Below are positions 1 through 64,000 of a stretch of DNA of 64,000 nt, piece after piece; within the stretch, counting starts at the first letter, position 1; each line of letters opens with the position of its first letter. The notes below the pieces were generated by a model. The model had not been told where the DNA came from. It did not search any database and worked only from the letters and a program-made list of their open reading frames with translations. The stretch comes from a bacterium (lineage in GTDB: Bacteria; UBP6; UBA1177), in assembly GCA_017405875.1 (NCBI GenBank), contig JAFQZM010000006.1:1-64000 (forward strand), written 5' to 3'. The position numbers and the translations under genes were made by a program.

Positions 1-325
1 CAACTCGTTCCTGAGAGGATTTTTCAACACTGCAGACATAAAAAACGGCTGGATATTCATACCTTACGGCCGGTTCAGAAAGGGAGCTCCGGCAATATTC
101 ATCGAAAAACTCGAAAGTGACAGAAAAGAGGATATCGTGCTTAAGTGGGGCGAATACCGCGTTCTTGAAATAAACCCCGATTCGGTAGTCGAGATCCACA
201 CTGCGAAAGGAGTCTTCATGACTAAAAACGACCCCGAAAGCAACAAAAAAACCATCGGCACGAAAAAAAGCAGAAAAACGCTGATTTTCGACCTTAGGGA
301 AGAGATGCACAAATGGAAACGATGA
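1..325 (+). CDS. C-terminal part of an unknown protein (cut by window edge)
   Basis: The reading frame is open from the first full codon at position 2 to the stop at 323-325, giving about 107 C-terminal residues. The visible part is basic, with a run GTKKSRKTLIF near the end and no obvious membrane segment. Its last 13 bases overlap the start of the next gene, so it is the first visible member of the overlapping operon that runs to 4077. I do not recognise the family. The operon position suggests a role with the membrane proteins that follow. Confidence 0.7.
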   Translation, partial: NSFLRGFFNTADIKNGWIFIPYGRFRKGAPAIFIEKLESDRKEDIVLKWGEYRVLEINPDSVVEIHTAKGVFMTKNDPESNKKTIGTKKSRKTLIFDLREEMHKWKR

Positions 326-1044
326 TAGATTTTAAAATATTTTCGCTTTTTGCGATATTCATGGTCTCTCTTCTGCTGCCGAATATTTTTGTCAGGAAAT
401 TCCCCTCGAAACTCTCGAGAGAAACGATGCTCCTGCTTCAGTTCATCAAAACGATGATCGACGAGGACAGCGGAAGAATCGCAGTCAACAGCTCGATCGA
501 TTCAAAGGCTCACCCGCTCTTTTCCGCTGCGGCGAGATTCATAGACGAGATTCTGGAAGAAAGCGATGCGGGGAACTCGGTAAGAACGACGATCCCCGAA
601 GAGTTCGGCGTTATAGCGAACCGCAGTTCAGAAAGCGCATCGATCCTTTTCACGCCGCTTTCAAACGCGAACAACACTTTCTACACGACCATTGAAAAAC
701 GTGAAATGAACGCATCTCTTATACTCAATATTTCTGACGGTTCCGCCATTTCGGACTGGGATGCCTACAATTCCGATTCCGACAAGAAACGAATCGCGAT
801 ATCATGCTCGATAGAAGGGCTTCTGATCGACGCAATCAACTCGAAAAAGTGCCTGATTTCGCTTGAACCGTTCCTGATGAGCGCACAGATAAAGAAGCTG
901 AAAAACAAACGCACTCTCGAAACCTGGGGAGTTTACCTGTTTCTGGCGATAGTCGCCGCCGGAATACTTGTGCTTTCGCTCTGCAGAACACTCGCGCCCT
1001 ACTACCCTTTTTTCGACAATCTCATAAAAACGGTGGCTGAATGA
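313..1044 (+). CDS. Membrane protein of unknown function, one TM segment at each end
   Basis: 243 residues. Hydrophobic segments lie at about residues 8-26 and 207-227, enclosing a soluble domain of about 170 residues. The domain contains ISCSIEGLLIDA followed by SLEPFLMSA near its end. The gene overlaps the previous one by 13 bases and the next by the 4-base ATGA, so translation is probably coupled. From memory, the two-TM layout and operon position resemble DUF6754-type proteins that accompany families like the next three genes in other phyla, but the residue match is weak. I regard this as an unnamed component of a membrane complex. Confidence 0.75.
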   Translation: METMIDFKIFSLFAIFMVSLLLPNIFVRKFPSKLSRETMLLLQFIKTMIDEDSGRIAVNSSIDSKAHPLFSAAARFIDEILEESDAGNSVRTTIPEEFGVIANRSSESASILFTPLSNANNTFYTTIEKREMNASLILNISDGSAISDWDAYNSDSDKKRIAISCSIEGLLIDAINSKKCLISLEPFLMSAQIKKLKNKRTLETWGVYLFLAIVAAGILVLSLCRTLAPYYPFFDNLIKTVAE

Positions 1045-2549
1045 AGTTAAAGATAATCCTCATATCGGTTTTTGTCTGCATCGTCGCGGTTTTCGTCATG
1101 ATTTCTCTCGGTATCGAAAGCGCTTTTCTGACAAAGGCGGTGCGCTGGACCGAGATCGTCATCGTTCTTTCATTCTTCGCCGGTCTCGTGAAGTTTCTGG
1201 CTAAAGAGGCTTCTTCGATAAAATACTCATTCCGCGAACTCAGAGAATCGTTCTCTTCGAAGAAAACCTCATCGGTTCTCAAAGATGTCCTTTCATCTTC
1301 GGCTGAAAACGCAAAAAAGACGAAACTTCCCGGCACGGGCACTCAGGCACAGAGCAGAGAGGAAAAATCCCGCCTGATAAGCAAACTCTTGAATTCGCTG
1401 ATTATTCTCGTTTCAGCCGTTGCGACTTTCACTCTGGGTTTCATAAACCCGAACCAGAGCCGCTACACTTTTGAAAACATCGTGAGGGAGCAGCCCGATT
1501 TCCTGACCGAAACAGCCCTCGTCTTCATCGAAAACGATCTCTATCTTTCAAAATTCCCTTCTAAAAAGAAACTCGCGCTCTATATCTCGGCCGATGTTTC
1601 GACCGACTTCTTCCCGTCGGAAGAGATGTTGAAAAGCGCCGATATAACGCTGAAAAACTACCAGAGGCTCCTTTCGGAAAACAAGATCTCATCTCCTTAC
1701 GCGGATTCTTCCGATGACGGAATAACATTCATAAATCCGAACAACATGAAGCGCGTCAAAGAGATAAAAGAAAAGGTAAAATCGGCATCAATTGCCATAA
1801 TTTCAGACATGTTCCCCATCTCTCAGGAACTCAAGGAGTGGTTTGACACTTCGATCGCATCACTCAAGCAGAACGAGCTTACATTCGGTCTCGAAGCTGG
1901 CGAAAAGAACCGTTTCGAAGACTTCAAATACGGCGGCATAAAAATCGACGGAAGCGGAACCGAGCTTGAAACGTGGATCACAAAAGAAAAGGAGCTTCTG
2001 CGTACCAAATCGGAAAAGCTGAACAAAGAGATGTTCAGATACAACAACTTCCTGACAAACAGCCGGATTTCCGAAATGGCTGCGGAAAAACTTTCCGTAA
2101 CGGGCTCTTCAAAACTCCCGACTGAGAGCAAAAAAAGAATAGCCGCAAAATTCCTTGAAACGGGAATCACGACAAGCCCGGAAATAAAAGGCTTTATCCG
2201 CTGGATCTACCGTTACATCTTCGACCCGCTGCTATCGTCTTTCCTGGCGCTGCTGCTTCTTAACATGCTTTCCACTGTTTACAGCCGTTTTTCCGTCAGA
2301 AGCTATTCATACTGCGTCATAACGATCGCATTCATCATGACTTTGACAGGTCTCACCGACCAGTACTGGCTTTTTTCACAGGATCTTATTTCAGACTGGA
2401 ACGGTCCGATGTCTCCCGGCTGGATAATGAATATCCTCGCAGTTCCCGTATTCAAGGCTCTGGCTATAGGAACAGCCAGCGGACTGCTCTTCTTCACGGC
2501 TGAAAATTTTTACACGACTTTTTTTGCAGGCTCCGGAGATAAAAAATGA
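1041..2549 (+). CDS. Multi-spanning membrane protein of unknown function
   Basis: 502 residues. Hydrophobic segments lie near residues 4-25, 34-50 and 113-133. A soluble region of about 250 residues follows, rich in Lys and Glu. A C-terminal cluster of four or so segments begins at about residue 390 (PLLSSFLALLLLNML) and ends near 490. The gene is linked to its neighbours by ATGA overlaps at both ends. The C-terminal pattern recalls an uncharacterised membrane family seen beside homologues of the next two genes in several phyla; this is from memory and unchecked. No enzyme motif is visible. Confidence 0.75.
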   Translation: MKLKIILISVFVCIVAVFVMISLGIESAFLTKAVRWTEIVIVLSFFAGLVKFLAKEASSIKYSFRELRESFSSKKTSSVLKDVLSSSAENAKKTKLPGTGTQAQSREEKSRLISKLLNSLIILVSAVATFTLGFINPNQSRYTFENIVREQPDFLTETALVFIENDLYLSKFPSKKKLALYISADVSTDFFPSEEMLKSADITLKNYQRLLSENKISSPYADSSDDGITFINPNNMKRVKEIKEKVKSASIAIISDMFPISQELKEWFDTSIASLKQNELTFGLEAGEKNRFEDFKYGGIKIDGSGTELETWITKEKELLRTKSEKLNKEMFRYNNFLTNSRISEMAAEKLSVTGSSKLPTESKKRIAAKFLETGITTSPEIKGFIRWIYRYIFDPLLSSFLALLLLNMLSTVYSRFSVRSYSYCVITIAFIMTLTGLTDQYWLFSQDLISDWNGPMSPGWIMNILAVPVFKALAIGTASGLLFFTAENFYTTFFAGSGDKK

Positions 2550-3436
2550 GAAATTTTATAGATAACATCTCGGCAGCTATCGCAAGAATACCGCAGTGGG
2601 GCCTGATCTTCCCCATTCTTTTCCTTATGATGTTCCACTACTTCACAATTTTCGACAAAAACAAAACCGAACAGGAATCTGAACTGAACGTGGCGCCGAC
2701 GGAAAACGAAATGAAAGTTTTCCAGATAGTAAACGAACTGCCGCCGGACTCAAAAGTTCTGATTCTTGTAAACTACGGCCCCGAATCAAAATACGAGCTT
2801 GAATCGGCAATGTCGGCACTGATCGGAGTTCTGGCTGAAAAAAGCATCGGGATCGCCTTCGCGACAATGATTCCTAACGGCGTTGAATCGGCTTTCACCG
2901 CAGTTGAAAAAAGCATCGAAAACGGAAGTTTCGGCAAAGAGCGCTTCGTTTACGGTCACGAATACACCCACTTGGGATTCATCGTCGGCGGCAATATCGC
3001 GACATACCTCATCGCAAACAATTTCAGCGAGGTCAAAGAGCGCGACATTTTCGACAGCAGCACCGAAATCCACCAGCCGCTGATGAGCGAGATCGGCAGC
3101 ATTTCCGACTTTTCGGCGGTTTTTGAATTCTCCTCGCAGACTTTCGACGGCGTTCCCGGAATAGTATCGTTTGCGGTAATGCTGAAAGACAAAAACGTGA
3201 AAAAAGTCGCATTCTGCTCGTCCGATATGCTTTCAGCCTACATTCCGTTCAGAGGTTCGCTCTATCTTGACGGACTTATCGGCGGTTTCAAGTCGATTAC
3301 GGTCTTTATCCACGAATTCCAGCCAACTCTGCACATAGAAAAACAGTATGAGATCCTCTCGACGATCCTGTTTTACATAATCGGGCTTGTAATATTTTCG
3401 AACTTGATAGAACTTGCAAGAAAGAATAAAAAATGA
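2546..3436 (+). CDS. Membrane-anchored protein of unknown function
   Basis: 296 residues with an N-terminal membrane segment (about 18-33) and a C-terminal one (about 268-287). The domain between has alternating strands and helices: VLILVNYGPESKYELE near residue 70, then YGHEYTHLGFIVGG near 135 and a GLIGGFKS stretch near 240. This order (a Y/D-G-P-S motif, YG-x-Y-x-x-LG and a Gly-rich segment near the end) matches what I remember of a widespread family annotated only as hypothetical. ATGA overlaps join it to both neighbours. Function unknown; a scaffold or sensor in a membrane complex is plausible. Confidence 0.75.
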   Translation: MRNFIDNISAAIARIPQWGLIFPILFLMMFHYFTIFDKNKTEQESELNVAPTENEMKVFQIVNELPPDSKVLILVNYGPESKYELESAMSALIGVLAEKSIGIAFATMIPNGVESAFTAVEKSIENGSFGKERFVYGHEYTHLGFIVGGNIATYLIANNFSEVKERDIFDSSTEIHQPLMSEIGSISDFSAVFEFSSQTFDGVPGIVSFAVMLKDKNVKKVAFCSSDMLSAYIPFRGSLYLDGLIGGFKSITVFIHEFQPTLHIEKQYEILSTILFYIIGLVIFSNLIELARKNKK

Positions 3437-4077
3437 ATATTTTCAACGATGTAGGAACCATAACGGCTTTGTTGCTCACCCTTGCGGTATTTTCGGGATT
3501 CTTCAAGCCGAACCCGCTTTACCACTTTGCAGAGTCGCTTTTCATAGGCGTTTCGGCGGGCTACTTCGCGGTTATATGGTATTTCTCGATAATAAGACCC
3601 GCCTACAAATCGGCTGTCAACGGTGACCTGCTCATTCTGATACCGCTTCTTGCAGGTTTACTCCTCTTTATTCCGTCGAACAGTGAAGCGGCATATTCGA
3701 AACTCCGCTTTCTGCCGGCGGCGTTCATCGTCATCGTCACCACGGCGATCAATATTCCAGTCTATTTTTCGGCTTTCATTCAGGAAATGATACGCACTTC
3801 TATAATCTCGCTCGTCTCGTTTGACGAAAGCGGCGCTCTGCAGATCGACATGACGATAAACGCGGTACTCAGCATCGTATGCATAACTTCGGCAATGATG
3901 TTTCTGGTCGCCCGCAACAGGAACAACAACCGTTTCATAAACACGACGGGAGAAATAGGCAGGTTCTTCATATTAGTTGCAATAGGCTCCGCTTTTGCTT
4001 ATACTTTGCTTTCGAGACTTATTCTTTTTATGGGTAAGATTGAGTTTATTATAAATGCTGTCAGAATGGGATTCTAA
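3433..4077 (+). CDS. Small polytopic membrane protein of unknown function
   Basis: 214 residues with about six hydrophobic segments and short charged loops. The N-terminus (TLAVFSGFFKPNPLYHFAE, then a Gly-rich SAGYFAV) resembles a conserved uncharacterised family that travels with relatives of the two upstream genes. The start overlaps the previous stop by ATGA. It ends 17 bases before the protease gene, which has its own strong ribosome site, so the set may be one transcript through 7001. No transport or enzymatic motif is recognised. Confidence 0.75.
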   Translation: MNIFNDVGTITALLLTLAVFSGFFKPNPLYHFAESLFIGVSAGYFAVIWYFSIIRPAYKSAVNGDLLILIPLLAGLLLFIPSNSEAAYSKLRFLPAAFIVIVTTAINIPVYFSAFIQEMIRTSIISLVSFDESGALQIDMTINAVLSIVCITSAMMFLVARNRNNNRFINTTGEIGRFFILVAIGSAFAYTLLSRLILFMGKIEFIINAVRMGF

Positions 4078-4094
4078 GAGATAAAGGGGGAAAA

Positions 4095-7001
4095 ATGAGA
4101 AAAAAATTGGCGCTCGTGCTGGTTTTGTTTCTGGCATTCGTTCTCAATGCCAGTTTTTTCGGACACAATTCGTGGCTCACAAAAGACGCATCGCTGCAAA
4201 AAGGCGAAATAACGGTTTTTGCCCTCAAAACCGCCGAAAAACGCTATCTCGACAAATCGAAAATCAAAGCTGCAGACCTTCTGACCTACGCCCTTGACGC
4301 CGTTCAGGATTCCCTTCCGGAAACTCTCATCTCTTATGACAAAGAGAAAAAAGTAATAAATTTGCAGATTTATAACCAGAAGCACGTTATAAAAGTCAAA
4401 AGTCTGCGTGATGTCGTCGATGTTGCCTATGCTCTGCGTTCGGTCTATATCCACCTTGACAAAGAGTATGTTCCGGAACCTCCGCTCACGAAGGACGATA
4501 TCGAATACATCGCGATAAACGGAATCCTCAAAAAACTCGATCCCCACTCATACATCTTCACACCGAAAGATTTCGACGACTTCGAAAAATCGACCGGCGG
4601 CAACTTCGGCGGTCTCGGCATAGTAGTCGGCATGAACGACAACGGCGAAATCACCGTTATTTCCCCGATGAAAGGCACTCCGGCGACAAAAGCGGGAATC
4701 GAGGCAAACGACGTAATCGTCCAGATCGACGACACTTCGGCGGTAAACCTCACTCTCGACAAAGCAGTCAGCAAAATGAGAGGAGAACCTGGAACCCCGA
4801 TAACGCTTATGGTAAGACGCGAAGGCGTGCCCGAACTTCTCAAATTCGAAATAGTCCGCGCCGTCATTAAAATCACGTCTGTCCTCGCTGCAATGCCTAA
4901 GCCGGGAATCGGTTACATCAACCTTTCGGGCTTTATGGAAAACACCTATTCAACTCTCGTCGAAGAACTTGACGGACTCAAAAAGAAAGGGATGAAAGCC
5001 CTCGTTCTCGATATGCGCAACAACTCCGGCGGACTTCTCTCGCAGGCTATAGCGATAAGCGACATCTTCCTCGATAAAGGAGTCATCGTTTCCACAGTCG
5101 AAGACGATGAAGAGATCGAATCCAACTACGCGAAGAAAAGTCGCGGCGACATTCTCGACATTCCGATAATCGTGATGATAAACGAAGGTTCCGCTTCGGC
5201 GACTGAAATCGTTACGGCGGCTCTCAAAAAGAACGGCAGAGCGACAGTCCTCGGCAGAAAAAGCTTCGGTAAAGGAAGCGTTCAGACGATTATCGGCACT
5301 CCGGGCGGCGGCGGAATGAAGCTCACGATCGCCGAGTATCTCACTCCGGGAAACATTTCGATCCAGTCGGTCGGCATCACGCCTGACATCGAAACAAGGG
5401 CTGTTTTTATCCATCCCGACAAAATTTCAGTCTTCGATTCGGGCGAAAACATTCTGAAGGAAGGCGACCTCGAAGAGCACATCGTCAGCCAGTATGCGCC
5501 GAAAACAGTTGAAAAACCGAGCACGACGATCCGCTATTTCAAAGAGTACAAAGACGTCAAAACGATAATCAAAGAACGCCGCGAACAGAAGGATGACGAG
5601 TTCAGAAGCGACGAAGAGATAGAGATCGCGGTCAAAATCGCCGAACAGATGACAAAAAAGATGAGAGCTTACGAAAGTTCGCAGGTTATAAAAGACGAAG
5701 AGTGGCAGAAAATCCTCGCAAAACTGCATGAAAACGGCATAAACTGGAAGGAAAAAGTCTCTCTCGCACAGCCGAAAACCGACACTTTGAAAGTCACGAT
5801 GCTGAGTGACGGCAAATTCAAAGGCGGTGAAACGGCAAAATTCACGTTCAGAGCGGAAATTGAAGGCGAAATCGAAAACCTTCTCGGCGTTTTTGAAACT
5901 CCGATCAAAAACCTCAGGCGTATCGAAGTTCCTTTCGGCACTTTCAGCGGCTCGGCAGAACGCACAGTCAACGTCAAACTGCCGGAATCGGTACTGTGGC
6001 AGAAGACCGAAGGAACAATGAAGCTCTACCTCAACGAACCGGAAAAGAAAAAAGAGATAAAAACCGCGAAATTCACGGTCGAAACGATTCCGGTAGAGCA
6101 GCCTGACCTCAAGTTCGCAATTGTTGCGGCGGAAACGAGCGGCAACCGCGACGGCTTCATCCAGAGCGGCGAATCGGCTGAACTCACACTTTTGATAACG
6201 AATGAGGGCAAAGGAGCCGTTCTCGAAGGAAAGGCAATGCTCATAAACACGAACGACACCGAAGAAATCTTCATTGAAAACGGTACGAACTCGTTCACGC
6301 TCGAACCGGGAAAGTCGATGAGCGCGAAATTCAAGTTCAAAACCGAAGTACCGGCCAAGAAAGAGGATCTGGCAAAACAGAAACTTTCGATGTCAATTTA
6401 CGACTACAAGCTGAAATACAGCGCAGAGTTCGACATCCCCTTTACCGATGCGGCGAAATGCACTTTTGAAGAGGCAAAATCAAAGGTGGCGCTAGCAAAA
6501 GGAACGGAACTTTTCAGTGCATCAGACCTTTCGACGAAAATCGGCTCGGTATCTGCCGACGGAAACGCCGATTCAGCGGGAAAATGCGGCAACGCGATGC
6601 TTCTTGAAAGCGGTCTTTGGGTAAAAGCGGAAAACACGGCTCCTGCAAAAGGAAAAGCTGAAATCAAAACCGCAAACGAATATCCGCTCACTATGCCGAA
6701 AATCGTCTTCGACAAAACGCCTCTCATTACCGATCAGAAAACGACTAAAATAGAATTTGAGATCAATCCGGACGAAGTAAAAGACATTTTCGTATTCCTC
6801 AACGGCAAAAAGGTTTTCTACAAACGGATCGAAAAAGATGAAAAGACTGAAATCCTCGGCGTTGACGTCGAAATGAAGAAGAAATACAACCGCATATCCG
6901 TTGCGGTAACCGGTACCGATGCAAAAACGAAAACCATTTCAAAGTTCGTAACCTTCACGAAAGGCGAAGACAAGAACGAAGAAGACGATTACGACGATTA
7001 G
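4095..7001 (+). CDS. ctpA: Carboxyl-terminal processing protease (S41 family) with long C-terminal extension
   Basis: 968 residues. A signal peptide or anchor spans residues 1-22, a PDZ domain about 165-255, and the S41 core about 265-440. The catalytic Ser-Lys dyad is Ser368 in NEGSASATEI and Lys393 in SFGKGSVQ, 25 residues apart as in the family. These periplasmic or membrane proteases trim exported proteins near their C-termini. The family core is about 400-450 residues; here some 500 more follow, with a charged helical stretch (about 480-560) and later beta-rich domains of CARDB/Ig type (about 570-800). A run of purines including GGGGG lies 5 bases before the ATG. The gene follows the membrane operon directly, so it may process a component of that system. 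Confidence 0.92.
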   Translation: MRKKLALVLVLFLAFVLNASFFGHNSWLTKDASLQKGEITVFALKTAEKRYLDKSKIKAADLLTYALDAVQDSLPETLISYDKEKKVINLQIYNQKHVIKVKSLRDVVDVAYALRSVYIHLDKEYVPEPPLTKDDIEYIAINGILKKLDPHSYIFTPKDFDDFEKSTGGNFGGLGIVVGMNDNGEITVISPMKGTPATKAGIEANDVIVQIDDTSAVNLTLDKAVSKMRGEPGTPITLMVRREGVPELLKFEIVRAVIKITSVLAAMPKPGIGYINLSGFMENTYSTLVEELDGLKKKGMKALVLDMRNNSGGLLSQAIAISDIFLDKGVIVSTVEDDEEIESNYAKKSRGDILDIPIIVMINEGSASATEIVTAALKKNGRATVLGRKSFGKGSVQTIIGTPGGGGMKLTIAEYLTPGNISIQSVGITPDIETRAVFIHPDKISVFDSGENILKEGDLEEHIVSQYAPKTVEKPSTTIRYFKEYKDVKTIIKERREQKDDEFRSDEEIEIAVKIAEQMTKKMRAYESSQVIKDEEWQKILAKLHENGINWKEKVSLAQPKTDTLKVTMLSDGKFKGGETAKFTFRAEIEGEIENLLGVFETPIKNLRRIEVPFGTFSGSAERTVNVKLPESVLWQKTEGTMKLYLNEPEKKKEIKTAKFTVETIPVEQPDLKFAIVAAETSGNRDGFIQSGESAELTLLITNEGKGAVLEGKAMLINTNDTEEIFIENGTNSFTLEPGKSMSAKFKFKTEVPAKKEDLAKQKLSMSIYDYKLKYSAEFDIPFTDAAKCTFEEAKSKVALAKGTELFSASDLSTKIGSVSADGNADSAGKCGNAMLLESGLWVKAENTAPAKGKAEIKTANEYPLTMPKIVFDKTPLITDQKTTKIEFEINPDEVKDIFVFLNGKKVFYKRIEKDEKTEILGVDVEMKKKYNRISVAVTGTDAKTKTISKFVTFTKGEDKNEEDDYDD

Positions 7002-7052
7002 TTTTCACCGCAAAACAAGCAAAAAAAGACTTTTTTTTTTTATTTTTTCAAG

Positions 7053-7058
7053 TATAAT
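7053..7058 (+). promoter_or_regulatory. -10 box for the VWA lipoprotein gene
   Basis: TATAAT followed by CCG, the same -10 plus discriminator found before psd (9314) and gyrB (10379). The expected -35 position 16 bases upstream is only a T run, so recognition may depend on the -10 and flanking sequence. It lies 44 bases before the start codon. Confidence 0.5.
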
Positions 7059-7101
7059 CCGCGCCGTTGATGTTTTTTAAACTTTTTGCAAGGAGGTTTT
7101 T

Positions 7102-8970
7102 ATGAAAAAACATTTGATCGCGTTACTCGCAGCTTTGGCGTTCTGCCTCTTTATGGCGGCATGTGCCAGCGATGATGAAGAAGACACGAACGACACGGAA
7201 GCTGACACGACTTCCGACACGACTTCCGATACGACCGCTGATACTGCGGATTCCGGCAATCCGGACACAACCGACAGCGGCATAGATACAGACACGGGAG
7301 ATCCTGATACCGACGTACCTTCAGACACAGAACCCGATACCGAAGAGCCTGTAGAAACCTGTCTGTGCGGCCCTGATGATCAGGATGACGACGGCGACGG
7401 TATTCCTAACGGCGTTGAAGGATGTGACGATTTCGACGGTGACTCGATTCCGAACTGCCTTGACAGCGACAGCGACGGCGACGGTTATTCCGACTCTCAG
7501 GAATGCCCGGAACAACCGTGCAGAGATACCGACGGCGACGGAAAACCTGATTTCCTCGATAAAGACAGCGACGGCGACAATCTTTCCGACAAAAAAGAGA
7601 AAGAAGTAGGCACAGATCCGCTCAACAAAGATACAGACGGCGACGGCGATGACGACCTCGCGGAAGTTGCTTTCGAATCAGATCCGCTTGATCCCAACGA
7701 CCACATTCCAGAAGGACTTTTCTTCGTCGTTCTCCCCTACGATTCAGACAACAGCCTTGACGATGTCACGAGAGTTCTCACTTTCTCGACAAAAATCGAA
7801 GCTATTGATGTTGCGAGTTTCTTCGACGATTCCGGCTCAATGAGAGACGAACAGGAAAAATTGAGAGACGAAGTTAAAACAAGTGTTATCGACGCGATTG
7901 CCGCTGAATTTGCAGACAACCCGAATTACGCTTCTTTCGGCGTCGTAAAATTCGGTTGGGACACGCCTTATACCGTTCGTCAGACAATGACGACAGATCC
8001 CGATTTGGTTAAAACTGCACTCGACGGTTTCGGCGACCAGAGCAACGAGCTGGCATTGTATGCGATGTATATCGCTGCAACAGGTGTCGAATTTGTCGGC
8101 AGCTACATGGCATGCTTCGTTGATATAACCCACCCGTTCCAGAATCCGGTATGCAAAGACCCGAATATGGGTGTAAAAAGCGCAAAATACAATGTTGCAA
8201 AGGCTGACTGCTCCGGTGATGACAAGCTCGGAACTGTCGGCGGTCTCTGCATGAGAAAGAAATCGATGCCGATTTTCATCGTAATATCTGATGAAGATTC
8301 CGATCTGTGCATTGAATACAACGGAACAATAACAAAGAGCACGACTTGCATGGCAAACCAGGGTTCTCCGGTTGTTTCCATAAGTCAGCTGGGCGGCGCA
8401 TTGGGCGGAATCGGTGCTAAATTCATCGGTATCGACTCTTCATTCAACTGCGACGACAACGGCGGAAACTGCAAAAAATCGGATTTACCGACAAAAGGTT
8501 TCTACAATACCGTAGCTAAACTTACCGGCTCCCTGAACAAAGATACCGGTGAACCTTTCATTTACCACACGGAAAAAGCTGACGGAACAGGTATCGGCGG
8601 AGACGTCATTCAGGCAATACGCGACCTTACCGCATGGATCGATATGGATGTTACGACTGGCGGTGTCAGTGAAGAAGATTGCAACGGCGTAAATGCGGCA
8701 GAGTTTGTAAAATCATCAAAAGCTCTTTCGGCTGATCCTGAAACGATCCAGCACAACGACACGACTTTCTTCTCCGTTACGCAGGATGCAGAAGTTACGT
8801 TCGATGTTCACTTCCACAACGATTTCTGTATCAACGCAACAAACAGCCCTGTCAAATATGAAGCTGATGTCGCCGTTCTTGGCGGTAAAGAAGTAGACGG
8901 TGTCTTCAACGGTTCTTACCTTTCAGGCAGACATGTAACAGTCGTAGTTCCTGAAGGATCTATAAAATAA
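7102..8970 (+). CDS. Lipoprotein with Asp/Thr linker, calcium-binding TSP3 repeats and a VWA domain
   Basis: 622 residues. A type II signal peptide ends in the lipobox FMAAC (Cys21). Residues 22-85 are a low-complexity linker of D-T-T-S-D units. Residues 88-200 hold thrombospondin type 3-like repeats (units such as DSDGDGYSD and DTDGDGDDD) expected to bind calcium. From about 210 there is a von Willebrand A-type domain whose MIDAS is visible as DDSGSM near residue 242. Surface-exposed adhesion or protein binding is the likely role. The start is fixed by AAGGAGG 8 bases upstream. The gene stands alone between the protease and the tRNA and has its own promoter. A hairpin follows the stop. Confidence 0.88.
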
Positions 8971-8987
8971 TCTGACCTCACCCTTGA

Positions 8988-9010
8988 TCCCTCTCCAGTG
9001 TGGAGAGGGA
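8988..9010. repeat. Perfect 10-bp hairpin after the VWA lipoprotein gene
   Basis: TCCCTCTCCA, loop GTG, TGGAGAGGGA. It lies 17 bases after the stop codon. There is no T run on either side, so it is a poor intrinsic terminator. It could instead be a dispersed palindromic repeat or an mRNA 3'-end stabiliser. A comparable 9-bp hairpin lies at 29211-29231. Confidence 0.6.
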
Positions 9011-9108
9011 AATTTCAGAATTCAAGAATCTAGAGAGTAAAGTCTAAAGTCCTTAAACCTTAAACCCTAAGTTAAAACCAAAAATTGTTGGGATTTCAAA
9101 AAAGAAAA

Positions 9109-9184
9109 TGGAGCTACCGAGGTGACTCGAACACCCGACCTGCTGATTACGAATCAGCTGCTCTACCGACTGAGCCACGGTAGC
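9109..9184 (-). tRNA. tRNA-Thr, anticodon CGT
   Basis: Read on the minus strand, the gene starts GCTACCG (9184-9178) and ends CGGTAGC, discriminator T and an encoded CCA (9111-9109). The D loop (GGCTCAGTCGGTAGAGC) and T arm (GGGTGTTCGAGTC) are canonical. The anticodon stem GCTGA/TCAGC encloses the loop TTCGTAA, giving CGT for codon ACG. A promoter with a 16-base spacer lies directly upstream (9199-9226). The gene is transcribed divergently from psd. Confidence 0.95.
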
Positions 9185-9198
9185 ACCATCGGGGCGGC

Positions 9199-9226
9199 AT
9201 TGTAGGGAAAAAAATCTGCAAGTCAA
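9199..9226 (-). promoter_or_regulatory. Promoter of tRNA-Thr
   Basis: On the minus strand TTGACT (9226-9221), 16 bases, then TACAAT (9204-9199). The -10 is 14 bases from the mature tRNA 5' end and is followed by a GC-rich GCCGCCCC discriminator, as expected for stable RNA genes. Confidence 0.75.
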
Positions 9227-9240
9227 ATTTTTTTCTTTCT

Positions 9241-9301
9241 GCGGCGCCACTAAGGACCTTAGGGTCCTTAAGGTCCTTAAAGTCCTTAGGGTTGCGGCGC
9301 T
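9241..9301. repeat. GCGGCGC-bounded element with 9-bp tandem repeats
   Basis: Both ends carry GCGGCGC. The interior is four degenerate 9-mers: ACCTTAGGG, TCCTTAAGG, TCCTTAAAG, TCCTTAGGG. The element lies between the divergent tRNA-Thr and psd promoters, and its right end supplies the psd -35 box (TTGCGG). The 11-mer TAAAGTCCTTA inside it recurs at 9045-9055 on the other side of the tRNA. Related layouts occur at 32451-32511 and 54629-54688. Confidence 0.65.
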
Positions 9302-9319
9302 AAAAAAAATCGCTATAAT
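9292..9319 (+). promoter_or_regulatory. Promoter of psd
   Basis: TTGCGG (9292-9297), 16 bases, TATAAT (9314-9319), followed by CCGC. The -35 overlaps the end of the repeat element at 9241-9301. Confidence 0.65.
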
Positions 9320-9350
9320 CCGCTGTTTTTAGTTTTTAATGGAGATCTTG

Positions 9351-10166
9351 GTGAACTACTTAAAGCAGTTGTTTCTTTTCATCATTTCCTTTCCTGTTTT
9401 GAGCAGGATCTGGGGAAAAATCACGAAACTGGAGTTCCCGGCTGTCCTGATCCAGAAAGTGATTGAAATTTATGCCTCGCACTACGGGATAGATATGAAA
9501 AATTTTGAGGGAGAACTTGAGGATTACGATTCTCTCTGCGCCTTCTTCACAAGAAAGCTCGATCCTTCGGTCCGTCCGCTGAAAAATGACGGAAGCGCTT
9601 TCCTTTCGCCCTGCGACGGAGTTGTCAGCGTTCTCGAAAACATCCATGCCGATGTCGCGACGCAGGTAAAAGGAAAAAATTATCTCGTTTCCGATCTTGT
9701 CAAAAAAGAACTTCCGTTTGAAAAAGGTTTCTGGCTTGCAACTATATATCTTTCGCCGCGCGACTATCACCGTTTCCATGTTCCGGTCGATTCGACTCTT
9801 GCGGCACACATCCACACGGGCTGGCGGCTTTTTCCGGTCAATTCGCTCGGTTTAAACAATATCGACAGGCTTTTCATAAGAAACGAGCGCGTAGTTGCAA
9901 AATTCAAAGCTGAAAACTTCACCTACTTCTACACTGCGGTCGGCGCAACTTTAGTCGGGTCGATAAAGATGAATTTTACCGAAAAATTTTCTGACGAGTG
10001 GGTTAAAAACGACAAAAGATATTTGCAGAACGACGAACTCGGAATGTTCGAAATGGGTTCCACCATCGTTCTTCTCGTTCCCGAAGAAGCAGTAGAAAAA
10101 CCTGTCGTTGCGCAAGGTGAAAAAATCGGTGTCGGCGAGCCTCTTTTCGTGCTTAAAAAACCGTAA
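9351..10166 (+). CDS. psd: Phosphatidylserine decarboxylase proenzyme
   Basis: 271 residues from the GTG at 9351, chosen because GGAG lies 6 bases upstream. An in-frame ATG at 9339 (275 residues) has no such site. The enzyme makes phosphatidylethanolamine from phosphatidylserine at the inner membrane. A Ser in the sequence GST (in ELGMFEMGST near the C-terminus) is the self-cleavage site that produces the small subunit with its pyruvoyl group. RDYHRFHVP carries the conserved Asp-x-His region. The length is a little short of the 285-320 typical of proteobacterial enzymes. No pssA lies alongside. It is a single gene with its own promoter, divergent from tRNA-Thr. Confidence 0.93.
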   Translation: MNYLKQLFLFIISFPVLSRIWGKITKLEFPAVLIQKVIEIYASHYGIDMKNFEGELEDYDSLCAFFTRKLDPSVRPLKNDGSAFLSPCDGVVSVLENIHADVATQVKGKNYLVSDLVKKELPFEKGFWLATIYLSPRDYHRFHVPVDSTLAAHIHTGWRLFPVNSLGLNNIDRLFIRNERVVAKFKAENFTYFYTAVGATLVGSIKMNFTEKFSDEWVKNDKRYLQNDELGMFEMGSTIVLLVPEEAVEKPVVAQGEKIGVGEPLFVLKKP

Positions 10167-10195
10167 ATTTTTACCCGGAAAAATCACAAATTTCT

Positions 10196-10305
10196 GCCTC
10201 AAAAAATTGCAGTTTTGCCCGAAAAACGGCCATTTTTTGACCTTAAAAAAACCGTGTTCAAAAAACCTAATAAAATCAACAACTTAAAAACACATTTTTT
10301 GAGGC
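10196..10305. repeat. Inverted repeat in the psd-gyrB intergenic region
   Basis: GCCTCAAAAAA at 10196-10206 and its exact reverse complement at 10295-10305, 88 bases apart. The 246-base gap between psd and gyrB is otherwise AT-rich with short A and T runs and holds no gene. A regulatory role upstream of gyrB is possible but unproven. Confidence 0.45.
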
Positions 10306-10337
10306 GGAAAAATTGTCTATCCCCTAAAAATCATTGA

Positions 10338-12872
<2,535 letters not shown>

Positions 12873-12883
12873 CGGAGGAAACA

Positions 12884-15439
12884 ATGGCAATGGACGAATT
12901 GATACACGGCAAAATAAAAGATATCGCGATCGAACACTCCATGAAAACGGCGTTCATCGACTATGCGATGAGCGTCATCACCGACAGATCGCTGCCTGAT
13001 GTCAGAGACGGTCTGAAACCGGTTCACCGCAGAGTGCTCTTCGCAATGAAGGAACTCGGAAACACCTACAACGCGGCTTACAAAAAGTCTGCGAGAATCG
13101 TCGGCGACGTCATTGGTAAATACCATCCGCACGGCGATCAGGCAGTTTATCAGACCTTGGTCAGAATGGCGCAGGATTTCTCGATGCGCTACACTCTTGT
13201 CGACGGTCAGGGCAACTTCGGCTCAGTCGACGGCGACGGCGCGGCTGCAATGAGGTACACCGAGGCGAGAATGGCTAAAATCGCCGGTGAAATCATGGCC
13301 GATCTCGACAAAGACACCGTCAATATGCGCGACAACTACGACGGCAGCCTGCAGGAACCCGAAGTTATGCCGACGAAGATCCCCGAACTTCTCGTCAACG
13401 GAACGAGCGGTATCGCTGTCGGTATGGCAAGCAACATCCCGCCGCACAACATCACTGAAACTGTAAACGCGACGATCCACCTTATCGACAATCCCGATGC
13501 TGACATTCCAGAACTTATGGAATTCATCACGGGCCCCGACTTCCCGACCGGCGGCTCGATACTTGGCAAAGCGGGCATCAGAGCAGCTTATGAAACGGGT
13601 AAAGGCATCATCAAGATCCGCTCGAAAGCAACGATAGAGCTCGGTCAGAACGGTGCCAGAGACCGCATAATCATTCACGAAATTCCTTATCAGGTAAACA
13701 AGGCAAACATGATAATACAGATCGCCGAACTCGTTAAGGAAAAGAAACTCGAAGGAATCCACGACATCCGCGACGAATCGGGCAGACGCGAAAAGATTAG
13801 AGTCGTCATCGAACTCAAGAAAGACGCAGATCCGAACATCCTTCTCAACCAGCTTTTCAAGATGACGCAGCTTCAGGTCTCTTTCGGTATCAACATGCTC
13901 GCTATCTGCAACGGCATCCCGAAGACGATAAACCTCAAGGACGCGCTCCACTACTTCATTCTTCACAGAAAGGATGTCGTCACGAGAAGAACGCGCTACG
14001 AACTTGCCGAAGCTGAAAAACGCGCTCACATTTTGGAAGGTTTGAAGATAGCGATCGACAATATCGACGAAGTCGTCCACATCATCAGATCGTCCGCTTC
14101 GACCGATGATGCGAGAATCAACCTGATGGATAGATTCGGCCTTTCGAAGCTTCAGGCAAACGCCATCTTAGACATGAAACTGAGCAGACTTACCGGTTTG
14201 GAAAGAGACAAGATCATCGCCGAACTCGAAGAGCTCTACAAAAAGATCGAATGGTACAAGGAAATCCTTGCAAACGAACACGTTCTTTTCGGCGTAATCA
14301 AGGATGAACTCAAGGAGATAAAGGAGAAATACGGCGACGAGAGAAAGACCGACATCGTCAACTACGACGGCGACATCGACATTGAAGACCTCATCGCAGA
14401 CGACGACATGGTGGTCACCCTCACGACTGAAAACTACATCAAACGCACTCCGCTTGACCTCTACCGCAAACAGAAACGCGGCGGCAAAGGCATCAACGCG
14501 ATAAATCCGAAGGAAAACGACTACGTCAAGAACATTTTCGTCGCAAGCAGCCACACGCTTCTTCTTCTCTTCACATCGTTCGGCAAAGTTTACTGGACAA
14601 AAGTCCATCAGCTTCCCGAAGCAACGAGAAACAGCCGCGGCAAACCGATAATCAACCTCGTCAACATTGAAAAAGACGAGAAGATCGCAGCAGTTCTTCC
14701 GATAAAAGAGTTCGTTGAAGGCGAATTCATCATGATGGGAACCAAAAACGGAACCGTCAAAAAGACCGACATCATGGAATACAAGACCCAGAGAACGAAC
14801 GGAAAGAAGGCGATCAAGCTCAACGAAGGCGACGAGCTTATCGAAGTCAAGATCACGAAAGGAAACGACGATGTCGTTCTCGCAACGAAGAAAGGTTTAA
14901 GCATCCGCTTCAACGAAAACGATGTCAGACCGATGGGCCGCGTTGCTGCAGGTGTCAGAGGCATCAGGATCAACAGCGATGACGAAGTCGTCACGATGGA
15001 TGTAATCGAAGAAGGAACGACGCTTCTTTCGATCACCGACAAAGGTATCGGAAAACGCACTCCTGTCGAAGATTACAGACTGCAGTCGAGAGGCGGCAAA
15101 GGTATCATCACGATCAAGACTTCCGATGAAAACGGCTATGTTGTCGGCGTTCTAAAAGTCAACCAGAACGACGAGGCAATGCTCATCACATCGAACGGTC
15201 AGGCAATCAGAATTCCGGTCAGCGGAATCAGCGTAATCGGCAGAAACACGAAAGGCGTCAGACTTTTCAAAGTCGAAAACGGCGAGCTTGTTGTTTCAGT
15301 CACGAAGATCATCGATCCTGAAGACCTGCAGCCCGAATCAGGCAGCATCAACGATATCATTGATTCCGAAAACGGCGTTGAACCTCAGTTTGACGAACCG
15401 GAAGTAACTGAAGAAAATCCGGAAAATTCTGAAGAATAA
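12884..15439 (+). CDS. gyrA: DNA gyrase subunit A
   Basis: 851 residues. The catalytic Tyr is Tyr125 in MRYTEARM. The C-terminal beta-pinwheel begins near residue 520 with the GyrA box QKRGGKG, which marks this as gyrase rather than topoisomerase IV. The last 45 residues are acidic. In the quinolone-determining region the sequence is [10 protein letters not shown], so the positions matching E. coli Ser83 and Asp87 are both Gln. The start has GGAGG 6 bases upstream and sits 11 bases after gyrB. The next 42 bases contain two T-rich stretches but no clear hairpin terminator. Confidence 0.97.
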
Positions 15440-15481
15440 CCTCTCCCCTTTTATTCCAAACCTCACCTCTTTTATTCCCCT

Positions 15482-15729
15482 TGTTCTGCCCCCCAAAGTT
15501 TGGACACCCATTAAAGAGAGGTGGAAAAATGGGAGTAAATCATTATCCTTTGGAGTTGCGTGAGCAAGTTTTGACAGAGTATGAGTTGGGCTTGGGCGGT
15601 TATCGGAGATTGGCGAAACGACACGGATTAAAGCGTGACACTGTTAGGGACTGGGTCAAAACCTACGGCTAGAAAGGAGAGCGAATGAAGAAAAACAAAG
15701 TTGAGACGAGAAAGAAAAACATCAAAGAA
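15482..15729 (+). mobile_element. IS3-family-like remnant (left end plus start of orfA)
   Basis: The stretch from TGTTCTGCCCCCC and TTTGGACACC looks like the terminal repeat of an IS3/IS150-type element. It is followed by a truncated helix-turn-helix transposase. A second short reading frame (15685-15759, MKKNKVETRKK...) runs across the junction into the lipoprotein remnant. No orfB, DDE domain or right end is present before 15998. The element appears to have inserted in or next to a lipoprotein gene and then suffered deletion. Confidence 0.6.
15529..15672 (+). pseudogene. Truncated IS3-type OrfA (helix-turn-helix)
   Basis: 47 residues beginning MGVNHYPLELREQVL, with GGTGG before the ATG. 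The sequence YRRLAKRHGLKRDTVRDWV is a helix-turn-helix of the IS3/IS150 OrfA type, which normally binds the element ends. The frame stops after the first helix-turn-helix, about a third of the usual OrfA length, and the partner frame with the DDE catalytic residues is absent. It is almost certainly non-functional. Confidence 0.65.
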
Positions 15730-15913
15730 ATCAAGAGCCTCTGCCGGAATCTCGATTGAAACCGAGTCATCGGAACTTTTGATCGTTCCGCCCTCTTCGG
15801 CTGAAATTTCCTGCGTTACCTGCTCTTTACCCTCTGCATTTCCATCACCATGATCATCGCCCGGGTCGTCAGGAACCTCTTTTGTTTTCTTGCCGCTGCA
15901 TGAAATTATTTCT
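15730..15913 (-). pseudogene. 5' remnant of a fifth AGDPIM-family lipoprotein gene
   Basis: Read on the minus strand it encodes a lipobox-like end (IISCSGKK), an acidic linker, then QEISAEEGGTIKSSDDSVS and IEIPAEALD. These align with the N-termini of the four intact paralogues (for example EIPAEEGGKIESSDGSVS at 19378). Homology stops at the IS junction (about 15730). The signal peptide has no start codon on the other side. About 60 codons survive. It shows that the array once held at least one more member and lost it through IS insertion and deletion. Confidence 0.75.
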
Positions 15914-15997
15914 ATACAAGGAGTTTTTTCAAGAAAAAAGGGGAATTAAATCGGAATTCTTTGACTCAGGGAATTTATCGGATCAGAAAAAAAGGCT

Positions 15998-18900
15998 TTA
16001 CATAGACGTAGGCAGGCATTCTTTTAAATCATCGGACCATGCAAATTCGCCGTCGCAGCTGCACTCATATTCCGATGCTGATTTAGGCGAGCATTCTCCG
16101 GTAGAATTTACCGACGGATCGGCACACGGTTCATCTGCACACGGATTTACACATTTATGCTCTGCTGCTGTCCAGAAAAAGCCTGCCTCTTCATCGCAGC
16201 TGCAGTTGTATTCTTCTGCCGATAGTACAGTACATTCTCCGGTAGAATGTACCGATTCTGCAGCACACGGATCACCTTCGCACGGATTCAGGCATGCCGA
16301 ACCGTTCCACTTATAATCTGAAGCACAGCCGCACTCATACGTCGTTTCCGATGTGGGTGTGCAAAGTCCCGTGGAATGCAGAACCGAGCCGCACGGATCA
16401 GTCGAACAGATGCTTGCACAAATTGAACCGTTCCACTCGTAAAAATCAGGACATATACACTCGTAAGTTCTTACGCTGTCATTCTCGACGACATTGCAGC
16501 GCGCAAGTCCGTTACAGGGATCATCAGCACACGGGTTGGAACCGTCGGAAACACAGCGGACTCTGTTCGTATCAGTCTCACTTGTTGAAGTAATATATAT
16601 ATCTGAAAAACTAAAGTAGTAGAGTTCATCGTCGTAATCGGCAGCCCACAGATAGTCGATGTCGCCGAAAAGCGAATATTTTCCTGTAGCATCAACAGGA
16701 CACGGAGCTTCATCTTCAGTGCAGTTTCTGATAATTGTCGAAACTTCATCGAATGTAGGCATTCTCCACCAGTGGTCCGGATCACCTTCGGAGAGTTCAT
16801 AGCAGTATTCCTTTGCTTCCTTCAGTGTCAGGAAGTCTGAAGAAATATCGGACCATGTAATCCCTGTTTCCGGATCGGTATAAGGAGTCATTTCATAAGG
16901 AAGGGTTTCGTCAAGAACGCATCTCTGGAAAAGCATTGAAACGGGAATATATGAAGGCAATCCCAGGCTGCCGTATTCCGTGCTCAAAGCCCATAATTCA
17001 TAACCATAATAATTACCGTCATTAGCATTGAATGTAGCAGAAATCATAGCTCCGTAATCGTAGAAAAGAGTTTGTGACGGTTCGTCGCCGGAACATGTTC
17101 CTTCACTTTCACATGAACTCTGGAAACATTCATTCGTTATCCCGCAGGAGCCGTCTTTTTTGAGTCTTTCACTTGTAACTATCGAACGGATCTCATCTAT
17201 AGTCGGAAGTCTCCATTTGTTCGAGCCCTTTTCTCTCAGGTCGCGGCACATTTCGGCAATATCCCACGAATAAACACCGTCGTCTGCCGAGCGCGTATTG
17301 TTTCTGCAGTTAAGGCATCCGCCTCCGTTATAGGATGAGATCTTTGATTTGTCGAAATCTACAAAAATTTCGGGGTATATGACCGAAGACCAGACCGTTC
17401 CGTCTGCAGCTCTGCACGGTGTTACTCCGCTTTCGTTGCAGGCAGGGAAATCGGTTTTTTCATCAAGTTGTGATCTGACGCAGCGGACGGAAATAGGCAG
17501 TTCGCTGTGTCTCATGATGTAAAATCCTCCGGCGGTCTTGCCGTTGAAGGTGTAAGCCGTTCCGTCGGTCATGTCGATGACCCACTTGTATTCACCGGCG
17601 CTGGTCGAACTCCAGAAAACATCGGCTTTCATGCCCGGGAATGAAGAAGCGACATCCGATCCGAGCTTTGAATGGTCGATCAATGTTATAAGTTCGTTTT
17701 TGTTGGGAAGTCTCCAGTCGCTGAAACCGGCATACTCAAGGTTTTCGCAGTAGGAAAGCGCCTCTTTCCATGTTTCAGCCTTGCCGGATTCCTTCTGCCA
17801 GTAAAGGTTGGTAGCTGCATCAAAGACCATTTTATCGCCGCTTCTGGTGATTGAAGCATAGTCGGCTGCATTTACTTTTCCGTATTCTTCACCGCTGACG
17901 CACATAAGAATACCGTCGTTAAAGACGCTCTGGTAACTTTCGTATGCTTTCGGAGGAATTGTCAGACCGTATTCCAGCGCATATATGTAGTCTTCGATCG
18001 AACTCCAGAGATAAATGCCGTATTTATCGCTGTAGGAAGAACTTTTGAATCCGTCGTCGATGACCTTTTTGAAAAGGATCGGATCAGCCGGAACACCGCG
18101 GAAAAGCCTGTCGTTCCATGCAAGAGTCATAAGTTCCTTCGGTGTCGGGAATCTCCAGTCTTCCTTGCCGCCGTAAGAGATGGCGCAGCCGTTTTTAACT
18201 CCTTCGTAAGTTCCCTTTACGCCGATATAAAGCCATGTAAGACCGGTATTGTCGTCATGCACTTCGACGAAATCGTTTTCAAGCGCTTCCGGTTTTACGA
18301 CTTCTTTCATCTTATGATTCGGAACGCACGATCCTCTTACCGCATACTGTGCATCCTGACCGTAAAATTCATTTCCCTCTTCAGGACACAGAATCTGGGA
18401 ACCTTCCTCGTCGGTGCAGATCGTCATGCCCGTACAGAAAACTTTGGAATAAAGAAGTTCAGGTTCCGGCTCCGGAATGACCGTTTCGGTGTCGCCGTCG
18501 TCAGGTTCCGGTGTGTCGGTATCGCCGTCGTCAGCCGGTTCGTCATCGTCTTCGACAACCGGCTCGTCGTCTTCTACAACAGGATCGTCGTCATCTTCTA
18601 CAACAGGATCGTCATTATCGTCTTCATCAGAAATCACATCGTCATCTTCATCAGGTTCTTCCAGTTCTTCTTCAACATCAATAAGGAAAAATGCATAAGC
18701 GGTGAAATGTCCTGTAGTCATCATTATCGGATCGCCTGCACCCGCTTTCATTATCGGATCGCCCGCTGCAGTTACCATAATCGGGTCTCCAGCAGCACTC
18801 AGCCTTGCGCCATTACTCTTCATGATCGGATCACCGGCAGCATTCAGCATTATCGGATCACCCGCAGCAGTCGTCAGAATCGGATCGCCTCCAGGGGTTT

Positions 18901-19378
18901 TTCCTGCAATTTTAACCGCAGCACCTGTCGGGCTGTAGCTCCACTCACCTTTCGTTTCCCTGTAAACCGCTGCCGTCACCACCGTTTTATTGGTTTTTCT
19001 GAGTGTCTCTTCGCCGCTTCCGAGACTTATCATCGAAATCGTAACCGGCTTCTGGAAAATTATGCCGGACGGCTCGAATTCTACGATTTTGCTGATGACG
19101 GTTTCGCCTTCAGTGCCCGGATAATTCTTGGCTTCGTAAACTTTCATCGTGATAGTCGTGGCGGTGTCAAGAGCTTCTGCAGGAATTTCTATCGAAACAC
19201 TTCCGTCGGAACTTTCGATTTTACCGCCCTCTTCGGCTGGAATTTCCTGGGAGACCTCTTCTTCAAGCACAGGTCCGGTACTGTTGTTCTCGTTGTTTTC
19301 TTTTTTCTTCTTGCCGCCGCAGGATGCAACCGCAAAAATCAAAACAAAAACAAAAATAAGGCTAAAAACTCGTTTCAT
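15998..19378 (-). CDS. AGDPIM-repeat lipoprotein A with DUF1566 modules and EGF-like tail
   Basis: 1126 residues. Lipobox VASC with Cys20. Residues 40-230 form a ZU5-like domain (EEGGKIESSDGSVSIEIP, FEPSGIIFQKP) that ends in GHFTAYAF and is interrupted at 162-219 by GGDPIL plus five AGDPIM repeats. Residues 235-310 are acidic (VVEDDDDP units). A four-Cys module with FYGQDAQY spans 315-352. Four DUF1566/Lcl_C modules follow at about 375-495, 517-640, 650-830 and 850-970, each with a WRLP-type motif. Four EGF-like Cys-rich units fill 975-1126, a tail the other paralogues lack. Probably displayed on the outer membrane surface; binding partner unknown. The start has GGAG 8 bases upstream. Confidence 0.85.
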   Translation of the reverse strand: MKRVFSLIFVFVLIFAVASCGGKKKKENNENNSTGPVLEEEVSQEIPAEEGGKIESSDGSVSIEIPAEALDTATTITMKVYEAKNYPGTEGETVISKIVEFEPSGIIFQKPVTISMISLGSGEETLRKTNKTVVTAAVYRETKGEWSYSPTGAAVKIAGKTPGGDPILTTAAGDPIMLNAAGDPIMKSNGARLSAAGDPIMVTAAGDPIMKAGAGDPIMMTTGHFTAYAFFLIDVEEELEEPDEDDDVISDEDDNDDPVVEDDDDPVVEDDEPVVEDDDEPADDGDTDTPEPDDGDTETVIPEPEPELLYSKVFCTGMTICTDEEGSQILCPEEGNEFYGQDAQYAVRGSCVPNHKMKEVVKPEALENDFVEVHDDNTGLTWLYIGVKGTYEGVKNGCAISYGGKEDWRFPTPKELMTLAWNDRLFRGVPADPILFKKVIDDGFKSSSYSDKYGIYLWSSIEDYIYALEYGLTIPPKAYESYQSVFNDGILMCVSGEEYGKVNAADYASITRSGDKMVFDAATNLYWQKESGKAETWKEALSYCENLEYAGFSDWRLPNKNELITLIDHSKLGSDVASSFPGMKADVFWSSTSAGEYKWVIDMTDGTAYTFNGKTAGGFYIMRHSELPISVRCVRSQLDEKTDFPACNESGVTPCRAADGTVWSSVIYPEIFVDFDKSKISSYNGGGCLNCRNNTRSADDGVYSWDIAEMCRDLREKGSNKWRLPTIDEIRSIVTSERLKKDGSCGITNECFQSSCESEGTCSGDEPSQTLFYDYGAMISATFNANDGNYYGYELWALSTEYGSLGLPSYIPVSMLFQRCVLDETLPYEMTPYTDPETGITWSDISSDFLTLKEAKEYCYELSEGDPDHWWRMPTFDEVSTIIRNCTEDEAPCPVDATGKYSLFGDIDYLWAADYDDELYYFSFSDIYITSTSETDTNRVRCVSDGSNPCADDPCNGLARCNVVENDSVRTYECICPDFYEWNGSICASICSTDPCGSVLHSTGLCTPTSETTYECGCASDYKWNGSACLNPCEGDPCAAESVHSTGECTVLSAEEYNCSCDEEAGFFWTAAEHKCVNPCADEPCADPSVNSTGECSPKSASEYECSCDGEFAWSDDLKECLPTSM
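18722..18895 (-). repeat. AGDPIM minisatellite in lipoprotein A
   Basis: GGDPIL and five AGDPIM units, mostly on a 9-residue (27-bp) period, with one insertion (KSNGARLS) that breaks the register. The units sit between the last two strands of the ZU5-like domain. Confidence 0.85.
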
Positions 19379-19415
19379 GCGCTTCTCCTATTTAAAAAAC
19401 TGGAATAACCGCACA

Positions 19416-19443
19416 ATTATTAAAAATTTAAACAAAAAGGCAA
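19416..19443 (-). promoter_or_regulatory. Candidate promoter of lipoprotein A
   Basis: On the minus strand TTGCCT (19443-19438), 16 bases, AATAAT (19421-19416), then TGTGCGG. The -35 matches that of the lipoprotein at 55925. The -10 is weak. Confidence 0.4.
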
Positions 19444-19528
19444 GGAATTATTTCTGCTTTTTTAAGTTTTCTGAAATAAAAATATTTACGGATTATTTAA
19501 GACAAAATCTGCGGAAAAATGAAGATTT

Positions 19529-22500
19529 TTAGTTCGCGTCATCAGGCATTGCAACTACGCAGCGTACACGGGCGTACCCATAAGAGTTTATCCTACCCTG
19601 GACGAAATCAAACACATAACCGCCTTGTGCCTGAAGAGAGAACATATCGCCGAAAAATGAGTAACCGCCGAAAGTGTACTGACTGCATCTGCCGCTGGTG
19701 GCTCCCGTCAAAAAGTTGTTTTTGTTGCTGCATACCCTTTTGTTGATAATAGAAGCCAGCTCTGAGGTTGTCGGAAGTCTCCACTCTGTTTCTCCGCCGT
19801 AACCCTCTTCATTGAGTTCGTTACAGTATGCGGCAGCATCATTCTCAGAATCATAATATTCTTCATCCGATACTTTTGACCAGATGAGATCAGGCATTGG
19901 ATACGGAAAATCCGATTCTTCATCCAATTCCGGAACATTCTCGGAATCTGAAAGACTTCTTACGCAGCGGGCTCTGGCAAAATTTTCATAGTAAAAGGAC
20001 TGACTATCCTCTGAAGCAGTCATAAACTTCAACAAATGTACATAGTTAGAGTCACCGGAAGATATATCAGAAGACCAGAGATTGCCGAGATCTCCTAAAA
20101 CGGAATATTCACCGGTTGTATTAGGAACACAATCACCATCGGGGCAGTCTTTAACAAGAGTCCAGAGCTCTTCCATAGAAGGAACTCTCCAGTTGTTCGA
20201 ACCGCCTTCGACAAGGTCAGTACAGTATTTCGCGGCATCATACCAGTACGGGAGATATTTTTTTGAAAGCGATGACCAGATAAGTCCGTTTTCAGAATCG
20301 GTATACGGGAATGCAGGCAGATTCGGTAAGGAATCATCCTTTATACATCTTGACTGGCTGGAACCATAACCATCATGATAGTTCTCAGTACGCTTTACAG
20401 AATCATTCTTCATATTTACGAACCAAACAGCATCATGGCTATTTGTATCGGTAAAAGTTCCTGAGAAATAAATTCCACTGTCAAAAAGGCTCGACATAAC
20501 CTTTTCTCTGCCTACTTCCGGCGAGCACTCTGATTCATTGAAGCACTCTTCACTTGCGTAATCGAAACATGCGTTTGTAACTTTGCACTCGCCATCGGGT
20601 TTGAGAAATTCGTCTGCCGGGAAAAGCTTACGGAGTTCATCGATTGTAGGAATTCTCCATTTCGAGATGCCGCCTTCATTGGATTCACGGCACTGAATCG
20701 CCTTTTTATCCCATGTCATCGGAACCATAGGATTGCTGCTGTCGCTATAGCTAAAGTCTACGTCTGCTGAAGACCATACATAACCGGTAGAAGCATCTTC
20801 ACAGGGCCCGATTCTCGATGCGTCACAGTAAGGAATAGTTCTTCCGGCTGCCAGCGGCTGAGTATCGCTTCTTACGCAGCGGACTGACGGATTTTCATCA
20901 TAAGAGCTATAATCTTTAACTTGTCCGCTTTTCATATCAATTGCGATCGGACCGCCTGCATTGCCGTAAGTAACCTGGGAAGTCGAAGTGAGCAAGGTCT
21001 CCGAAGTCATTCCGGGGAACAATGATGCCGGATCAGCTCGTGAATAGTCGACAAGTGTGACAAGTTCGTTCTTGTTGGGAAGTCTCCAGTCGGAATAGCC
21101 CGCATATTCAAGATTTTTGCAGTAAGCAAGCGCTTCTTTCCAATTTTTGACAGTTTTGGAATTCTTCTGCCAAAGGAGATTGGTAGAAGAATCGGAAACC
21201 ACTTCATGGCCGTTTATCGTCCTGATCTCATAATTCTCGGCATTGACTTTGCCGTATTCTTCACCGCTTACACACGCGATACTGTGATTAGTACTTCCGT
21301 ATTGCCCGATACCGTCCCACTCAAGAGTACCATACTCCGATTTATATGCCCAAAACGGATCTTGATAGTAATTATCATCAACAAGAGCGGGTTCAGATGC
21401 CCAGAAACCATAATAACCAAAATTTCCGAAATAGTAGTCATTGGCAGCCGAAGCAAATCTGTCATGGTCGGAAATACTCAAAAGCTCTTTGACTGTAGGA
21501 AGACGCCATTCGTGTCCGCCGTAAGTAAGTTCAGCGCATCTGGTCTCCGCTGCCGCATGAAGTCCACTCTCATTAAGAAAAACCCATTTCAGGTGGGTGT
21601 TTTCGTCAAGTACGAACTCGTAAGATTCGCCTGTTTCTCCGTCTCTGAGGACTCCGTTTCTAATGTTTGCGTTATTGCTTCCGCCGCGCAGAATATTTCT
21701 CAAACCGGTTCCTTCGCCCTCTTCAGGGTCTTCTTCCACAGCAACCGGTTCCGTTTGTATGCTGTATTTATGCGGAACACACGATTTGGTTGCAACGAAC
21801 TGTGCATCCTGACCGTAAAAATCTTCTCCCTCGGCAGGACAGTCGATAGTCATTTCTCCGTCGCTGCACTTCGTCAGACCTGTGCAGAGAACTTTGGAGA
21901 GAACTGGAACAGGCGGTTCCGGAACAACGATGTCTTCGTCAACATCGGGAGTTTCGTCTTCATCTACGATTTCGTCTTCGTCAACTACAGGTTCGTCATC
22001 GTCTTCGACCACAGGATCGTCGTCATCTTCGACAACAGGTTCGTCATCGTCATCTTCGACAACAGGTTCATCGTCTTTATCGGTAACTTCTTCATCTTTT
22101 TCGGGTTCTTCAGGCTCTTTCTCGGGCTCTTTCGGATCAATCGTAATGAATGTATAAGCCGTGAAGTGACCTGTCGCCATCATGATCGGGTCGCCTGCCG
22201 CAGCGTTCATGATCGGATCGCCTGCCGCAGAATTCATTATCGGATCTCCTGCCGAAGCCATCATGATCGGGTCTCCCGCCGCAGAGTTCATGATCGGGTC
22301 TCCTGCTCCTGTCGTAAGATTTCCGTCACTCAGCATGATCGGATCTCCTGCTGCAGTCGTCATTATCGGATCACCCGCTGCATCTCTGCCCATGACTCCG
22401 TAAGCGCCGTGCTCGCTGTAGCTCAGCCTGCCTTCTTTTTCATAGAAAACAGCAGCCGAAACTATCTTATTTTCAAACGCTTCGGTCGCAGTCATCGTAA

Positions 22501-22828
22501 TGATGACAGGTTTTTTGAAAACCGTGCCGCTCGGCTCGAATTCGACAACTTTACTGACAACTTTCATTCCTCCGATTTTATCCGGGATTGCGGCATAACC
22601 CGATACATCGTAGATCGTCATCGTGATCTTTGTGTCTGAATCAAGGGCATCTGCGGGAATTTCGATAGAAGTATTTCCGTCGGAACTCTCAACTTTGCCG
22701 CCCTCTTCGGCTTTGATCTCTTTCGATACCTGCTCTTCATACACAGGGTTTTCCTTCTTACTGTCGCCGCAGGAAGCGACTGAAAGCATCAATACAAAAA
22801 CAAAAATCAAACTGAAAAAACGTTTCAT
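19529..22828 (-). CDS. AGDPIM-repeat lipoprotein B with DUF1566 modules
   Basis: 1099 residues from the ATG at 22828, preceded by AGGAGG at 7 bases; a GTG two codons upstream is less likely. Lipobox VASC. The ZU5-like domain carries EEGGKVESSDGNTSIEIP, FEPSGTVFKKP and GHFTAYTF, with seven AGDPIM units inserted. A highly acidic linker of VVEDDDDE units follows, then the Cys module with FYGQDAQF. Five DUF1566-type modules have the motifs WRLPTVKEL, WRLPNKNEL, WRIPTIDEL, WRVPSMEEL and WRLPTTSEL. There is no EGF-like tail. It starts 26 bases after the ATPase/nuclease gene upstream, so the two may be co-transcribed. Likely a surface lipoprotein with multiple ligand-binding modules. Confidence 0.85.
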   Translation of the reverse strand: MKRFFSLIFVFVLMLSVASCGDSKKENPVYEEQVSKEIKAEEGGKVESSDGNTSIEIPADALDSDTKITMTIYDVSGYAAIPDKIGGMKVVSKVVEFEPSGTVFKKPVIITMTATEAFENKIVSAAVFYEKEGRLSYSEHGAYGVMGRDAAGDPIMTTAAGDPIMLSDGNLTTGAGDPIMNSAAGDPIMMASAGDPIMNSAAGDPIMNAAAGDPIMMATGHFTAYTFITIDPKEPEKEPEEPEKDEEVTDKDDEPVVEDDDDEPVVEDDDDPVVEDDDEPVVDEDEIVDEDETPDVDEDIVVPEPPVPVLSKVLCTGLTKCSDGEMTIDCPAEGEDFYGQDAQFVATKSCVPHKYSIQTEPVAVEEDPEEGEGTGLRNILRGGSNNANIRNGVLRDGETGESYEFVLDENTHLKWVFLNESGLHAAAETRCAELTYGGHEWRLPTVKELLSISDHDRFASAANDYYFGNFGYYGFWASEPALVDDNYYQDPFWAYKSEYGTLEWDGIGQYGSTNHSIACVSGEEYGKVNAENYEIRTINGHEVVSDSSTNLLWQKNSKTVKNWKEALAYCKNLEYAGYSDWRLPNKNELVTLVDYSRADPASLFPGMTSETLLTSTSQVTYGNAGGPIAIDMKSGQVKDYSSYDENPSVRCVRSDTQPLAAGRTIPYCDASRIGPCEDASTGYVWSSADVDFSYSDSSNPMVPMTWDKKAIQCRESNEGGISKWRIPTIDELRKLFPADEFLKPDGECKVTNACFDYASEECFNESECSPEVGREKVMSSLFDSGIYFSGTFTDTNSHDAVWFVNMKNDSVKRTENYHDGYGSSQSRCIKDDSLPNLPAFPYTDSENGLIWSSLSKKYLPYWYDAAKYCTDLVEGGSNNWRVPSMEELWTLVKDCPDGDCVPNTTGEYSVLGDLGNLWSSDISSGDSNYVHLLKFMTASEDSQSFYYENFARARCVRSLSDSENVPELDEESDFPYPMPDLIWSKVSDEEYYDSENDAAAYCNELNEEGYGGETEWRLPTTSELASIINKRVCSNKNNFLTGATSGRCSQYTFGGYSFFGDMFSLQAQGGYVFDFVQGRINSYGYARVRCVVAMPDDAN
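22181..22381 (-). repeat. AGDPIM minisatellite in lipoprotein B
   Basis: Seven AGDPIM units, mostly on a 27-bp period, with a spacer LSDGNLTTG after the second. Codon-level identity between neighbouring units is high, which favours slippage or unequal exchange. Confidence 0.88.
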
Positions 22829-22854
22829 AAACACACCTCCTATAATAAATCTGA

Positions 22855-24393
22855 TTACAAATCTTCTTTCAAATATTCGCTGACACAGCGTTTTTCCTTA
22901 TCAACCACAATAGAAACGGCAATCTTTTTGCGCGGATCGGCTGCAAATTCATCGGCACAACCTTTTATTTTTATCTGGTTTATTCCTTCTAGCGCAGTTG
23001 TAGGAGCCATTTTATACTCAAAAATGTAGATAGAATCTTTTGTTTTGATTACCGCATCGGCTCTGCCTTTGTATGAAGAAAGTTCGCTTGCAACCCTATA
23101 GCCCAAAGTTTTCAACAGAACATAGATCAATGACGAAAAATAATTCTCGTTTTCTTTCGGAATTATCTGGTAAGGAATTGAAGCAAAAAGCGCGTTTACA
23201 GCGGTAATAAAACCGTCAATGTCGCCTGCTCTCAAAGAGTCCAGCATTTTATCGTCATGGTTTCCGTATTTCTGATCGGTGAAATTTGTAAGCAGATACG
23301 CGGCAAACGACTGTCTGACTTCTTCATTCGGATAGTCGAGCAGATATTTTCCGTTTTCATTTTTCCCGACAATCGTGAGGTAGCCGGTCTGGAACATCAG
23401 TGCTTTTATGTCTATTTTTGTTACATCGAAATTGTTAAGATCAAGCTCTGAAATTGCAGTATTTTCAAGCTCTTTTATATCAACAGAGTGTTCGCGGATA
23501 AAATCGACCAGAAGTTTTGGAAGACCGCTTTCAAACCAGTAGTTTTTAAACTCTTTTTTGGCAAAAAAATTAAGAATCGAAAAGGGATTGTAGATGTGCG
23601 TCTTTCCGTCAAATTTATATCCGTCATACCAGAATCTTATTTTTTCATCGAGTTCAACGCGAGAAATTTCCAGCTCTTCACAAGCAGCATCTTTGTATTC
23701 GTTGAAATATTCGTTCAAATCATCCTTTGTGAATCCGCAGATGGCAGCAAAATTTTTGTCCATAGAAATGTCTGCCAGATTGTTGAGTTCGGAGAAAACA
23801 GACATCTTGGAAAAACGGGAAATTCCGGTGATAAGCACGAATCTCAGCATTTCGCTGCAACCCTTTATTGCGCCGTAGAAATTGCGCATAATCTCTCTGT
23901 TTTCCTCGGCTTTTTGAATATCATTGATCGAATCAACGATCGGTTTGTCGTATTCGTCAATCAGAAGGACAACTCTTTCGCCTGTTTTTTTGTAAAGTTT
24001 TTGGATTAATTCGATAAGCCTCTTCTTATTGTCATCACTTGAGAGCTGAAGATTATATTGCTCTGAACTTTCATCCAGCATCTCATTTATTGCCAAAGAA
24101 AGAGACCGTCTGAAAAAACTGCTTCTGTTGAAATCAATTTTGATTACCGGGACTTCCTTCCAATCAAAATTGTTTTCGATCCAAAGTCCTTTAAAAAGTT
24201 CCTTTTTTCCTTCAAACAAATTTTTAAGTGTTGAAATGAGCAGCGATTTTCCGAATCTGCGCGGACGGGAAAGAAACACAAATTGGGAAAGATTCAACAA
24301 ATCGTAAATTATTTTCGTTTTGTCTGCATAAATTCCGTTCCATTCGATAAGACCTGCGAAATCCTGCTGACCGATAGGCAATCTTTTTAACAT
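22855..24393 (-). CDS. AAA-ATPase-like / PD-(D/E)XK nuclease-like protein (DUF1703 type)
   Basis: 512 residues from the ATG at 24393, which has AAGGAG 10 bases upstream; an in-frame start 11 codons earlier lacks a site. The N-terminus LPIGQQDFAGLIEWNGIYAD is typical of the AAA-ATPase_like family. The nucleotide-binding loop is SRPRRFGKSLL near residue 45. A Walker B-like segment VVLLIDEYDKP follows. The C-terminal PD-(D/E)XK_9 domain shows GRADAVI followed by EYK. Proteins of this build are common in anaerobes and occur in many copies; their role is unknown and defence or mobile-element functions have been suggested. Here it lies between lipoproteins C and B with gaps of 42 and 26 bases. Confidence 0.9.
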   Translation of the reverse strand: MLKRLPIGQQDFAGLIEWNGIYADKTKIIYDLLNLSQFVFLSRPRRFGKSLLISTLKNLFEGKKELFKGLWIENNFDWKEVPVIKIDFNRSSFFRRSLSLAINEMLDESSEQYNLQLSSDDNKKRLIELIQKLYKKTGERVVLLIDEYDKPIVDSINDIQKAEENREIMRNFYGAIKGCSEMLRFVLITGISRFSKMSVFSELNNLADISMDKNFAAICGFTKDDLNEYFNEYKDAACEELEISRVELDEKIRFWYDGYKFDGKTHIYNPFSILNFFAKKEFKNYWFESGLPKLLVDFIREHSVDIKELENTAISELDLNNFDVTKIDIKALMFQTGYLTIVGKNENGKYLLDYPNEEVRQSFAAYLLTNFTDQKYGNHDDKMLDSLRAGDIDGFITAVNALFASIPYQIIPKENENYFSSLIYVLLKTLGYRVASELSSYKGRADAVIKTKDSIYIFEYKMAPTTALEGINQIKIKGCADEFAADPRKKIAVSIVVDKEKRCVSEYLKEDL

Positions 24394-24435
24394 TGAACAG
24401 CTCTCCTTGTTTTTATCCCCCATCATGTAGAGACG

Positions 24436-27400
24436 TTACCTTACGCAACGAACATAGTTATTGGTTGTCTTATAGTCGTGGTCCACACGCCCATAGTCGA
24501 AATCCACATACCAGAAGTAATCTGTACTATCTGAGGCAGAGGAAGACCACAAATAAGCCGCATCTCCGAATTTGCTGTGTCCGCCGGTGGAATCTGATGA
24601 ACAGGAGTAACAAGCATCTGAACTCCAACAATCAGAATAAGAGAGGCAACTCGTCGTAACACCGCATGAACCGCCTGATTCTGTGCCTGCACACTCCTGA
24701 ATAAGCGTCCTGAGTTCGTCGATATCCGGCAGTCTCCAGTCGGTGTATCCGCCATCGGTCAGGTTTTCGCAGTATGAACCGGCATTTTCCCAATACATAC
24801 TGCTTGACGATTTTGCCGACCATGTAAGATTAGTTTCCGTGTCGGTATAGGGGAATACTATTTCGCACTCTTCTCCGTCCCACTCATAGCCTTCATCGCA
24901 GCCGCAGATGTAAACGCCGTCTTCGCTTGTGCATGTTCCGTCGGAATTTTCAATTTCCTCACACGGGTAGAGATCACACGGAGACGGGTTTTCGTCAACA
25001 TCGGCAACGCAGCGGACTTTAGTATAGAAGGTTCGAATTGCATCTGAGGTCAGTTCTGTCTGCGAAGCCGTCATGAAATCCAAAACATTGTAATAGGTTT
25101 CAACATTGGTCGGCAGCTGATTTCTGGTTACAGTAGACGACCAGAGCGTGGAAACATCACCGAAAACGGAATAAGCACCGTAAATATCAGGTGCGCAGCC
25201 GCCGTCATGACAGCCCTGAACGAGAGTTGCAAGTTCTTCGATTGTCGGAAGTCTCCATGCGTATTCATCGTCTTCCGTGCAGTATTCATTTGCTTCATCC
25301 CAGCTGAGCTGATCTGCAGAAAGTTCCGACCAGACAAGAGAATTTTCATCGTCGGTGTACGGGAATTCCACATCGGGAATACTATTGTCCTTTACGCAGC
25401 GGATACTCGGAGTTACATAAATATATTCGCCGTGGTGAGACTCGATCGCGCCGGTTTGGAAATTGACTCTCCATGAATAGCCTTCGCCTTCGCCCGTCTG
25501 AGTTCCGGAAACCATGAAAGTGTAGTCGCCGAATACCGATTCAATAGCGGTTCCGGTTTCACAGATTTCCGAATCGTAGCAGACTTCACTCGATATTTCG
25601 CTGCATTCGTCGGAGACGTAGCATTCGTCGAGGCCATCGCTCCTGAGTATCGTGCGGATTTCGCTGATTGTCGCAACTCTCCACTGCGAAATACCGCCCT
25701 GTTTTGATTCACGGCACATCATAGCAGCTTCAAGATAATCGACCTCGTCATCACTGTCATTCACATCCTGCGACCAGACTATGCCTGTTTCGGCGTCTTC
25801 GCACGGAGTGTAACCCGTTTCGTCGCACGCCGGAACCGCACTGTACTGCGCGACATCGGATCTGACGCACAGAGTATATGCAGTTGTAACATTTCCCTGA
25901 GTTTCACCGACACTGAACATCGTTCCGCCGCCGACCTCCATGATGAATGCTCTTGCAGATCCGCCGTAGTCAGGAGCAGATGTCGAAGTCCAGTAATTTC
26001 CTCCGATGATATCGGGGAAGTCACTCTTGCTATCACCATATTCTTTGCCGGTATAGTTAAGAATTGTCGCAAACTCGTTTCTGTTAGGCAGTCTCCAGTC
26101 GGAATATCCTGCATAATTCAAGTCTTCGCAGTAAGCAAGAGCCTGAGACCAGTTCATGTCAAGCTCAGTCGCAGCTTTCCACATAAGGTTAGTCGCGGAA
26201 TCCGTAACAACGGTGCCTCCTGAAATATTTTTCTCAGTAAATGTTCCCGCAACGCCGTATTCCGTGCCGCTTACGCAGGCGAAATAGTTGCTCCCCTCTT
26301 TTCCGTAACTGCTATATTGCAGATAACCGTGGCCGGTATCCATAATCAGGACTTCATCTTCTCCTGTTTTCTGATTTTGGAAATATGTGCCTGACCAGTA
26401 TGAGTTGGATGAATACATTCCCGTTCTGAAGTATGCCAGGCGGAGAGCAGGATAGCTTGAACCGCTGTCAATAATGCTCATAAGCTCTTTCGCAGTCGGG
26501 AGTCTCCACTCTCGGCCTTCTCCCGTATCAAGCGTGTCGCAGAATGTATAAGCATTGTCCCATGTTCCGAAGCCTGTATAGAAATACCATCTCAAACCTG
26601 TAGAGAGATCGTCAACTATATTGCAGGCGTCGTTATCACTAATGCAGTTTGTTTCCTCAGAGATTTTTTCGTAAACCTGCGGAGTACAGGACTGTCTTGC
26701 AGTGTAGTTTGCATCCTGACCGTAGAATTCCTCACCTTCAAGCGGGCAGTCGATTACGGAACCTTCATCGTTATAGCATTTTGTCTGGCCTGTGCAGAGA
26801 ACTTTTGCGACAGGTGCGCTGCATTTCACAGTATCTTCATTCCATTCGTAATCCTCGATGCACACAAATGCGCAGTCGCCTTCTTCCGCATAGTGAGCCG
26901 TATAGTACGGATACCCCTTGCCGTTCCAAGTCGGAATGTATGTGTCTCCGTTTACCCATGCAGCATTTTCCGGAAGCTCGCCGCAGGATTCAGCCGGCTT
27001 TGTGTCGGACTGGCAGCTTTCTTCTTCATAGTGGTAGTTTGCAACGCACTCGAAGGTACACTCTTCGCCCTCATCCTCAAAGTAGGTTGCCTCAGGTTCG
27101 GTCGACCATGCTTCATTACTCCAGTGAGGAATGTATGTTGCAGCCACCCAAGCCGCATTAGACGGAAGGTTCGTGCAGTTCTGCGCTTCACCGGTATCGG
27201 ATACGCAGGCATCGTTTTCGACATGCTGCTCAGCCTGGCATGCGCATGTTCCGTTGGTCTCAACCCAGATGTATGTTGCCTTGCACTTATAAGCGCAGTC
27301 GCCTTCCTCTGCATAGTGAGCCGATGCGCTCGAGTAGTCTTCGCCGTACCAGGTCGGAACGTATGTTTCACCGCTTACCCACTGCGCATTCTCTGGAAGA

Positions 27401-29097
27401 TCGCCGCAGGATTCAGCCGGCTTTGTATCGGACTGGCAGCTTCCCTCCTCGTAGTGGAAGTTCTCGACACACTCGAAAGCGCATTCACTGCCGCCATCTT
27501 CAAAATAGGTTGCCGCAGGTTCGGTCGACCATGCGCCGCTTACCCAGTGCGGAGTGTAGGTTTCGACTTTCCAAGCCGCATTAGCAGGAATGTTCGTGCA
27601 GTTCTGCGCTTCACCGGTATTGGATACGCAGGCATCATTTTCAACGTGCTGAGCATCCGTACAAGCACAGGTTTCGTTAGTTTCAACCCAGGTGTAGGTC
27701 GGTTTGCACTGATAAGCGCAGTCTCCTTCTTCAGCATAGTTTGCCGATGCGCTCGAATAAGCACTGCCGTTCCAGGTCGGAACGTACGTGTCACCGCTTA
27801 CCCACTGCGCGTTTGCAGGAAGCGTTCCGCAGCTTGCCGCAGCCTGTGTATTCGATTTGCACTCACCGTTTTCGACGTGCTCTGTCGACTGGCAGGTGCA
27901 GCTTGAATCGATCCAGCTGTAGGTCGGTTTGCACTGATAAGCGCAGTCTCCCGATTCAGCGTAGTGAGCCGATACGGATGACGTATATTCCTCGCCGTTT
28001 CTGGTCAATTCGTATGTATCACCGTTTACCCACTGTGCATTTTCGGGAAGAGTTCCGCAAGAAAGTGTTGCGATCTGGCAGTCGTCAGAGCAGGAAGCAC
28101 CGATTCCCTCGCCTTTGCCGGATTCAGGATCAGCCTTGTCGCAGACTTCGTTGCCCTGTTTCGTACCGTCACCGCAGTAAGCGACTGAACCTGCCTGTTT
28201 TTTGCATTCTTTCGTGCAGAGTTCGCAGCTCTTTTCGCCGTAAGCACAGTCGGTTTTGCCGTTGTCGCTGCCGTTATCGCACTCTTCACCTTCCTCAACA
28301 ACGCCGTTTCCGCATTCCGGGGCATTGTCTTCATCTGGAGAGACGTCTTCATCGCCGTCATTAGTATCGGCATCAGCATCGACGGTACCTGCCTGAGAAT
28401 CAGATTCTTCGACAACTATAAAAGTGTAAGCCGTGAAGTGACCGGTCGTCATCATTATCGGGTCACCGGCAGCAGCGTTCATGATCGGATCACCCGCTGC
28501 ATTCGACATGATCGGGTCGCCTGCAGAAGCAAGCATGATAGGATCACCTGCAGAAGCAAGCATGATCGGATCGCCCGCCGCACTCATCATTATCGGGTCG
28601 CCTGCTGCATTCAGCATAATAGGATCGCCTGCAGCAGTCTGCATGATCGGGTCGCCCGCTGCATCTTTGCCGACAAGAATAGCATACTCGCTGTGTTCGC
28701 TGTAGCTCCATGCGCCCTTAGCTTCGTTGTAAACAGCGGCTGCAACTACTTTGTCTTTGATTTCGTTGTTTGCCGTCATCTTAATGATAATCGGTTTTTT
28801 GAAAATTGTGCCGCTTGGTTCGAACTCGACGACCGTGCTTATAACTTTTTCGCCTTTTGCCGTAGCATAGTGCGAACTTTCATAAACACTTACCGTGATG
28901 GTAGTATTTGAATCAAGAGCATCTGCAGGAATATCAACGGCAACCGATTCATCGGAAGTCGATACCGTTCCGCCTTCTTCAGCGCTGATTTCCTTTGAGA
29001 CCTTCTCCTTAACGTCATCTTTTTTCTTTTTGTCGCCGCAGGATGCGACCGCAAAAACCAAAATAAAAATCAAAACCAAACTGAGCACACGTTTCAT
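24436..29097 (-). CDS. AGDPIM-repeat lipoprotein C, giant Cys-rich form with DUF1566 modules
   Basis: 1553 residues, the largest of the family. Lipobox VASC with Cys20. The ZU5-like domain (about 40-227) is split by eight AGDPIM units (146-216). Residues 260-345 hold two Cys-rich repeats of the myxobacterial type (CGNGVVEEGEECDNG; CGDGTKQGNEVCDK). Residues 346-758 are six tandem Cys-rich repeats of 60-77 residues with cores such as LPENAQWVSG and YAEEGDCAYQCK. The Cys module with FYGQDANY (about 767-805) and five DUF1566-type modules (about 820-1553) follow, with a short EGF-like unit before the last. The ribosome site AGGAGG precedes the ATG. It probably heads a transcript with the ATPase/nuclease gene and lipoprotein B. 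Confidence 0.87.
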   Translation of the reverse strand: MKRVLSLVLIFILVFAVASCGDKKKKDDVKEKVSKEISAEEGGTVSTSDESVAVDIPADALDSNTTITVSVYESSHYATAKGEKVISTVVEFEPSGTIFKKPIIIKMTANNEIKDKVVAAAVYNEAKGAWSYSEHSEYAILVGKDAAGDPIMQTAAGDPIMLNAAGDPIMMSAAGDPIMLASAGDPIMLASAGDPIMSNAAGDPIMNAAAGDPIMMTTGHFTAYTFIVVEESDSQAGTVDADADTNDGDEDVSPDEDNAPECGNGVVEEGEECDNGSDNGKTDCAYGEKSCELCTKECKKQAGSVAYCGDGTKQGNEVCDKADPESGKGEGIGASCSDDCQIATLSCGTLPENAQWVNGDTYELTRNGEEYTSSVSAHYAESGDCAYQCKPTYSWIDSSCTCQSTEHVENGECKSNTQAAASCGTLPANAQWVSGDTYVPTWNGSAYSSASANYAEEGDCAYQCKPTYTWVETNETCACTDAQHVENDACVSNTGEAQNCTNIPANAAWKVETYTPHWVSGAWSTEPAATYFEDGGSECAFECVENFHYEEGSCQSDTKPAESCGDLPENAQWVSGETYVPTWYGEDYSSASAHYAEEGDCAYKCKATYIWVETNGTCACQAEQHVENDACVSDTGEAQNCTNLPSNAAWVAATYIPHWSNEAWSTEPEATYFEDEGEECTFECVANYHYEEESCQSDTKPAESCGELPENAAWVNGDTYIPTWNGKGYPYYTAHYAEEGDCAFVCIEDYEWNEDTVKCSAPVAKVLCTGQTKCYNDEGSVIDCPLEGEEFYGQDANYTARQSCTPQVYEKISEETNCISDNDACNIVDDLSTGLRWYFYTGFGTWDNAYTFCDTLDTGEGREWRLPTAKELMSIIDSGSSYPALRLAYFRTGMYSSNSYWSGTYFQNQKTGEDEVLIMDTGHGYLQYSSYGKEGSNYFACVSGTEYGVAGTFTEKNISGGTVVTDSATNLMWKAATELDMNWSQALAYCEDLNYAGYSDWRLPNRNEFATILNYTGKEYGDSKSDFPDIIGGNYWTSTSAPDYGGSARAFIMEVGGGTMFSVGETQGNVTTAYTLCVRSDVAQYSAVPACDETGYTPCEDAETGIVWSQDVNDSDDEVDYLEAAMMCRESKQGGISQWRVATISEIRTILRSDGLDECYVSDECSEISSEVCYDSEICETGTAIESVFGDYTFMVSGTQTGEGEGYSWRVNFQTGAIESHHGEYIYVTPSIRCVKDNSIPDVEFPYTDDENSLVWSELSADQLSWDEANEYCTEDDEYAWRLPTIEELATLVQGCHDGGCAPDIYGAYSVFGDVSTLWSSTVTRNQLPTNVETYYNVLDFMTASQTELTSDAIRTFYTKVRCVADVDENPSPCDLYPCEEIENSDGTCTSEDGVYICGCDEGYEWDGEECEIVFPYTDTETNLTWSAKSSSSMYWENAGSYCENLTDGGYTDWRLPDIDELRTLIQECAGTESGGSCGVTTSCLSYSDCWSSDACYSCSSDSTGGHSKFGDAAYLWSSSASDSTDYFWYVDFDYGRVDHDYKTTNNYVRCVR
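26824..28062 (-). repeat. Six tandem Cys-rich repeats in lipoprotein C
   Basis: Repeats begin SCGTLPENAQW, SCGTLPANAQW, NCTNIPANAAW, SCGDLPENAQW, NCTNLPSNAAW and SCGELPENAAW. Units 2-3 and 4-5 form two copies of a larger long-plus-short unit, which points to duplication of a two-repeat block. Cys spacing is conserved and suits disulphide-stabilised modules. Confidence 0.85.
28450..28662 (-). repeat. AGDPIM minisatellite in lipoprotein C
   Basis: Eight uninterrupted AGDPIM units with a strict 9-residue, 27-bp period. This is the most regular of the four arrays. Confidence 0.9.
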
Positions 29098-29129
29098 AAA
29101 AAAAACCTCCTAAAACCTATCAACTACTC

Positions 29130-29235
29130 ACCTAAGTTAGGGGAGCCGGCTGCGCAGCAGACTGTGGCGTGTGTCGGTCTTTCAACACACGCCCCCGTTG
29201 CTCCGCAACACCCCCTCTAGCTTAGAGGGGGATTT
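29130..29235. repeat. Multi-hairpin intergenic island between lipoproteins D and C
   Basis: About 105 bases with consecutive palindromes: CCTAAGTTAGG at the left; GCTGCGCAGC; CGTGTGT...ACACACG with a 10-base loop; GTTGC/GCAAC; and a perfect 9-bp hairpin CCCCCTCTA/TAGAGGGGG at 29211-29231. It lies after the lipoprotein D stop and before the lipoprotein C start. It resembles a small dispersed element or a compact terminator/processing region. No coding sequence is evident. Confidence 0.55.
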
Positions 29236-29242
29236 ATAAAAC

Positions 29243-32200
29243 TTAAACCTCAAGATATCTGACACAGCGGACATAACCGGAATTTTCATAACCCCAGGAT
29301 TCGTTGCTTCCGCCTACAACTTCGCCTGTCGTGAAGTTGAACAGATACGGATACCCTTCGTTTTTGTCTGAAGTCCAGAATTTTCCGTAATCGTTGAATA
29401 TCGAATGACTCTTGAATGTATAGTCGCAGAAGCAGCGTTCTGTCTCTCCTTCATTAAGAACGATGTCTTCACGGCAGGAACCGCTGCAGTCCATTTCTTC
29501 ATTTTCACTTACGAGAAGATGTAAATAATCCCAGACAGACGGCAGTGCCCAGTCGCTGGCACCTTCGTACTCAGCCTCGTTGAGAGCGTTGCAGTAAGCT
29601 ACAGCATCTTCGACAGAGCCTGTTATCAGTTCAGATTTCTCTGACCATGCCGTATCGTCAATATAATACGGGAAAGACTCTTCAAAATTGTCAGGGTCTT
29701 CGAGCGGATCTGAAGCGGAACGGACGCAGCGGACCTGCAGATCGGAATAGAAGTCCGAAAGATTTTTGCTCCGATCTGTCATAAGATCGATAAAATCAAT
29801 CGTCGTCATGTAGGATTCGTCCAAAACATCGCTGCTAAGAAGAATCGGAATATCAGAGAAAAGCGAATATTTTCCGTTCAGATCGGGAGCACACGAACTG
29901 GTGCCTTCAAGGTCGCAGTTTCTGACAAGCGTCTGCAGCTCGGCCATAGTCGGAACTCTCCAGTTGTCGGAACCGCCTTCAACAAGCGTTCCGCAGTATT
30001 CAACGGCATCTCTCCAGTCTCCTTCTTCCGAGATCGACGACCATACAAGTCCGTTTGTCTCGTCGGTGTAAGGCGTAGGCTTCGGATCTTCAATAGAGTC
30101 GTCAAGAACGCATCTTACGACAAGCTGCGGCGCATATACTGTAGAAACATCTGACATTCCGCCGGTACTCAGATCTATCGTCCAGACATTCCACTGGTCA
30201 CGCTCATAGTCTGCATTGGCGTTGGCGAATGTTCCAGAAAGAAGGATTCCGTAGTCACGGAGCACTGTTTCATGTTCTGCGACCTCTGCGGACGAGCATT
30301 CCGACTCATAAGCGCTGTAATCCGAATGTTCCACCGTAACTCCGCATGTTCCGCCTGTTTTGAAAACATCGTCGGTAAAAAGAGTCCTTACATCGTCTAT
30401 TGTCGGGATTCTCCACTTTCCGCCCTTCATATTGCGGCAGTCTTTTGCCACATTCGACCAGTGGACGGATTCCATTTCATACTCATTGTAAATCAGTCTC
30501 TGCGACCATGTGATGTTGTTTGCGTCTTTGCACGGAGAATATCCGTCTGCGCCGCATGCCGGTATTCCGTTTTCGGGATAGGGCGTAAGATCGCTTCTGA
30601 CGCAGATGACAGAATAAGTTTCACCTGAATTGATTCCTCTTGTCCTGGATTTAACCTGAGGATGATCCGACATACGCAATCCCATTTCGCCGGTTTTCAT
30701 ATCGATCGCAACTGCGCCGATAGTCATCGTGAAAGTCGATGTAACAAAATTTTCAGCCGGCAGTCCCGGGAAAGATGATGCAGGATTCGACTTGGAATAG
30801 TCAACAAGGCTCGCAAGCTCGTTTTTGTTCGGAAGTCTCCAGTCGTCATGACCTGCGTAATTCAAGCCTTCGCAGTATGCAAGCGCCTCAGGCCACGTTT
30901 TTCCGCTGACGGAAGTTTTCTGCCAGAAAAGATTGGTTTTCGAGTCAAAAATCATCTCTTGACCGTTTTCATTCTTCGAAGTATAGTCCGAAGCCGCAAC
31001 TTCACCGTATTTATCACCTTTAACACAGAGCAGAGCTTTATAGTCTGACTGACCATCGCTGCCGATACTGCCGGTATAGGTATCGTAGTAGAAATTCTTA
31101 TCCGAAGTCCAGAATGACTCGGTTCCTTCCCAATCCACAGTAAAATATACCGATTTGATCTCTTTGCCGGAATTAAGGTTGTTGAAAATATCGTGGTCGG
31201 CAATAGTCAGGAACTCGGCAGGTGTCGGCATTCTCCATCCGCCGCCGGCATATTCTGAAAGAGTTTCTTCGCAATACGGAGCTATATCATCGTAGGATTC
31301 TCCGCTTTCCGATGTGAGGATCCATGTAAGCCCGGTATTATTGTCCTTTATCTGCTGATACGGCGTGACATCATTTTCCGCCTTTTCAATTTTCTCAAAA
31401 CTCTTCGGAACACACGATTTTCTGAAAATATATCCCGCATCCTGACCGTTCAGAGTCTCGCCTTCTTTCGGGCACTCATCCAGAACGCCGTCTTCGCCGA
31501 AGCAGTTTCTGCTGCCGGTGCAGATAACTTTGGAATAAAGCGGTTCCGGTTCCGGAATATTGTCTTCGTCCGGTGAAGCGGTATCGGTGTCATCGTCCGT
31601 TACAGGTTCGTCGTCACCGTCGTCAACAGGCTCTTCGTCAGGTTTTTCACTGTTTTCTCTCGGATCGAAAATGAGGAAGCTGTAAACCGTGAAGTGACCT
31701 GTCGTCATCATTATCGGATCGCCCGCTGCCGCGTTCATAATCGGATCTCCTGCAGCAGAGCTCATTATCGGGTCGCCTGCGGAAGCAAGCATTATCGGGT
31801 CGCCTGCAGCGCTCATCATTATCGGGTCACCCGCAGCATTAGTCATTATCGGATCTCCTGCCGCGTTAGTCATCATTATCGGGTCGCCTGCAGCAGTCGT
31901 CAGGTTTCCGTTGTCAAGCACGACTTCCTTGCCGTCAGTCGTCGTCATTACCGGGTCACCCGCTTCAGTCCTGCCTTCACCGAGTTTCAGATAAAAGCCC
32001 TGACTGTAGCTCCACGCCTGTTTGCTCTCATCAAATACCGCAGCGACTATCGTTTTGTCTTCGGCTTTTTCAGCGGCTGCCATTTTGATGATGACGGGCT
32101 TTTTGAAGATCGTGCCGTTCGGCTCGAAATTTACGACCTTGCTGAAAATTTTCTCGCCTTCGCTTTCATAACCTTCAGCGTCGTAGATCGTCATCGTGAT

Positions 32201-32404
32201 AGTGGTGTCTTCATCAAGAGCACCGGCCGGAATTTCAACCGAAGTCTTTCCGTCTTTACTTTCGACCGTTCCGCCTTCTTCAGCCTTGATCTCTTTTGAG
32301 ACCTGCTCTTCATAGCCCGGAATTTCCTCTTTTTTCTTCTTGTTGCATGAAACAACCATGCAGATCAAAAGAAAAACAAGCATCAAACTGAAAAAACGTT
32401 TCAT
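29243..32404 (-). CDS. AGDPIM-repeat lipoprotein D with DUF1566 modules
   Basis: 1053 residues. Lipobox VVSC with Cys20. The ZU5-like domain (EEGGTVESKDGKTSVEIP, FEPNGTIFKKP, GHFTVYSF) carries EAGDPVM plus seven AGDPIM units at about 148-233. A short acidic linker and the Cys module in the diverged form NGQDAGY follow. Five DUF1566-type modules have the motifs WRMPTPAEF, WRLPNKNEL, WRIPTIDDV, WRVPTMAEL and, in a degenerate last one, WALPSVWDY. AAGGAGGG precedes the ATG. It is the first gene of the array in transcription order and is divergent from prmA across the repeat element at 32451-32511. Confidence 0.85.
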   Translation of the reverse strand: MKRFFSLMLVFLLICMVVSCNKKKKEEIPGYEEQVSKEIKAEEGGTVESKDGKTSVEIPAGALDEDTTITMTIYDAEGYESEGEKIFSKVVNFEPNGTIFKKPVIIKMAAAEKAEDKTIVAAVFDESKQAWSYSQGFYLKLGEGRTEAGDPVMTTTDGKEVVLDNGNLTTAAGDPIMMTNAAGDPIMTNAAGDPIMMSAAGDPIMLASAGDPIMSSAAGDPIMNAAAGDPIMMTTGHFTVYSFLIFDPRENSEKPDEEPVDDGDDEPVTDDDTDTASPDEDNIPEPEPLYSKVICTGSRNCFGEDGVLDECPKEGETLNGQDAGYIFRKSCVPKSFEKIEKAENDVTPYQQIKDNNTGLTWILTSESGESYDDIAPYCEETLSEYAGGGWRMPTPAEFLTIADHDIFNNLNSGKEIKSVYFTVDWEGTESFWTSDKNFYYDTYTGSIGSDGQSDYKALLCVKGDKYGEVAASDYTSKNENGQEMIFDSKTNLFWQKTSVSGKTWPEALAYCEGLNYAGHDDWRLPNKNELASLVDYSKSNPASSFPGLPAENFVTSTFTMTIGAVAIDMKTGEMGLRMSDHPQVKSRTRGINSGETYSVICVRSDLTPYPENGIPACGADGYSPCKDANNITWSQRLIYNEYEMESVHWSNVAKDCRNMKGGKWRIPTIDDVRTLFTDDVFKTGGTCGVTVEHSDYSAYESECSSAEVAEHETVLRDYGILLSGTFANANADYERDQWNVWTIDLSTGGMSDVSTVYAPQLVVRCVLDDSIEDPKPTPYTDETNGLVWSSISEEGDWRDAVEYCGTLVEGGSDNWRVPTMAELQTLVRNCDLEGTSSCAPDLNGKYSLFSDIPILLSSDVLDESYMTTIDFIDLMTDRSKNLSDFYSDLQVRCVRSASDPLEDPDNFEESFPYYIDDTAWSEKSELITGSVEDAVAYCNALNEAEYEGASDWALPSVWDYLHLLVSENEEMDCSGSCREDIVLNEGETERCFCDYTFKSHSIFNDYGKFWTSDKNEGYPYLFNFTTGEVVGGSNESWGYENSGYVRCVRYLEV
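31706..31963 (-). repeat. AGDPIM minisatellite in lipoprotein D
   Basis: EAGDPVM, a 17-residue spacer (with VVLDNGNLTT), then seven AGDPIM units on a 27-30 bp period. The NGNLTT spacer is shared with lipoprotein B, so the two arrays derive from a common ancestor. Confidence 0.87.
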
Positions 32405-32450
32405 GAGAACCCTCCTTTTATTATTAACTCACACCTGAATGACCTTAAAA

Positions 32451-32511
32451 CCGCGGCGTCCGTGATACCGGAATCACGGAATCCCGTTATCCCGACAAGA
32501 TTTCCGCCGCC
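32451..32511. repeat. GCGGCG/CGCCGC-bounded element with 8-bp tandem repeats
   Basis: Inverted ends GCGGCG (32453-32458) and CGCCGC (32505-32510). Read on the minus strand the interior is a run of degenerate 8-mers: CGGGATAA, CGGGATTC, CGTGATTC, CGGTATCA. It lies between divergent lipoprotein D and prmA. The 8-mer pattern is shared with the element at 54629-54688. Confidence 0.65.
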
Positions 32512-32626
32512 AAAGATTATTTCCATTTAAGAATTTTTTTCAAGAAAATTTATTTGTATAAGAAACATAAAAATTGCATTTTAAAGCCTCATGATTATCC
32601 TTTCGCGCACTTTTGCGGAGGCTGAA

Positions 32627-33409
32627 ATGAACCAGTGGTATCAGATAGCGCTGCCGAAAGACTCGTCGACTGACAGATTTTTGGAAATCGAAGGTTTTTT
32701 GGGAAGCGAAGAAAAAGAAAACGCAATCATTCTTTATTTTGAAAAAAGTGAAAAAGTAAAAGAACAATTAAAAGAATACAATATATCAGTCATTTCCGAC
32801 GGAGACTGGAAAGAGACATGGCGCGAATACTTCGTTCCGGTGCGTATCGGTTCTCTTACCGTTGTTCCTCCTTGGAAAAAGGATGAAGGCGACATCATAA
32901 TAAACCCTGCCAGAGGCTTCGGAACGGGTCACCACGAAACGACGAGACTCGCTTTGGGCTTTGTTGAGAAGGTTCTTCAAAAAGACAACACTGTAAACAC
33001 GATATTTGATGCAGGCACAGGTTCTGGAATTCTGGCTATAGCCGCCGTAAAACTCAAAAATTCCATCCGCGCGACAGCAGTCGACAACGACCCCGACGCA
33101 ATCGAAAACGCTGCTGAAAATCTGATTTTGAACAATGTTCAGGATTCAATAACTTTAAGCAGCGAGCCCGTTTTCAAATTTGAAGAAAAATACGATCTCG
33201 TCATCGCCAACATAATCTCTTCAGTCCTCTATTTCCTTTCGGACGACCTCAAGCGGCTCACCTCGAAATGGCTCGTGCTTTCGGGCGTTCTTGAAAGCGA
33301 AGCCCCTGTTTTCATGCAGCGGATGGGACTTACAGAAGAGTTTGAACTTATCGAAAAAACCAATGAAAACGAATGGTCAGGATATCTTTTGAAAAGGAGA
33401 GACAAATGA
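32627..33409 (+). CDS. prmA: Ribosomal protein L11 methyltransferase
   Basis: 260 residues from the ATG at 32627, chosen because GGAGG lies 5 bases upstream; a frame-extending ATG 12 codons earlier has no site. The SAM-binding Rossmann domain shows motif I as DAGTGSGILAIAA and the preceding NPARGFGTGHHETT typical of PrmA. VIANIISSV matches the NPxY-like region (here N-I-I). The enzyme trimethylates ribosomal protein L11 in the cytoplasm. Its stop overlaps the next start by ATGA, making it the first gene of a small operon through nadD. Confidence 0.9.
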   Translation: MNQWYQIALPKDSSTDRFLEIEGFLGSEEKENAIILYFEKSEKVKEQLKEYNISVISDGDWKETWREYFVPVRIGSLTVVPPWKKDEGDIIINPARGFGTGHHETTRLALGFVEKVLQKDNTVNTIFDAGTGSGILAIAAVKLKNSIRATAVDNDPDAIENAAENLILNNVQDSITLSSEPVFKFEEKYDLVIANIISSVLYFLSDDLKRLTSKWLVLSGVLESEAPVFMQRMGLTEEFELIEKTNENEWSGYLLKRRDK

Positions 33410-33915
33410 AAGAATTTTTTAAAAATTTAAAGGATGTTTTCACTGCTCTGACAAAATTCCAGTTCATGCGCTTCTGCGTGACCGGAAGTCTCGGAGTTAT
33501 CACCGACGCCGTCATTTACCACGTTTTTCTGTGGCTTCTCCACGTCAATGCGGGTAAAGACAGAACGACCGTCGACACGATACTTCTTTTCATTCTTCCC
33601 GTTTTCGGCTATCTTGCAGCAGTTATTCAGAACTATCTTGTCAACCACTTCTGGACTTTCGGCAAAGAGACTGAAAACCACAGGATTTCATTACATCTTT
33701 TCTTCAAATTCTTCGCTGTCAGCCTTTTCTCGCTCATTCCGAGATACGCTTTCTACACTTTCCTGCTAATCTTTAACAACATTACGCCTGACCTTGCCAA
33801 TATCGGCGGTATCGCAGCCGGAATGTTCACCAACTTTTTCGGCAGCAAATTCGTCGTTTTCAGATTCAGAGAAGAAGAACCGAAGCAAATCGAAGCTGCC
33901 AAGGAAGAGAAGTAA
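33406..33915 (+). CDS. GtrA-like membrane protein
   Basis: 169 residues from the ATG at 33406, which overlaps the prmA stop by ATGA and has GGAGAG upstream. Four hydrophobic segments and the sequences FMRFCVTGSLGVITDAVIY near the N-terminus and NYLVNHFWTFG in the middle match the GtrA family. Members are linked to moving lipid-linked sugars across the membrane, often for cell-surface polysaccharide. There is no glycosyltransferase next door, so the substrate cannot be inferred. The C-terminal 20 residues are charged. Confidence 0.85.
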   Translation: MKEFFKNLKDVFTALTKFQFMRFCVTGSLGVITDAVIYHVFLWLLHVNAGKDRTTVDTILLFILPVFGYLAAVIQNYLVNHFWTFGKETENHRISLHLFFKFFAVSLFSLIPRYAFYTFLLIFNNITPDLANIGGIAAGMFTNFFGSKFVVFRFREEEPKQIEAAKEEK

Positions 33916-34722
33916 ATGGTTAAATTCTTTAAATATTCAGCCGCAGGAAACGATTTTGTCATCATAAACGAGCGCGCTCTCGGCACTTTTTCGCTGACTA
34001 AAGAAAACATCGTGCGTGTATGCGACCGCAGATTCGGAATCGGTGCCGACGGGATACTTCTCCACTCAACTCCGGAAAGCAAAAACGCACACGCCAAAAT
34101 GACGATTTTCAATAGCGACGGAACACTTGCCGAAATGTGCGGAAACGGGATCCGCTGCTTTGCGCTTTATCTAATCAAAGACTGCGGATTTTCTTTCGAT
34201 CCGCTCAAAATCGAAACGGGAAACGGTCTCCTTGAAGCGCGCTGCGAAAAGGCGGGAAACACTTTCAGGATCAGCGCGACTTTAGGAAAAATCAAAGTTC
34301 TGGATGAAACAAAAACTGTTTCAGTAAAAGGCTTTATTTTCGAGCGTACCGGCATTTCGACAGGGAATCCGCATCTGGTTTACATCGCAAAAGATAAAAA
34401 CTGCACAATCGATGTCCACGAACTCTGGGAACTGCGTGAACTCGGATATGAAACAAATGTCGAACTCGTAACCGATACCGATTTCGTCAAAAACTGCGCA
34501 AAAGTTGTAGTACATGAGCGCGGCGCGGGTAAAACGCTTGCCTGCGGAACTGGCGGCGCGGCAGTTGCAAACACTCTTTTTCTTTCAGGAAAAATCAAGC
34601 AGAATCAACCGTTTACAGTCAAATATCCGGGTGGAGACATTGATTACACGATAACCGGCGACGGAGAAACTATAATCTCCGGCATCCCTCTTAAAATTTT
34701 TACAGGCGAATTCGAAGGATAG
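33916..34722 (+). CDS. dapF: Diaminopimelate epimerase
   Basis: 268 residues. The two catalytic Cys are Cys75 in MCGNGIRC and Cys210 in ACGTGGAA, with the N-terminal YSAAGNDFV motif. The enzyme interconverts LL- and meso-diaminopimelate for lysine and peptidoglycan synthesis. It starts immediately after the GtrA-like stop with a purine-rich AAGGAAGAGAAG upstream. Length and motifs are normal for the family. Confidence 0.95.
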   Translation: MVKFFKYSAAGNDFVIINERALGTFSLTKENIVRVCDRRFGIGADGILLHSTPESKNAHAKMTIFNSDGTLAEMCGNGIRCFALYLIKDCGFSFDPLKIETGNGLLEARCEKAGNTFRISATLGKIKVLDETKTVSVKGFIFERTGISTGNPHLVYIAKDKNCTIDVHELWELRELGYETNVELVTDTDFVKNCAKVVVHERGAGKTLACGTGGAAVANTLFLSGKIKQNQPFTVKYPGGDIDYTITGDGETIISGIPLKIFTGEFEG

Positions 34723-34726
34723 CATC

Positions 34727-35812
34727 TTGACCACGAAGGAACAGAAGGAACAATTCAAAGACAAGCCGCTCAAAGCCTGCATCAGCTATCTGGAAGAGAT
34801 TGCAGAAACTGACACTGACCAGGCTGAAGCCTTTGCCGATCTGCATTCGATAATAAAAAACCTTATCAAATCGAACAGGCTTTTCGACATATCCTCTTTC
34901 TACACTTTTTTGAAAAATGCCGCCGCGAACGGAAGCAAAGTCGGGATGTTTTTCGAACCTGCAAAAAACATGCTGAAAGAAAATATCAAAAATTTGTTCA
35001 CAAAATCAATAACTTACAACAACACCGAGCTTCGTGAGACTTTTTCCGACATACTCGGAAACAACAACGGTCTTCTTATCGACCTCGTAAGTTTCATCTT
35101 CAAAAAATACGATCTTTTCGGATTCACGTTTTCAGACAACATAAACAGGCAGCTTGTCCAGATTGCATCACGCGATCTTTACAGTTTCATCGATCACGCG
35201 GACACCGGTTTTCTCGCGTTTTACCTCTCTTCGCTGCCGAAAATCGGCTTTGTTCCGAAAGAACACATCGAGCAGCTGACGGGAATGATACTTTACAAAA
35301 TCGATTCGCAGCCGCAGACCGCAAAAATTCTTGTTGCCATGAAAGAGTATCCGTGCGCCGACATTCTGCTTCTTTTCATGCTTTCCCAGCGAGACAACGA
35401 CCGTCTGCAGGCGCTTCAGATACTTAAGGAAAAACTCGCACTCAAGCAGTATGAAGAGCTGCGTTCATCTTTTGCAGACAAAGCGCCATATTTCATAAAA
35501 ACAGCGATAACCGGCGGATTATTTTACGATTTTCACAATATTCCGTTTGCCCACAAGGAACTTTTTGCCCACCTTCTCAAATATACGGACATAAAAACTG
35601 TAAAAGAGACTGCGATTCCGCTTTTCCGCACGGCAAATACAGCGGGAGACATCAGGATCACCGATTCCAAACTCGCGTTTGTTCCCGCTTTGAAGGATCT
35701 GATCCCCGCCTTTTCCGACCTCGCGCCTGAACTCACGAAAATCTTAAGGGACGAAAAAATAGAGCTGGAAGTCAAGGAAGAAATACGCAAAGTGCTGATA
35801 GAATCTAAATGA
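34727..35812 (+). CDS. Hypothetical helical protein
   Basis: 361 residues, starting at TTG 34727 with AAGGA 7 bases upstream. No signal peptide or membrane segment. The sequence looks all-helical with repeated Leu-rich stretches (for example ADILLLFMLSQ, LQALQILKEKLALKQ), which suggests a HEAT/ARM-like solenoid. It lies between dapF and nadD, 4 bases after the former and overlapping the latter by ATGA, so it is certainly in the operon. I do not recognise the family. Confidence 0.75.
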   Translation: MTTKEQKEQFKDKPLKACISYLEEIAETDTDQAEAFADLHSIIKNLIKSNRLFDISSFYTFLKNAAANGSKVGMFFEPAKNMLKENIKNLFTKSITYNNTELRETFSDILGNNNGLLIDLVSFIFKKYDLFGFTFSDNINRQLVQIASRDLYSFIDHADTGFLAFYLSSLPKIGFVPKEHIEQLTGMILYKIDSQPQTAKILVAMKEYPCADILLLFMLSQRDNDRLQALQILKEKLALKQYEELRSSFADKAPYFIKTAITGGLFYDFHNIPFAHKELFAHLLKYTDIKTVKETAIPLFRTANTAGDIRITDSKLAFVPALKDLIPAFSDLAPELTKILRDEKIELEVKEEIRKVLIESK

Positions 35813-36369
35813 GTGAAACAAACAGGAAAAACATCGCAATTTTCGGCGGAAAATTCGATCCTCCGCATCTGGGGCATCAGCTCAGCATATTTCTGGCTTT
35901 AGAAAAATACGGTTTTGACGAAGTTTGGATAATTCCGAGCTTTTCGCACCCTTTCGGCTTTCATCCGGGCGATTTTGACACGCGCCTTGAGATGTGCCGA
36001 ATCATGGCTGAACCTTTCGGTAAAAAGGCTAAAGTACTAGCTACAGAGCGAGAAATCGGGCTTGAAACAGTCTACACCGTCGATCTGATCAAATATCTCA
36101 AAGAAAATTTTCCTGAAAACGATTTTTCGCTTGTCATCGGCTCAGACAACTGGGATGTGCGGCAGAAGTGGAAAGATTTCGATAAAATCGAAGAAATGTG
36201 CCGGAGAATAGTAGTCATCGGAAGAGGTGAAGAAAAAGAAAACGGCTTTTCACTCCCCGACATTTCAAGCACGATGATAAAAAAGATGATAAAAGAAAAT
36301 CAGAATCCCGACGTTTTTCTTCCTGCGGGAATACTGGATTATATAAGAAAAAACGGGCTTTACGCCTGA
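35809..36369 (+). CDS. nadD: Nicotinate-nucleotide adenylyltransferase
   Basis: 186 residues. The nucleotidyltransferase signature GGKFDPPHLGH (residues 10-20) has the HxGH motif as HLGH. The C-terminal ISSTMIKKMI matches the ISSTxIR motif. VIGSDNW is the conserved substrate-pocket segment. The enzyme transfers AMP to nicotinate mononucleotide in NAD synthesis. It is the last gene of the prmA operon and overlaps the convergent ABC gene by 10 bases. A related cytidylyltransferase role is less likely. Confidence 0.88.
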   Translation: MSETNRKNIAIFGGKFDPPHLGHQLSIFLALEKYGFDEVWIIPSFSHPFGFHPGDFDTRLEMCRIMAEPFGKKAKVLATEREIGLETVYTVDLIKYLKENFPENDFSLVIGSDNWDVRQKWKDFDKIEEMCRRIVVIGRGEEKENGFSLPDISSTMIKKMIKENQNPDVFLPAGILDYIRKNGLYA

Positions 36370-37136
36370 ATGTTTCCGGTCGGAAAAACGAGAGATTTTC
36401 CCTCTTCAAAAGCACCGAAAGTAAGAAAATCGCTGTTAAAAAGAGTTTTCAATTCCCCGCTTTTTACAAGCTCCGCCGGAGTTCCGTCAAAAACGAGTCT
36501 TCCCTCTTTCAAAGCAAGGATCCTCTCAGAAAAAACGAGCGCTTCATTGATCTCGTGCGTAACAGTTATCACAAGTTTGCCGCTCGCCGCGATCCTGCTG
36601 ATGATTTCAGAAATTCCTATCCGCTGAACAGGATCAAGATAAGTCAGAGGCTCGTCAAGAAGCAGAATCTCGCTATCCTGAGCTATCGCTCCGGCAATAA
36701 GGACTCTCTGCCGCTCTCCTCCGCTCAAAGTACCGATTTTTCTAGAGAGAAACTTTTTCGTACCGGTAAGTTCAAGCGCTTTTTCTATCGCGGCTTTATC
36801 CTCTGCGGAAAGTTTTTCCCACGGCTTTCTGTACGGATAACGCGAAAGCTCAAGAAAGTGAGACACATCGAAATCTCCGGTAATTTCCGCACCCTGCGGC
36901 ACGAACGAAATGAGTTTTGCCCGATCCCGCTCGCTCATCGAGGCAACTTCGGCACCGTTTGCGATAACGCTTCCCGAATGTTTCAGCAGCGATGACAGCG
37001 CCCGCAGAAGAGTCGTCTTCCCCGCGCCGTTCGTCCCTATCAGCGAAATATTTTCCGATTTTCCCGCAGAAAACGAGATATCCTTTATGATCTCTTTCCC
37101 TGATATTTCGACTGAAAGACTGCGGACTTCAAGCAT
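36360..37136 (-). CDS. ABC transporter ATP-binding protein (iron/cobalamin type)
   Basis: 258 residues. Walker A GTNGAGKTTLL, signature LSGGERQRV, Walker B ILLLDEP and the switch His in VTHEINEA are all present. The spacing and the LDPVQRIG segment resemble FecE/BtuD-type ATPases for siderophore, haem or cobalamin uptake. No permease or binding protein lies next to it, so its partners are elsewhere. It is convergent with nadD and its last 10 bases overlap that gene. It has AGGA before the ATG. Confidence 0.88.
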   Translation of the reverse strand: MLEVRSLSVEISGKEIIKDISFSAGKSENISLIGTNGAGKTTLLRALSSLLKHSGSVIANGAEVASMSERDRAKLISFVPQGAEITGDFDVSHFLELSRYPYRKPWEKLSAEDKAAIEKALELTGTKKFLSRKIGTLSGGERQRVLIAGAIAQDSEILLLDEPLTYLDPVQRIGISEIISRIAASGKLVITVTHEINEALVFSERILALKEGRLVFDGTPAELVKSGELKTLFNSDFLTFGAFEEGKSLVFPTGNIQA

Positions 37137-37201
37137 ACAAAAATCCTGTGATTTAAATTCGACTTAAAAGAAATTCAGTTGGAATCGAAATGAAGAACCG
37201 G

Positions 37202-37393
37202 CTATACAGCTTTCTGGACCTTACCTGAACGAAGGCAGCGTGAGCATACGGTGACTGTTTTTACAGTGCCGTTCTCAACGATTTTGACTTTCTGAATATT
37301 CGGATTCTGGATCTTCTGGGTTCTGTTGTTCGAGTGGCTTACATTGTGGCCGAACAAAGGCTTTTTGCCGCATATTTCACATTTGCGTGACAT
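37202..37393 (-). CDS. rpmB: Ribosomal protein bL28
   Basis: 63 residues from the ATG at 37393, with GGAG 6 bases upstream. The sequence MSRKCEICGKKPLFGHNVSH is diagnostic. Two Cys pairs (CEIC and CSRC) mark the zinc-binding C+ form. It is a single gene with its own strong promoter (TTGCTT, 16 bases, TATAAT), placed between the ABC ATPase and the penicillin-binding protein. No rpmG neighbour. Confidence 0.96.
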   Translation of the reverse strand: MSRKCEICGKKPLFGHNVSHSNNRTQKIQNPNIQKVKIVENGTVKTVTVCSRCLRSGKVQKAV

Positions 37394-37437
37394 GATTTTC
37401 TCCATAAAATTAAAACAACAAACAAAAAAACGCGGTT

Positions 37438-37465
37438 ATTATAGACATTTTTAATGAAAAAGCAA
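37438..37465 (-). promoter_or_regulatory. Promoter of rpmB
   Basis: On the minus strand TTGCTT (37465-37460), 16 bases, TATAAT (37443-37438), then AACCGCG. The hexamers are identical to those of gyrB. Confidence 0.75.
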
Positions 37466-37522
37466 TTTTTTTGAGCAAAAAAACTAAAAATATCGGATTT
37501 TTATCGGTAAAAACTGAAGTGT

Positions 37523-40114
37523 TTAGAAAAGATCCTCGGCACCCTGAGTCGGATCGAGGACGTCTTTTTCTTCGACGGTTTTGTTCGGTTCGCTTCCTGC
37601 ATGGAAGTACATTCTGACCCCGTCTTTATCGGAAACGAGACCTGTTTTCGGGTCGATGTTTCTGCCGACAACGCCTGCAGGAAGTTCGTAATCGGATGTC
37701 GGCGGGAAGTTTTTGAGATACCTTTCCATGAAGTCGCGCCAAATAGGAAGCGCAGTTTTCGAGCCTGTTTCGACTCTGCCGAGCGGACGGCCGTGCTGGT
37801 CGTTGCCTACCCAGACACCGGCAACGAAATTGGGCGAATAGCCTATAAACCATGCGTCGAAATAGTCGTTCGTCGTTCCGCTTTTGCCGGCAACGTGACG
37901 GCTGCATGTTCCCTCTCCGCCTTCCTCATCCTCGCTCAAGTTGCTCTTTTTACATTTGTAATGGTTGAATCCTCTGACGCTCGCCGCAGTTCCGCGGTTG
38001 ACGACATCTTCGAGAATTTTGTTGGTTATGTAAGCCGTCTGAGGTGTAAGAACTTGATTTTCTTCCCTTTTTGCAAAGTAAAGCAGTCTTTCCAGTTTCG
38101 ACGGAGCTGATATGTAAGGATCATAAAAAACGGTGTTGTCTTCGAGGACGTTTCCGTTTTTGTCGTAAATTTTTCTTATGTAGGTCGTGTGCGGAGCTTT
38201 GCCCATATTCGGGAAATGGGCGTAAGCGTCGGTGAGTTCGTCTATCGTGAGGCAGCTCGAACCGAGCATACTGCCGAATTCAGGCTTGATCTCGCTTTTG
38301 ATGCCTAAAGCCTTTGCGCCGTCGATGGCGTCACGAAGCCCGAGCTTCTGCAGAACTCTGATTGCAGGAGTATTCATCGAGTGAATGAGCGCTTCCCAGA
38401 CCGTAACTTCGCCTTTGAAAGTGTTCTCGAAGTTTGCCGGCTTGAAATTCGTGTCGGTAACGGTTACAGGTGCGTCGAGAACCATTGATGCCGGAGTGAG
38501 AAGCGGCGATCTGCCGTTGCGTTTTTCGAGCGCAAGAGAGTAAAAAACAGGTTTTATCGAGCTTCCCGGCTGACGGCATGCCTGAGTCGTACGGTCGAAT
38601 TCGCTGATTTCGAAATCGTAGCCGCCCATGAGCGCCTTGACATAACCCGAATACGGGTCTTTTACGATTATTGCAGCCTGAGACGAAGGAATCTGTTCAA
38701 GAACGAAATAGAAGTCTTTTCCCAATTCTTTCGAATAGTTGCGGAAATCGTACTGATCGCGCGTTCCCGCTCTGTCGGTCGCTCTGACAAGGATGACATC
38801 TCCCGGTTTGAAGACCTCTTTCACAGACTTTACAACCGCGTAAGAACCAACCGGACTCCACGGACGCGCCCAGCCTAAATCTTCGAGATAGATTTCGCGT
38901 TTGACTTCGCCGACCTGAACGAGTGCGCTTTTTTCCTTTGTTTCAAGGACGACACCCTGATAGTAAACGCCGCTTTTTATAGAATCTTCGGTGATTTTTC
39001 CGAATACTTTTTCGTGACGCTTGAGATAGTTGTCGAGATCTTTTTTGAGGTTTATCGAATAGAGCGGGTTTGTAACTTCGCCGCCGAACTTATCACCTTT
39101 CTGATAGCTGTCCTCCTCGCCTCTCGCATAGCCCTGACGCTTCGAAAGCTCCCTGATGCCGTAAAAAACAGCTTCGTGGGCGAATTTCGTGGCACGCATG
39201 TCAACAGTTGTCTGAACAGTCATTCCCTCTTTGTAAAGTTTGTCGAAACCGTACTTGTCAAGCAGGTATCTGCGTACTTTTTCGCTGAAATAAGGCGCCT
39301 TGTCGAGGAAAAGTTCTTTCTGCGGATTAGTAGTTATCGGCTTTTCCAGAGCGGCTTCGTATTCTGATTTCGTGATATATTTGTCCTCGAACATTCTTTT
39401 GAGAACGTAGTTTCTGCGGCGCAGAGCCTTGTCGGGATTGAGTATCGGAGAAGCTGCAGAGGGAAATTTCGGAAGTCCGGCAAGAATCGCCATCTCGTCT
39501 ATTTCGAGTTCCCAGACGTGTTTGCTGAAGTATTTGCGGGAAGCCGCTTCAACACCGTAAGCGCCGCTTCCCAGGTAGACTTCGTTGAGGTAAAGATAAA
39601 GGATCTCCTCTTTCGAAAGGTGTTTTTCAAGCTCGATCGCCATGATCATATCCTTGATTTTACGGCTGAAAGTCCTCTCGGTGCCGACAAAGGATTTTGA
39701 AAGCTGCTGCGTTATCGTACTTCCGCCCTGCTTGATTCCGGTTGTCATGTACTTGAACGCCGCGCGGACGATGCCGAGCGGATCGATGCCCTTATGCGTG
39801 TAGAACGACGAATCTTCGCCCGCTACGAAAGCGAGACGCAGTTTTTCGGGAATTTTGTCGTAAGGAATGATGATCCTTCTGTTTTCATGGTAAAACTCGG
39901 CGATAAGCTCTCCGTCGTAGGAATAGACTTTCGTGCCTGCATCGGGCTTGTAGTCGCTTACCATGTTGATTGCCGGAATCTCGGATTTGAATTTGGAATA
40001 AACGGCAATACCGATGATAATGCCTGCGACAAAAAGAGCCACCGCCGCGATCAGAGCCAGTTTAAATATCTTACGGAATTTATTTGATTTTAAATCAAAC
40101 TTCTTTTGAGCCAT
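37523..40114 (-). CDS. mrcA: Class A penicillin-binding protein (PBP1A type)
   Basis: 863 residues. A membrane anchor spans about 18-40. The glycosyltransferase 51 domain follows (EDSSFYTHKGIDPLG with catalytic Glu100; GGSTITQQL; YLNEVYLGSGAYGVEAA). The transpeptidase domain has SxxK as Ser518-S-I-Lys521 in QPGSSIKP and KSGTTNDYFDAWF near 740. An OB-like insertion lies between the two, about 390-450. It polymerises and cross-links peptidoglycan in the periplasm. It follows rbfA after 16 bases with CGGAGGG before the ATG, so it is the last gene of the rimP-rbfA transcript, an unusual partner for translation genes. A weak AT-stem and T run follow the stop. Confidence 0.94.
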   Translation of the reverse strand: MAQKKFDLKSNKFRKIFKLALIAAVALFVAGIIIGIAVYSKFKSEIPAINMVSDYKPDAGTKVYSYDGELIAEFYHENRRIIIPYDKIPEKLRLAFVAGEDSSFYTHKGIDPLGIVRAAFKYMTTGIKQGGSTITQQLSKSFVGTERTFSRKIKDMIMAIELEKHLSKEEILYLYLNEVYLGSGAYGVEAASRKYFSKHVWELEIDEMAILAGLPKFPSAASPILNPDKALRRRNYVLKRMFEDKYITKSEYEAALEKPITTNPQKELFLDKAPYFSEKVRRYLLDKYGFDKLYKEGMTVQTTVDMRATKFAHEAVFYGIRELSKRQGYARGEEDSYQKGDKFGGEVTNPLYSINLKKDLDNYLKRHEKVFGKITEDSIKSGVYYQGVVLETKEKSALVQVGEVKREIYLEDLGWARPWSPVGSYAVVKSVKEVFKPGDVILVRATDRAGTRDQYDFRNYSKELGKDFYFVLEQIPSSQAAIIVKDPYSGYVKALMGGYDFEISEFDRTTQACRQPGSSIKPVFYSLALEKRNGRSPLLTPASMVLDAPVTVTDTNFKPANFENTFKGEVTVWEALIHSMNTPAIRVLQKLGLRDAIDGAKALGIKSEIKPEFGSMLGSSCLTIDELTDAYAHFPNMGKAPHTTYIRKIYDKNGNVLEDNTVFYDPYISAPSKLERLLYFAKREENQVLTPQTAYITNKILEDVVNRGTAASVRGFNHYKCKKSNLSEDEEGGEGTCSRHVAGKSGTTNDYFDAWFIGYSPNFVAGVWVGNDQHGRPLGRVETGSKTALPIWRDFMERYLKNFPPTSDYELPAGVVGRNIDPKTGLVSDKDGVRMYFHAGSEPNKTVEEKDVLDPTQGAEDLF

Positions 40115-40130
40115 TTATCCCTCCGGAGAG

Positions 40131-40478
40131 TTAATCCTTTTTTATTGCTTCAAAAATCTTTTCCAACCTTATCTCGCGGTCGATCGAGTCATCGTAAACG
40201 AACTTGATTTCAGGCACGAATTTGAGCCTGCTTAAGTGCGATGCGAGCTTGAAACGGATGTTTTTAAGGTTTGAATCGAGATATTCCTGGATTTCCGGAA
40301 CGGTTTCGGGCTTAAAAGTCGAATAGTAGATTTTTGCCGACCTCAGATCCTGAAGCACTGAAACGTGAGTTATCGTTATCATGTCAGCCGGAGTACCGCC
40401 GAAATCGCTGTAAACCATAGTGCTGATGAACCTTTTTATCGATTCGGCAACTCTGTCCTGCCTTATTGCGCCAGCCAT
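40131..40478 (-). CDS. rbfA: Ribosome-binding factor A
   Basis: 115 residues. KH-like fold family, with DRVAESIKRFIS at the N-terminus, ITHVSVLQDLRSAKIYYS in the middle and a C-terminal VPEIKFVYDDSIDR. It helps mature the 5' end of 16S rRNA in the 30S subunit. The start shares one base with the infB stop (TAATG), so translation is coupled. Confidence 0.94.
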   Translation of the reverse strand: MAGAIRQDRVAESIKRFISTMVYSDFGGTPADMITITHVSVLQDLRSAKIYYSTFKPETVPEIQEYLDSNLKNIRFKLASHLSRLKFVPEIKFVYDDSIDREIRLEKIFEAIKKD

Positions 40479-43075
40479 TAGATGACCTCGTCTCTGAATT
40501 CTTTGTCAATGTAGCATTCGATTATGTCGCCGATTTTGATGTCGTTGTAGCTGTCGATCGTAGCACCGCATTCGTAGCCGCTCTTGACCTCTTTGACATC
40601 GTCTTTGAAGCGTTTGAGCGTTCCCAGTTTGCCGTTGTAGATAACGACGTTGTCACGGACGAGTTTGATCTTGGAAGCCTTGACGACTCTTCCTTCAACG
40701 ACCATGCAGCCCGCGATCGTGCCGACTTTGCCGACCTTGAAAATCTCCCTGACTTCGAGTTTTCCGATGTATTCCTCTTTGATGATCGGTGCCAGCATAC
40801 CAGACATTGCCGCTTTGATGGCATCGATAAGTTCGTAAATAATCGAGAAAATCTCAATATTTACGCCTTCTGCCGCGGCAAGCTGTTTAGCCTTGTTGTC
40901 GACACGGACGTTGAAGCCGATGATCATTCCCTTCGAAGCGCTTGCGAGCAGAACGTCGTTTTCGTTGATGCCGCCGACACCCGAGTGAATGACTTTTATC
41001 TTCATTTTCTTGTGCTCGATCTTGTTGAGCGAAGCAATGATAGCTTCTACCGAACCGTCGACGTCGCCTTTTACGATGACGTTGAGATCCTTGACCTCTT
41101 CCTGCTCTGCAGCGAAGAATTCTTCGATCGAAGGAGTCGCCTTTTCGACGTTTTTCTTTTCGCGCTGCTTGTTGATCCTGAGTTCGACAAGCCCTTTAGC
41201 CCTTCTTTCGTCCTTGAAGACGTAAAGTTTCTCACCTGCCGGAGGAACTGTATCGAGACCTGTGATCTCGACTGCCATTGAAGGTGACGCCTCTTTGACG
41301 CGCTTTCCGGTCCAGTCCATCATGCTTCTTACGAAACCGATAGATGCACCGGTAACGACCATGTCGCCGATCTTCAGTGTTCCGTCTTTGACGAGAACTG
41401 TCGCAACGGGACCTTTGCCGAGATCCATTCTCGATTCGATGACGATACCTTCAGCAGGTTTGGTAGGATCAGCCTTGAGATCCATCATTTCGACCTGAAG
41501 AAGAACCGCTTCAAGCAGACCTTCTATATTGATTCTCTGTTTTGCCGAAATTTCGACGAAAAGGTTTTCACCGCCCAGCTCTTCCGCGACGATCTCGTAT
41601 TTGAGAAGTTCGTTTTTGACTTTTGCCGGATTTGCCGTGGGTTTGTCGATCTTGTTGATCGCAACGATTATCGGAACGTTCGCCGCCTTAGCGTGGTTGA
41701 TAGCTTCGACCGTCTGAGGCATAACGCCGTCATCAGCGGCAACGATAAGAATAACAACGTCAGTCGCCTGAGCTCCTCTGCTTCTCATCGCCGTGAATGC
41801 TTCGTGACCGGGAGTATCGAGGAAAGTGATCTTTCCGCCGTTTATTTCAACCGAATATGCACCGATGTGCTGCGTAATACCGCCTGCCTCGCGGTCAACG
41901 ACGTTCGTGTGTCTGATCGCATCGAGAAGCTTCGTTTTGCCGTGGTCGACGTGACCCATGACAGTAACTACCGGAGGACGCGGAACCATGTTTTCAGGCT
42001 TGCTCTCGGTAACTTCGATGAACGATTCTTCGCTGAGAGCGACGTTTTCTGCCGTAAATCCGAATTCCTCGGCAAGGAACTGCGCGGTATCGTAGGGAAT
42101 TTTGTCGTTGATTCCGAACATTTCGCCTATGCTCATTAGCTTTGAAAGAAGCTGGGCCGCCTTGACACCCATTCTGCGAGCAAGTTCAGCAACCTGAATG
42201 GAATCCTCGATCTTGAGTATCTTTTTTATAGCCTTTGTCGGATTCGGAGCCGGTGCAGGCTGCGGTTTCGCCTTTTTCTTGTCTTTCTTTTTCTTTCTGA
42301 AATCGGAGAATCCGCCGCCGTAGCTGCTCCCCTGGTCATCTCCGAAAAACTGCGAGATATCGGCACCTCTGAGCTTTCCGGTAACAACCAGATGAACGGA
42401 ATCGTCGCCGTCTCCGCGGTTATTTTTCTTTTTGCCGCCGTGGCGCAGCTGCATATTGTTATTTTGGGAAGTCTGAGTGTTTGCTTCGGGAATGACGACT
42501 TTTTTCTTTTTGTTTGTCCTGTTTCTGAAATCATCGGAATAGTCATCATCGTCTTCCGCCGCCTCTTCCTCTTTTTTGCGCGGAGCACGTCTTTCCTCTT
42601 CGGGACGTTCATCTTCTTCATCCTGCTCTGCCGCAGCGATCTTTCTGATCTCATCTTCGACACTGACGATCTTTTCTTCGGAATCTTCAGGCTGTTCTTC
42701 CTCAGCGACTTCGACAGGCGCATCTTCGACCGGATTTACGGAAGGTTCGGGGGCTGCCTCTTCCGCAGTAACTGCCGGAGATTCTTCTGGTTTTGTTTCC
42801 GGAACTTCTTCCGCAGGAGTTTCAGGCTGTTTAGCCTCTTCCTGCACTGCAGGACGCTCGTCCGAAGGAATGAAACTCCTCTCTCTGTTTCCTCTGCGGA
42901 GTATCGTTTTCGGCTGCTTTACGGGTTCAGGTTTGAAATGATCTCTCGCCTTCTTTTCATGTTCTTCATCCACTTTGTTCGCGGCTTTGTATTCTTTATC
43001 AACCGCTTCTTTGAGAAAGTCGATGACGACCTTGCTTTCTACACCAAGTTCTTTTGCCAGTTCACTGATACGCAT
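40478..43075 (-). CDS. infB: Translation initiation factor IF-2
   Basis: 865 residues. N-terminal IF2_N helix (MRISELAKELGVESKVVIDFL); a long acidic and Lys-rich low-complexity stretch to about 280; a second IF2_N; then the GTPase with G1 GHVDHGKTKL, G3 DTPGHEAF and G4 NKID. Domains II-IV follow to the C-terminus. It places initiator tRNA on the ribosome. The start overlaps the YlxR/YlxQ stop as TAATG, and the stop overlaps rbfA the same way. Confidence 0.97.
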   Translation of the reverse strand: MRISELAKELGVESKVVIDFLKEAVDKEYKAANKVDEEHEKKARDHFKPEPVKQPKTILRRGNRERSFIPSDERPAVQEEAKQPETPAEEVPETKPEESPAVTAEEAAPEPSVNPVEDAPVEVAEEEQPEDSEEKIVSVEDEIRKIAAAEQDEEDERPEEERRAPRKKEEEAAEDDDDYSDDFRNRTNKKKKVVIPEANTQTSQNNNMQLRHGGKKKNNRGDGDDSVHLVVTGKLRGADISQFFGDDQGSSYGGGFSDFRKKKKDKKKAKPQPAPAPNPTKAIKKILKIEDSIQVAELARRMGVKAAQLLSKLMSIGEMFGINDKIPYDTAQFLAEEFGFTAENVALSEESFIEVTESKPENMVPRPPVVTVMGHVDHGKTKLLDAIRHTNVVDREAGGITQHIGAYSVEINGGKITFLDTPGHEAFTAMRSRGAQATDVVILIVAADDGVMPQTVEAINHAKAANVPIIVAINKIDKPTANPAKVKNELLKYEIVAEELGGENLFVEISAKQRINIEGLLEAVLLQVEMMDLKADPTKPAEGIVIESRMDLGKGPVATVLVKDGTLKIGDMVVTGASIGFVRSMMDWTGKRVKEASPSMAVEITGLDTVPPAGEKLYVFKDERRAKGLVELRINKQREKKNVEKATPSIEEFFAAEQEEVKDLNVIVKGDVDGSVEAIIASLNKIEHKKMKIKVIHSGVGGINENDVLLASASKGMIIGFNVRVDNKAKQLAAAEGVNIEIFSIIYELIDAIKAAMSGMLAPIIKEEYIGKLEVREIFKVGKVGTIAGCMVVEGRVVKASKIKLVRDNVVIYNGKLGTLKRFKDDVKEVKSGYECGATIDSYNDIKIGDIIECYIDKEFRDEVI

Positions 43076-43650
43076 TAAATATCCCCCGAAGTGAAATTAT
43101 TCAGTAAATTCATATAAAACATAAGTTTTTCCGACTGTTTCGAAGGTTTCAGCGCAAGCGCCGAAACACCACGACCGTCGAATTTTTTCCCAAAAAAATC
43201 TTTTGAAAGTGTTGTTCCGATCCCTTTAAGTCCTGTCTTTTTTTCAAGTTCCCTGACAGTTCTATCCGATGCGTCGGAAGCAAACAGAATCGCAGCAAAA
43301 GCAGTTCCGCAATCAGCTTCTTCGGCAATGAGGTTCTGCCCTTTGAGGAGAATTCCGCTCCTGCGGCATATCGCGAAATAGTAATCGAACGACTTTTCCG
43401 CCTGAGTACGGACGAAATCAAGGATTTTCTCCTGCGGAACACCGAAAGAGGTGCAGTTTTCGAAGGAAGAAAGGGCTTTTTTCGCGCCGTAGATCCCGCA
43501 GAGGCACTTTTTGTCAAAGTGAGTATAGACAGAGCGCCCCTCGAGTTTCTGAGTCCAGTCGGGAACAAGCACGCTGCCCGCCGCAACCCAGCGCAAAAGG
43601 TTTTCCTTCTCTCCTCTGCCGCCGCAGAATACGCAACTCCTTTCGGTCAT
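43075..43650 (-). CDS. YlxR (DUF448)-YlxQ (L7Ae-like) fusion, RNA-binding protein
   Basis: 191 residues from the ATG at 43650, placed 1 base after the nusA stop with AAGGAG 4 bases upstream. Residues 1-80 match the YlxR/DUF448 domain (RSCVFCGGRGEKENLLRWV; GRSVYTHFDKKC). Residues 90-190 look like an L7Ae/YlxQ fold (ICRRSGILLKGQN; FAAILFASDASDRT). In many Firmicutes these are separate genes between nusA and infB; fused forms are known in some proteobacteria. A role in RNA binding during transcription or ribosome assembly is likely. TAATG coupling leads into infB. Confidence 0.85.
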   Translation of the reverse strand: MTERSCVFCGGRGEKENLLRWVAAGSVLVPDWTQKLEGRSVYTHFDKKCLCGIYGAKKALSSFENCTSFGVPQEKILDFVRTQAEKSFDYYFAICRRSGILLKGQNLIAEEADCGTAFAAILFASDASDRTVRELEKKTGLKGIGTTLSKDFFGKKFDGRGVSALALKPSKQSEKLMFYMNLLNNFTSGDI

Positions 43651-43651
43651 A

Positions 43652-45229
43652 TTACTCCTTCTCTTCCTTTTCGCCTTCGCCGTCTTCTTCAAGTTTCGAG
43701 AAGTCGAAGATCGAATCAGGTGTTACTCTGCCGACTTTGTCGCGTTTTTTGCCGTTGAGCTCGTCGATGTGGATCTGGAGACTGTAACGGATCTGTCTTG
43801 CCCTTCTTATGCTGAGTTCCGCATTCTTCGCGAAAGATTCAGTATCAGGTTCACTCTGAATGTCTGCAAGAGTGAGATAGCCTCTTTCTGCAAGGAACTG
43901 TCCGAGTTCTTCGTTGATGCACTTGAGAGTCGTCGTCGGAACATCGAGTTTCTTTTCAAGCTCATCGTCGATGTTGATGACGCCCATGCCTTTTTCAAGC
44001 ATCATGTTCGCCTGTTCGATTATCGATTCAGCCTTTTCAACCGAAATGTCGGGAAGCTCTGCAAGGACTTCCGGAGCGACCGTCGTGAGGTCTTCAAGAG
44101 TAGTGTAGCCGAGTTTGATAAGCGAATCCGCGATGCTTTCGTCGATGCCGTCGATGAAAAGAAGTCTTCTCTTCGCTTCTTCGAGCATCATCTGCATCTG
44201 GCTCTCGCTCTGGATATCGATGCTCCAGCCGGTGAGCTGGCTTGCAAGTCTGACGTTTTCACCGCCGCGGCCGATTGCTACCGAAAGCTGATCGTCAGGG
44301 ACGATAACATCCATGCTGTGCTCGTCGTCGTCGATTATGATCTGCGAAACTTCGACAGGCGAAAGTGTGTTGCAGATATATTTTACGGAATCTTCGTCCC
44401 ACGGAATGATATCGATTTTTTCGCCGCTGAGCTCGTGAACGACATTCTGGATTCTAGAACCTTTCATACCGACGCATGCACCGACCGGATCGACATCGTG
44501 GTCGATAGATCTTACGCTGATTTTGGAGCGGTGTCCCGGATCACGCGCAACGCCTTCGATTTTTACGATTTTTTCAGCAATTTCAGGAACTTCAAGCTCG
44601 AAAAGTTTGATAAGGAACATCGTATTTACACGGCTGAGAAGAATATTGCAGCTCTGACCAGATGCCGGTTTTTTGACTTCGAGAATGAAAGCCTTGATTC
44701 TGTCGCCCGTTTTGAATCTGTCGGACGGGATCTGCTGCGTGTACGGAAGGTAAGCCTCGGTTTTGCCGATATCGACGATGATACCGGTCTTTTCGAAACG
44801 TCTGACCGTTCCCGTGATGATTTCGGACTGTCTGTTTTTGAACTCGTCGTAAATTATGTCGCCTTCAAGAGTCTTTATCTTCTGAAGAATTACCTGTTTT
44901 GCAACCTGAGCCGCTATACGGCCGAGTTCGTCAGCTTCCATTTTGATTCCGAGCGTATCGCCCAACTGTGCTTCGGGGTCGATCTTTTTCGCTTCTTCCA
45001 AAGAAATATCAAGCAGCGGATCTTCGACTCTGTCGGTGACAAGTCTGAAGTAGTAAGCTTCCAGATTGCCCGTTGCATCGTCGTACATGATGTCGATATC
45101 GGCATCCGGTCCGAGTTTTTTCTGAACGGCGCGGTAGAGAGCCTCTTTCACGATGTCGATGATAAGTTCCCTTTTGATACCTTTCATTTTGACCAGCTGG
45201 TCGATCAATTCCTTCAAATTAAAGTCCAT
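43652..45229 (-). CDS. nusA: Transcription termination/antitermination factor NusA
   Basis: 525 residues from the ATG at 45229, which shares a base with the rimP stop (TAATG) and has GGAG 7 bases upstream. The order is an N-terminal RNA polymerase-binding domain (1-130), S1 (about 135-205), two KH domains (GACVGMKGSRIQNVVHELSGE; VAIGRGGENVRLASQLTGW), then two C-terminal helix-hairpin acidic repeats (about 360-500). It binds RNA polymerase and nascent RNA to control pausing and termination. The acidic repeats match the proteobacterial form. Confidence 0.96.
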   Translation of the reverse strand: MDFNLKELIDQLVKMKGIKRELIIDIVKEALYRAVQKKLGPDADIDIMYDDATGNLEAYYFRLVTDRVEDPLLDISLEEAKKIDPEAQLGDTLGIKMEADELGRIAAQVAKQVILQKIKTLEGDIIYDEFKNRQSEIITGTVRRFEKTGIIVDIGKTEAYLPYTQQIPSDRFKTGDRIKAFILEVKKPASGQSCNILLSRVNTMFLIKLFELEVPEIAEKIVKIEGVARDPGHRSKISVRSIDHDVDPVGACVGMKGSRIQNVVHELSGEKIDIIPWDEDSVKYICNTLSPVEVSQIIIDDDEHSMDVIVPDDQLSVAIGRGGENVRLASQLTGWSIDIQSESQMQMMLEEAKRRLLFIDGIDESIADSLIKLGYTTLEDLTTVAPEVLAELPDISVEKAESIIEQANMMLEKGMGVINIDDELEKKLDVPTTTLKCINEELGQFLAERGYLTLADIQSEPDTESFAKNAELSIRRARQIRYSLQIHIDELNGKKRDKVGRVTPDSIFDFSKLEEDGEGEKEEKE

Positions 45230-45708
45230 TACTTTTCTCCATTCCAAACTTCATTTATTTTTCTGACAAATCCTTTTGCTATCTTAAGTTCAGTTCCGTC
45301 TTCGGCGCGGACGACGAATTCTTCTTTATCGTCATCAACCGAAACAAGTTCGCCCGTAAAGCGTTTTCTTCCTTCGACAAGTTCAGAAAGTTTGATTTTC
45401 AGCGTTTTTCCGATTTCGTCATGAAGATCGTCCCACCTTCTGACAGGTCTGTCGAGACCCGGCGAACTTACTTCAAGGTAGTAGCGGAAAGGAAAAGGAT
45501 CTTCCGCATCGAGAAAATCGCTCACTATCGGGCTGAATCTGCCGCATTCGTCAAGAGAAATGCGCGTTTCAGGCGAAAGTGTGTCTAAATACACTCTGAA
45601 AACGCCGTTCTGACCCGTCGGCAGATCGAGTTCAACTATTTTGAAACCCATCTTGTTAGCCAACGGCTCCAATTTTAAAAAAATATCCTTAGCTCTGCCA
45701 CTCCACAT
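45229..45708 (-). CDS. rimP: Ribosome maturation factor RimP
   Basis: 159 residues. VYLDTLSPETRISLDECGRFS and YYLEVSSPGLDRPVRR are the conserved RimP segments; the C-terminal half is an SH3-like barrel. It acts in 30S maturation. It is the first gene of the operon rimP-nusA-ylxR/Q-infB-rbfA-mrcA, with promoter at 45786-45813 about 75 bases upstream. Confidence 0.93.
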   Translation of the reverse strand: MWSGRAKDIFLKLEPLANKMGFKIVELDLPTGQNGVFRVYLDTLSPETRISLDECGRFSPIVSDFLDAEDPFPFRYYLEVSSPGLDRPVRRWDDLHDEIGKTLKIKLSELVEGRKRFTGELVSVDDDKEEFVVRAEDGTELKIAKGFVRKINEVWNGEK

Positions 45709-45785
45709 TCAACAACCTCACTCTTTAGATTAAAAACTGCGAAAAAGATGCAGAGAAATGAGATAAAAAGAACCTCACGGCGCGC

Positions 45786-45813
45786 TATTTACCATTAAAA
45801 ATGTAAAAATCAA
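45786..45813 (-). promoter_or_regulatory. Promoter of the rimP-nusA-infB operon
   Basis: On the minus strand TTGATT (45813-45808), 16 bases, TAAATA (45791-45786), then GCGCGCC. The GC-rich discriminator resembles that of the LRAT-like gene (GCGCGC) and suits stringent control, by analogy. Confidence 0.6.
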
Positions 45814-45821
45814 AAAAAATT

Positions 45822-47024
45822 TTACTTTATCTCGAAGTAAGCAGTGTGATTTTTGCCTTCGTAGTTGATTTCGATTCCTTTGAGTGATTCGATTTCTTCA
45901 GAGGTCGAAGCTGTATATTCTATCGGCATAAGGTAACAGCAGTTGTCGCAGTCAACGGCGATGTCATCAGTGTCGCGCTCCAGAATGTTCACTTTAAGAA
46001 CATTTTCCTCTATTCCTTCAACTTTGTATCCGTATTCCCAGTCCGCACCGCAGTGCATTTCACCGAACCAGTTGAAACGGATACTGTTTTCTGCTTTCTC
46101 AGTAACTTCGACATACTCATTACACCAGTAGCTTCCGTCTGTGTAGATCCTGTCTCTGAAAGAAAAAACGGGTTCTTCATGGCGGCATTCACCGACATCT
46201 ACAGCTTCAAAATCATCGTCGATATCGCTGTTTGAATCAAAAACATTCATTTTTACTGCTGCTTCTTTCTCAATTATGCTTCCGTCTTCAGCCTTTTCAG
46301 ACCATGTGAAAAGTGCATTGTTTAAACCGACATGCATTTCTGCGATAAATGAGGCTTCTTTGATTGTATCCGAGGATTTCACATAAACAATCGTTGACGG
46401 ATAACTTTCGATCTCACCTATAAAAACTGTATGAAAAGTGTCGTCGTTTGTTGAAAAATAGAGATCTGCACAAGGTGCATCACAGGCAGAATCAGGGTTA
46501 ATATTGTAGACATCACATCCAGAAAGACTTTCCAATCTCAAAGTTTCAGGAATAAAATCAGGACATGTCACAATCTCTTCTTCATTCTTGTCAGTGCATT
46601 CTTTGCTGAAAGTGGCCACAAGTCGCAACAAATATGCAATATGCTTGCTTGTTTCATTTTCATTTTGACGATCCCAAGTACAACTTCCGGCATTAGCTTT
46701 AGCAATCTCCTGAATGCAGGTGTCAGAGATATTTTTTTTTGCAGAATGTGTTCCGAAAGATGATTTTATCGTGCAATCGTCCTGCGTGATATTCCCTGTG
46801 TCAGTGTTGTCTTCGTCAGGAACGGCTTCTGTGTCTCCGCTGTCAGTTGAATCTGAGTCAGGAACCACTTCGGTGTCGCCTGTGTCGACTGAATCCGTGT
46901 CGGAAACAGTTTCCGTGTCACTGGTATCAGTTGTTTCAGACTCTTTTTTGACACTTCCGCAGGCAACAATCATCAAAACAAGAAATATTGCAGAAACAAG
47001 CGCCAAAAATAATCTTTTAATCAT
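45822..47024 (-). CDS. Lipoprotein of unknown function with Asp/Thr linker
   Basis: 400 residues. Type II signal with lipobox MIVAC. Residues 30-80 are D-T-x-S-D type repeats. The remaining 300 residues are Cys-containing and beta-rich, with WFGEMHCGADWEYGY and VDCDNCC near the C-terminus. I do not recognise the domain. The start overlaps the stop of the upstream LamG protein by 8 bases, with GGAGG before the ATG, so the two are co-expressed and probably act together at the cell surface. Confidence 0.8.
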   Translation of the reverse strand: MIKRLFLALVSAIFLVLMIVACGSVKKESETTDTSDTETVSDTDSVDTGDTEVVPDSDSTDSGDTEAVPDEDNTDTGNITQDDCTIKSSFGTHSAKKNISDTCIQEIAKANAGSCTWDRQNENETSKHIAYLLRLVATFSKECTDKNEEEIVTCPDFIPETLRLESLSGCDVYNINPDSACDAPCADLYFSTNDDTFHTVFIGEIESYPSTIVYVKSSDTIKEASFIAEMHVGLNNALFTWSEKAEDGSIIEKEAAVKMNVFDSNSDIDDDFEAVDVGECRHEEPVFSFRDRIYTDGSYWCNEYVEVTEKAENSIRFNWFGEMHCGADWEYGYKVEGIEENVLKVNILERDTDDIAVDCDNCCYLMPIEYTASTSEEIESLKGIEINYEGKNHTAYFEIK

Positions 47025-50000
47025 GGTCAGCCTCCAATGAAATTTTTAAAAATGTTTCGTTTGTGTCGTCTTTTGCAACAGCAGATAAAATGAACTTGCC
47101 TTCTTCGTTTAAAACATAAGCTATTATTTTTTCTTCATATTTTCCAAGTGTTGAATACATCTCAGTTTCTACATCATTTTCTGATTTTACAATACTTCTT
47201 TTCGTCTCAGATACTGAATAAGGAACATTCGAGCGCAACTGATAGAATCCTTCTGCATCGTATTCAACTTCTATGCTTTCTGAAAAAATCGGGATTCCGT
47301 CAATAACTGGTCTGAATACAAAGATAACGGAATTTATCATTTTACCTAGCGATTCTCCGTTCCCGTCCACTTCAAAAGCCTCATTAACATCTCTTGATAT
47401 TCCTTCATATTCCAATTGCACCGAAGTTAACATTTCTGCCATATATTTTGCCTCGTTGAATTTGTCCCAAATCGTATCTTCTGATTCTTTTTCATTTTCG
47501 AACGAAGTCATTTTCCTGTTCATGATAGCTTGGATGTTTTTATCTTTTCTATTCAAAATCACATAGTCATCTTTGTAATTATATCTGTCATTTCCGCGGA
47601 ATTTTGCAGTGTTTTCATCTATTTTTATATCAAAAATTTGTTCAACAATATAATTTGGCAAAGAATCATAGGAATAAGCAGTAAATTCTTCAGGATAATC
47701 TTGTGGTAAATTGCTTGAGCTTCTTTGAACACCATTAAAATTTGGAGATTCCTTATCTCTGAAGCAATAATGCGTAAATTCTGATAAATTTGTTTTCTGC
47801 GCTTTAGGACCAGTTAAAACATTGTAAAAGTAATCATTTTTCATGTATGTTCCAGTGCAACTTGAATCTGAGCAATTGCATTTTTCAAGAGTCAGAAAAC
47901 GAGCGTCACGTCCTGAGTCCTCGGTATATGTTTTACTCCATGAATCCACCCATGCTTTAGAAACAGTTTTATTGTTATGCGTCAAATCCTCCCAATGAGT
48001 ATCAAATTGATGATCGTAGACAAACCAAATAGAATCATTTTTATAACCCCCGACACCATTAAGTCTTTTCAAGACATTATAGTAAACATTTCCGACTTCA
48101 GACCCACTTGTGTCATTATTTCCCATTGACTGACAAGCCGTGGTTTCCATCCAACGAGTGTATTGGTTACCCAATTTTTGAGAATAAGGATTGATTTCCG
48201 TATTGTTAATAGTGATTTGTCGTTTTTCAGGCATCTCATTGTTGGTTATACTTATAGAAACAGTTTCAGGAGAAGAAAAAGGATATGCGAGGGCAGGTGT
48301 ATATGAGCCATGCCCACTAAGCATTAAGAGCGAATAATTATCTGCATATCTTTCAAATTTTTGCCTGTTTCCATTATAGATTCTGTTAAAAAATTCATTC
48401 GGATCATTACTAACAAAATTCTCAAAAGACAAATTTTGATAGTTATATTCGACACACTCTATTCTTGTTTCATTGTAAGTTAGTGTTTCGGAAACGCCTT
48501 CTAAACAAGATGCATAAAGAAGCCCTACAACAGGAAAATCATTAGATAAAAACCAACCAGCACTGCCAACAGGTTCGGTGTTTCCGCGCAAAACAACAGT
48601 ACTTGTGTTGTGATATAAAGTTCTAAAATCCAACTCAGGATAATTTGTCATGTCTTTTGAAAAATTATTGTGCGAAGTCATCAGTTCTTTACTACCATTA
48701 CTACTGTCTCCAACCTCCAAATAAACATCACCATACAATTCAGCAGAACTTATGTAATTTGTTCTAATTATGGAATTTTGCAGATTATTCGAAAAATCAT
48801 ATCTGTCATAACTATTCAAAAACAATCTTCTGCGCGATGAATATGCTTTTGTAGGTGCCACAAAACTAATCTGCTCATAAACATATGCAAATCCTGCAGG
48901 ATAATTACCGTTAGCATTAGCTCTTTTATAACCGAAAAATTTCTTTGCAGCACTGAAAGATGATGGTTGAACAGTCATAGAATAGACATTATTTACAAAC
49001 GATGAGTCAAGCAAATTTGTAGAATCATATAAACCGTCATCATAATAACGGCATGTGCCTTGATGATTAGCTTGTGTACACAAAAAAGTTTCCCAACCTT
49101 CGGAAACTTTTATTGATTCAACACTTGTGTGGGATACAGAAAAAACAATAGGAATTCCGTTAAACCCAGTGCCTGAAACAATCAACCATGAATATTGACC
49201 AAGATCGTAAACAGTGTCGTTTACCACACTGCAACCCGCAGAATTCTGATCCGTATTGCAGTATCTGACTCCACTAAATTCGCTGCGGTAAAGAGACTGA
49301 ATTGCCGCTGCATTCAAAACACTCGGGTAAAAACGGACATTGTCAATTTCACCTTTAAAAAAATCACCAGTATTTCCCCATCTTTTTCCAAGAACCCACT
49401 GTTTGTAAGTTGAGTCAAAAGTTCCCATAACAGCCGAGATTGTTCCAGTCCAAATTTGAGAACCGTTTTTATAAACCGTAGCGGAAGTCGTTGAGGCAGA
49501 TAAGTTTTCAGTTCCAGTAATCACATAGTGAGTCCATGATGTCGGTTCAGCTACAGTTGAAACATCTGCAGAAATTCCGCCTATATTGAGAATTAGCTTG
49601 TTATTCCAGTAACCGAACCGAAAGACATCTCCGTTGTTACCATTGTGCTTAGCTATGTATGTATTATTGTTTGAAGATGAGGCCTGTGCACTGGATTTAA
49701 CCCACATACTTATCGAATATGTTCTTGTTGTCGTTCCAGAATTGCGTGGATCGGTAGTGCCGTCACCAAATTTAACATAATCGTCAACACCGTCGAAATA
49801 TGCTGAACGGTTTTCCATGCCTTGTTTGAAAGTAGTACCTCCGACTTGACTTCCGGTAACGGAACCGACTGAAGAATTGAAAGAATCATCCATTTTTAAA
49901 TAAATGCCGGACGCCTCTTTGTAATATATCTCCTTGACTTCATCGGCAGTAATATTCTGGTCGTAAATACGAATATTATCCATCTTTCCTTTAAAAAAAT

Positions 50001-50616
50001 CTGTTTTTAAAGTCGAGGAATCCCAATCCATGCCCAAAACCCAAGGTTTGTCATCTTCCTCGAAATCCCCTGCAACATCGTTTAATGTTCCGCTCCAAAT
50101 CTGCGAACCGTTTTTATAAATTACAACCGAAGTCGTGCCGTTATTTTGTTCTATTGCAGAAATAGCATAGTGCACCCAACCTGTTGTAGGCTCATTTCCG
50201 GCAGCAGGAATCGTTACCACATCGCTTTTTATTCTGAATTTAAGCTGACTGTCCCAATATCCAAAGAGAATGACATTGTCACCTGAACTTGTATGCTTTC
50301 CAATATAACTGTTATTGTTTGGTGATAAAGCCTGCTCTGTAGAACGGACCCACATTGAAATGGAATAACGCCCGCTATACCTAGGATCGAAATCTCCTTT
50401 TCCAAATTCTAAATAATCACTGGTTCCGTTGAAAGCAAGAGCTTTGCCGTTTCTGCCTATCCCGTAAATAGAATCGCCAGAACTTGTAAAAGTTCCGTTA
50501 TTATTTCCTACACTATCTTCCAAGGAATATTCAAATTCAAGATGCGTCAGTAATTTAGCTGATACAACACCTGAAAAACACAAGATCAAACATAACAAAC
50601 AGACAACTTTTTTCAT
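47017..50616 (-). CDS. Secreted multidomain protein: two LamG domains, crystallin-like domain, putative clan CD peptidase-like domain
   Basis: 1199 residues from the ATG at 50616 (GGAG 7 bases upstream; a TTG two codons earlier is less likely). A type I signal peptide spans residues 1-20. Two LamG/concanavalin-like domains follow (about 25-235 and 240-448; both with YSISMWV and VYKNGSQIW). A beta/gamma-crystallin-like segment (455-560) carries GWETFLCTQANHQGTCRYY. A domain at about 600-1000 has LMLSGHGSY (His near 769) and METTACQSM (Cys near 828), the His-Gly and Ala-Cys arrangement of clan CD cysteine peptidases; it recalls DUF6345. The last 200 residues are uncharacterised. Peptidase activity is inference. 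It is co-transcribed with the following lipoprotein. Confidence 0.82.
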   Translation of the reverse strand: MKKVVCLLCLILCFSGVVSAKLLTHLEFEYSLEDSVGNNNGTFTSSGDSIYGIGRNGKALAFNGTSDYLEFGKGDFDPRYSGRYSISMWVRSTEQALSPNNNSYIGKHTSSGDNVILFGYWDSQLKFRIKSDVVTIPAAGNEPTTGWVHYAISAIEQNNGTTSVVIYKNGSQIWSGTLNDVAGDFEEDDKPWVLGMDWDSSTLKTDFFKGKMDNIRIYDQNITADEVKEIYYKEASGIYLKMDDSFNSSVGSVTGSQVGGTTFKQGMENRSAYFDGVDDYVKFGDGTTDPRNSGTTTRTYSISMWVKSSAQASSSNNNTYIAKHNGNNGDVFRFGYWNNKLILNIGGISADVSTVAEPTSWTHYVITGTENLSASTTSATVYKNGSQIWTGTISAVMGTFDSTYKQWVLGKRWGNTGDFFKGEIDNVRFYPSVLNAAAIQSLYRSEFSGVRYCNTDQNSAGCSVVNDTVYDLGQYSWLIVSGTGFNGIPIVFSVSHTSVESIKVSEGWETFLCTQANHQGTCRYYDDGLYDSTNLLDSSFVNNVYSMTVQPSSFSAAKKFFGYKRANANGNYPAGFAYVYEQISFVAPTKAYSSRRRLFLNSYDRYDFSNNLQNSIIRTNYISSAELYGDVYLEVGDSSNGSKELMTSHNNFSKDMTNYPELDFRTLYHNTSTVVLRGNTEPVGSAGWFLSNDFPVVGLLYASCLEGVSETLTYNETRIECVEYNYQNLSFENFVSNDPNEFFNRIYNGNRQKFERYADNYSLLMLSGHGSYTPALAYPFSSPETVSISITNNEMPEKRQITINNTEINPYSQKLGNQYTRWMETTACQSMGNNDTSGSEVGNVYYNVLKRLNGVGGYKNDSIWFVYDHQFDTHWEDLTHNNKTVSKAWVDSWSKTYTEDSGRDARFLTLEKCNCSDSSCTGTYMKNDYFYNVLTGPKAQKTNLSEFTHYCFRDKESPNFNGVQRSSSNLPQDYPEEFTAYSYDSLPNYIVEQIFDIKIDENTAKFRGNDRYNYKDDYVILNRKDKNIQAIMNRKMTSFENEKESEDTIWDKFNEAKYMAEMLTSVQLEYEGISRDVNEAFEVDGNGESLGKMINSVIFVFRPVIDGIPIFSESIEVEYDAEGFYQLRSNVPYSVSETKRSIVKSENDVETEMYSTLGKYEEKIIAYVLNEEGKFILSAVAKDDTNETFLKISLEADHD

Positions 50617-50689
50617 ATTCAATCTCCATAGTTAACAAAAACTAAAATATCAGAAAGAATCAGGATTTTAACGAGCATTCAAGTGAAGA

Positions 50690-50717
50690 ATTATAAGTTT
50701 TTTTGAACATGTTTCAA
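50690..50717 (-). promoter_or_regulatory. Promoter of the LamG/crystallin gene
   Basis: On the minus strand TTGAAA (50717-50712), 16 bases, TATAAT (50695-50690). The untranslated leader is about 65 bases. Confidence 0.7.
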
Positions 50718-50782
50718 GAGTAAAAAACAAATGAACTTAATGATTTTTTGGAACTTGATGCGGATAAACGGCGGCAGAAAGA

Positions 50783-52798
50783 TTACATGAAATCGTCCCA
50801 GGAAGTCTTTTTGCTCTTGAGCATTTTTTTGAGTTTGATGACCGCTTTCGCTTCGATCTGTCTGATTCTTTCGCGGGTTACGCCGAATTCTTTGCCGATT
50901 TCGTCAAGGGTGAACGAGTCGGTTTCGCCTATTCCGAAACGCATTCTGATGACTTTTTCCTCTCTCGGAGTGAGACCGTGGAAAAGCTCTCTGATGATTT
51001 CTGCCATATTCTGGCGTGCGGTGTAGTCTTCGGGGCTTAAAGTCTTCGGATCTTCAACGAAATCCTGAAGCTGGCTGTCTTCATCCTCACCGATCGGTGT
51101 TTCAAGCGAAATAGTCTCTCTCGCACTGCGCCAAACCTTGCGGATCTTGTCTTCCGGAAGGTTCATCTGTTTCGCGACATCGGAAATACTGGGTTCAAAA
51201 CCGTTTTTATTGGTAAGTTCCTTGATCGTCTTATTGATTTTATTCATCATTTCGATCATGTGGACAGGGATTCTTATCGTTCTGCCCTGATCGGCGATAG
51301 CTCTCGTTATCGACTGTCTGATCCACCACGTCGCGTAAGTAGAGAACTTGTAGCCGCGGTGATATTCGAACTTGTCGACCGCCTTGATGAGGCCGATGTT
51401 TCCTTCGCAGATGATGTCTTTGAAGTCGAGTCCGCGGTTGTTGTACTTTTTAGCGATGCTGACGACGAGTCTCAGGTTAGCCTGAATAAGCTGGTTTTTC
51501 GCGCTGCGGACAGCCTCTTCAGCCGCTCTGAGCTTTTTGGAATTGGCGGTAAGTTCTTCGATCGAAAGCGTCGTCTCGGCTTCGAGTTTTTTGATGCTCC
51601 GTTTCGTCTGGTTGATGAGAGCGTATTTTTCGCTGATGTGCAGAGCGTTCGCATCAACAAGCGGGAACTTTTCGGGATTTGCGATGATCTGTCCCATCTG
51701 TTCGAACGTCATGTTCATCTCTTCTTCGATGATTTTGATATTGTTCTGAAGCTGTTTCGCCTTCTCTTCGTAAAGCCTGATTTTTTCGCAGAGAGAATTG
51801 AGGTAAGCCTTGTTGAGCCTCATTTCAATAACGATATCGACCATTTCGTCAATAACGGCATTGAGAGCAGCCGTATATTTTTTCTTTGCATCCGATCTGA
51901 GGCGCGGAGTTTCAAGCTGTTTCTGGATTTTTATTTTTTCTCTGTTTTTGGTCTTAAGAGACTCGATGCAGGCAATAGTAGCCTCTATAAGTGACTGATT
52001 TTTCTCGCTATTCTGAATTTCCTTCTGAGTCGGAACTTTCGGCTGTTTCGCCTTTTTGCCCTGAGCTTCGGGGTCTGCGACTTCATCGTCGTCATCATCG
52101 TCATCCATATCGGACTGACCCTTTTCATTCTCGAAATCGTCGTCGTCATCGTCGTCGTCCGACATGTCGTCGCCGTCGCCTCCGATCTCTTCGTCCTGTT
52201 CTCTGACGATCTCCTTTATGTTAAGCTGGCCGTTGTTGACCTTGTCGGGAATAGTCACGATCTCCTTGAAAGTGATGAAAAAGTCGAGAAGAAGCCTGAT
52301 TATGTCCTTTTCGCCGCTTTCGATTTTCTTTGCGATATCGACTTCGCCCTCTTTCGTAAGCAGAGGAACCGAACCGATAGTGAGCATGTACATTCTGAGC
52401 GGGTCTTTTCTTCCGCGTTCATGCGTCGTCGAAGATGTTTTCTTCATTATCGTCGCAACTGCATCGGCAGAAGGAACCTCGGTTTCATCGGGTACGCTCG
52501 GAGTGCCGATCTTTCTATCGAGATTGAAGTCGTCGGGAAGAACGTTGAAGAGCATCTCCATATCGTCGACGTTGAAGTCATCCGGCACCATTTTGTTGAA
52601 ATCCTGCGGATCGGTGAAGTTGTCGGCATTCAGCAGAACGTCTTTTGCGACCTGTTCAAGCGACTCTTTCGGGTTTCTCCCCTCCTGCTGAAGCTGTCTC
52701 ACTCTGTCGGAAATCTGCTCTTCCTTTTTCCTGCGGCTCAAAGCCTCGGAATCTCTTGTGATCACGTTTCTTTTTTTCATGAAAGGCGGAATTCTCAT
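50783..52798 (-). CDS. rpoD: RNA polymerase primary sigma factor (sigma-70)
   Basis: 671 residues. Region 1.1 lies at the N-terminus. Region 1.2 ([17 protein letters not shown]) is followed by the non-conserved spacer, with a strikingly acidic stretch (about 215-245) of two poly-Asp runs. Regions 2.1-2.4 are intact ([47 protein letters not shown]), as are region 3 and region 4 with the helix-turn-helix [14 protein letters not shown]. It recognises housekeeping promoters. GAGAGGAAAA precedes the ATG, which is 15 bases after dnaG, so both come from one transcript, as in the macromolecular synthesis operon. Confidence 0.96.
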
Positions 52799-52813
52799 TT
52801 TTTCCTCTCCAAA

Positions 52814-54580
52814 TCAATTATCCACGTCAATTTTGTTATCACGTTTTTTCTTTTCAAGTTCTCTGTTTTCTTTAATAATTTCAGCTACTTTGCGTTTAGC
52901 CTCCTCGCTGTTGTCATTGCAGAGCGTCTTATAAAGCATCTCGTTCTGTGCAATCTTCACCCCTGCGATTTCACGATTGAAGTATTTTTCGAGGAAACTC
53001 TCGTTCTTATCCCTGAATTCAGCCGAAATATCACCCGTTGCATCGACTCTTTCAAGAATGCTGTCCATCGGTTCGCCCTCGTCGTAGGCAAAGGATATCT
53101 CGTCTATCAGCATGCCGTAACCCGAATAGATGAAATAGTCTCTGACTTCTTCGAGAGCTTTCACGAATTCGTTGTGGAGAAGAGCGATGACGACCAGTTT
53201 TCTCAAATTTTCGAAGCTGTATTTTTCGTAAATATCGTGCTGTTTCACTTCCCCTTTTTCCGCCTTTGCAGCAAGCGTCCGAACCTGAGAGACCGCCGGT
53301 TTGTATATTCTGACCTCGCCGTTCGACCTCTTCATCACGTAGTTCGAATAAGCCTTTGTCTTGGAAGCAGGAATCTTGGTGAAAATATCGCGGATAACAC
53401 GCTCGGTCTTGAGTTTTTCTTCAACGTTGTCAAGCGAATTGAAAATGGAAAGCTGCTCATCCAAAAGTTCCTGAAAAAGCGGTCTCGAATTTTCAATAAG
53501 AGCGCGTATTTTCTCAATACCCCCTTCTTTTTTAAGCATAGAATCGGGGTCTTCGCCTTCATCCGTGATAAAAGCCGCTCTGAGATCGAGCTTGTCGGGT
53601 ACCGTGAGCGTTGCGATCCTTTTTGCAGCCTTTCGCCCTGCGCTGTCACCGTCAAGCATGACGACCAGAGGCTTGTTGAACTTGCTCAGGATTTCGAGGT
53701 GGTCTTCGCTTACCGCAGTTCCCAAAGCCGCGACCGCAGTTTTAAAGCCGTTCTGATGCATAGCGACAACGTCAAAGTAGCCTTCGCAGAGAACGACATA
53801 CGGGAAATCACGCAGCGATTCACGGACAAAATCTATGCCGAAAAGGTTGTGTTTTTTGTTGAATACAGGCGTATCGGGCGAATTGAGGTACTTCGGACCC
53901 GAATTTCCGCTTCCCATCACCCTTCCGCCGAAAGCGATAACGTTTTTCCTGCTTATTATCGGGAACATCAGGCGGTTGAAGAAAAACGAACGCGCCCTTG
54001 AATTTTCGTCGATCTTGATGAGTCCCGCCCGCGCCGCCGTGCTCAAACTTACGCCGTTTTTCTTAAGTTCTTCGATGAAAGCGTCTCCGTCACCGATGAA
54101 ACCGATCGCGAAACGCCGCTTCATTTCGTCAGAAACACCGCGTTTTCTGAGATATTCGAGCGCTTCGGGGCTGTTTTCGAGATTCTGCATGAATATTTTC
54201 GCCGCGATTTTGTTCGCCTCGAGGATCTCGTTTCTAAGCTGCTCCGCCTCTCTGTCCACCTTCGGCTCGTCCTTCAGAAGTTCGGGGATGTTGAAGTCTT
54301 CGCCGAGCTTTCTCACCGCGTCGATATAGGAGTAACCCTCTTTTTTCATCAGGAACGTTATCGCATTCCCGGAAACGCCGCAGCCGAAGCAGAAAAAAAC
54401 ATTCATGTCTGTATTTATGTGAAAAGACGGGGTTTTTTCATTGTGGAACGGACACAGGCACTTGAAGCCTTTGCCGGTCGGTTCCAACTTAGCATACTTC
54501 GAGATTAATTTGTCAAGGGAAATGCGCTCGGAAACGAGCCTGTTGACTTCAGTGGAAAACGCCAACTGCAACTCCTCCAA
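52814..54580 (-). CDS. dnaG: DNA primase
   Basis: 588 residues. N-terminal CHC2 zinc finger (CLCPFHNEKTPSFHI; FFCFGCG), catalytic core with the TOPRIM acidic residues in VVLCEGYFDVVAM and MLDGDSAGRKA, and a C-terminal DnaB-interacting region. It makes RNA primers at the replication fork. Promoter at 54594-54621. rpsU, often the first gene of this operon, is absent. It is divergent from the lipoprotein at 54753. Confidence 0.95.
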   Translation of the reverse strand: MEELQLAFSTEVNRLVSERISLDKLISKYAKLEPTGKGFKCLCPFHNEKTPSFHINTDMNVFFCFGCGVSGNAITFLMKKEGYSYIDAVRKLGEDFNIPELLKDEPKVDREAEQLRNEILEANKIAAKIFMQNLENSPEALEYLRKRGVSDEMKRRFAIGFIGDGDAFIEELKKNGVSLSTAARAGLIKIDENSRARSFFFNRLMFPIISRKNVIAFGGRVMGSGNSGPKYLNSPDTPVFNKKHNLFGIDFVRESLRDFPYVVLCEGYFDVVAMHQNGFKTAVAALGTAVSEDHLEILSKFNKPLVVMLDGDSAGRKAAKRIATLTVPDKLDLRAAFITDEGEDPDSMLKKEGGIEKIRALIENSRPLFQELLDEQLSIFNSLDNVEEKLKTERVIRDIFTKIPASKTKAYSNYVMKRSNGEVRIYKPAVSQVRTLAAKAEKGEVKQHDIYEKYSFENLRKLVVIALLHNEFVKALEEVRDYFIYSGYGMLIDEISFAYDEGEPMDSILERVDATGDISAEFRDKNESFLEKYFNREIAGVKIAQNEMLYKTLCNDNSEEAKRKVAEIIKENRELEKKKRDNKIDVDN

Positions 54581-54593
54581 AAAAAGGCTGGTT

Positions 54594-54621
54594 ATAATAA
54601 TCTTTAAATTTTTAAAGTCAA
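54594..54621 (-). promoter_or_regulatory. Promoter of dnaG-rpoD
   Basis: On the minus strand TTGACT (54621-54616), 16 bases, TATTAT (54599-54594). The -35 lies 7 bases from the GC end of the repeat element at 54629-54688. Confidence 0.65.
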
Positions 54622-54628
54622 TATAATT

Positions 54629-54688
54629 GCCGCCGAAAAACTTACCGGGATCTCGTGATCTCGGAATCCCGTGATCCCAAAGGCGGCG
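54629..54688. repeat. GCCGCC/GGCGGC-bounded element with 8-bp tandem repeats
   Basis: Inverted ends GCCGCC (54629-54634) and GGCGGC (54682-54687). The interior contains degenerate 8-mers CGGGATCT, CGTGATCT, CGGAATCC, CGTGATCC. It lies exactly between the divergent dnaG and lipoprotein promoters, whose -35 boxes flank it at 7 and 3 bases. It shares design and 8-mer with the element at 32451-32511. Confidence 0.7.
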
Positions 54689-54690
54689 AC

Positions 54691-54718
54691 TTGATTTTTT
54701 TTAAAAAATCACTAGAAT
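54691..54718 (+). promoter_or_regulatory. Promoter of the EGF-type lipoprotein
   Basis: TTGATT (54691-54696), 16 bases, TAGAAT (54713-54718). From the -10 to the start codon the sequence is nearly identical to that of the next lipoprotein gene. Confidence 0.65.
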
Positions 54719-54752
54719 CTTTCGTTTTTTTGATTTTTATTGAGGTTTTGAA

Positions 54753-55790
54753 ATGAAAAAAATTTGCATTGTTTTAGCATTTTTAACGATTTTTTTGTTC
54801 ATCGGATGCGGATCAGATGAAGACGAAGGTGATACTGTTGCCGACACGGATACATCGACCGATACAGATACGGCAACTGATACCGGCACCGATTCAGGTG
54901 ATTCTCAGCCTGGCGATACCGACACTTCAGACAGCGGAGAGAATACGGACAACGGCGATTCCGCCAGTGATGACACCGAAACTCCTGACGAGGCCGATAC
55001 TTCCGACAACACTGATTCCACTGACGACAACGAAACTTCTGACGAAGACGAAATTTCAGATGATGCTGATTCTGCTGATGACACAGAGTCCAATGATGAC
55101 GCAGACTCTTCTGACGATGCCGATTCCACGGACGATGCGGACTCTTCCGACGATGCTGATTCTACTGATGATGCAGATTCTTCCAACGACGAAGACCAGA
55201 TCGTTGCAGATCCCTGCGAAGGCGTATCCTGCGGAAACAACGGAGTATGCTCGGTTGAAAACGGAAGCGCGGTATGCAACTGCCCTCACGGATACTACGG
55301 CAACGGTACAACGTGCACTGCAATCACTTCGCAGCAACCTGGCTGGATCGGCGTTCAGTGGCCTTTCACGATATCAAAAATGAAAAACGATGATCCCGAA
55401 ATGGTCTACGGCAGAATTTACGTCGAAGGCACAACCGGATGCCCGTTTGATGCTCATCCACAGCAAAACAGCTGGATTGCCCAGCTGGGTTACAAAAGTG
55501 GCTCGGGAAGTGCGGAATATCCGATAATTGCAGGAACATGGACATGGATAAACGCAGATTTTAATCAGAACTACACTTGTCTTGACGGTGAGATTTGGTA
55601 CGACAACCACGAATATATGGCATCGTTCCCGACCAATGAAACGGGAAATTTCATCTACATTTTCAGATTCTCGCTTGATAACGGCGCAACGTGGTGGTAT
55701 GCCGACAAAGGTATAGGCGAAAACATGGAACCCGGTCCCAAATTCATAACTTCCGGAACAAACTACCCTGGAAAAGCCACGATCAACTAA
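54753..55790 (+). CDS. Lipoprotein with long Asp/Ser linker, EGF-like unit and C-terminal beta domain
   Basis: 345 residues. Lipobox LFIGC. Residues 22-150 are a low-complexity linker of DADSTDDADSSD-type units. An EGF-like unit (CGNNGVCSVENGSAVCNC; about 155-190) follows, then a Trp- and Gly-rich C-terminal domain of about 150 residues. That domain ends with a segment (IYIFRFSLDNGATWWYAD) seen in secreted proteins of former deltaproteobacteria. Likely surface-exposed on a flexible stalk; ligand unknown. GAGG precedes the ATG. Confidence 0.82.
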   Translation: MKKICIVLAFLTIFLFIGCGSDEDEGDTVADTDTSTDTDTATDTGTDSGDSQPGDTDTSDSGENTDNGDSASDDTETPDEADTSDNTDSTDDNETSDEDEISDDADSADDTESNDDADSSDDADSTDDADSSDDADSTDDADSSNDEDQIVADPCEGVSCGNNGVCSVENGSAVCNCPHGYYGNGTTCTAITSQQPGWIGVQWPFTISKMKNDDPEMVYGRIYVEGTTGCPFDAHPQQNSWIAQLGYKSGSGSAEYPIIAGTWTWINADFNQNYTCLDGEIWYDNHEYMASFPTNETGNFIYIFRFSLDNGATWWYADKGIGENMEPGPKFITSGTNYPGKATIN

Positions 55791-55863
55791 GCCGTTTTTC
55801 TTCTTTCAAACCATCAGACATTTCCCCTAAGTTTAAAACAGGCAAAAACATCTCATTCTTTCC

Positions 55864-55891
55864 TTGCCTTTTATTCAAGAATCATTAGAAT
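55864..55891 (+). promoter_or_regulatory. Promoter of the TSP3 lipoprotein
   Basis: TTGCCT (55864-55869), 16 bases, TAGAAT (55886-55891). The leader duplicates that of the upstream lipoprotein gene. Confidence 0.6.
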
Positions 55892-55924
55892 TTTTCGTTT
55901 TTTGATTTTTATTGAGGTTTTGAG

Positions 55925-57079
55925 ATGAAAAAAGCAGTTATTTTCGCAATTTTTCTTTCATTTGTCTTTTTCGGCTGTCTGGAAACAACAAAGCTCGTAA
56001 GTTCAGGAACTTTTGAGAATGAAGACAATTCGGCAAAGGATGATTCCGACGAAGTAACGGACGATTCCGATGACGAAGAGACTGACTCTGAAAGACCTGC
56101 CAGAGACGATGACCGTGAAAGACCTTCCAGCGACGATGAAAACGAAGGAGAAGAAGACGGTTGGAACGGCGAAGAAGACGATCCGGATGAAAGACCCGAC
56201 AGAGACAACGACCGTCCGGGAAGAGACGAAGATTCTCCGTGGAACAACAACGACGACGACAATGTTCCCGTTGATCCTACCGACAGAGACAGTGACGGTG
56301 ACGGAACTCCTGACAGTGAAGACGGTTGCCCGGCCGATCCGAACAAAACCGTTCCCGGAACTTGCGGCTGCGGAGTTGCTGAAAGCGATTCTGACCTTGA
56401 CGGTGACGGAATTCTCGACTGCGTTGACAACTGCAAAAACGATAAAAACGGAGATCAGAACGATCTCGACGGTGACGGAATAGGCGACGCATGCGACGAT
56501 GACCTCGACGGCGACGGAGTTAAAAACGTAGAAGACAACTGCGTTAAAGTAGCCAATCCGAAAGAAGGAGGATTATTCTCTCAGAAACAGCCCGACCTTG
56601 ACGGAGACGGTATAGGCGACGCATGCGACGACGATATCGACGGCGACGGAGTTAAAAACGTAGAAGACAACTGCCCGACCGTTTCAAATCCGAAAGAAGA
56701 AAATATACAACCAGACAGTGACGATGACGGTGTCGGTGACGCTTGTGACCTCTGCCCTGAGGACAAAAACAAAACCGAACCTCAAACATGCGGATGCGGG
56801 GTTGCTGAGACCGACAGCGACGGCGACGGAGTTCTTGACTGCGTTGACAACTGCAAGAACGATTTTAACGCTTCCCAGCTTGACAGCGACGGCGACGGAA
56901 TAGGTGACGCCTGCGACGAAACTCCTTACAAAAAAGACGAGCCCGATTCGCCCGATACCGACACGTCTGACACCGATACATCTGACACCGATACATCTGA
57001 CACCGATACATCTGACACAGACACTGTTGATACCGATTCACCCGATACTGACACACCTGACACTGACACAGCCGGGTAA
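55925..57079 (+). CDS. Lipoprotein with thrombospondin type 3 calcium-binding repeats and D-T tail
   Basis: 384 residues. Lipobox VFFGC. Residues 25-115 are an acidic Asp/Glu/Arg linker. Residues 115-335 hold several TSP3 repeats (DSDGDGTPD, DLDGDGIGDACD, DSDGDGVLDCVDNC) with regular Asp ligands for calcium. The protein ends in a tail of DTSDTD units encoded by a 15-bp tandem repeat (about 56956-57070) rather than in a folded domain. This is odd, since such linkers usually join two domains; a lost C-terminal domain is possible. The MscS-like gene starts 6 bases after the stop. Confidence 0.83.
   Translation: MKKAVIFAIFLSFVFFGCLETTKLVSSGTFENEDNSAKDDSDEVTDDSDDEETDSERPARDDDRERPSSDDENEGEEDGWNGEEDDPDERPDRDNDRPGRDEDSPWNNNDDDNVPVDPTDRDSDGDGTPDSEDGCPADPNKTVPGTCGCGVAESDSDLDGDGILDCVDNCKNDKNGDQNDLDGDGIGDACDDDLDGDGVKNVEDNCVKVANPKEGGLFSQKQPDLDGDGIGDACDDDIDGDGVKNVEDNCPTVSNPKEENIQPDSDDDGVGDACDLCPEDKNKTEPQTCGCGVAETDSDGDGVLDCVDNCKNDFNASQLDSDGDGIGDACDETPYKKDEPDSPDTDTSDTDTSDTDTSDTDTSDTDTVDTDSPDTDTPDTDTAG
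56956..57070 (+). repeat. 15-bp tandem repeat encoding the D-T-S-D tail
   Basis: Unit GACACCGATACATCT and close variants, encoding D-T-D-T-S. Several adjacent units are identical, which makes copy-number change by slippage likely. Confidence 0.75.
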
Positions 57080-57085
57080 CATCAC

Positions 57086-58366
57086 ATGGAATCCCTTTTT
57101 GAAATAGTTACGCCCGATATTTTTTCCGGCTTTTTTACAACACACACACTGATTCACGCGCTTTTCAATTTCGTTGTTGTCGCTCTGATAGCGGTGCTGC
57201 TCACTTTTGCGGCAAGAAAAATCGTAGACATAATCATAAAATTCGCCGTAACACGGACAAAAACGAAGTGGGATGACGTATTTTTCAATCACGGCGTTTT
57301 TTCGAAGTTCGTGAATATGGTTCCGGCTCTCGTTTTCTACTGGTCGGCATTTTCGTTCGAACGCGGCGGACACTGGCTGAAAAAGCTCTCTTTCTGCATC
57401 ATAATCCTTGTAATCATGGATATTCTGCGTGCTGCAAACAAGGCAATGCTCGAAATTTACGACACTTTTGAAATCTCGAAAGACCGGCCTCTCAAAAGTC
57501 TTATGCAGATAATCCTGATTCTCATCTACTGTGTCGGCTTAATCGCGATGATTTCGATTCTTTTAGACAAATCCCCTGCCCTGCTTCTGAGCGGTTTCGG
57601 CGCAATGACGGCAGTTATAATGCTCATTTTCAGAGACACGATCCTCGGTTTTGTCGCGGGACTTCAGATCGCGGCAAACAATTCGATACGAAAAGGCGAC
57701 TGGATCGTCATGCCGCAGAACAACGCGGACGGCGAGGTAATCGATATCGCGCTTCACACCGTAAAGATACAGAACTGGGATAAAACGATAGCCAACATCC
57801 CGACGCACAAGTTCATGGAAGAAAGTTTCATCAACTGGCGCGGCATGGTCGAATCAGGCGGCAGAAGGATAAGCCGGAATATGCTTTTCGACGTTTCATC
57901 CGTACGCAGGCTGACCGATGAAGAAATCGAAAGGCTCGGGAAAATCGACCTCATCGCCGATTACATCAAGACGAAAAAAGCAGAAATAGAAAAGTGGAAT
58001 TCCAAGGCAGACGATACGACTCCTGTGAACATGCGCAGACTCACGAACATCGGAACTTTCCGCGAATACGCAAAGCAGTATCTTCTGCACAACGACCTCT
58101 TAAGGCACGATCTCACGCTTATCGTAAGGCAGATGCCGCAGACGGAGCACGGACTTCCGCTTCAGATCTACGCTTTCACCAAGGCGACTGAATGGGCAAA
58201 CTACGAAGCGGTTCAATCCGATATTTTCGACCACCTGATTTCGACCGCGGTATTTTTCGGACTCAGGCTTTATCAGCAGCCCGGCTGGCATGACATTCAG
58301 ATCGTTGCGGAAAAACTCGGCGGTAAATTAAATGCAGAAAATAAAGAAACTGATAAAAACTCTTAA
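57086..58366 (+). CDS. MscS-family mechanosensitive channel (YbdG-like)
   Basis: 426 residues. About five membrane segments in the first 200 residues, then the MscS pore and beta-domain: LLSGFGAMTAVIMLIFRDTILGFVAG followed by GDWIVMPQNNADGEVIDI. The long loop and C-terminal domain resemble E. coli YbdG rather than small MscS. It would release solutes on hypo-osmotic shock. The ATG follows the lipoprotein stop by 6 bases without a strong ribosome site. The last 35 bases overlap the DHH gene. Confidence 0.88.
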   Translation: MESLFEIVTPDIFSGFFTTHTLIHALFNFVVVALIAVLLTFAARKIVDIIIKFAVTRTKTKWDDVFFNHGVFSKFVNMVPALVFYWSAFSFERGGHWLKKLSFCIIILVIMDILRAANKAMLEIYDTFEISKDRPLKSLMQIILILIYCVGLIAMISILLDKSPALLLSGFGAMTAVIMLIFRDTILGFVAGLQIAANNSIRKGDWIVMPQNNADGEVIDIALHTVKIQNWDKTIANIPTHKFMEESFINWRGMVESGGRRISRNMLFDVSSVRRLTDEEIERLGKIDLIADYIKTKKAEIEKWNSKADDTTPVNMRRLTNIGTFREYAKQYLLHNDLLRHDLTLIVRQMPQTEHGLPLQIYAFTKATEWANYEAVQSDIFDHLISTAVFFGLRLYQQPGWHDIQIVAEKLGGKLNAENKETDKNS

Positions 58367-59297
58367 AAACAAAAAGCGGATATTCATCCAGACCCACAAC
58401 TATCCCGACCACGACGCGGTCGCTTCGGCGTTTGCGCTGCACTACATTCTGAAGAACTTCAAAATAGAGTCGAACATAATATTCCACGGCGACATTTTCC
58501 GGGATTCGCTCCAGAAAATGATAGACAGGCTGAACATACCGATACTTCCGCACTACAAATACGAACTCAACGATGACGACTCTATCGTCATAGTCGATGC
58601 GAACAAGAAGAACAAAAACGTTGCGACTTTGAAGGGAAATGTCGTTGCGGTCATCGACCACCATCCCGGAATCGAACACGAAGACCTTGAATTCTGCGAT
58701 ATCAGAAGCGATTACGGCGCATGCGCCAGCATAATTTTTTCATACTTCGCCGAACTCATGCTCGAACCCGGCAGAGAAGTCGCGACCGCGCTTCATACCG
58801 GAATAGTCTTCGACACGCACCAGTTCACGCGAAACGCGAGTCCGATCGACATCGAAACAGTCGCAATGCTTTACAACGTAAGCGACATCAATCTGGTAAA
58901 TTCTCTCGTCAGGAACTCGATAAAACTCGATGATTTCAGGCAATACCGATACCTTCTCGAAGGACTCCGCGTCAAAGGAAACTTCGCATACTGCCACTTT
59001 CAGGACGGCTGCAACAAAGACCTTCTGGCGATTCTTGCCGACTACATACTTTCAGCCGAAGAGATAAAATTCGTCGTTCTTTCGGCGCAATCAGTTGAAG
59101 GGATTTCTTTCTGCGTCAGAAGCGAGATTACCGAAATTCCGGCAAACACCGCAGTCCAGAAACTCCTTGAAGGAATCGGCTCCGGCGGCGGTCACATCGA
59201 CATGGCTGGCGGCAGAATACCGAATGCAAAAGATTTCGATCAGGAAAACATCTTCAGAACAGGTGTTGCCATCGCAAACGGAAGAATAAAACTGTAA
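58332..59297 (+). CDS. DHH-family phosphoesterase (NrnA-like)
   Basis: 321 residues. The Asp/His motifs are HNYPDHDAVASA (motif I), VIVDANKKN (II) and VIDHHPG (III, the DHH). The C-terminal DHHA1 domain has the GGGHIDMAGG motif. Such enzymes degrade short oligoribonucleotides, pAp or cyclic dinucleotide products. Motif I has N-Y in place of the usual P-D-x-D start, a point to note. It overlaps the MscS gene by 35 bases. An exact substrate cannot be assigned. Confidence 0.88.
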   Translation: MQKIKKLIKTLKNKKRIFIQTHNYPDHDAVASAFALHYILKNFKIESNIIFHGDIFRDSLQKMIDRLNIPILPHYKYELNDDDSIVIVDANKKNKNVATLKGNVVAVIDHHPGIEHEDLEFCDIRSDYGACASIIFSYFAELMLEPGREVATALHTGIVFDTHQFTRNASPIDIETVAMLYNVSDINLVNSLVRNSIKLDDFRQYRYLLEGLRVKGNFAYCHFQDGCNKDLLAILADYILSAEEIKFVVLSAQSVEGISFCVRSEITEIPANTAVQKLLEGIGSGGGHIDMAGGRIPNAKDFDQENIFRTGVAIANGRIKL

Positions 59298-59312
59298 CTT
59301 ATGGAGATTATA

Positions 59313-61115
59313 ATGAAAAAATTCCTTATTTTTGCAGCTTTTGCGCTGATTTTCTCTGTTTCGTGCAGCAACTCGTCATCGAAACCGGTTGAAATCACCG
59401 ACAGCGACCCGCTGGTCGAAGACACCGATCAAAATCCGATAGATGACGATATTGAAACTCCCGACGATGACAGTGACACTCTGCCTGATGAAGACACCAC
59501 TGAAGAACAGCAGGTGCCTCCGACGCACAAGTGCAGGGCCGTTTCAGACGATATGCCGGTTGAATACAACACCGAAGGAAATCTTAAATTCGAATCAGGT
59601 TTCATAGCTCTTGAAAGCGTTGACTACTCTCTGCAGTCAAACGACTCCAAAACCGGAGAAGCTATGATGTGGTATAATTTTCAGCCAGCCGATGAAAATC
59701 CTGAAGAAAAACCTCTTTTCGTCTTTTACAACGGCGGTCCTGGTTCGGCATCAGCGATTGTTTTCCTTTACAACACTTCTAAAAGAACAGCCGACCAGGC
59801 ATGTTCCAAAGAGGGTTACGCCGAAAACGAAACAAGCTGGACGCAGTTCGGCAACCTGCTTTACGTCGATGCACGGCAGACGGGATTTTCTTACGGAATC
59901 ACCGAAAATCCGACCAACAAAAGAGAAAGAAGCAACTACTTTACGGCAGCCAATTTCAATGTTTTCACCGATGCAGCAGACTTCATCCGCGTTATTCTCC
60001 GCTTTCTGGGGAATCATCCCGAACTTGAATCCAACCCTGTCGTTCTTGCCGGCGAAAGCTACGGCGGAACAAGATCGACAGCGATACTCAATATTCTCAC
60101 CAATGTTGCCGAGTATGCTGAAAACAAGAGGGCTTTCTATGACGGAACGCTGTTTGACGAAATCGCGGCGCATTTCCGGAAAATCGATCCGTCAGTCACT
60201 GGAATGCCTTCAAAAGAAGTCGTAGCGAAACAGTTCGGCAGACAGGTTCTGATCCAGCCGCTGGTTGCAGGAGGCGAACAGTTCTATGCGGAGGGAGAGC
60301 TCCTTGAACGCGAGGACAGTCCGCTTTACACCGTGCAGCAGGAGACAGGTGTCGAATTCAAACCGTGCGGTGAAAACACGTTCGGATGCCAGAAACACAA
60401 CAACGCGCTCAACTATATTCAGAATGCAGACCGCGATATCTATTCATACCGCAGACCTTACAACTGGCTTTTCGACTACACCGATGCAGGGGCGGCGAAA
60501 ATGCTCCAGATGCCGATGTTTGCCGAATTTATCCTCAATGATCCGAAAAAAATAAACGAGCTTTACGCCGAAAACAGAGCCAATGCTTTCAGATACGGCG
60601 GTTCGAGAGGATATTTTAAAAATTTCACAGCCGACCCCGCTTTCAAGAACCTTCCCGAACTTGAAAAAATCATCATGAAATCCCGTATCGGACAGCGTAA
60701 CACAAAACCTCTTTCAACAGGCAATCTGGAAAGCATTTTCGGCAATCTTCCGTCTTACGACGAATACTTTGTCGATTTGAACTATGAGATAAACTCGACT
60801 TTCTACACTGCCGCAATAACTCCTTACGACACTATAAACGGCAAAATGTTCCTCGAAAACATACGGACAGTAAAGACCTTCATCACACAGGCAGAGGAAG
60901 ACATCATTATCTACGCAAAAGGCATTCCCGAGTCACTCCAGTATTTCAACGGAGTTTCAGGCGTAACGCTTGAAGAAAACTCATTCACAGTCAACTTTAC
61001 TGACGGTCAGTCCGTGCTTGTGACATTCCCGTTCTACCCTGAAAGTTCGCACAGCGTTCCGGTGAACCAGCCGGCGAAATTCTTCAACGATGTTAAGAAT
61101 TGGATGAATCAGTAG
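59313..61115 (+). CDS. Serine carboxypeptidase (S10)-like lipoprotein
   Basis: 600 residues from the ATG at 59313, with GGAG 7 bases upstream; an earlier in-frame ATG at 59301 overlaps that site. Lipobox FSVSC, then an Asp-rich linker to about 75. The alpha/beta hydrolase domain has the S10 motif NGGPGSAS, the nucleophile in AGESYGGTRS and the His in SSHSVPVNQP; an Asp candidate is in AEEDIII. It would trim C-terminal residues of peptides outside the inner membrane. S10 peptidases are best known from eukaryotes. It is convergent with the rubrerythrin gene, 2 bases apart. Confidence 0.88.
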   Translation: MKKFLIFAAFALIFSVSCSNSSSKPVEITDSDPLVEDTDQNPIDDDIETPDDDSDTLPDEDTTEEQQVPPTHKCRAVSDDMPVEYNTEGNLKFESGFIALESVDYSLQSNDSKTGEAMMWYNFQPADENPEEKPLFVFYNGGPGSASAIVFLYNTSKRTADQACSKEGYAENETSWTQFGNLLYVDARQTGFSYGITENPTNKRERSNYFTAANFNVFTDAADFIRVILRFLGNHPELESNPVVLAGESYGGTRSTAILNILTNVAEYAENKRAFYDGTLFDEIAAHFRKIDPSVTGMPSKEVVAKQFGRQVLIQPLVAGGEQFYAEGELLEREDSPLYTVQQETGVEFKPCGENTFGCQKHNNALNYIQNADRDIYSYRRPYNWLFDYTDAGAAKMLQMPMFAEFILNDPKKINELYAENRANAFRYGGSRGYFKNFTADPAFKNLPELEKIIMKSRIGQRNTKPLSTGNLESIFGNLPSYDEYFVDLNYEINSTFYTAAITPYDTINGKMFLENIRTVKTFITQAEEDIIIYAKGIPESLQYFNGVSGVTLEENSFTVNFTDGQSVLVTFPFYPESSHSVPVNQPAKFFNDVKNWMNQ

Positions 61116-61117
61116 AA

Positions 61118-61711
61118 TTATTTTCCGAAGTATCTTTCAAGAAGTCCTTTGAGAGCCTTACCGTGACGTGCTTCGTCGCGGGCCATCTCGTGAACTGTGT
61201 CGTGGATTGCGTCAAGACCGTTCTGTTTTGCGCATTTTGCAAGTTCAACTTTGCCTGCCGTTGCGCCGAATTCGCAGTCAACACGCCATTTGAGGTTAGC
61301 TTCAGTTGAAGCCTTCATGTTGGGTTCGAGAGTTTCGCCGAGAAGTTCTGCGAATTTTGCAGCGTGCTCAGCCTCTTCGAAAGCAGCCTTTTCCCAGTAG
61401 AGACCGATTTCGGGATAACCTTCCCTGTGAGCGATACGAGCCATGCAGAGATACATTCCGACTTCAGAGCATTCGCCGGTGAAATTTGCCTTGAGCTGCT
61501 CGAGGATGAATTTTTTGTCTTCTTCGGAGACATTTTCATTGTTCTCTACAGTCTTGCTGTAAACGCCGAACTCATGCTCTGCAGCAAGTTTGAGCTCTTC
61601 CTTGATCTCTTCGAACATCTTAGCCGGAGCCTTGCATACCGGGCATTTTTCCGGTGCCGTTTCACCTTCATAAACATAACCGCAAACCTTGCAAACAAAT
61701 CTTTTCTTCAT
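61118..61711 (-). CDS. Reverse-type rubrerythrin
   Basis: 197 residues. A rubredoxin-like domain comes first ([18 protein letters not shown]; two Cys pairs for one iron), then a ferritin-like four-helix domain with diiron ligands ([25 protein letters not shown]). This order is reversed from classical rubrerythrin and matches the reverse rubrerythrins of anaerobes, which reduce hydrogen peroxide. GAGGAGG lies before the ATG. It is a single gene. Confidence 0.92.
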
Positions 61712-61821
61712 AACTTCCTCCTCATAGAATCAAACCAAAAGATTTATCGGAAACAATTTCCCGATAAAACCGCATAACCGTAAAGGCTTATTGTTATTTT
61801 GCCGGAATGTCAATTTTCATA

Positions 61822-61849
61822 TTGATTTTTTTGTCTTCCAATCTATAAA
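61822..61849 (+). promoter_or_regulatory. Promoter of the LRAT-like gene
   Basis: TTGATT (61822-61827), 16 bases, TATAAA (61844-61849), followed by ATAGCGCGC. Confidence 0.65.
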
Positions 61850-61873
61850 ATAGCGCGCTTTCAGGAGGGAAAA

Positions 61874-62413
61874 ATGACCGATTTGGTACAACATCACGAA
61901 AACATAAACAACATCAAAAAAGTTGTGAAAGACAACGAAATCCAGTTCGGAGACGTCGTCGGAGTCCACAGAATGCGCGGACTTTACGACCACTACGGAA
62001 TCTACACAGGAAACGGCGGAATGATCCACTACGCCGATCCGTCGGGCGATTTCGGCACTAACATCATCGTCCACAGAACGACTTTGAAGGCGTTCAAAGA
62101 GGATTCGGAATACCTTTTCGTCATCGATTTCGACAAATTCATCAGAAAAAATCAGGTAAAGATTTTCGACATAATAACTCCCTTCGGAATCAACGTCTCA
62201 AAACTCCTCATCGCCCTGCTCGGGAACAGCAGCTATCACATTTACTCTCCGGAAGAGACGGTTCAGCGCGCCGAAAGCCGCCTCGGAGAAAGAAATTACA
62301 ACATCGCCACAAACAACTGCGAACACTTTGCCATCTGGTGCAAGACAGGAGTCAGCGAATCGACGCAGATCGAAAACTTTCTCCAGAAAATCAGGGAAAT
62401 CAGGATACACTGA
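61874..62413 (+). CDS. LRAT-domain (NlpC/P60-superfamily) protein
   Basis: 179 residues, no signal peptide, AGGAGGG before the ATG. The lecithin-retinol-acyltransferase motif is visible: QFGDVVGVHR, then the catalytic His40 in YDHYGIYTG, His52 in MIHYAD, and Cys149 in TNNCEHFAIWC. Members are acyltransferases or thiol hydrolases acting on phospholipids or peptides. The bacterial function is mostly unknown. It is flanked by rubrerythrin (divergent) and the ferredoxin gene. Confidence 0.85.
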   Translation: MTDLVQHHENINNIKKVVKDNEIQFGDVVGVHRMRGLYDHYGIYTGNGGMIHYADPSGDFGTNIIVHRTTLKAFKEDSEYLFVIDFDKFIRKNQVKIFDIITPFGINVSKLLIALLGNSSYHIYSPEETVQRAESRLGERNYNIATNNCEHFAIWCKTGVSESTQIENFLQKIREIRIH

Positions 62414-62421
62414 GTTTTTCC

Positions 62422-62450
62422 TTGACAAAAACCCGTTCTCACACTAAAAA
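62422..62450 (+). promoter_or_regulatory. Candidate promoter of the ferredoxin gene
   Basis: TTGACA (62422-62427, perfect consensus), 17 bases, then TAAAAA (62445-62450). The -10 is weak. Confidence 0.45.
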
Positions 62451-62495
62451 TAACGGCTTTTTAGCGTTTATTAACACGGTACGAGGAGAAAAAAA

Positions 62496-62660
62496 ATGCA
62501 CAAGATTAATCAAGATGTTTGCGTAAAATGCGGCGCTTGCGCTGGCACCTGCCCGGTAGAAGCTATCATCGAAAAAGACGGCGGCTACGAAGTTACCGAT
62601 GCATGCGTTGATTGCGGCGCATGTGAAGACGGCTGCCCGGTAGAAGCTATCAAAGCTTAA
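62496..62660 (+). CDS. 2[4Fe-4S] ferredoxin
   Basis: 54 residues starting MHKINQDVCVKCGACAG, with CGAGGAG 7 bases upstream. Two CxxCxxCxxxCP motifs bind two [4Fe-4S] clusters, and the two halves share the sequence CPVEAI, the usual internal duplication. A small low-potential electron carrier typical of anaerobes. It is monocistronic, with a clear terminator downstream. Confidence 0.96.
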   Translation: MHKINQDVCVKCGACAGTCPVEAIIEKDGGYEVTDACVDCGACEDGCPVEAIKA

Positions 62661-62681
62661 TTCCGAAAAAGCTCTTTTTTC

Positions 62682-62707
62682 AGGCCCTCTCCGGAGGGTC
62701 TTTTTTT
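62682..62707 (+). terminator. Rho-independent terminator after ferredoxin
   Basis: Stem AGGCCCTC/GAGGGTCT with loop TCCG (one G-T pair), followed by a run of T. It acts on the plus strand; the minus side lacks a T run. Confidence 0.85.
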
Positions 62708-62754
62708 ATCTGATCACAAACAAATTTCAGGATTTAAACTAGAAGAAACAAGAC

Positions 62755-64000
62755 TTATTCAGCTTTGGGATTTTCGACTTTTCCGATGAAAAGTATCGAA
62801 CCCGTTCTGTCGTCGCGGATCACGAATACGAAAGGACGGTTTGCGTAAAACCCTCCTGGCATTGCCTTTTCGCCGTATTCAACAGCCGTGACAGCCGCAG
62901 CTTCGGTGCCGGCTTCGTTGACTTCGATGAAAGTCTTGTGAAGAATGTCGGAAATGAAAGGATCGTGCGGAGCTTCGGCAATGTTGTGGAATCCGCCTTC
63001 GACAAATGCCTTCTCCATGCCGAGTTCCTTGAAGATCTCGACAAGCGATTTTTCATATTCAAACTTGAATTTCGGCAGTTCAAGCGGGAACTCTTTTTCC
63101 GTAAGTTCCGAAATATAGTGGTCAAATCCTTTTTCAGCAATTTTCGCAATAAAATCGTCAACATTTGTGTTGTTATCATAATTCGGAACTATACCGTAAA
63201 ATGCGAAAACTCCGCGTCCGTACGGGATTCTGACAACTGCGTAGCCGTCACTGTCACCCCAGTCTGAGGAGAACGAGAAAAATTCCGGAGCTTCCTCCGC
63301 TTCGCTGAAACTCATGAAATCTGCTTTCGTTTCGGTTCCGTCGGAAAGAGTGAAAACGCCTTCGCGGGTATTTTCTTCGTTAAAAGCGGTCGACCAGGCA
63401 GCTTTGAAATAGATCGCGTTGATGAGATACATAACGGTGTTGGCGCTGATCTCTTTAACGATTTCTTCAATTTTTCCGTTGGTTTTTTCGGAAACCCAGG
63501 CGTTGATGTTTTCAACTGTGAAACCTTCCGCAAAAACTTCTGCATCGTAGAAATCCTTGAGAACTTCAGTGAAAGCCGCCTTGACGTCAAGCGAGAAATC
63601 TTCTCTCATCCAGACCGAGTTTGCAATCTCGAGAGCAAGGTCCTTGTCGGCTGCGACCAGGCTTGCGATAAGATGCTTGAACTGCTCGTTCACATTGCCG
63701 AGTTCCATTCCGCCGAAACCGAGGACTTCCTTCATTTCGTCAAGGTTTTCATCCGTTGCGCCGTTCGTGCTCATCGCCATCGCGATTGAAATCGAAAGCG
63801 GGGAAATCATCATGTTTTTGCCTTTCTCTGCTGCGGCGAGCTTGCTGAACATTTTCATTCCGAGGTCGTTGTTTGCCTTTACGACATCTTTGGAAACCTG
63901 CTCTGCCTGCGCGTCAGCCTTTTTGTATTTTGCTTCCCAGCTGCCTTCTTCCTGCTCTGTGGGTTCGGTCGGCTCACCGGTCGGTTCCGTTGTCGGATCG
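62755..64000 (-). CDS. Serpin, N-terminus cut by window edge
   Basis: At least 414 residues; the frame stays open to the window edge. The visible N-terminal part is a Pro/Thr/Glu linker (TEPTGEPTEPTEQEE), which suggests a secreted lipoprotein. The serpin fold follows: NMMISPLSISIAMAM, NAIYFKAAWS, and the hinge EAGTEAAAVTAVEY before the reactive loop, then RPFVFVIRD. The small-residue hinge is typical of inhibitory serpins. Such proteins inhibit serine or cysteine proteases by suicide binding. The likely scissile region is near VEYGEKAMPGG; target unknown. Confidence 0.92.
   Translation of the reverse strand, partial: DPTTEPTGEPTEPTEQEEGSWEAKYKKADAQAEQVSKDVVKANNDLGMKMFSKLAAAEKGKNMMISPLSISIAMAMSTNGATDENLDEMKEVLGFGGMELGNVNEQFKHLIASLVAADKDLALEIANSVWMREDFSLDVKAAFTEVLKDFYDAEVFAEGFTVENINAWVSEKTNGKIEEIVKEISANTVMYLINAIYFKAAWSTAFNEENTREGVFTLSDGTETKADFMSFSEAEEAPEFFSFSSDWGDSDGYAVVRIPYGRGVFAFYGIVPNYDNNTNVDDFIAKIAEKGFDHYISELTEKEFPLELPKFKFEYEKSLVEIFKELGMEKAFVEGGFHNIAEAPHDPFISDILHKTFIEVNEAGTEAAAVTAVEYGEKAMPGGFYANRPFVFVIRDDRTGSILFIGKVENPKAE

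Follow-up and report, generated by a model that had tools for sequence, protein, structure and literature searches.

Near-invariant GDPIM arrays in ZU5 lipoproteins and other exported proteins of a candidate phylum: a possible multivalent peptide tag

The lipoprotein gene cluster and its interrupted ZU5 domain

The window (the whole stretch of DNA analysed here, 64,000 nucleotides) carries on its minus strand, at positions 15998-32404, a cluster of four lipoprotein genes, which adjoins gyrBA and is flanked by gyrA and prmA. The genes of the cluster, the gene that interrupts it and a truncated fifth copy map as follows:

about 15730-15900, minus strand: truncated fifth copy (remnant), from a lipobox-like Cys to the start of the ZU5 domain
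15998-19378, minus strand: lipoprotein P0001, 1126 aa; ZU5 domain, AGDPIM array, four Lcl_C modules and an EGF-like Cys-rich tail
19529-22834, minus strand: lipoprotein P0002, 1101 aa; GTG start, with an MKR start two codons on; ZU5 domain, array and five Lcl_C modules
22855-24426, minus strand: AAA-ATPase_like/PDDEXK_9 gene (P0003), 523 aa, interrupting the cluster
24436-29097, minus strand: lipoprotein P0004, 1553 aa; ZU5 domain, array, Cys-rich inserts and five Lcl_C modules
29243-32404, minus strand: lipoprotein P0005, 1053 aa; ZU5 domain, array and five Lcl_C modules

A previous reading of this DNA, made from the sequence only, had counted four complete genes of 1053-1553 residues and one remnant, and this count was confirmed. 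The common order that it proposed (lipobox Cys, linker, ZU5 domain, array, acidic linker, four-Cys module, Lcl_C modules) holds in all four proteins. Specifically, the lipobox Cys and a signal peptide are present in each of them, and the lipobox pattern is passed by 93 of the 102 array ORFs with a 5' end at array-bearing loci. The four-Cys module with GQDA was also recovered, but its wording as YGQDA does not fit P0005, which reads LNGQDA. The expected 4-5 DUF1566/Lcl_C modules were found as well: the Lcl_C domain (PF07603) scored above the Pfam cut-off in all four proteins (168-271 bits for the whole protein vs 34.9), with 4, 5, 5 and 5 stretches in P0001, P0002, P0004 and P0005, respectively. 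NCBIfam, searched with the five cluster proteins, returned no model covering the array. The AAA-ATPase/PD-(D/E)XK gene is absent at the corresponding place in the sibling genome JAFYIZ, and PADLOC gave no defence hit on its product; this gene probably stands outside the GDPIM system.

The ZU5 domain (PF00791) was detected above the curated Pfam cut-off in all four lipoproteins (28.3-36.4 bits vs 21), by matches that end near profile position 78-86 of 97, ahead of the array:

19031-19234, minus strand: ZU5 match in P0001, profile positions 7-78 of 97; the domain resumes after the array
22487-22708, minus strand: ZU5 match in P0002
28750-28983, minus strand: ZU5 match in P0004
32075-32281, minus strand: ZU5 match in P0005

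A sequence profile search of the PDB retrieved the ankyrin ZU5 domain (E 6.5e-7), and Foldseek retrieved ankyrin ZU5 (7.4e-6), UNC5b (4.9e-5) and the GAIN domain of BAI3 (3.8e-3). In the AlphaFold2 model of the region, built on 56 homologues, residues 10-135 contain strands with pLDDT mostly 66-92, and two further strands are placed at residues 194-201 and 204-210. Most of the array is modelled as a loop of low confidence (pLDDT about 30-45), flanked by strands that are modelled better. All seven Pfam-detected ZU5 domains in the window's genome carry the array. In conclusion, the ZU5-like domain claimed from the sequence, and its interruption by the repeats, are borne out: the carrier is a ZU5 domain by both profiles and by fold, with the array inserted in the loop just before the last two strands.

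The GDPIM array, its hosts and its distribution

The arrays of the four lipoproteins occupy the following positions:

18722-18865, minus strand: GDPIM array of P0001, 5 exact AGDPIM units; a GGDPIL unit lies just upstream
22181-22378, minus strand: GDPIM array of P0002, 7 exact units
28453-28659, minus strand: GDPIM array of P0004, 8 exact units with a 9-residue period
31709-31891, minus strand: GDPIM array of P0005, 7 exact units; an AGDPVM unit lies upstream

In the window, 27 AGDPIM-coding sites were observed, against 0.00 expected from shuffling. The invariant core is GDPIM, while the preceding A differs between genomes. Over 859 units from 112 ORFs, each allowed no more than a single deviation from AGDPIM and doubly changed ones hence being excluded, G was found 859 times, D 857, P 859, I 856 and M 858 (each at least 99.6%), a figure which describes units inside known arrays, the loci having been chosen for holding the motif. 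The residue before GDPIM in the same units was A, G, S, M, L, Q or T. In addition, 710 perfect intervals compare with 5 in-register units at 4/5 matches and 25 at 3 or fewer; the units are therefore nearly all perfect or clearly lost. At the DNA level, all synonymous codons are used, and codon identity over four codons is near random (0.46 between arrays and 0.52 within arrays), which indicates that sequence copying does not explain the identity of the peptide. That a pentapeptide is conserved so strictly across several unrelated secreted proteins, and apparently across two phyla, is a rare and clean sign that selection acts on a short motif.

The arrays are not specific to the lipoprotein architecture of the cluster and are also carried by unrelated secreted hosts. 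In the 2.5 Mb genome of the window, all 62 GDPIM-coding sites fall within nine genes for exported proteins, and the reversed control gave zero. The hosts comprise the type A ZU5 lipoproteins, lipoproteins of very large size whose ZU5-like region has diverged further, and a transglutaminase-like secreted protein. A macroglobulin-like domain also bears the array in one of its loops (L166, L168), an amylase-like lipoprotein bears it between domains (L077), and elsewhere it follows a dockerin-like stretch (L148), these last assignments having been made by eye from the sequence. The genes beside array loci are housekeeping genes, differing from locus to locus; when the neighbours were compared all-against-all, genes were shared only by synteny and were mostly housekeeping, and no linked partner gene emerged.

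Palindromic elements inserted in Rickettsia genes provide an analogue for a selfish or mutational coding repeat, spreading functionless into permissive loops. The loop and linker locations, and the presence in several host families that differ between genomes, would fit such an origin, which we nevertheless consider very improbable: synonymous positions vary almost at random under an invariant peptide, no copies occur beyond the nine exported-protein genes of the window's genome, and we see strong purifying selection at the peptide level but not the recent DNA homogenisation that a neutral repeat would require.

As for spacing, the arrays show periods of 6, 9, 10, 12, 13, 15 and 18 residues, several of them mixed in single arrays, with 9 dominant and up to 21 units per protein. 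Within the same order, families f2 and f3 often show a period of 6 without spacer. Unit spacings are divisible by three in 754 of 792 cases; we dropped this regularity as a structural clue, since it follows simply from units of 6 or 9 of which some are lost.

The dominant nine-residue period recalls the RTX nonapeptide repeats (CyaA, 6sus), which like the array are rich in G and D and extracytoplasmic, and a phmmer search with the array found the RTX block of CyaA (E 0.0038). Hits to phages and plasmids were weak, those to plasmids being mostly calcium-binding proteins. The array might thus be a spacer that folds as a beta-roll of 9-residue units, related or analogous to the RTX calcium-binding repeats, and merely extends or stiffens the proteins. 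We regard this as improbable, although less so than a selfish repeat: the calcium ligand Asp6 of RTX aligns to the Pro of the GDPIM unit, the GG pair is absent, many arrays have period 6 with no spacer, and the GDPIM units are invariant to a degree far exceeding that of the degenerate RTX repeats. Consistently, the RTX pattern GGxGxDxUx, with Asp at position 6, was not found in the GDPIM array.

AGDPIM runs were confined to the same order when 118 genomes were scanned, two distant genomes giving single, chance-level hits. The two-unit pattern matched 23 of the 28 genomes of the phylum, and 0/3 in family f4. In a scan of 84,980 species genomes, which set the minimum gap at 4 bases and therefore overlooks arrays of pure period 6 (covered only in the relatives), arrays appeared only in group-consistent records and in five small genes of Sphaerochaetaceae/Spirochaetales MAGs. 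Names alone were not trusted, because several UBP6-like MAGs carry Spirochaetales names. No arrays were found in viral contigs. Most named relatives were sampled from the rumen or other ruminant gut. The literature search returned no paper for AGDPIM, and the papers holding GDPIM were unrelated; the earlier statement that no described system joins ZU5/DUF1566 with AGDPIM arrays thus stands, and the pattern appears undescribed so far.

In the family of the spirochaete G121, 8 of 139 genomes carry one small array gene each. The product is little beyond a signal peptide and the array, which in most of these proteins forms the end of the chain; two copies have no lipobox. The spirochaete array was modelled, from only five sequences, as beta-structure with pLDDT about 80-90, and a fold search of this model against the PDB gave no significant match.

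These array-only secreted proteins with confident beta-structure are the strongest evidence for a homotypic assembly, in which GDPIM beta-strands or turns would stack between molecules and the arrays would co-assemble into a surface layer or fibre. That degenerate in-register units often retain G and a hydrophobic residue points in the same direction. Nevertheless, conservative substitutions (I to V, M to L, D to N) are near absent, which is unusual for stacking repeats, and the mixture of periods, the spirochaete model with no fold match and the low confidence of the ZU5-embedded array all argue against it. On balance we hold such an assembly to be unlikely, although ahead of the spacer.

Changes of the arrays between genomes

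The sibling genome JAFYIZ holds the same cluster, with P0001, P0002 and P0005 at 85-87% identity (P0005 compared in part). The remnant at the end of the cluster is 94.8% identical over 172 nt to an intact gene in the sibling (L090), which is open over the 467 residues covered. The sibling arrays count 6/7/8/at least 6 units, against 5/7/8/7 in the window, and the tail of P0004 is swapped relative to the sibling. These near-equal unit numbers and the differing tail suggest that array number is stable while tails can change. Therefore, the proposal that the number of AGDPIM units is a diversifying part finds no fast change behind it, and a nearly conserved unit number also speaks against a selfish repeat.

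The genome of the window contains 132 Lcl_C matches elsewhere and, likewise elsewhere, two diversity-generating retroelements. These act on two large lipoproteins, in which the C-terminal Lcl_C modules form the variable repeats; 16/16 and 21/21 mismatches lie at template adenines. DUF1566 belongs to the known targets of this kind of element (PMC4159848), and P0004 ends in a similar module:

24421-24554, minus strand: C-terminal Lcl_C of P0004, resembling the variable repeat but not cognate; 58/85 non-A template positions identical

This end is the best match to a template in the window, with 21 mismatches at A and 27 at other bases. The mismatches outside adenines indicate a relative and not a current target of either retroelement. 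Unlike the known targets (PMC4159848), no window gene showed an adenine-only match to either template repeat. The picture of a diversifying surface-protein set is partly supported, by the decayed gene, the swapped tail of P0004 and the Lcl_C targets elsewhere, but the window genes are not current targets.

Each genome has its own typical residue before GDPIM, irrespective of which protein carries the array: G019 has Q, G003 and G015-G018 have S, JAGAAT has L or M, and most members of the window's genus have A or G. Specifically, the array of the transglutaminase-like protein reads mostly AGDPIM in G000, GGDPIM in G008 and G009, and LGDPIM in G011. The majority residue agreed across host classes in 52% of comparisons within a genome vs 26% between genomes, a level reached by 0 of 2000 label shuffles, and part of this association, measured on related genomes, can be shared descent. 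Such coordination would be expected of homotypic assembly, in which matching sequences per genome would be needed to co-assemble, while a mere spacer leaves it unexplained.

One genome, G014, gave no array hits in the AGDPIM-run and two-unit scans of relatives. Its ZU5 orthologue retains a loop of 62 residues (63 in G011), in which all seven units are eroded in place, and HFS has become HLG. No copy of the other two host families was detectable in this genome. Erosion in place was seen in this genome only.

Candidate self-cleavage and the possible role of the array

Directly after the array, each of the four ZU5 domains carries an HFT motif:

18701-18709, minus strand: HFT motif of P0001, candidate self-cleavage site
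22160-22168, minus strand: HFT motif of P0002, candidate self-cleavage site
28432-28440, minus strand: HFT motif of P0004, between the last two predicted strands
31688-31696, minus strand: HFT motif of P0005, candidate self-cleavage site

H[FY][ST] follows 107 of the 108 arrays in ZU5 context, and NFS follows the remaining one. Both PIDD and Nup98 cleave themselves at an HF-S/T motif. Self-cleavage of ZU5 domains is well known from animal PIDD and inflammasome proteins, PIDD cutting at HF/S and CARD8/NLRP1 at SF/S (PMC3210808), and it has been proposed for bacterial ZU5 domains, for which a CxH motif was named (PMC3482391). The window ZU5 shares the fold of this self-cleaving ZU5/GAIN/Nup98 superfamily (PIDD, CARD8, NLRP1 and the bacterial surface and polymorphic-toxin ZU5 domains of PMC3482391), and its HF-S/T occupies the place of the PIDD HF/S (PMC3210808). 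Unlike the known cases, it holds the GDPIM array in the loop before the motif, and the Cys of CxH is missing (TGHF, NHYS); indeed, TTGHF, MATGHF, QTNHY and SQVGHF have no Cys. By analogy, we infer that the window ZU5 probably cuts itself at the candidate site HF|S/T, in which case the halves would stay non-covalently joined, and pulling might act on the outer part or shedding might release it. The motif beside the array offers an easily tested bacterial case of ZU5 self-cleavage.

The loop position right before HF-S/T, together with the exact sequence requirement and the extracytoplasmic hosts, could also suggest that GDPIM is itself a protease or modification site, cut at Asp-Pro or modified at Asp or Met to release or mature the outer part. 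This is quite improbable in our judgement, less so only than the selfish repeat: up to 21 copies per protein exceed the needs of one cut, Ser, Thr, Lys, Cys and Asn are all missing from the motif, and the array terminates most of the spirochaete proteins.

We favour, with a probability of roughly 40%, a model in which the GDPIM array would be a multivalent tag on loops of exported, mostly lipid-anchored proteins, read by one lineage-specific partner acting in trans. This choice is based on a motif that is kept exactly, is either there or entirely gone, can be carried by different hosts, is adjusted genome by genome, and has eroded where a genome has no arrays; after the tag we rank self-assembly, the beta-roll spacer, the processing site and the selfish repeat, in this order. 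The carrier in the window proteins is a ZU5 beta-sandwich with an N-terminal lipid anchor, its array loop lying directly ahead of HF-S/T, and the putative partner would dock on several GDPIM units at once, thereby positioning or anchoring the adhesin. Against the tag, no partner gene was found among the neighbours of the array genes, which vary by locus, and the array-only spirochaete proteins, with beta-structure at pLDDT about 84-90, favour a folded or self-associating module. Moreover, the genome with the eroded array also has no other host families, so that erosion could follow the loss of co-assembling partners or of the whole domain function.

A bolder form of the tag model, doubtful in our view, would make GDPIM the address label of a surface-sorting or assembly system with one lineage-specific reader, the loss of which would let the arrays erode in place genome-wide. 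If true, the GDPIM tag could lead to a new system of surface assembly or sorting, in a candidate phylum for which metagenome-assembled genomes are the only source.

At the other end of the lipoproteins, adhesion is probably the task of the C-terminal Lcl_C modules, as judged from Legionella Lcl, which binds glycosaminoglycans (PMC11162425). The Lcl_C/DUF1566 adhesins (Legionella Lcl, Leptospira Lsa25) likewise carry Lcl_C domains on a secreted protein; the window proteins present four or five of them in tandem behind a lipid anchor and ZU5, whereas the known adhesins have a collagen-like stalk.

Diversity-generating retroelements and Lcl_C domains

In the window's own genome (G000), Lcl_C (DUF1566) domains are found at 132 places, an expansion that is very large relative to the genome size of 2.5 Mb. 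On its contig C14 (locus L203), a diversity-generating retroelement consists of a reverse transcriptase, a template repeat and a variable repeat, the last lying in a lipoprotein of 764 aa, within its C-terminal Lcl_C; template adenines account for 16/16 mismatches between the two repeats. A second such retroelement, on contig C46 (28000-40375, locus L204), has an 898-aa Lcl_C protein as its target, and all 21 of 21 mismatches fall on template adenines.

L203 3254-4729: reverse transcriptase
L203 4718-4851: template repeat
L203 5561-5694: variable repeat
L203 2804-2937: second, more diverged repeat copy, end of a 141-aa Lcl_C protein
L204 5718-7187, 7179-7307, 8112-8240: second retroelement

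GDPIM repeats outside the window

On contig C18 of the same genome, a 3047-aa lipoprotein (L206 3015-12155) combines a diverged ZU5-like region, a GDPIM array and several four-Cys GQDA modules with numerous Cys-rich and Lcl_C modules.

GDPIM repeats also make up nearly the whole of small spirochaete proteins, secreted or lipid-anchored (loci L069, L076, L109, L114, L115, L292-L294). Such a gene occurs, singly, in 8 of the 139 genomes of the spirochaete family, and its horizontal transfer is possible.

Other genes of the window

22855-24426: AAA-ATPase_like/PDDEXK_9 gene, interrupting the lipoprotein cluster
313-4077, plus strand: four successive ORFs without Pfam match, upstream of a PDZ-S41 peptidase gene

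Unlike in the window, the AAA-ATPase_like/PDDEXK_9 gene is absent from the lipoprotein cluster of the sibling genome (JAFYIZ); the window gene is possibly mobile.
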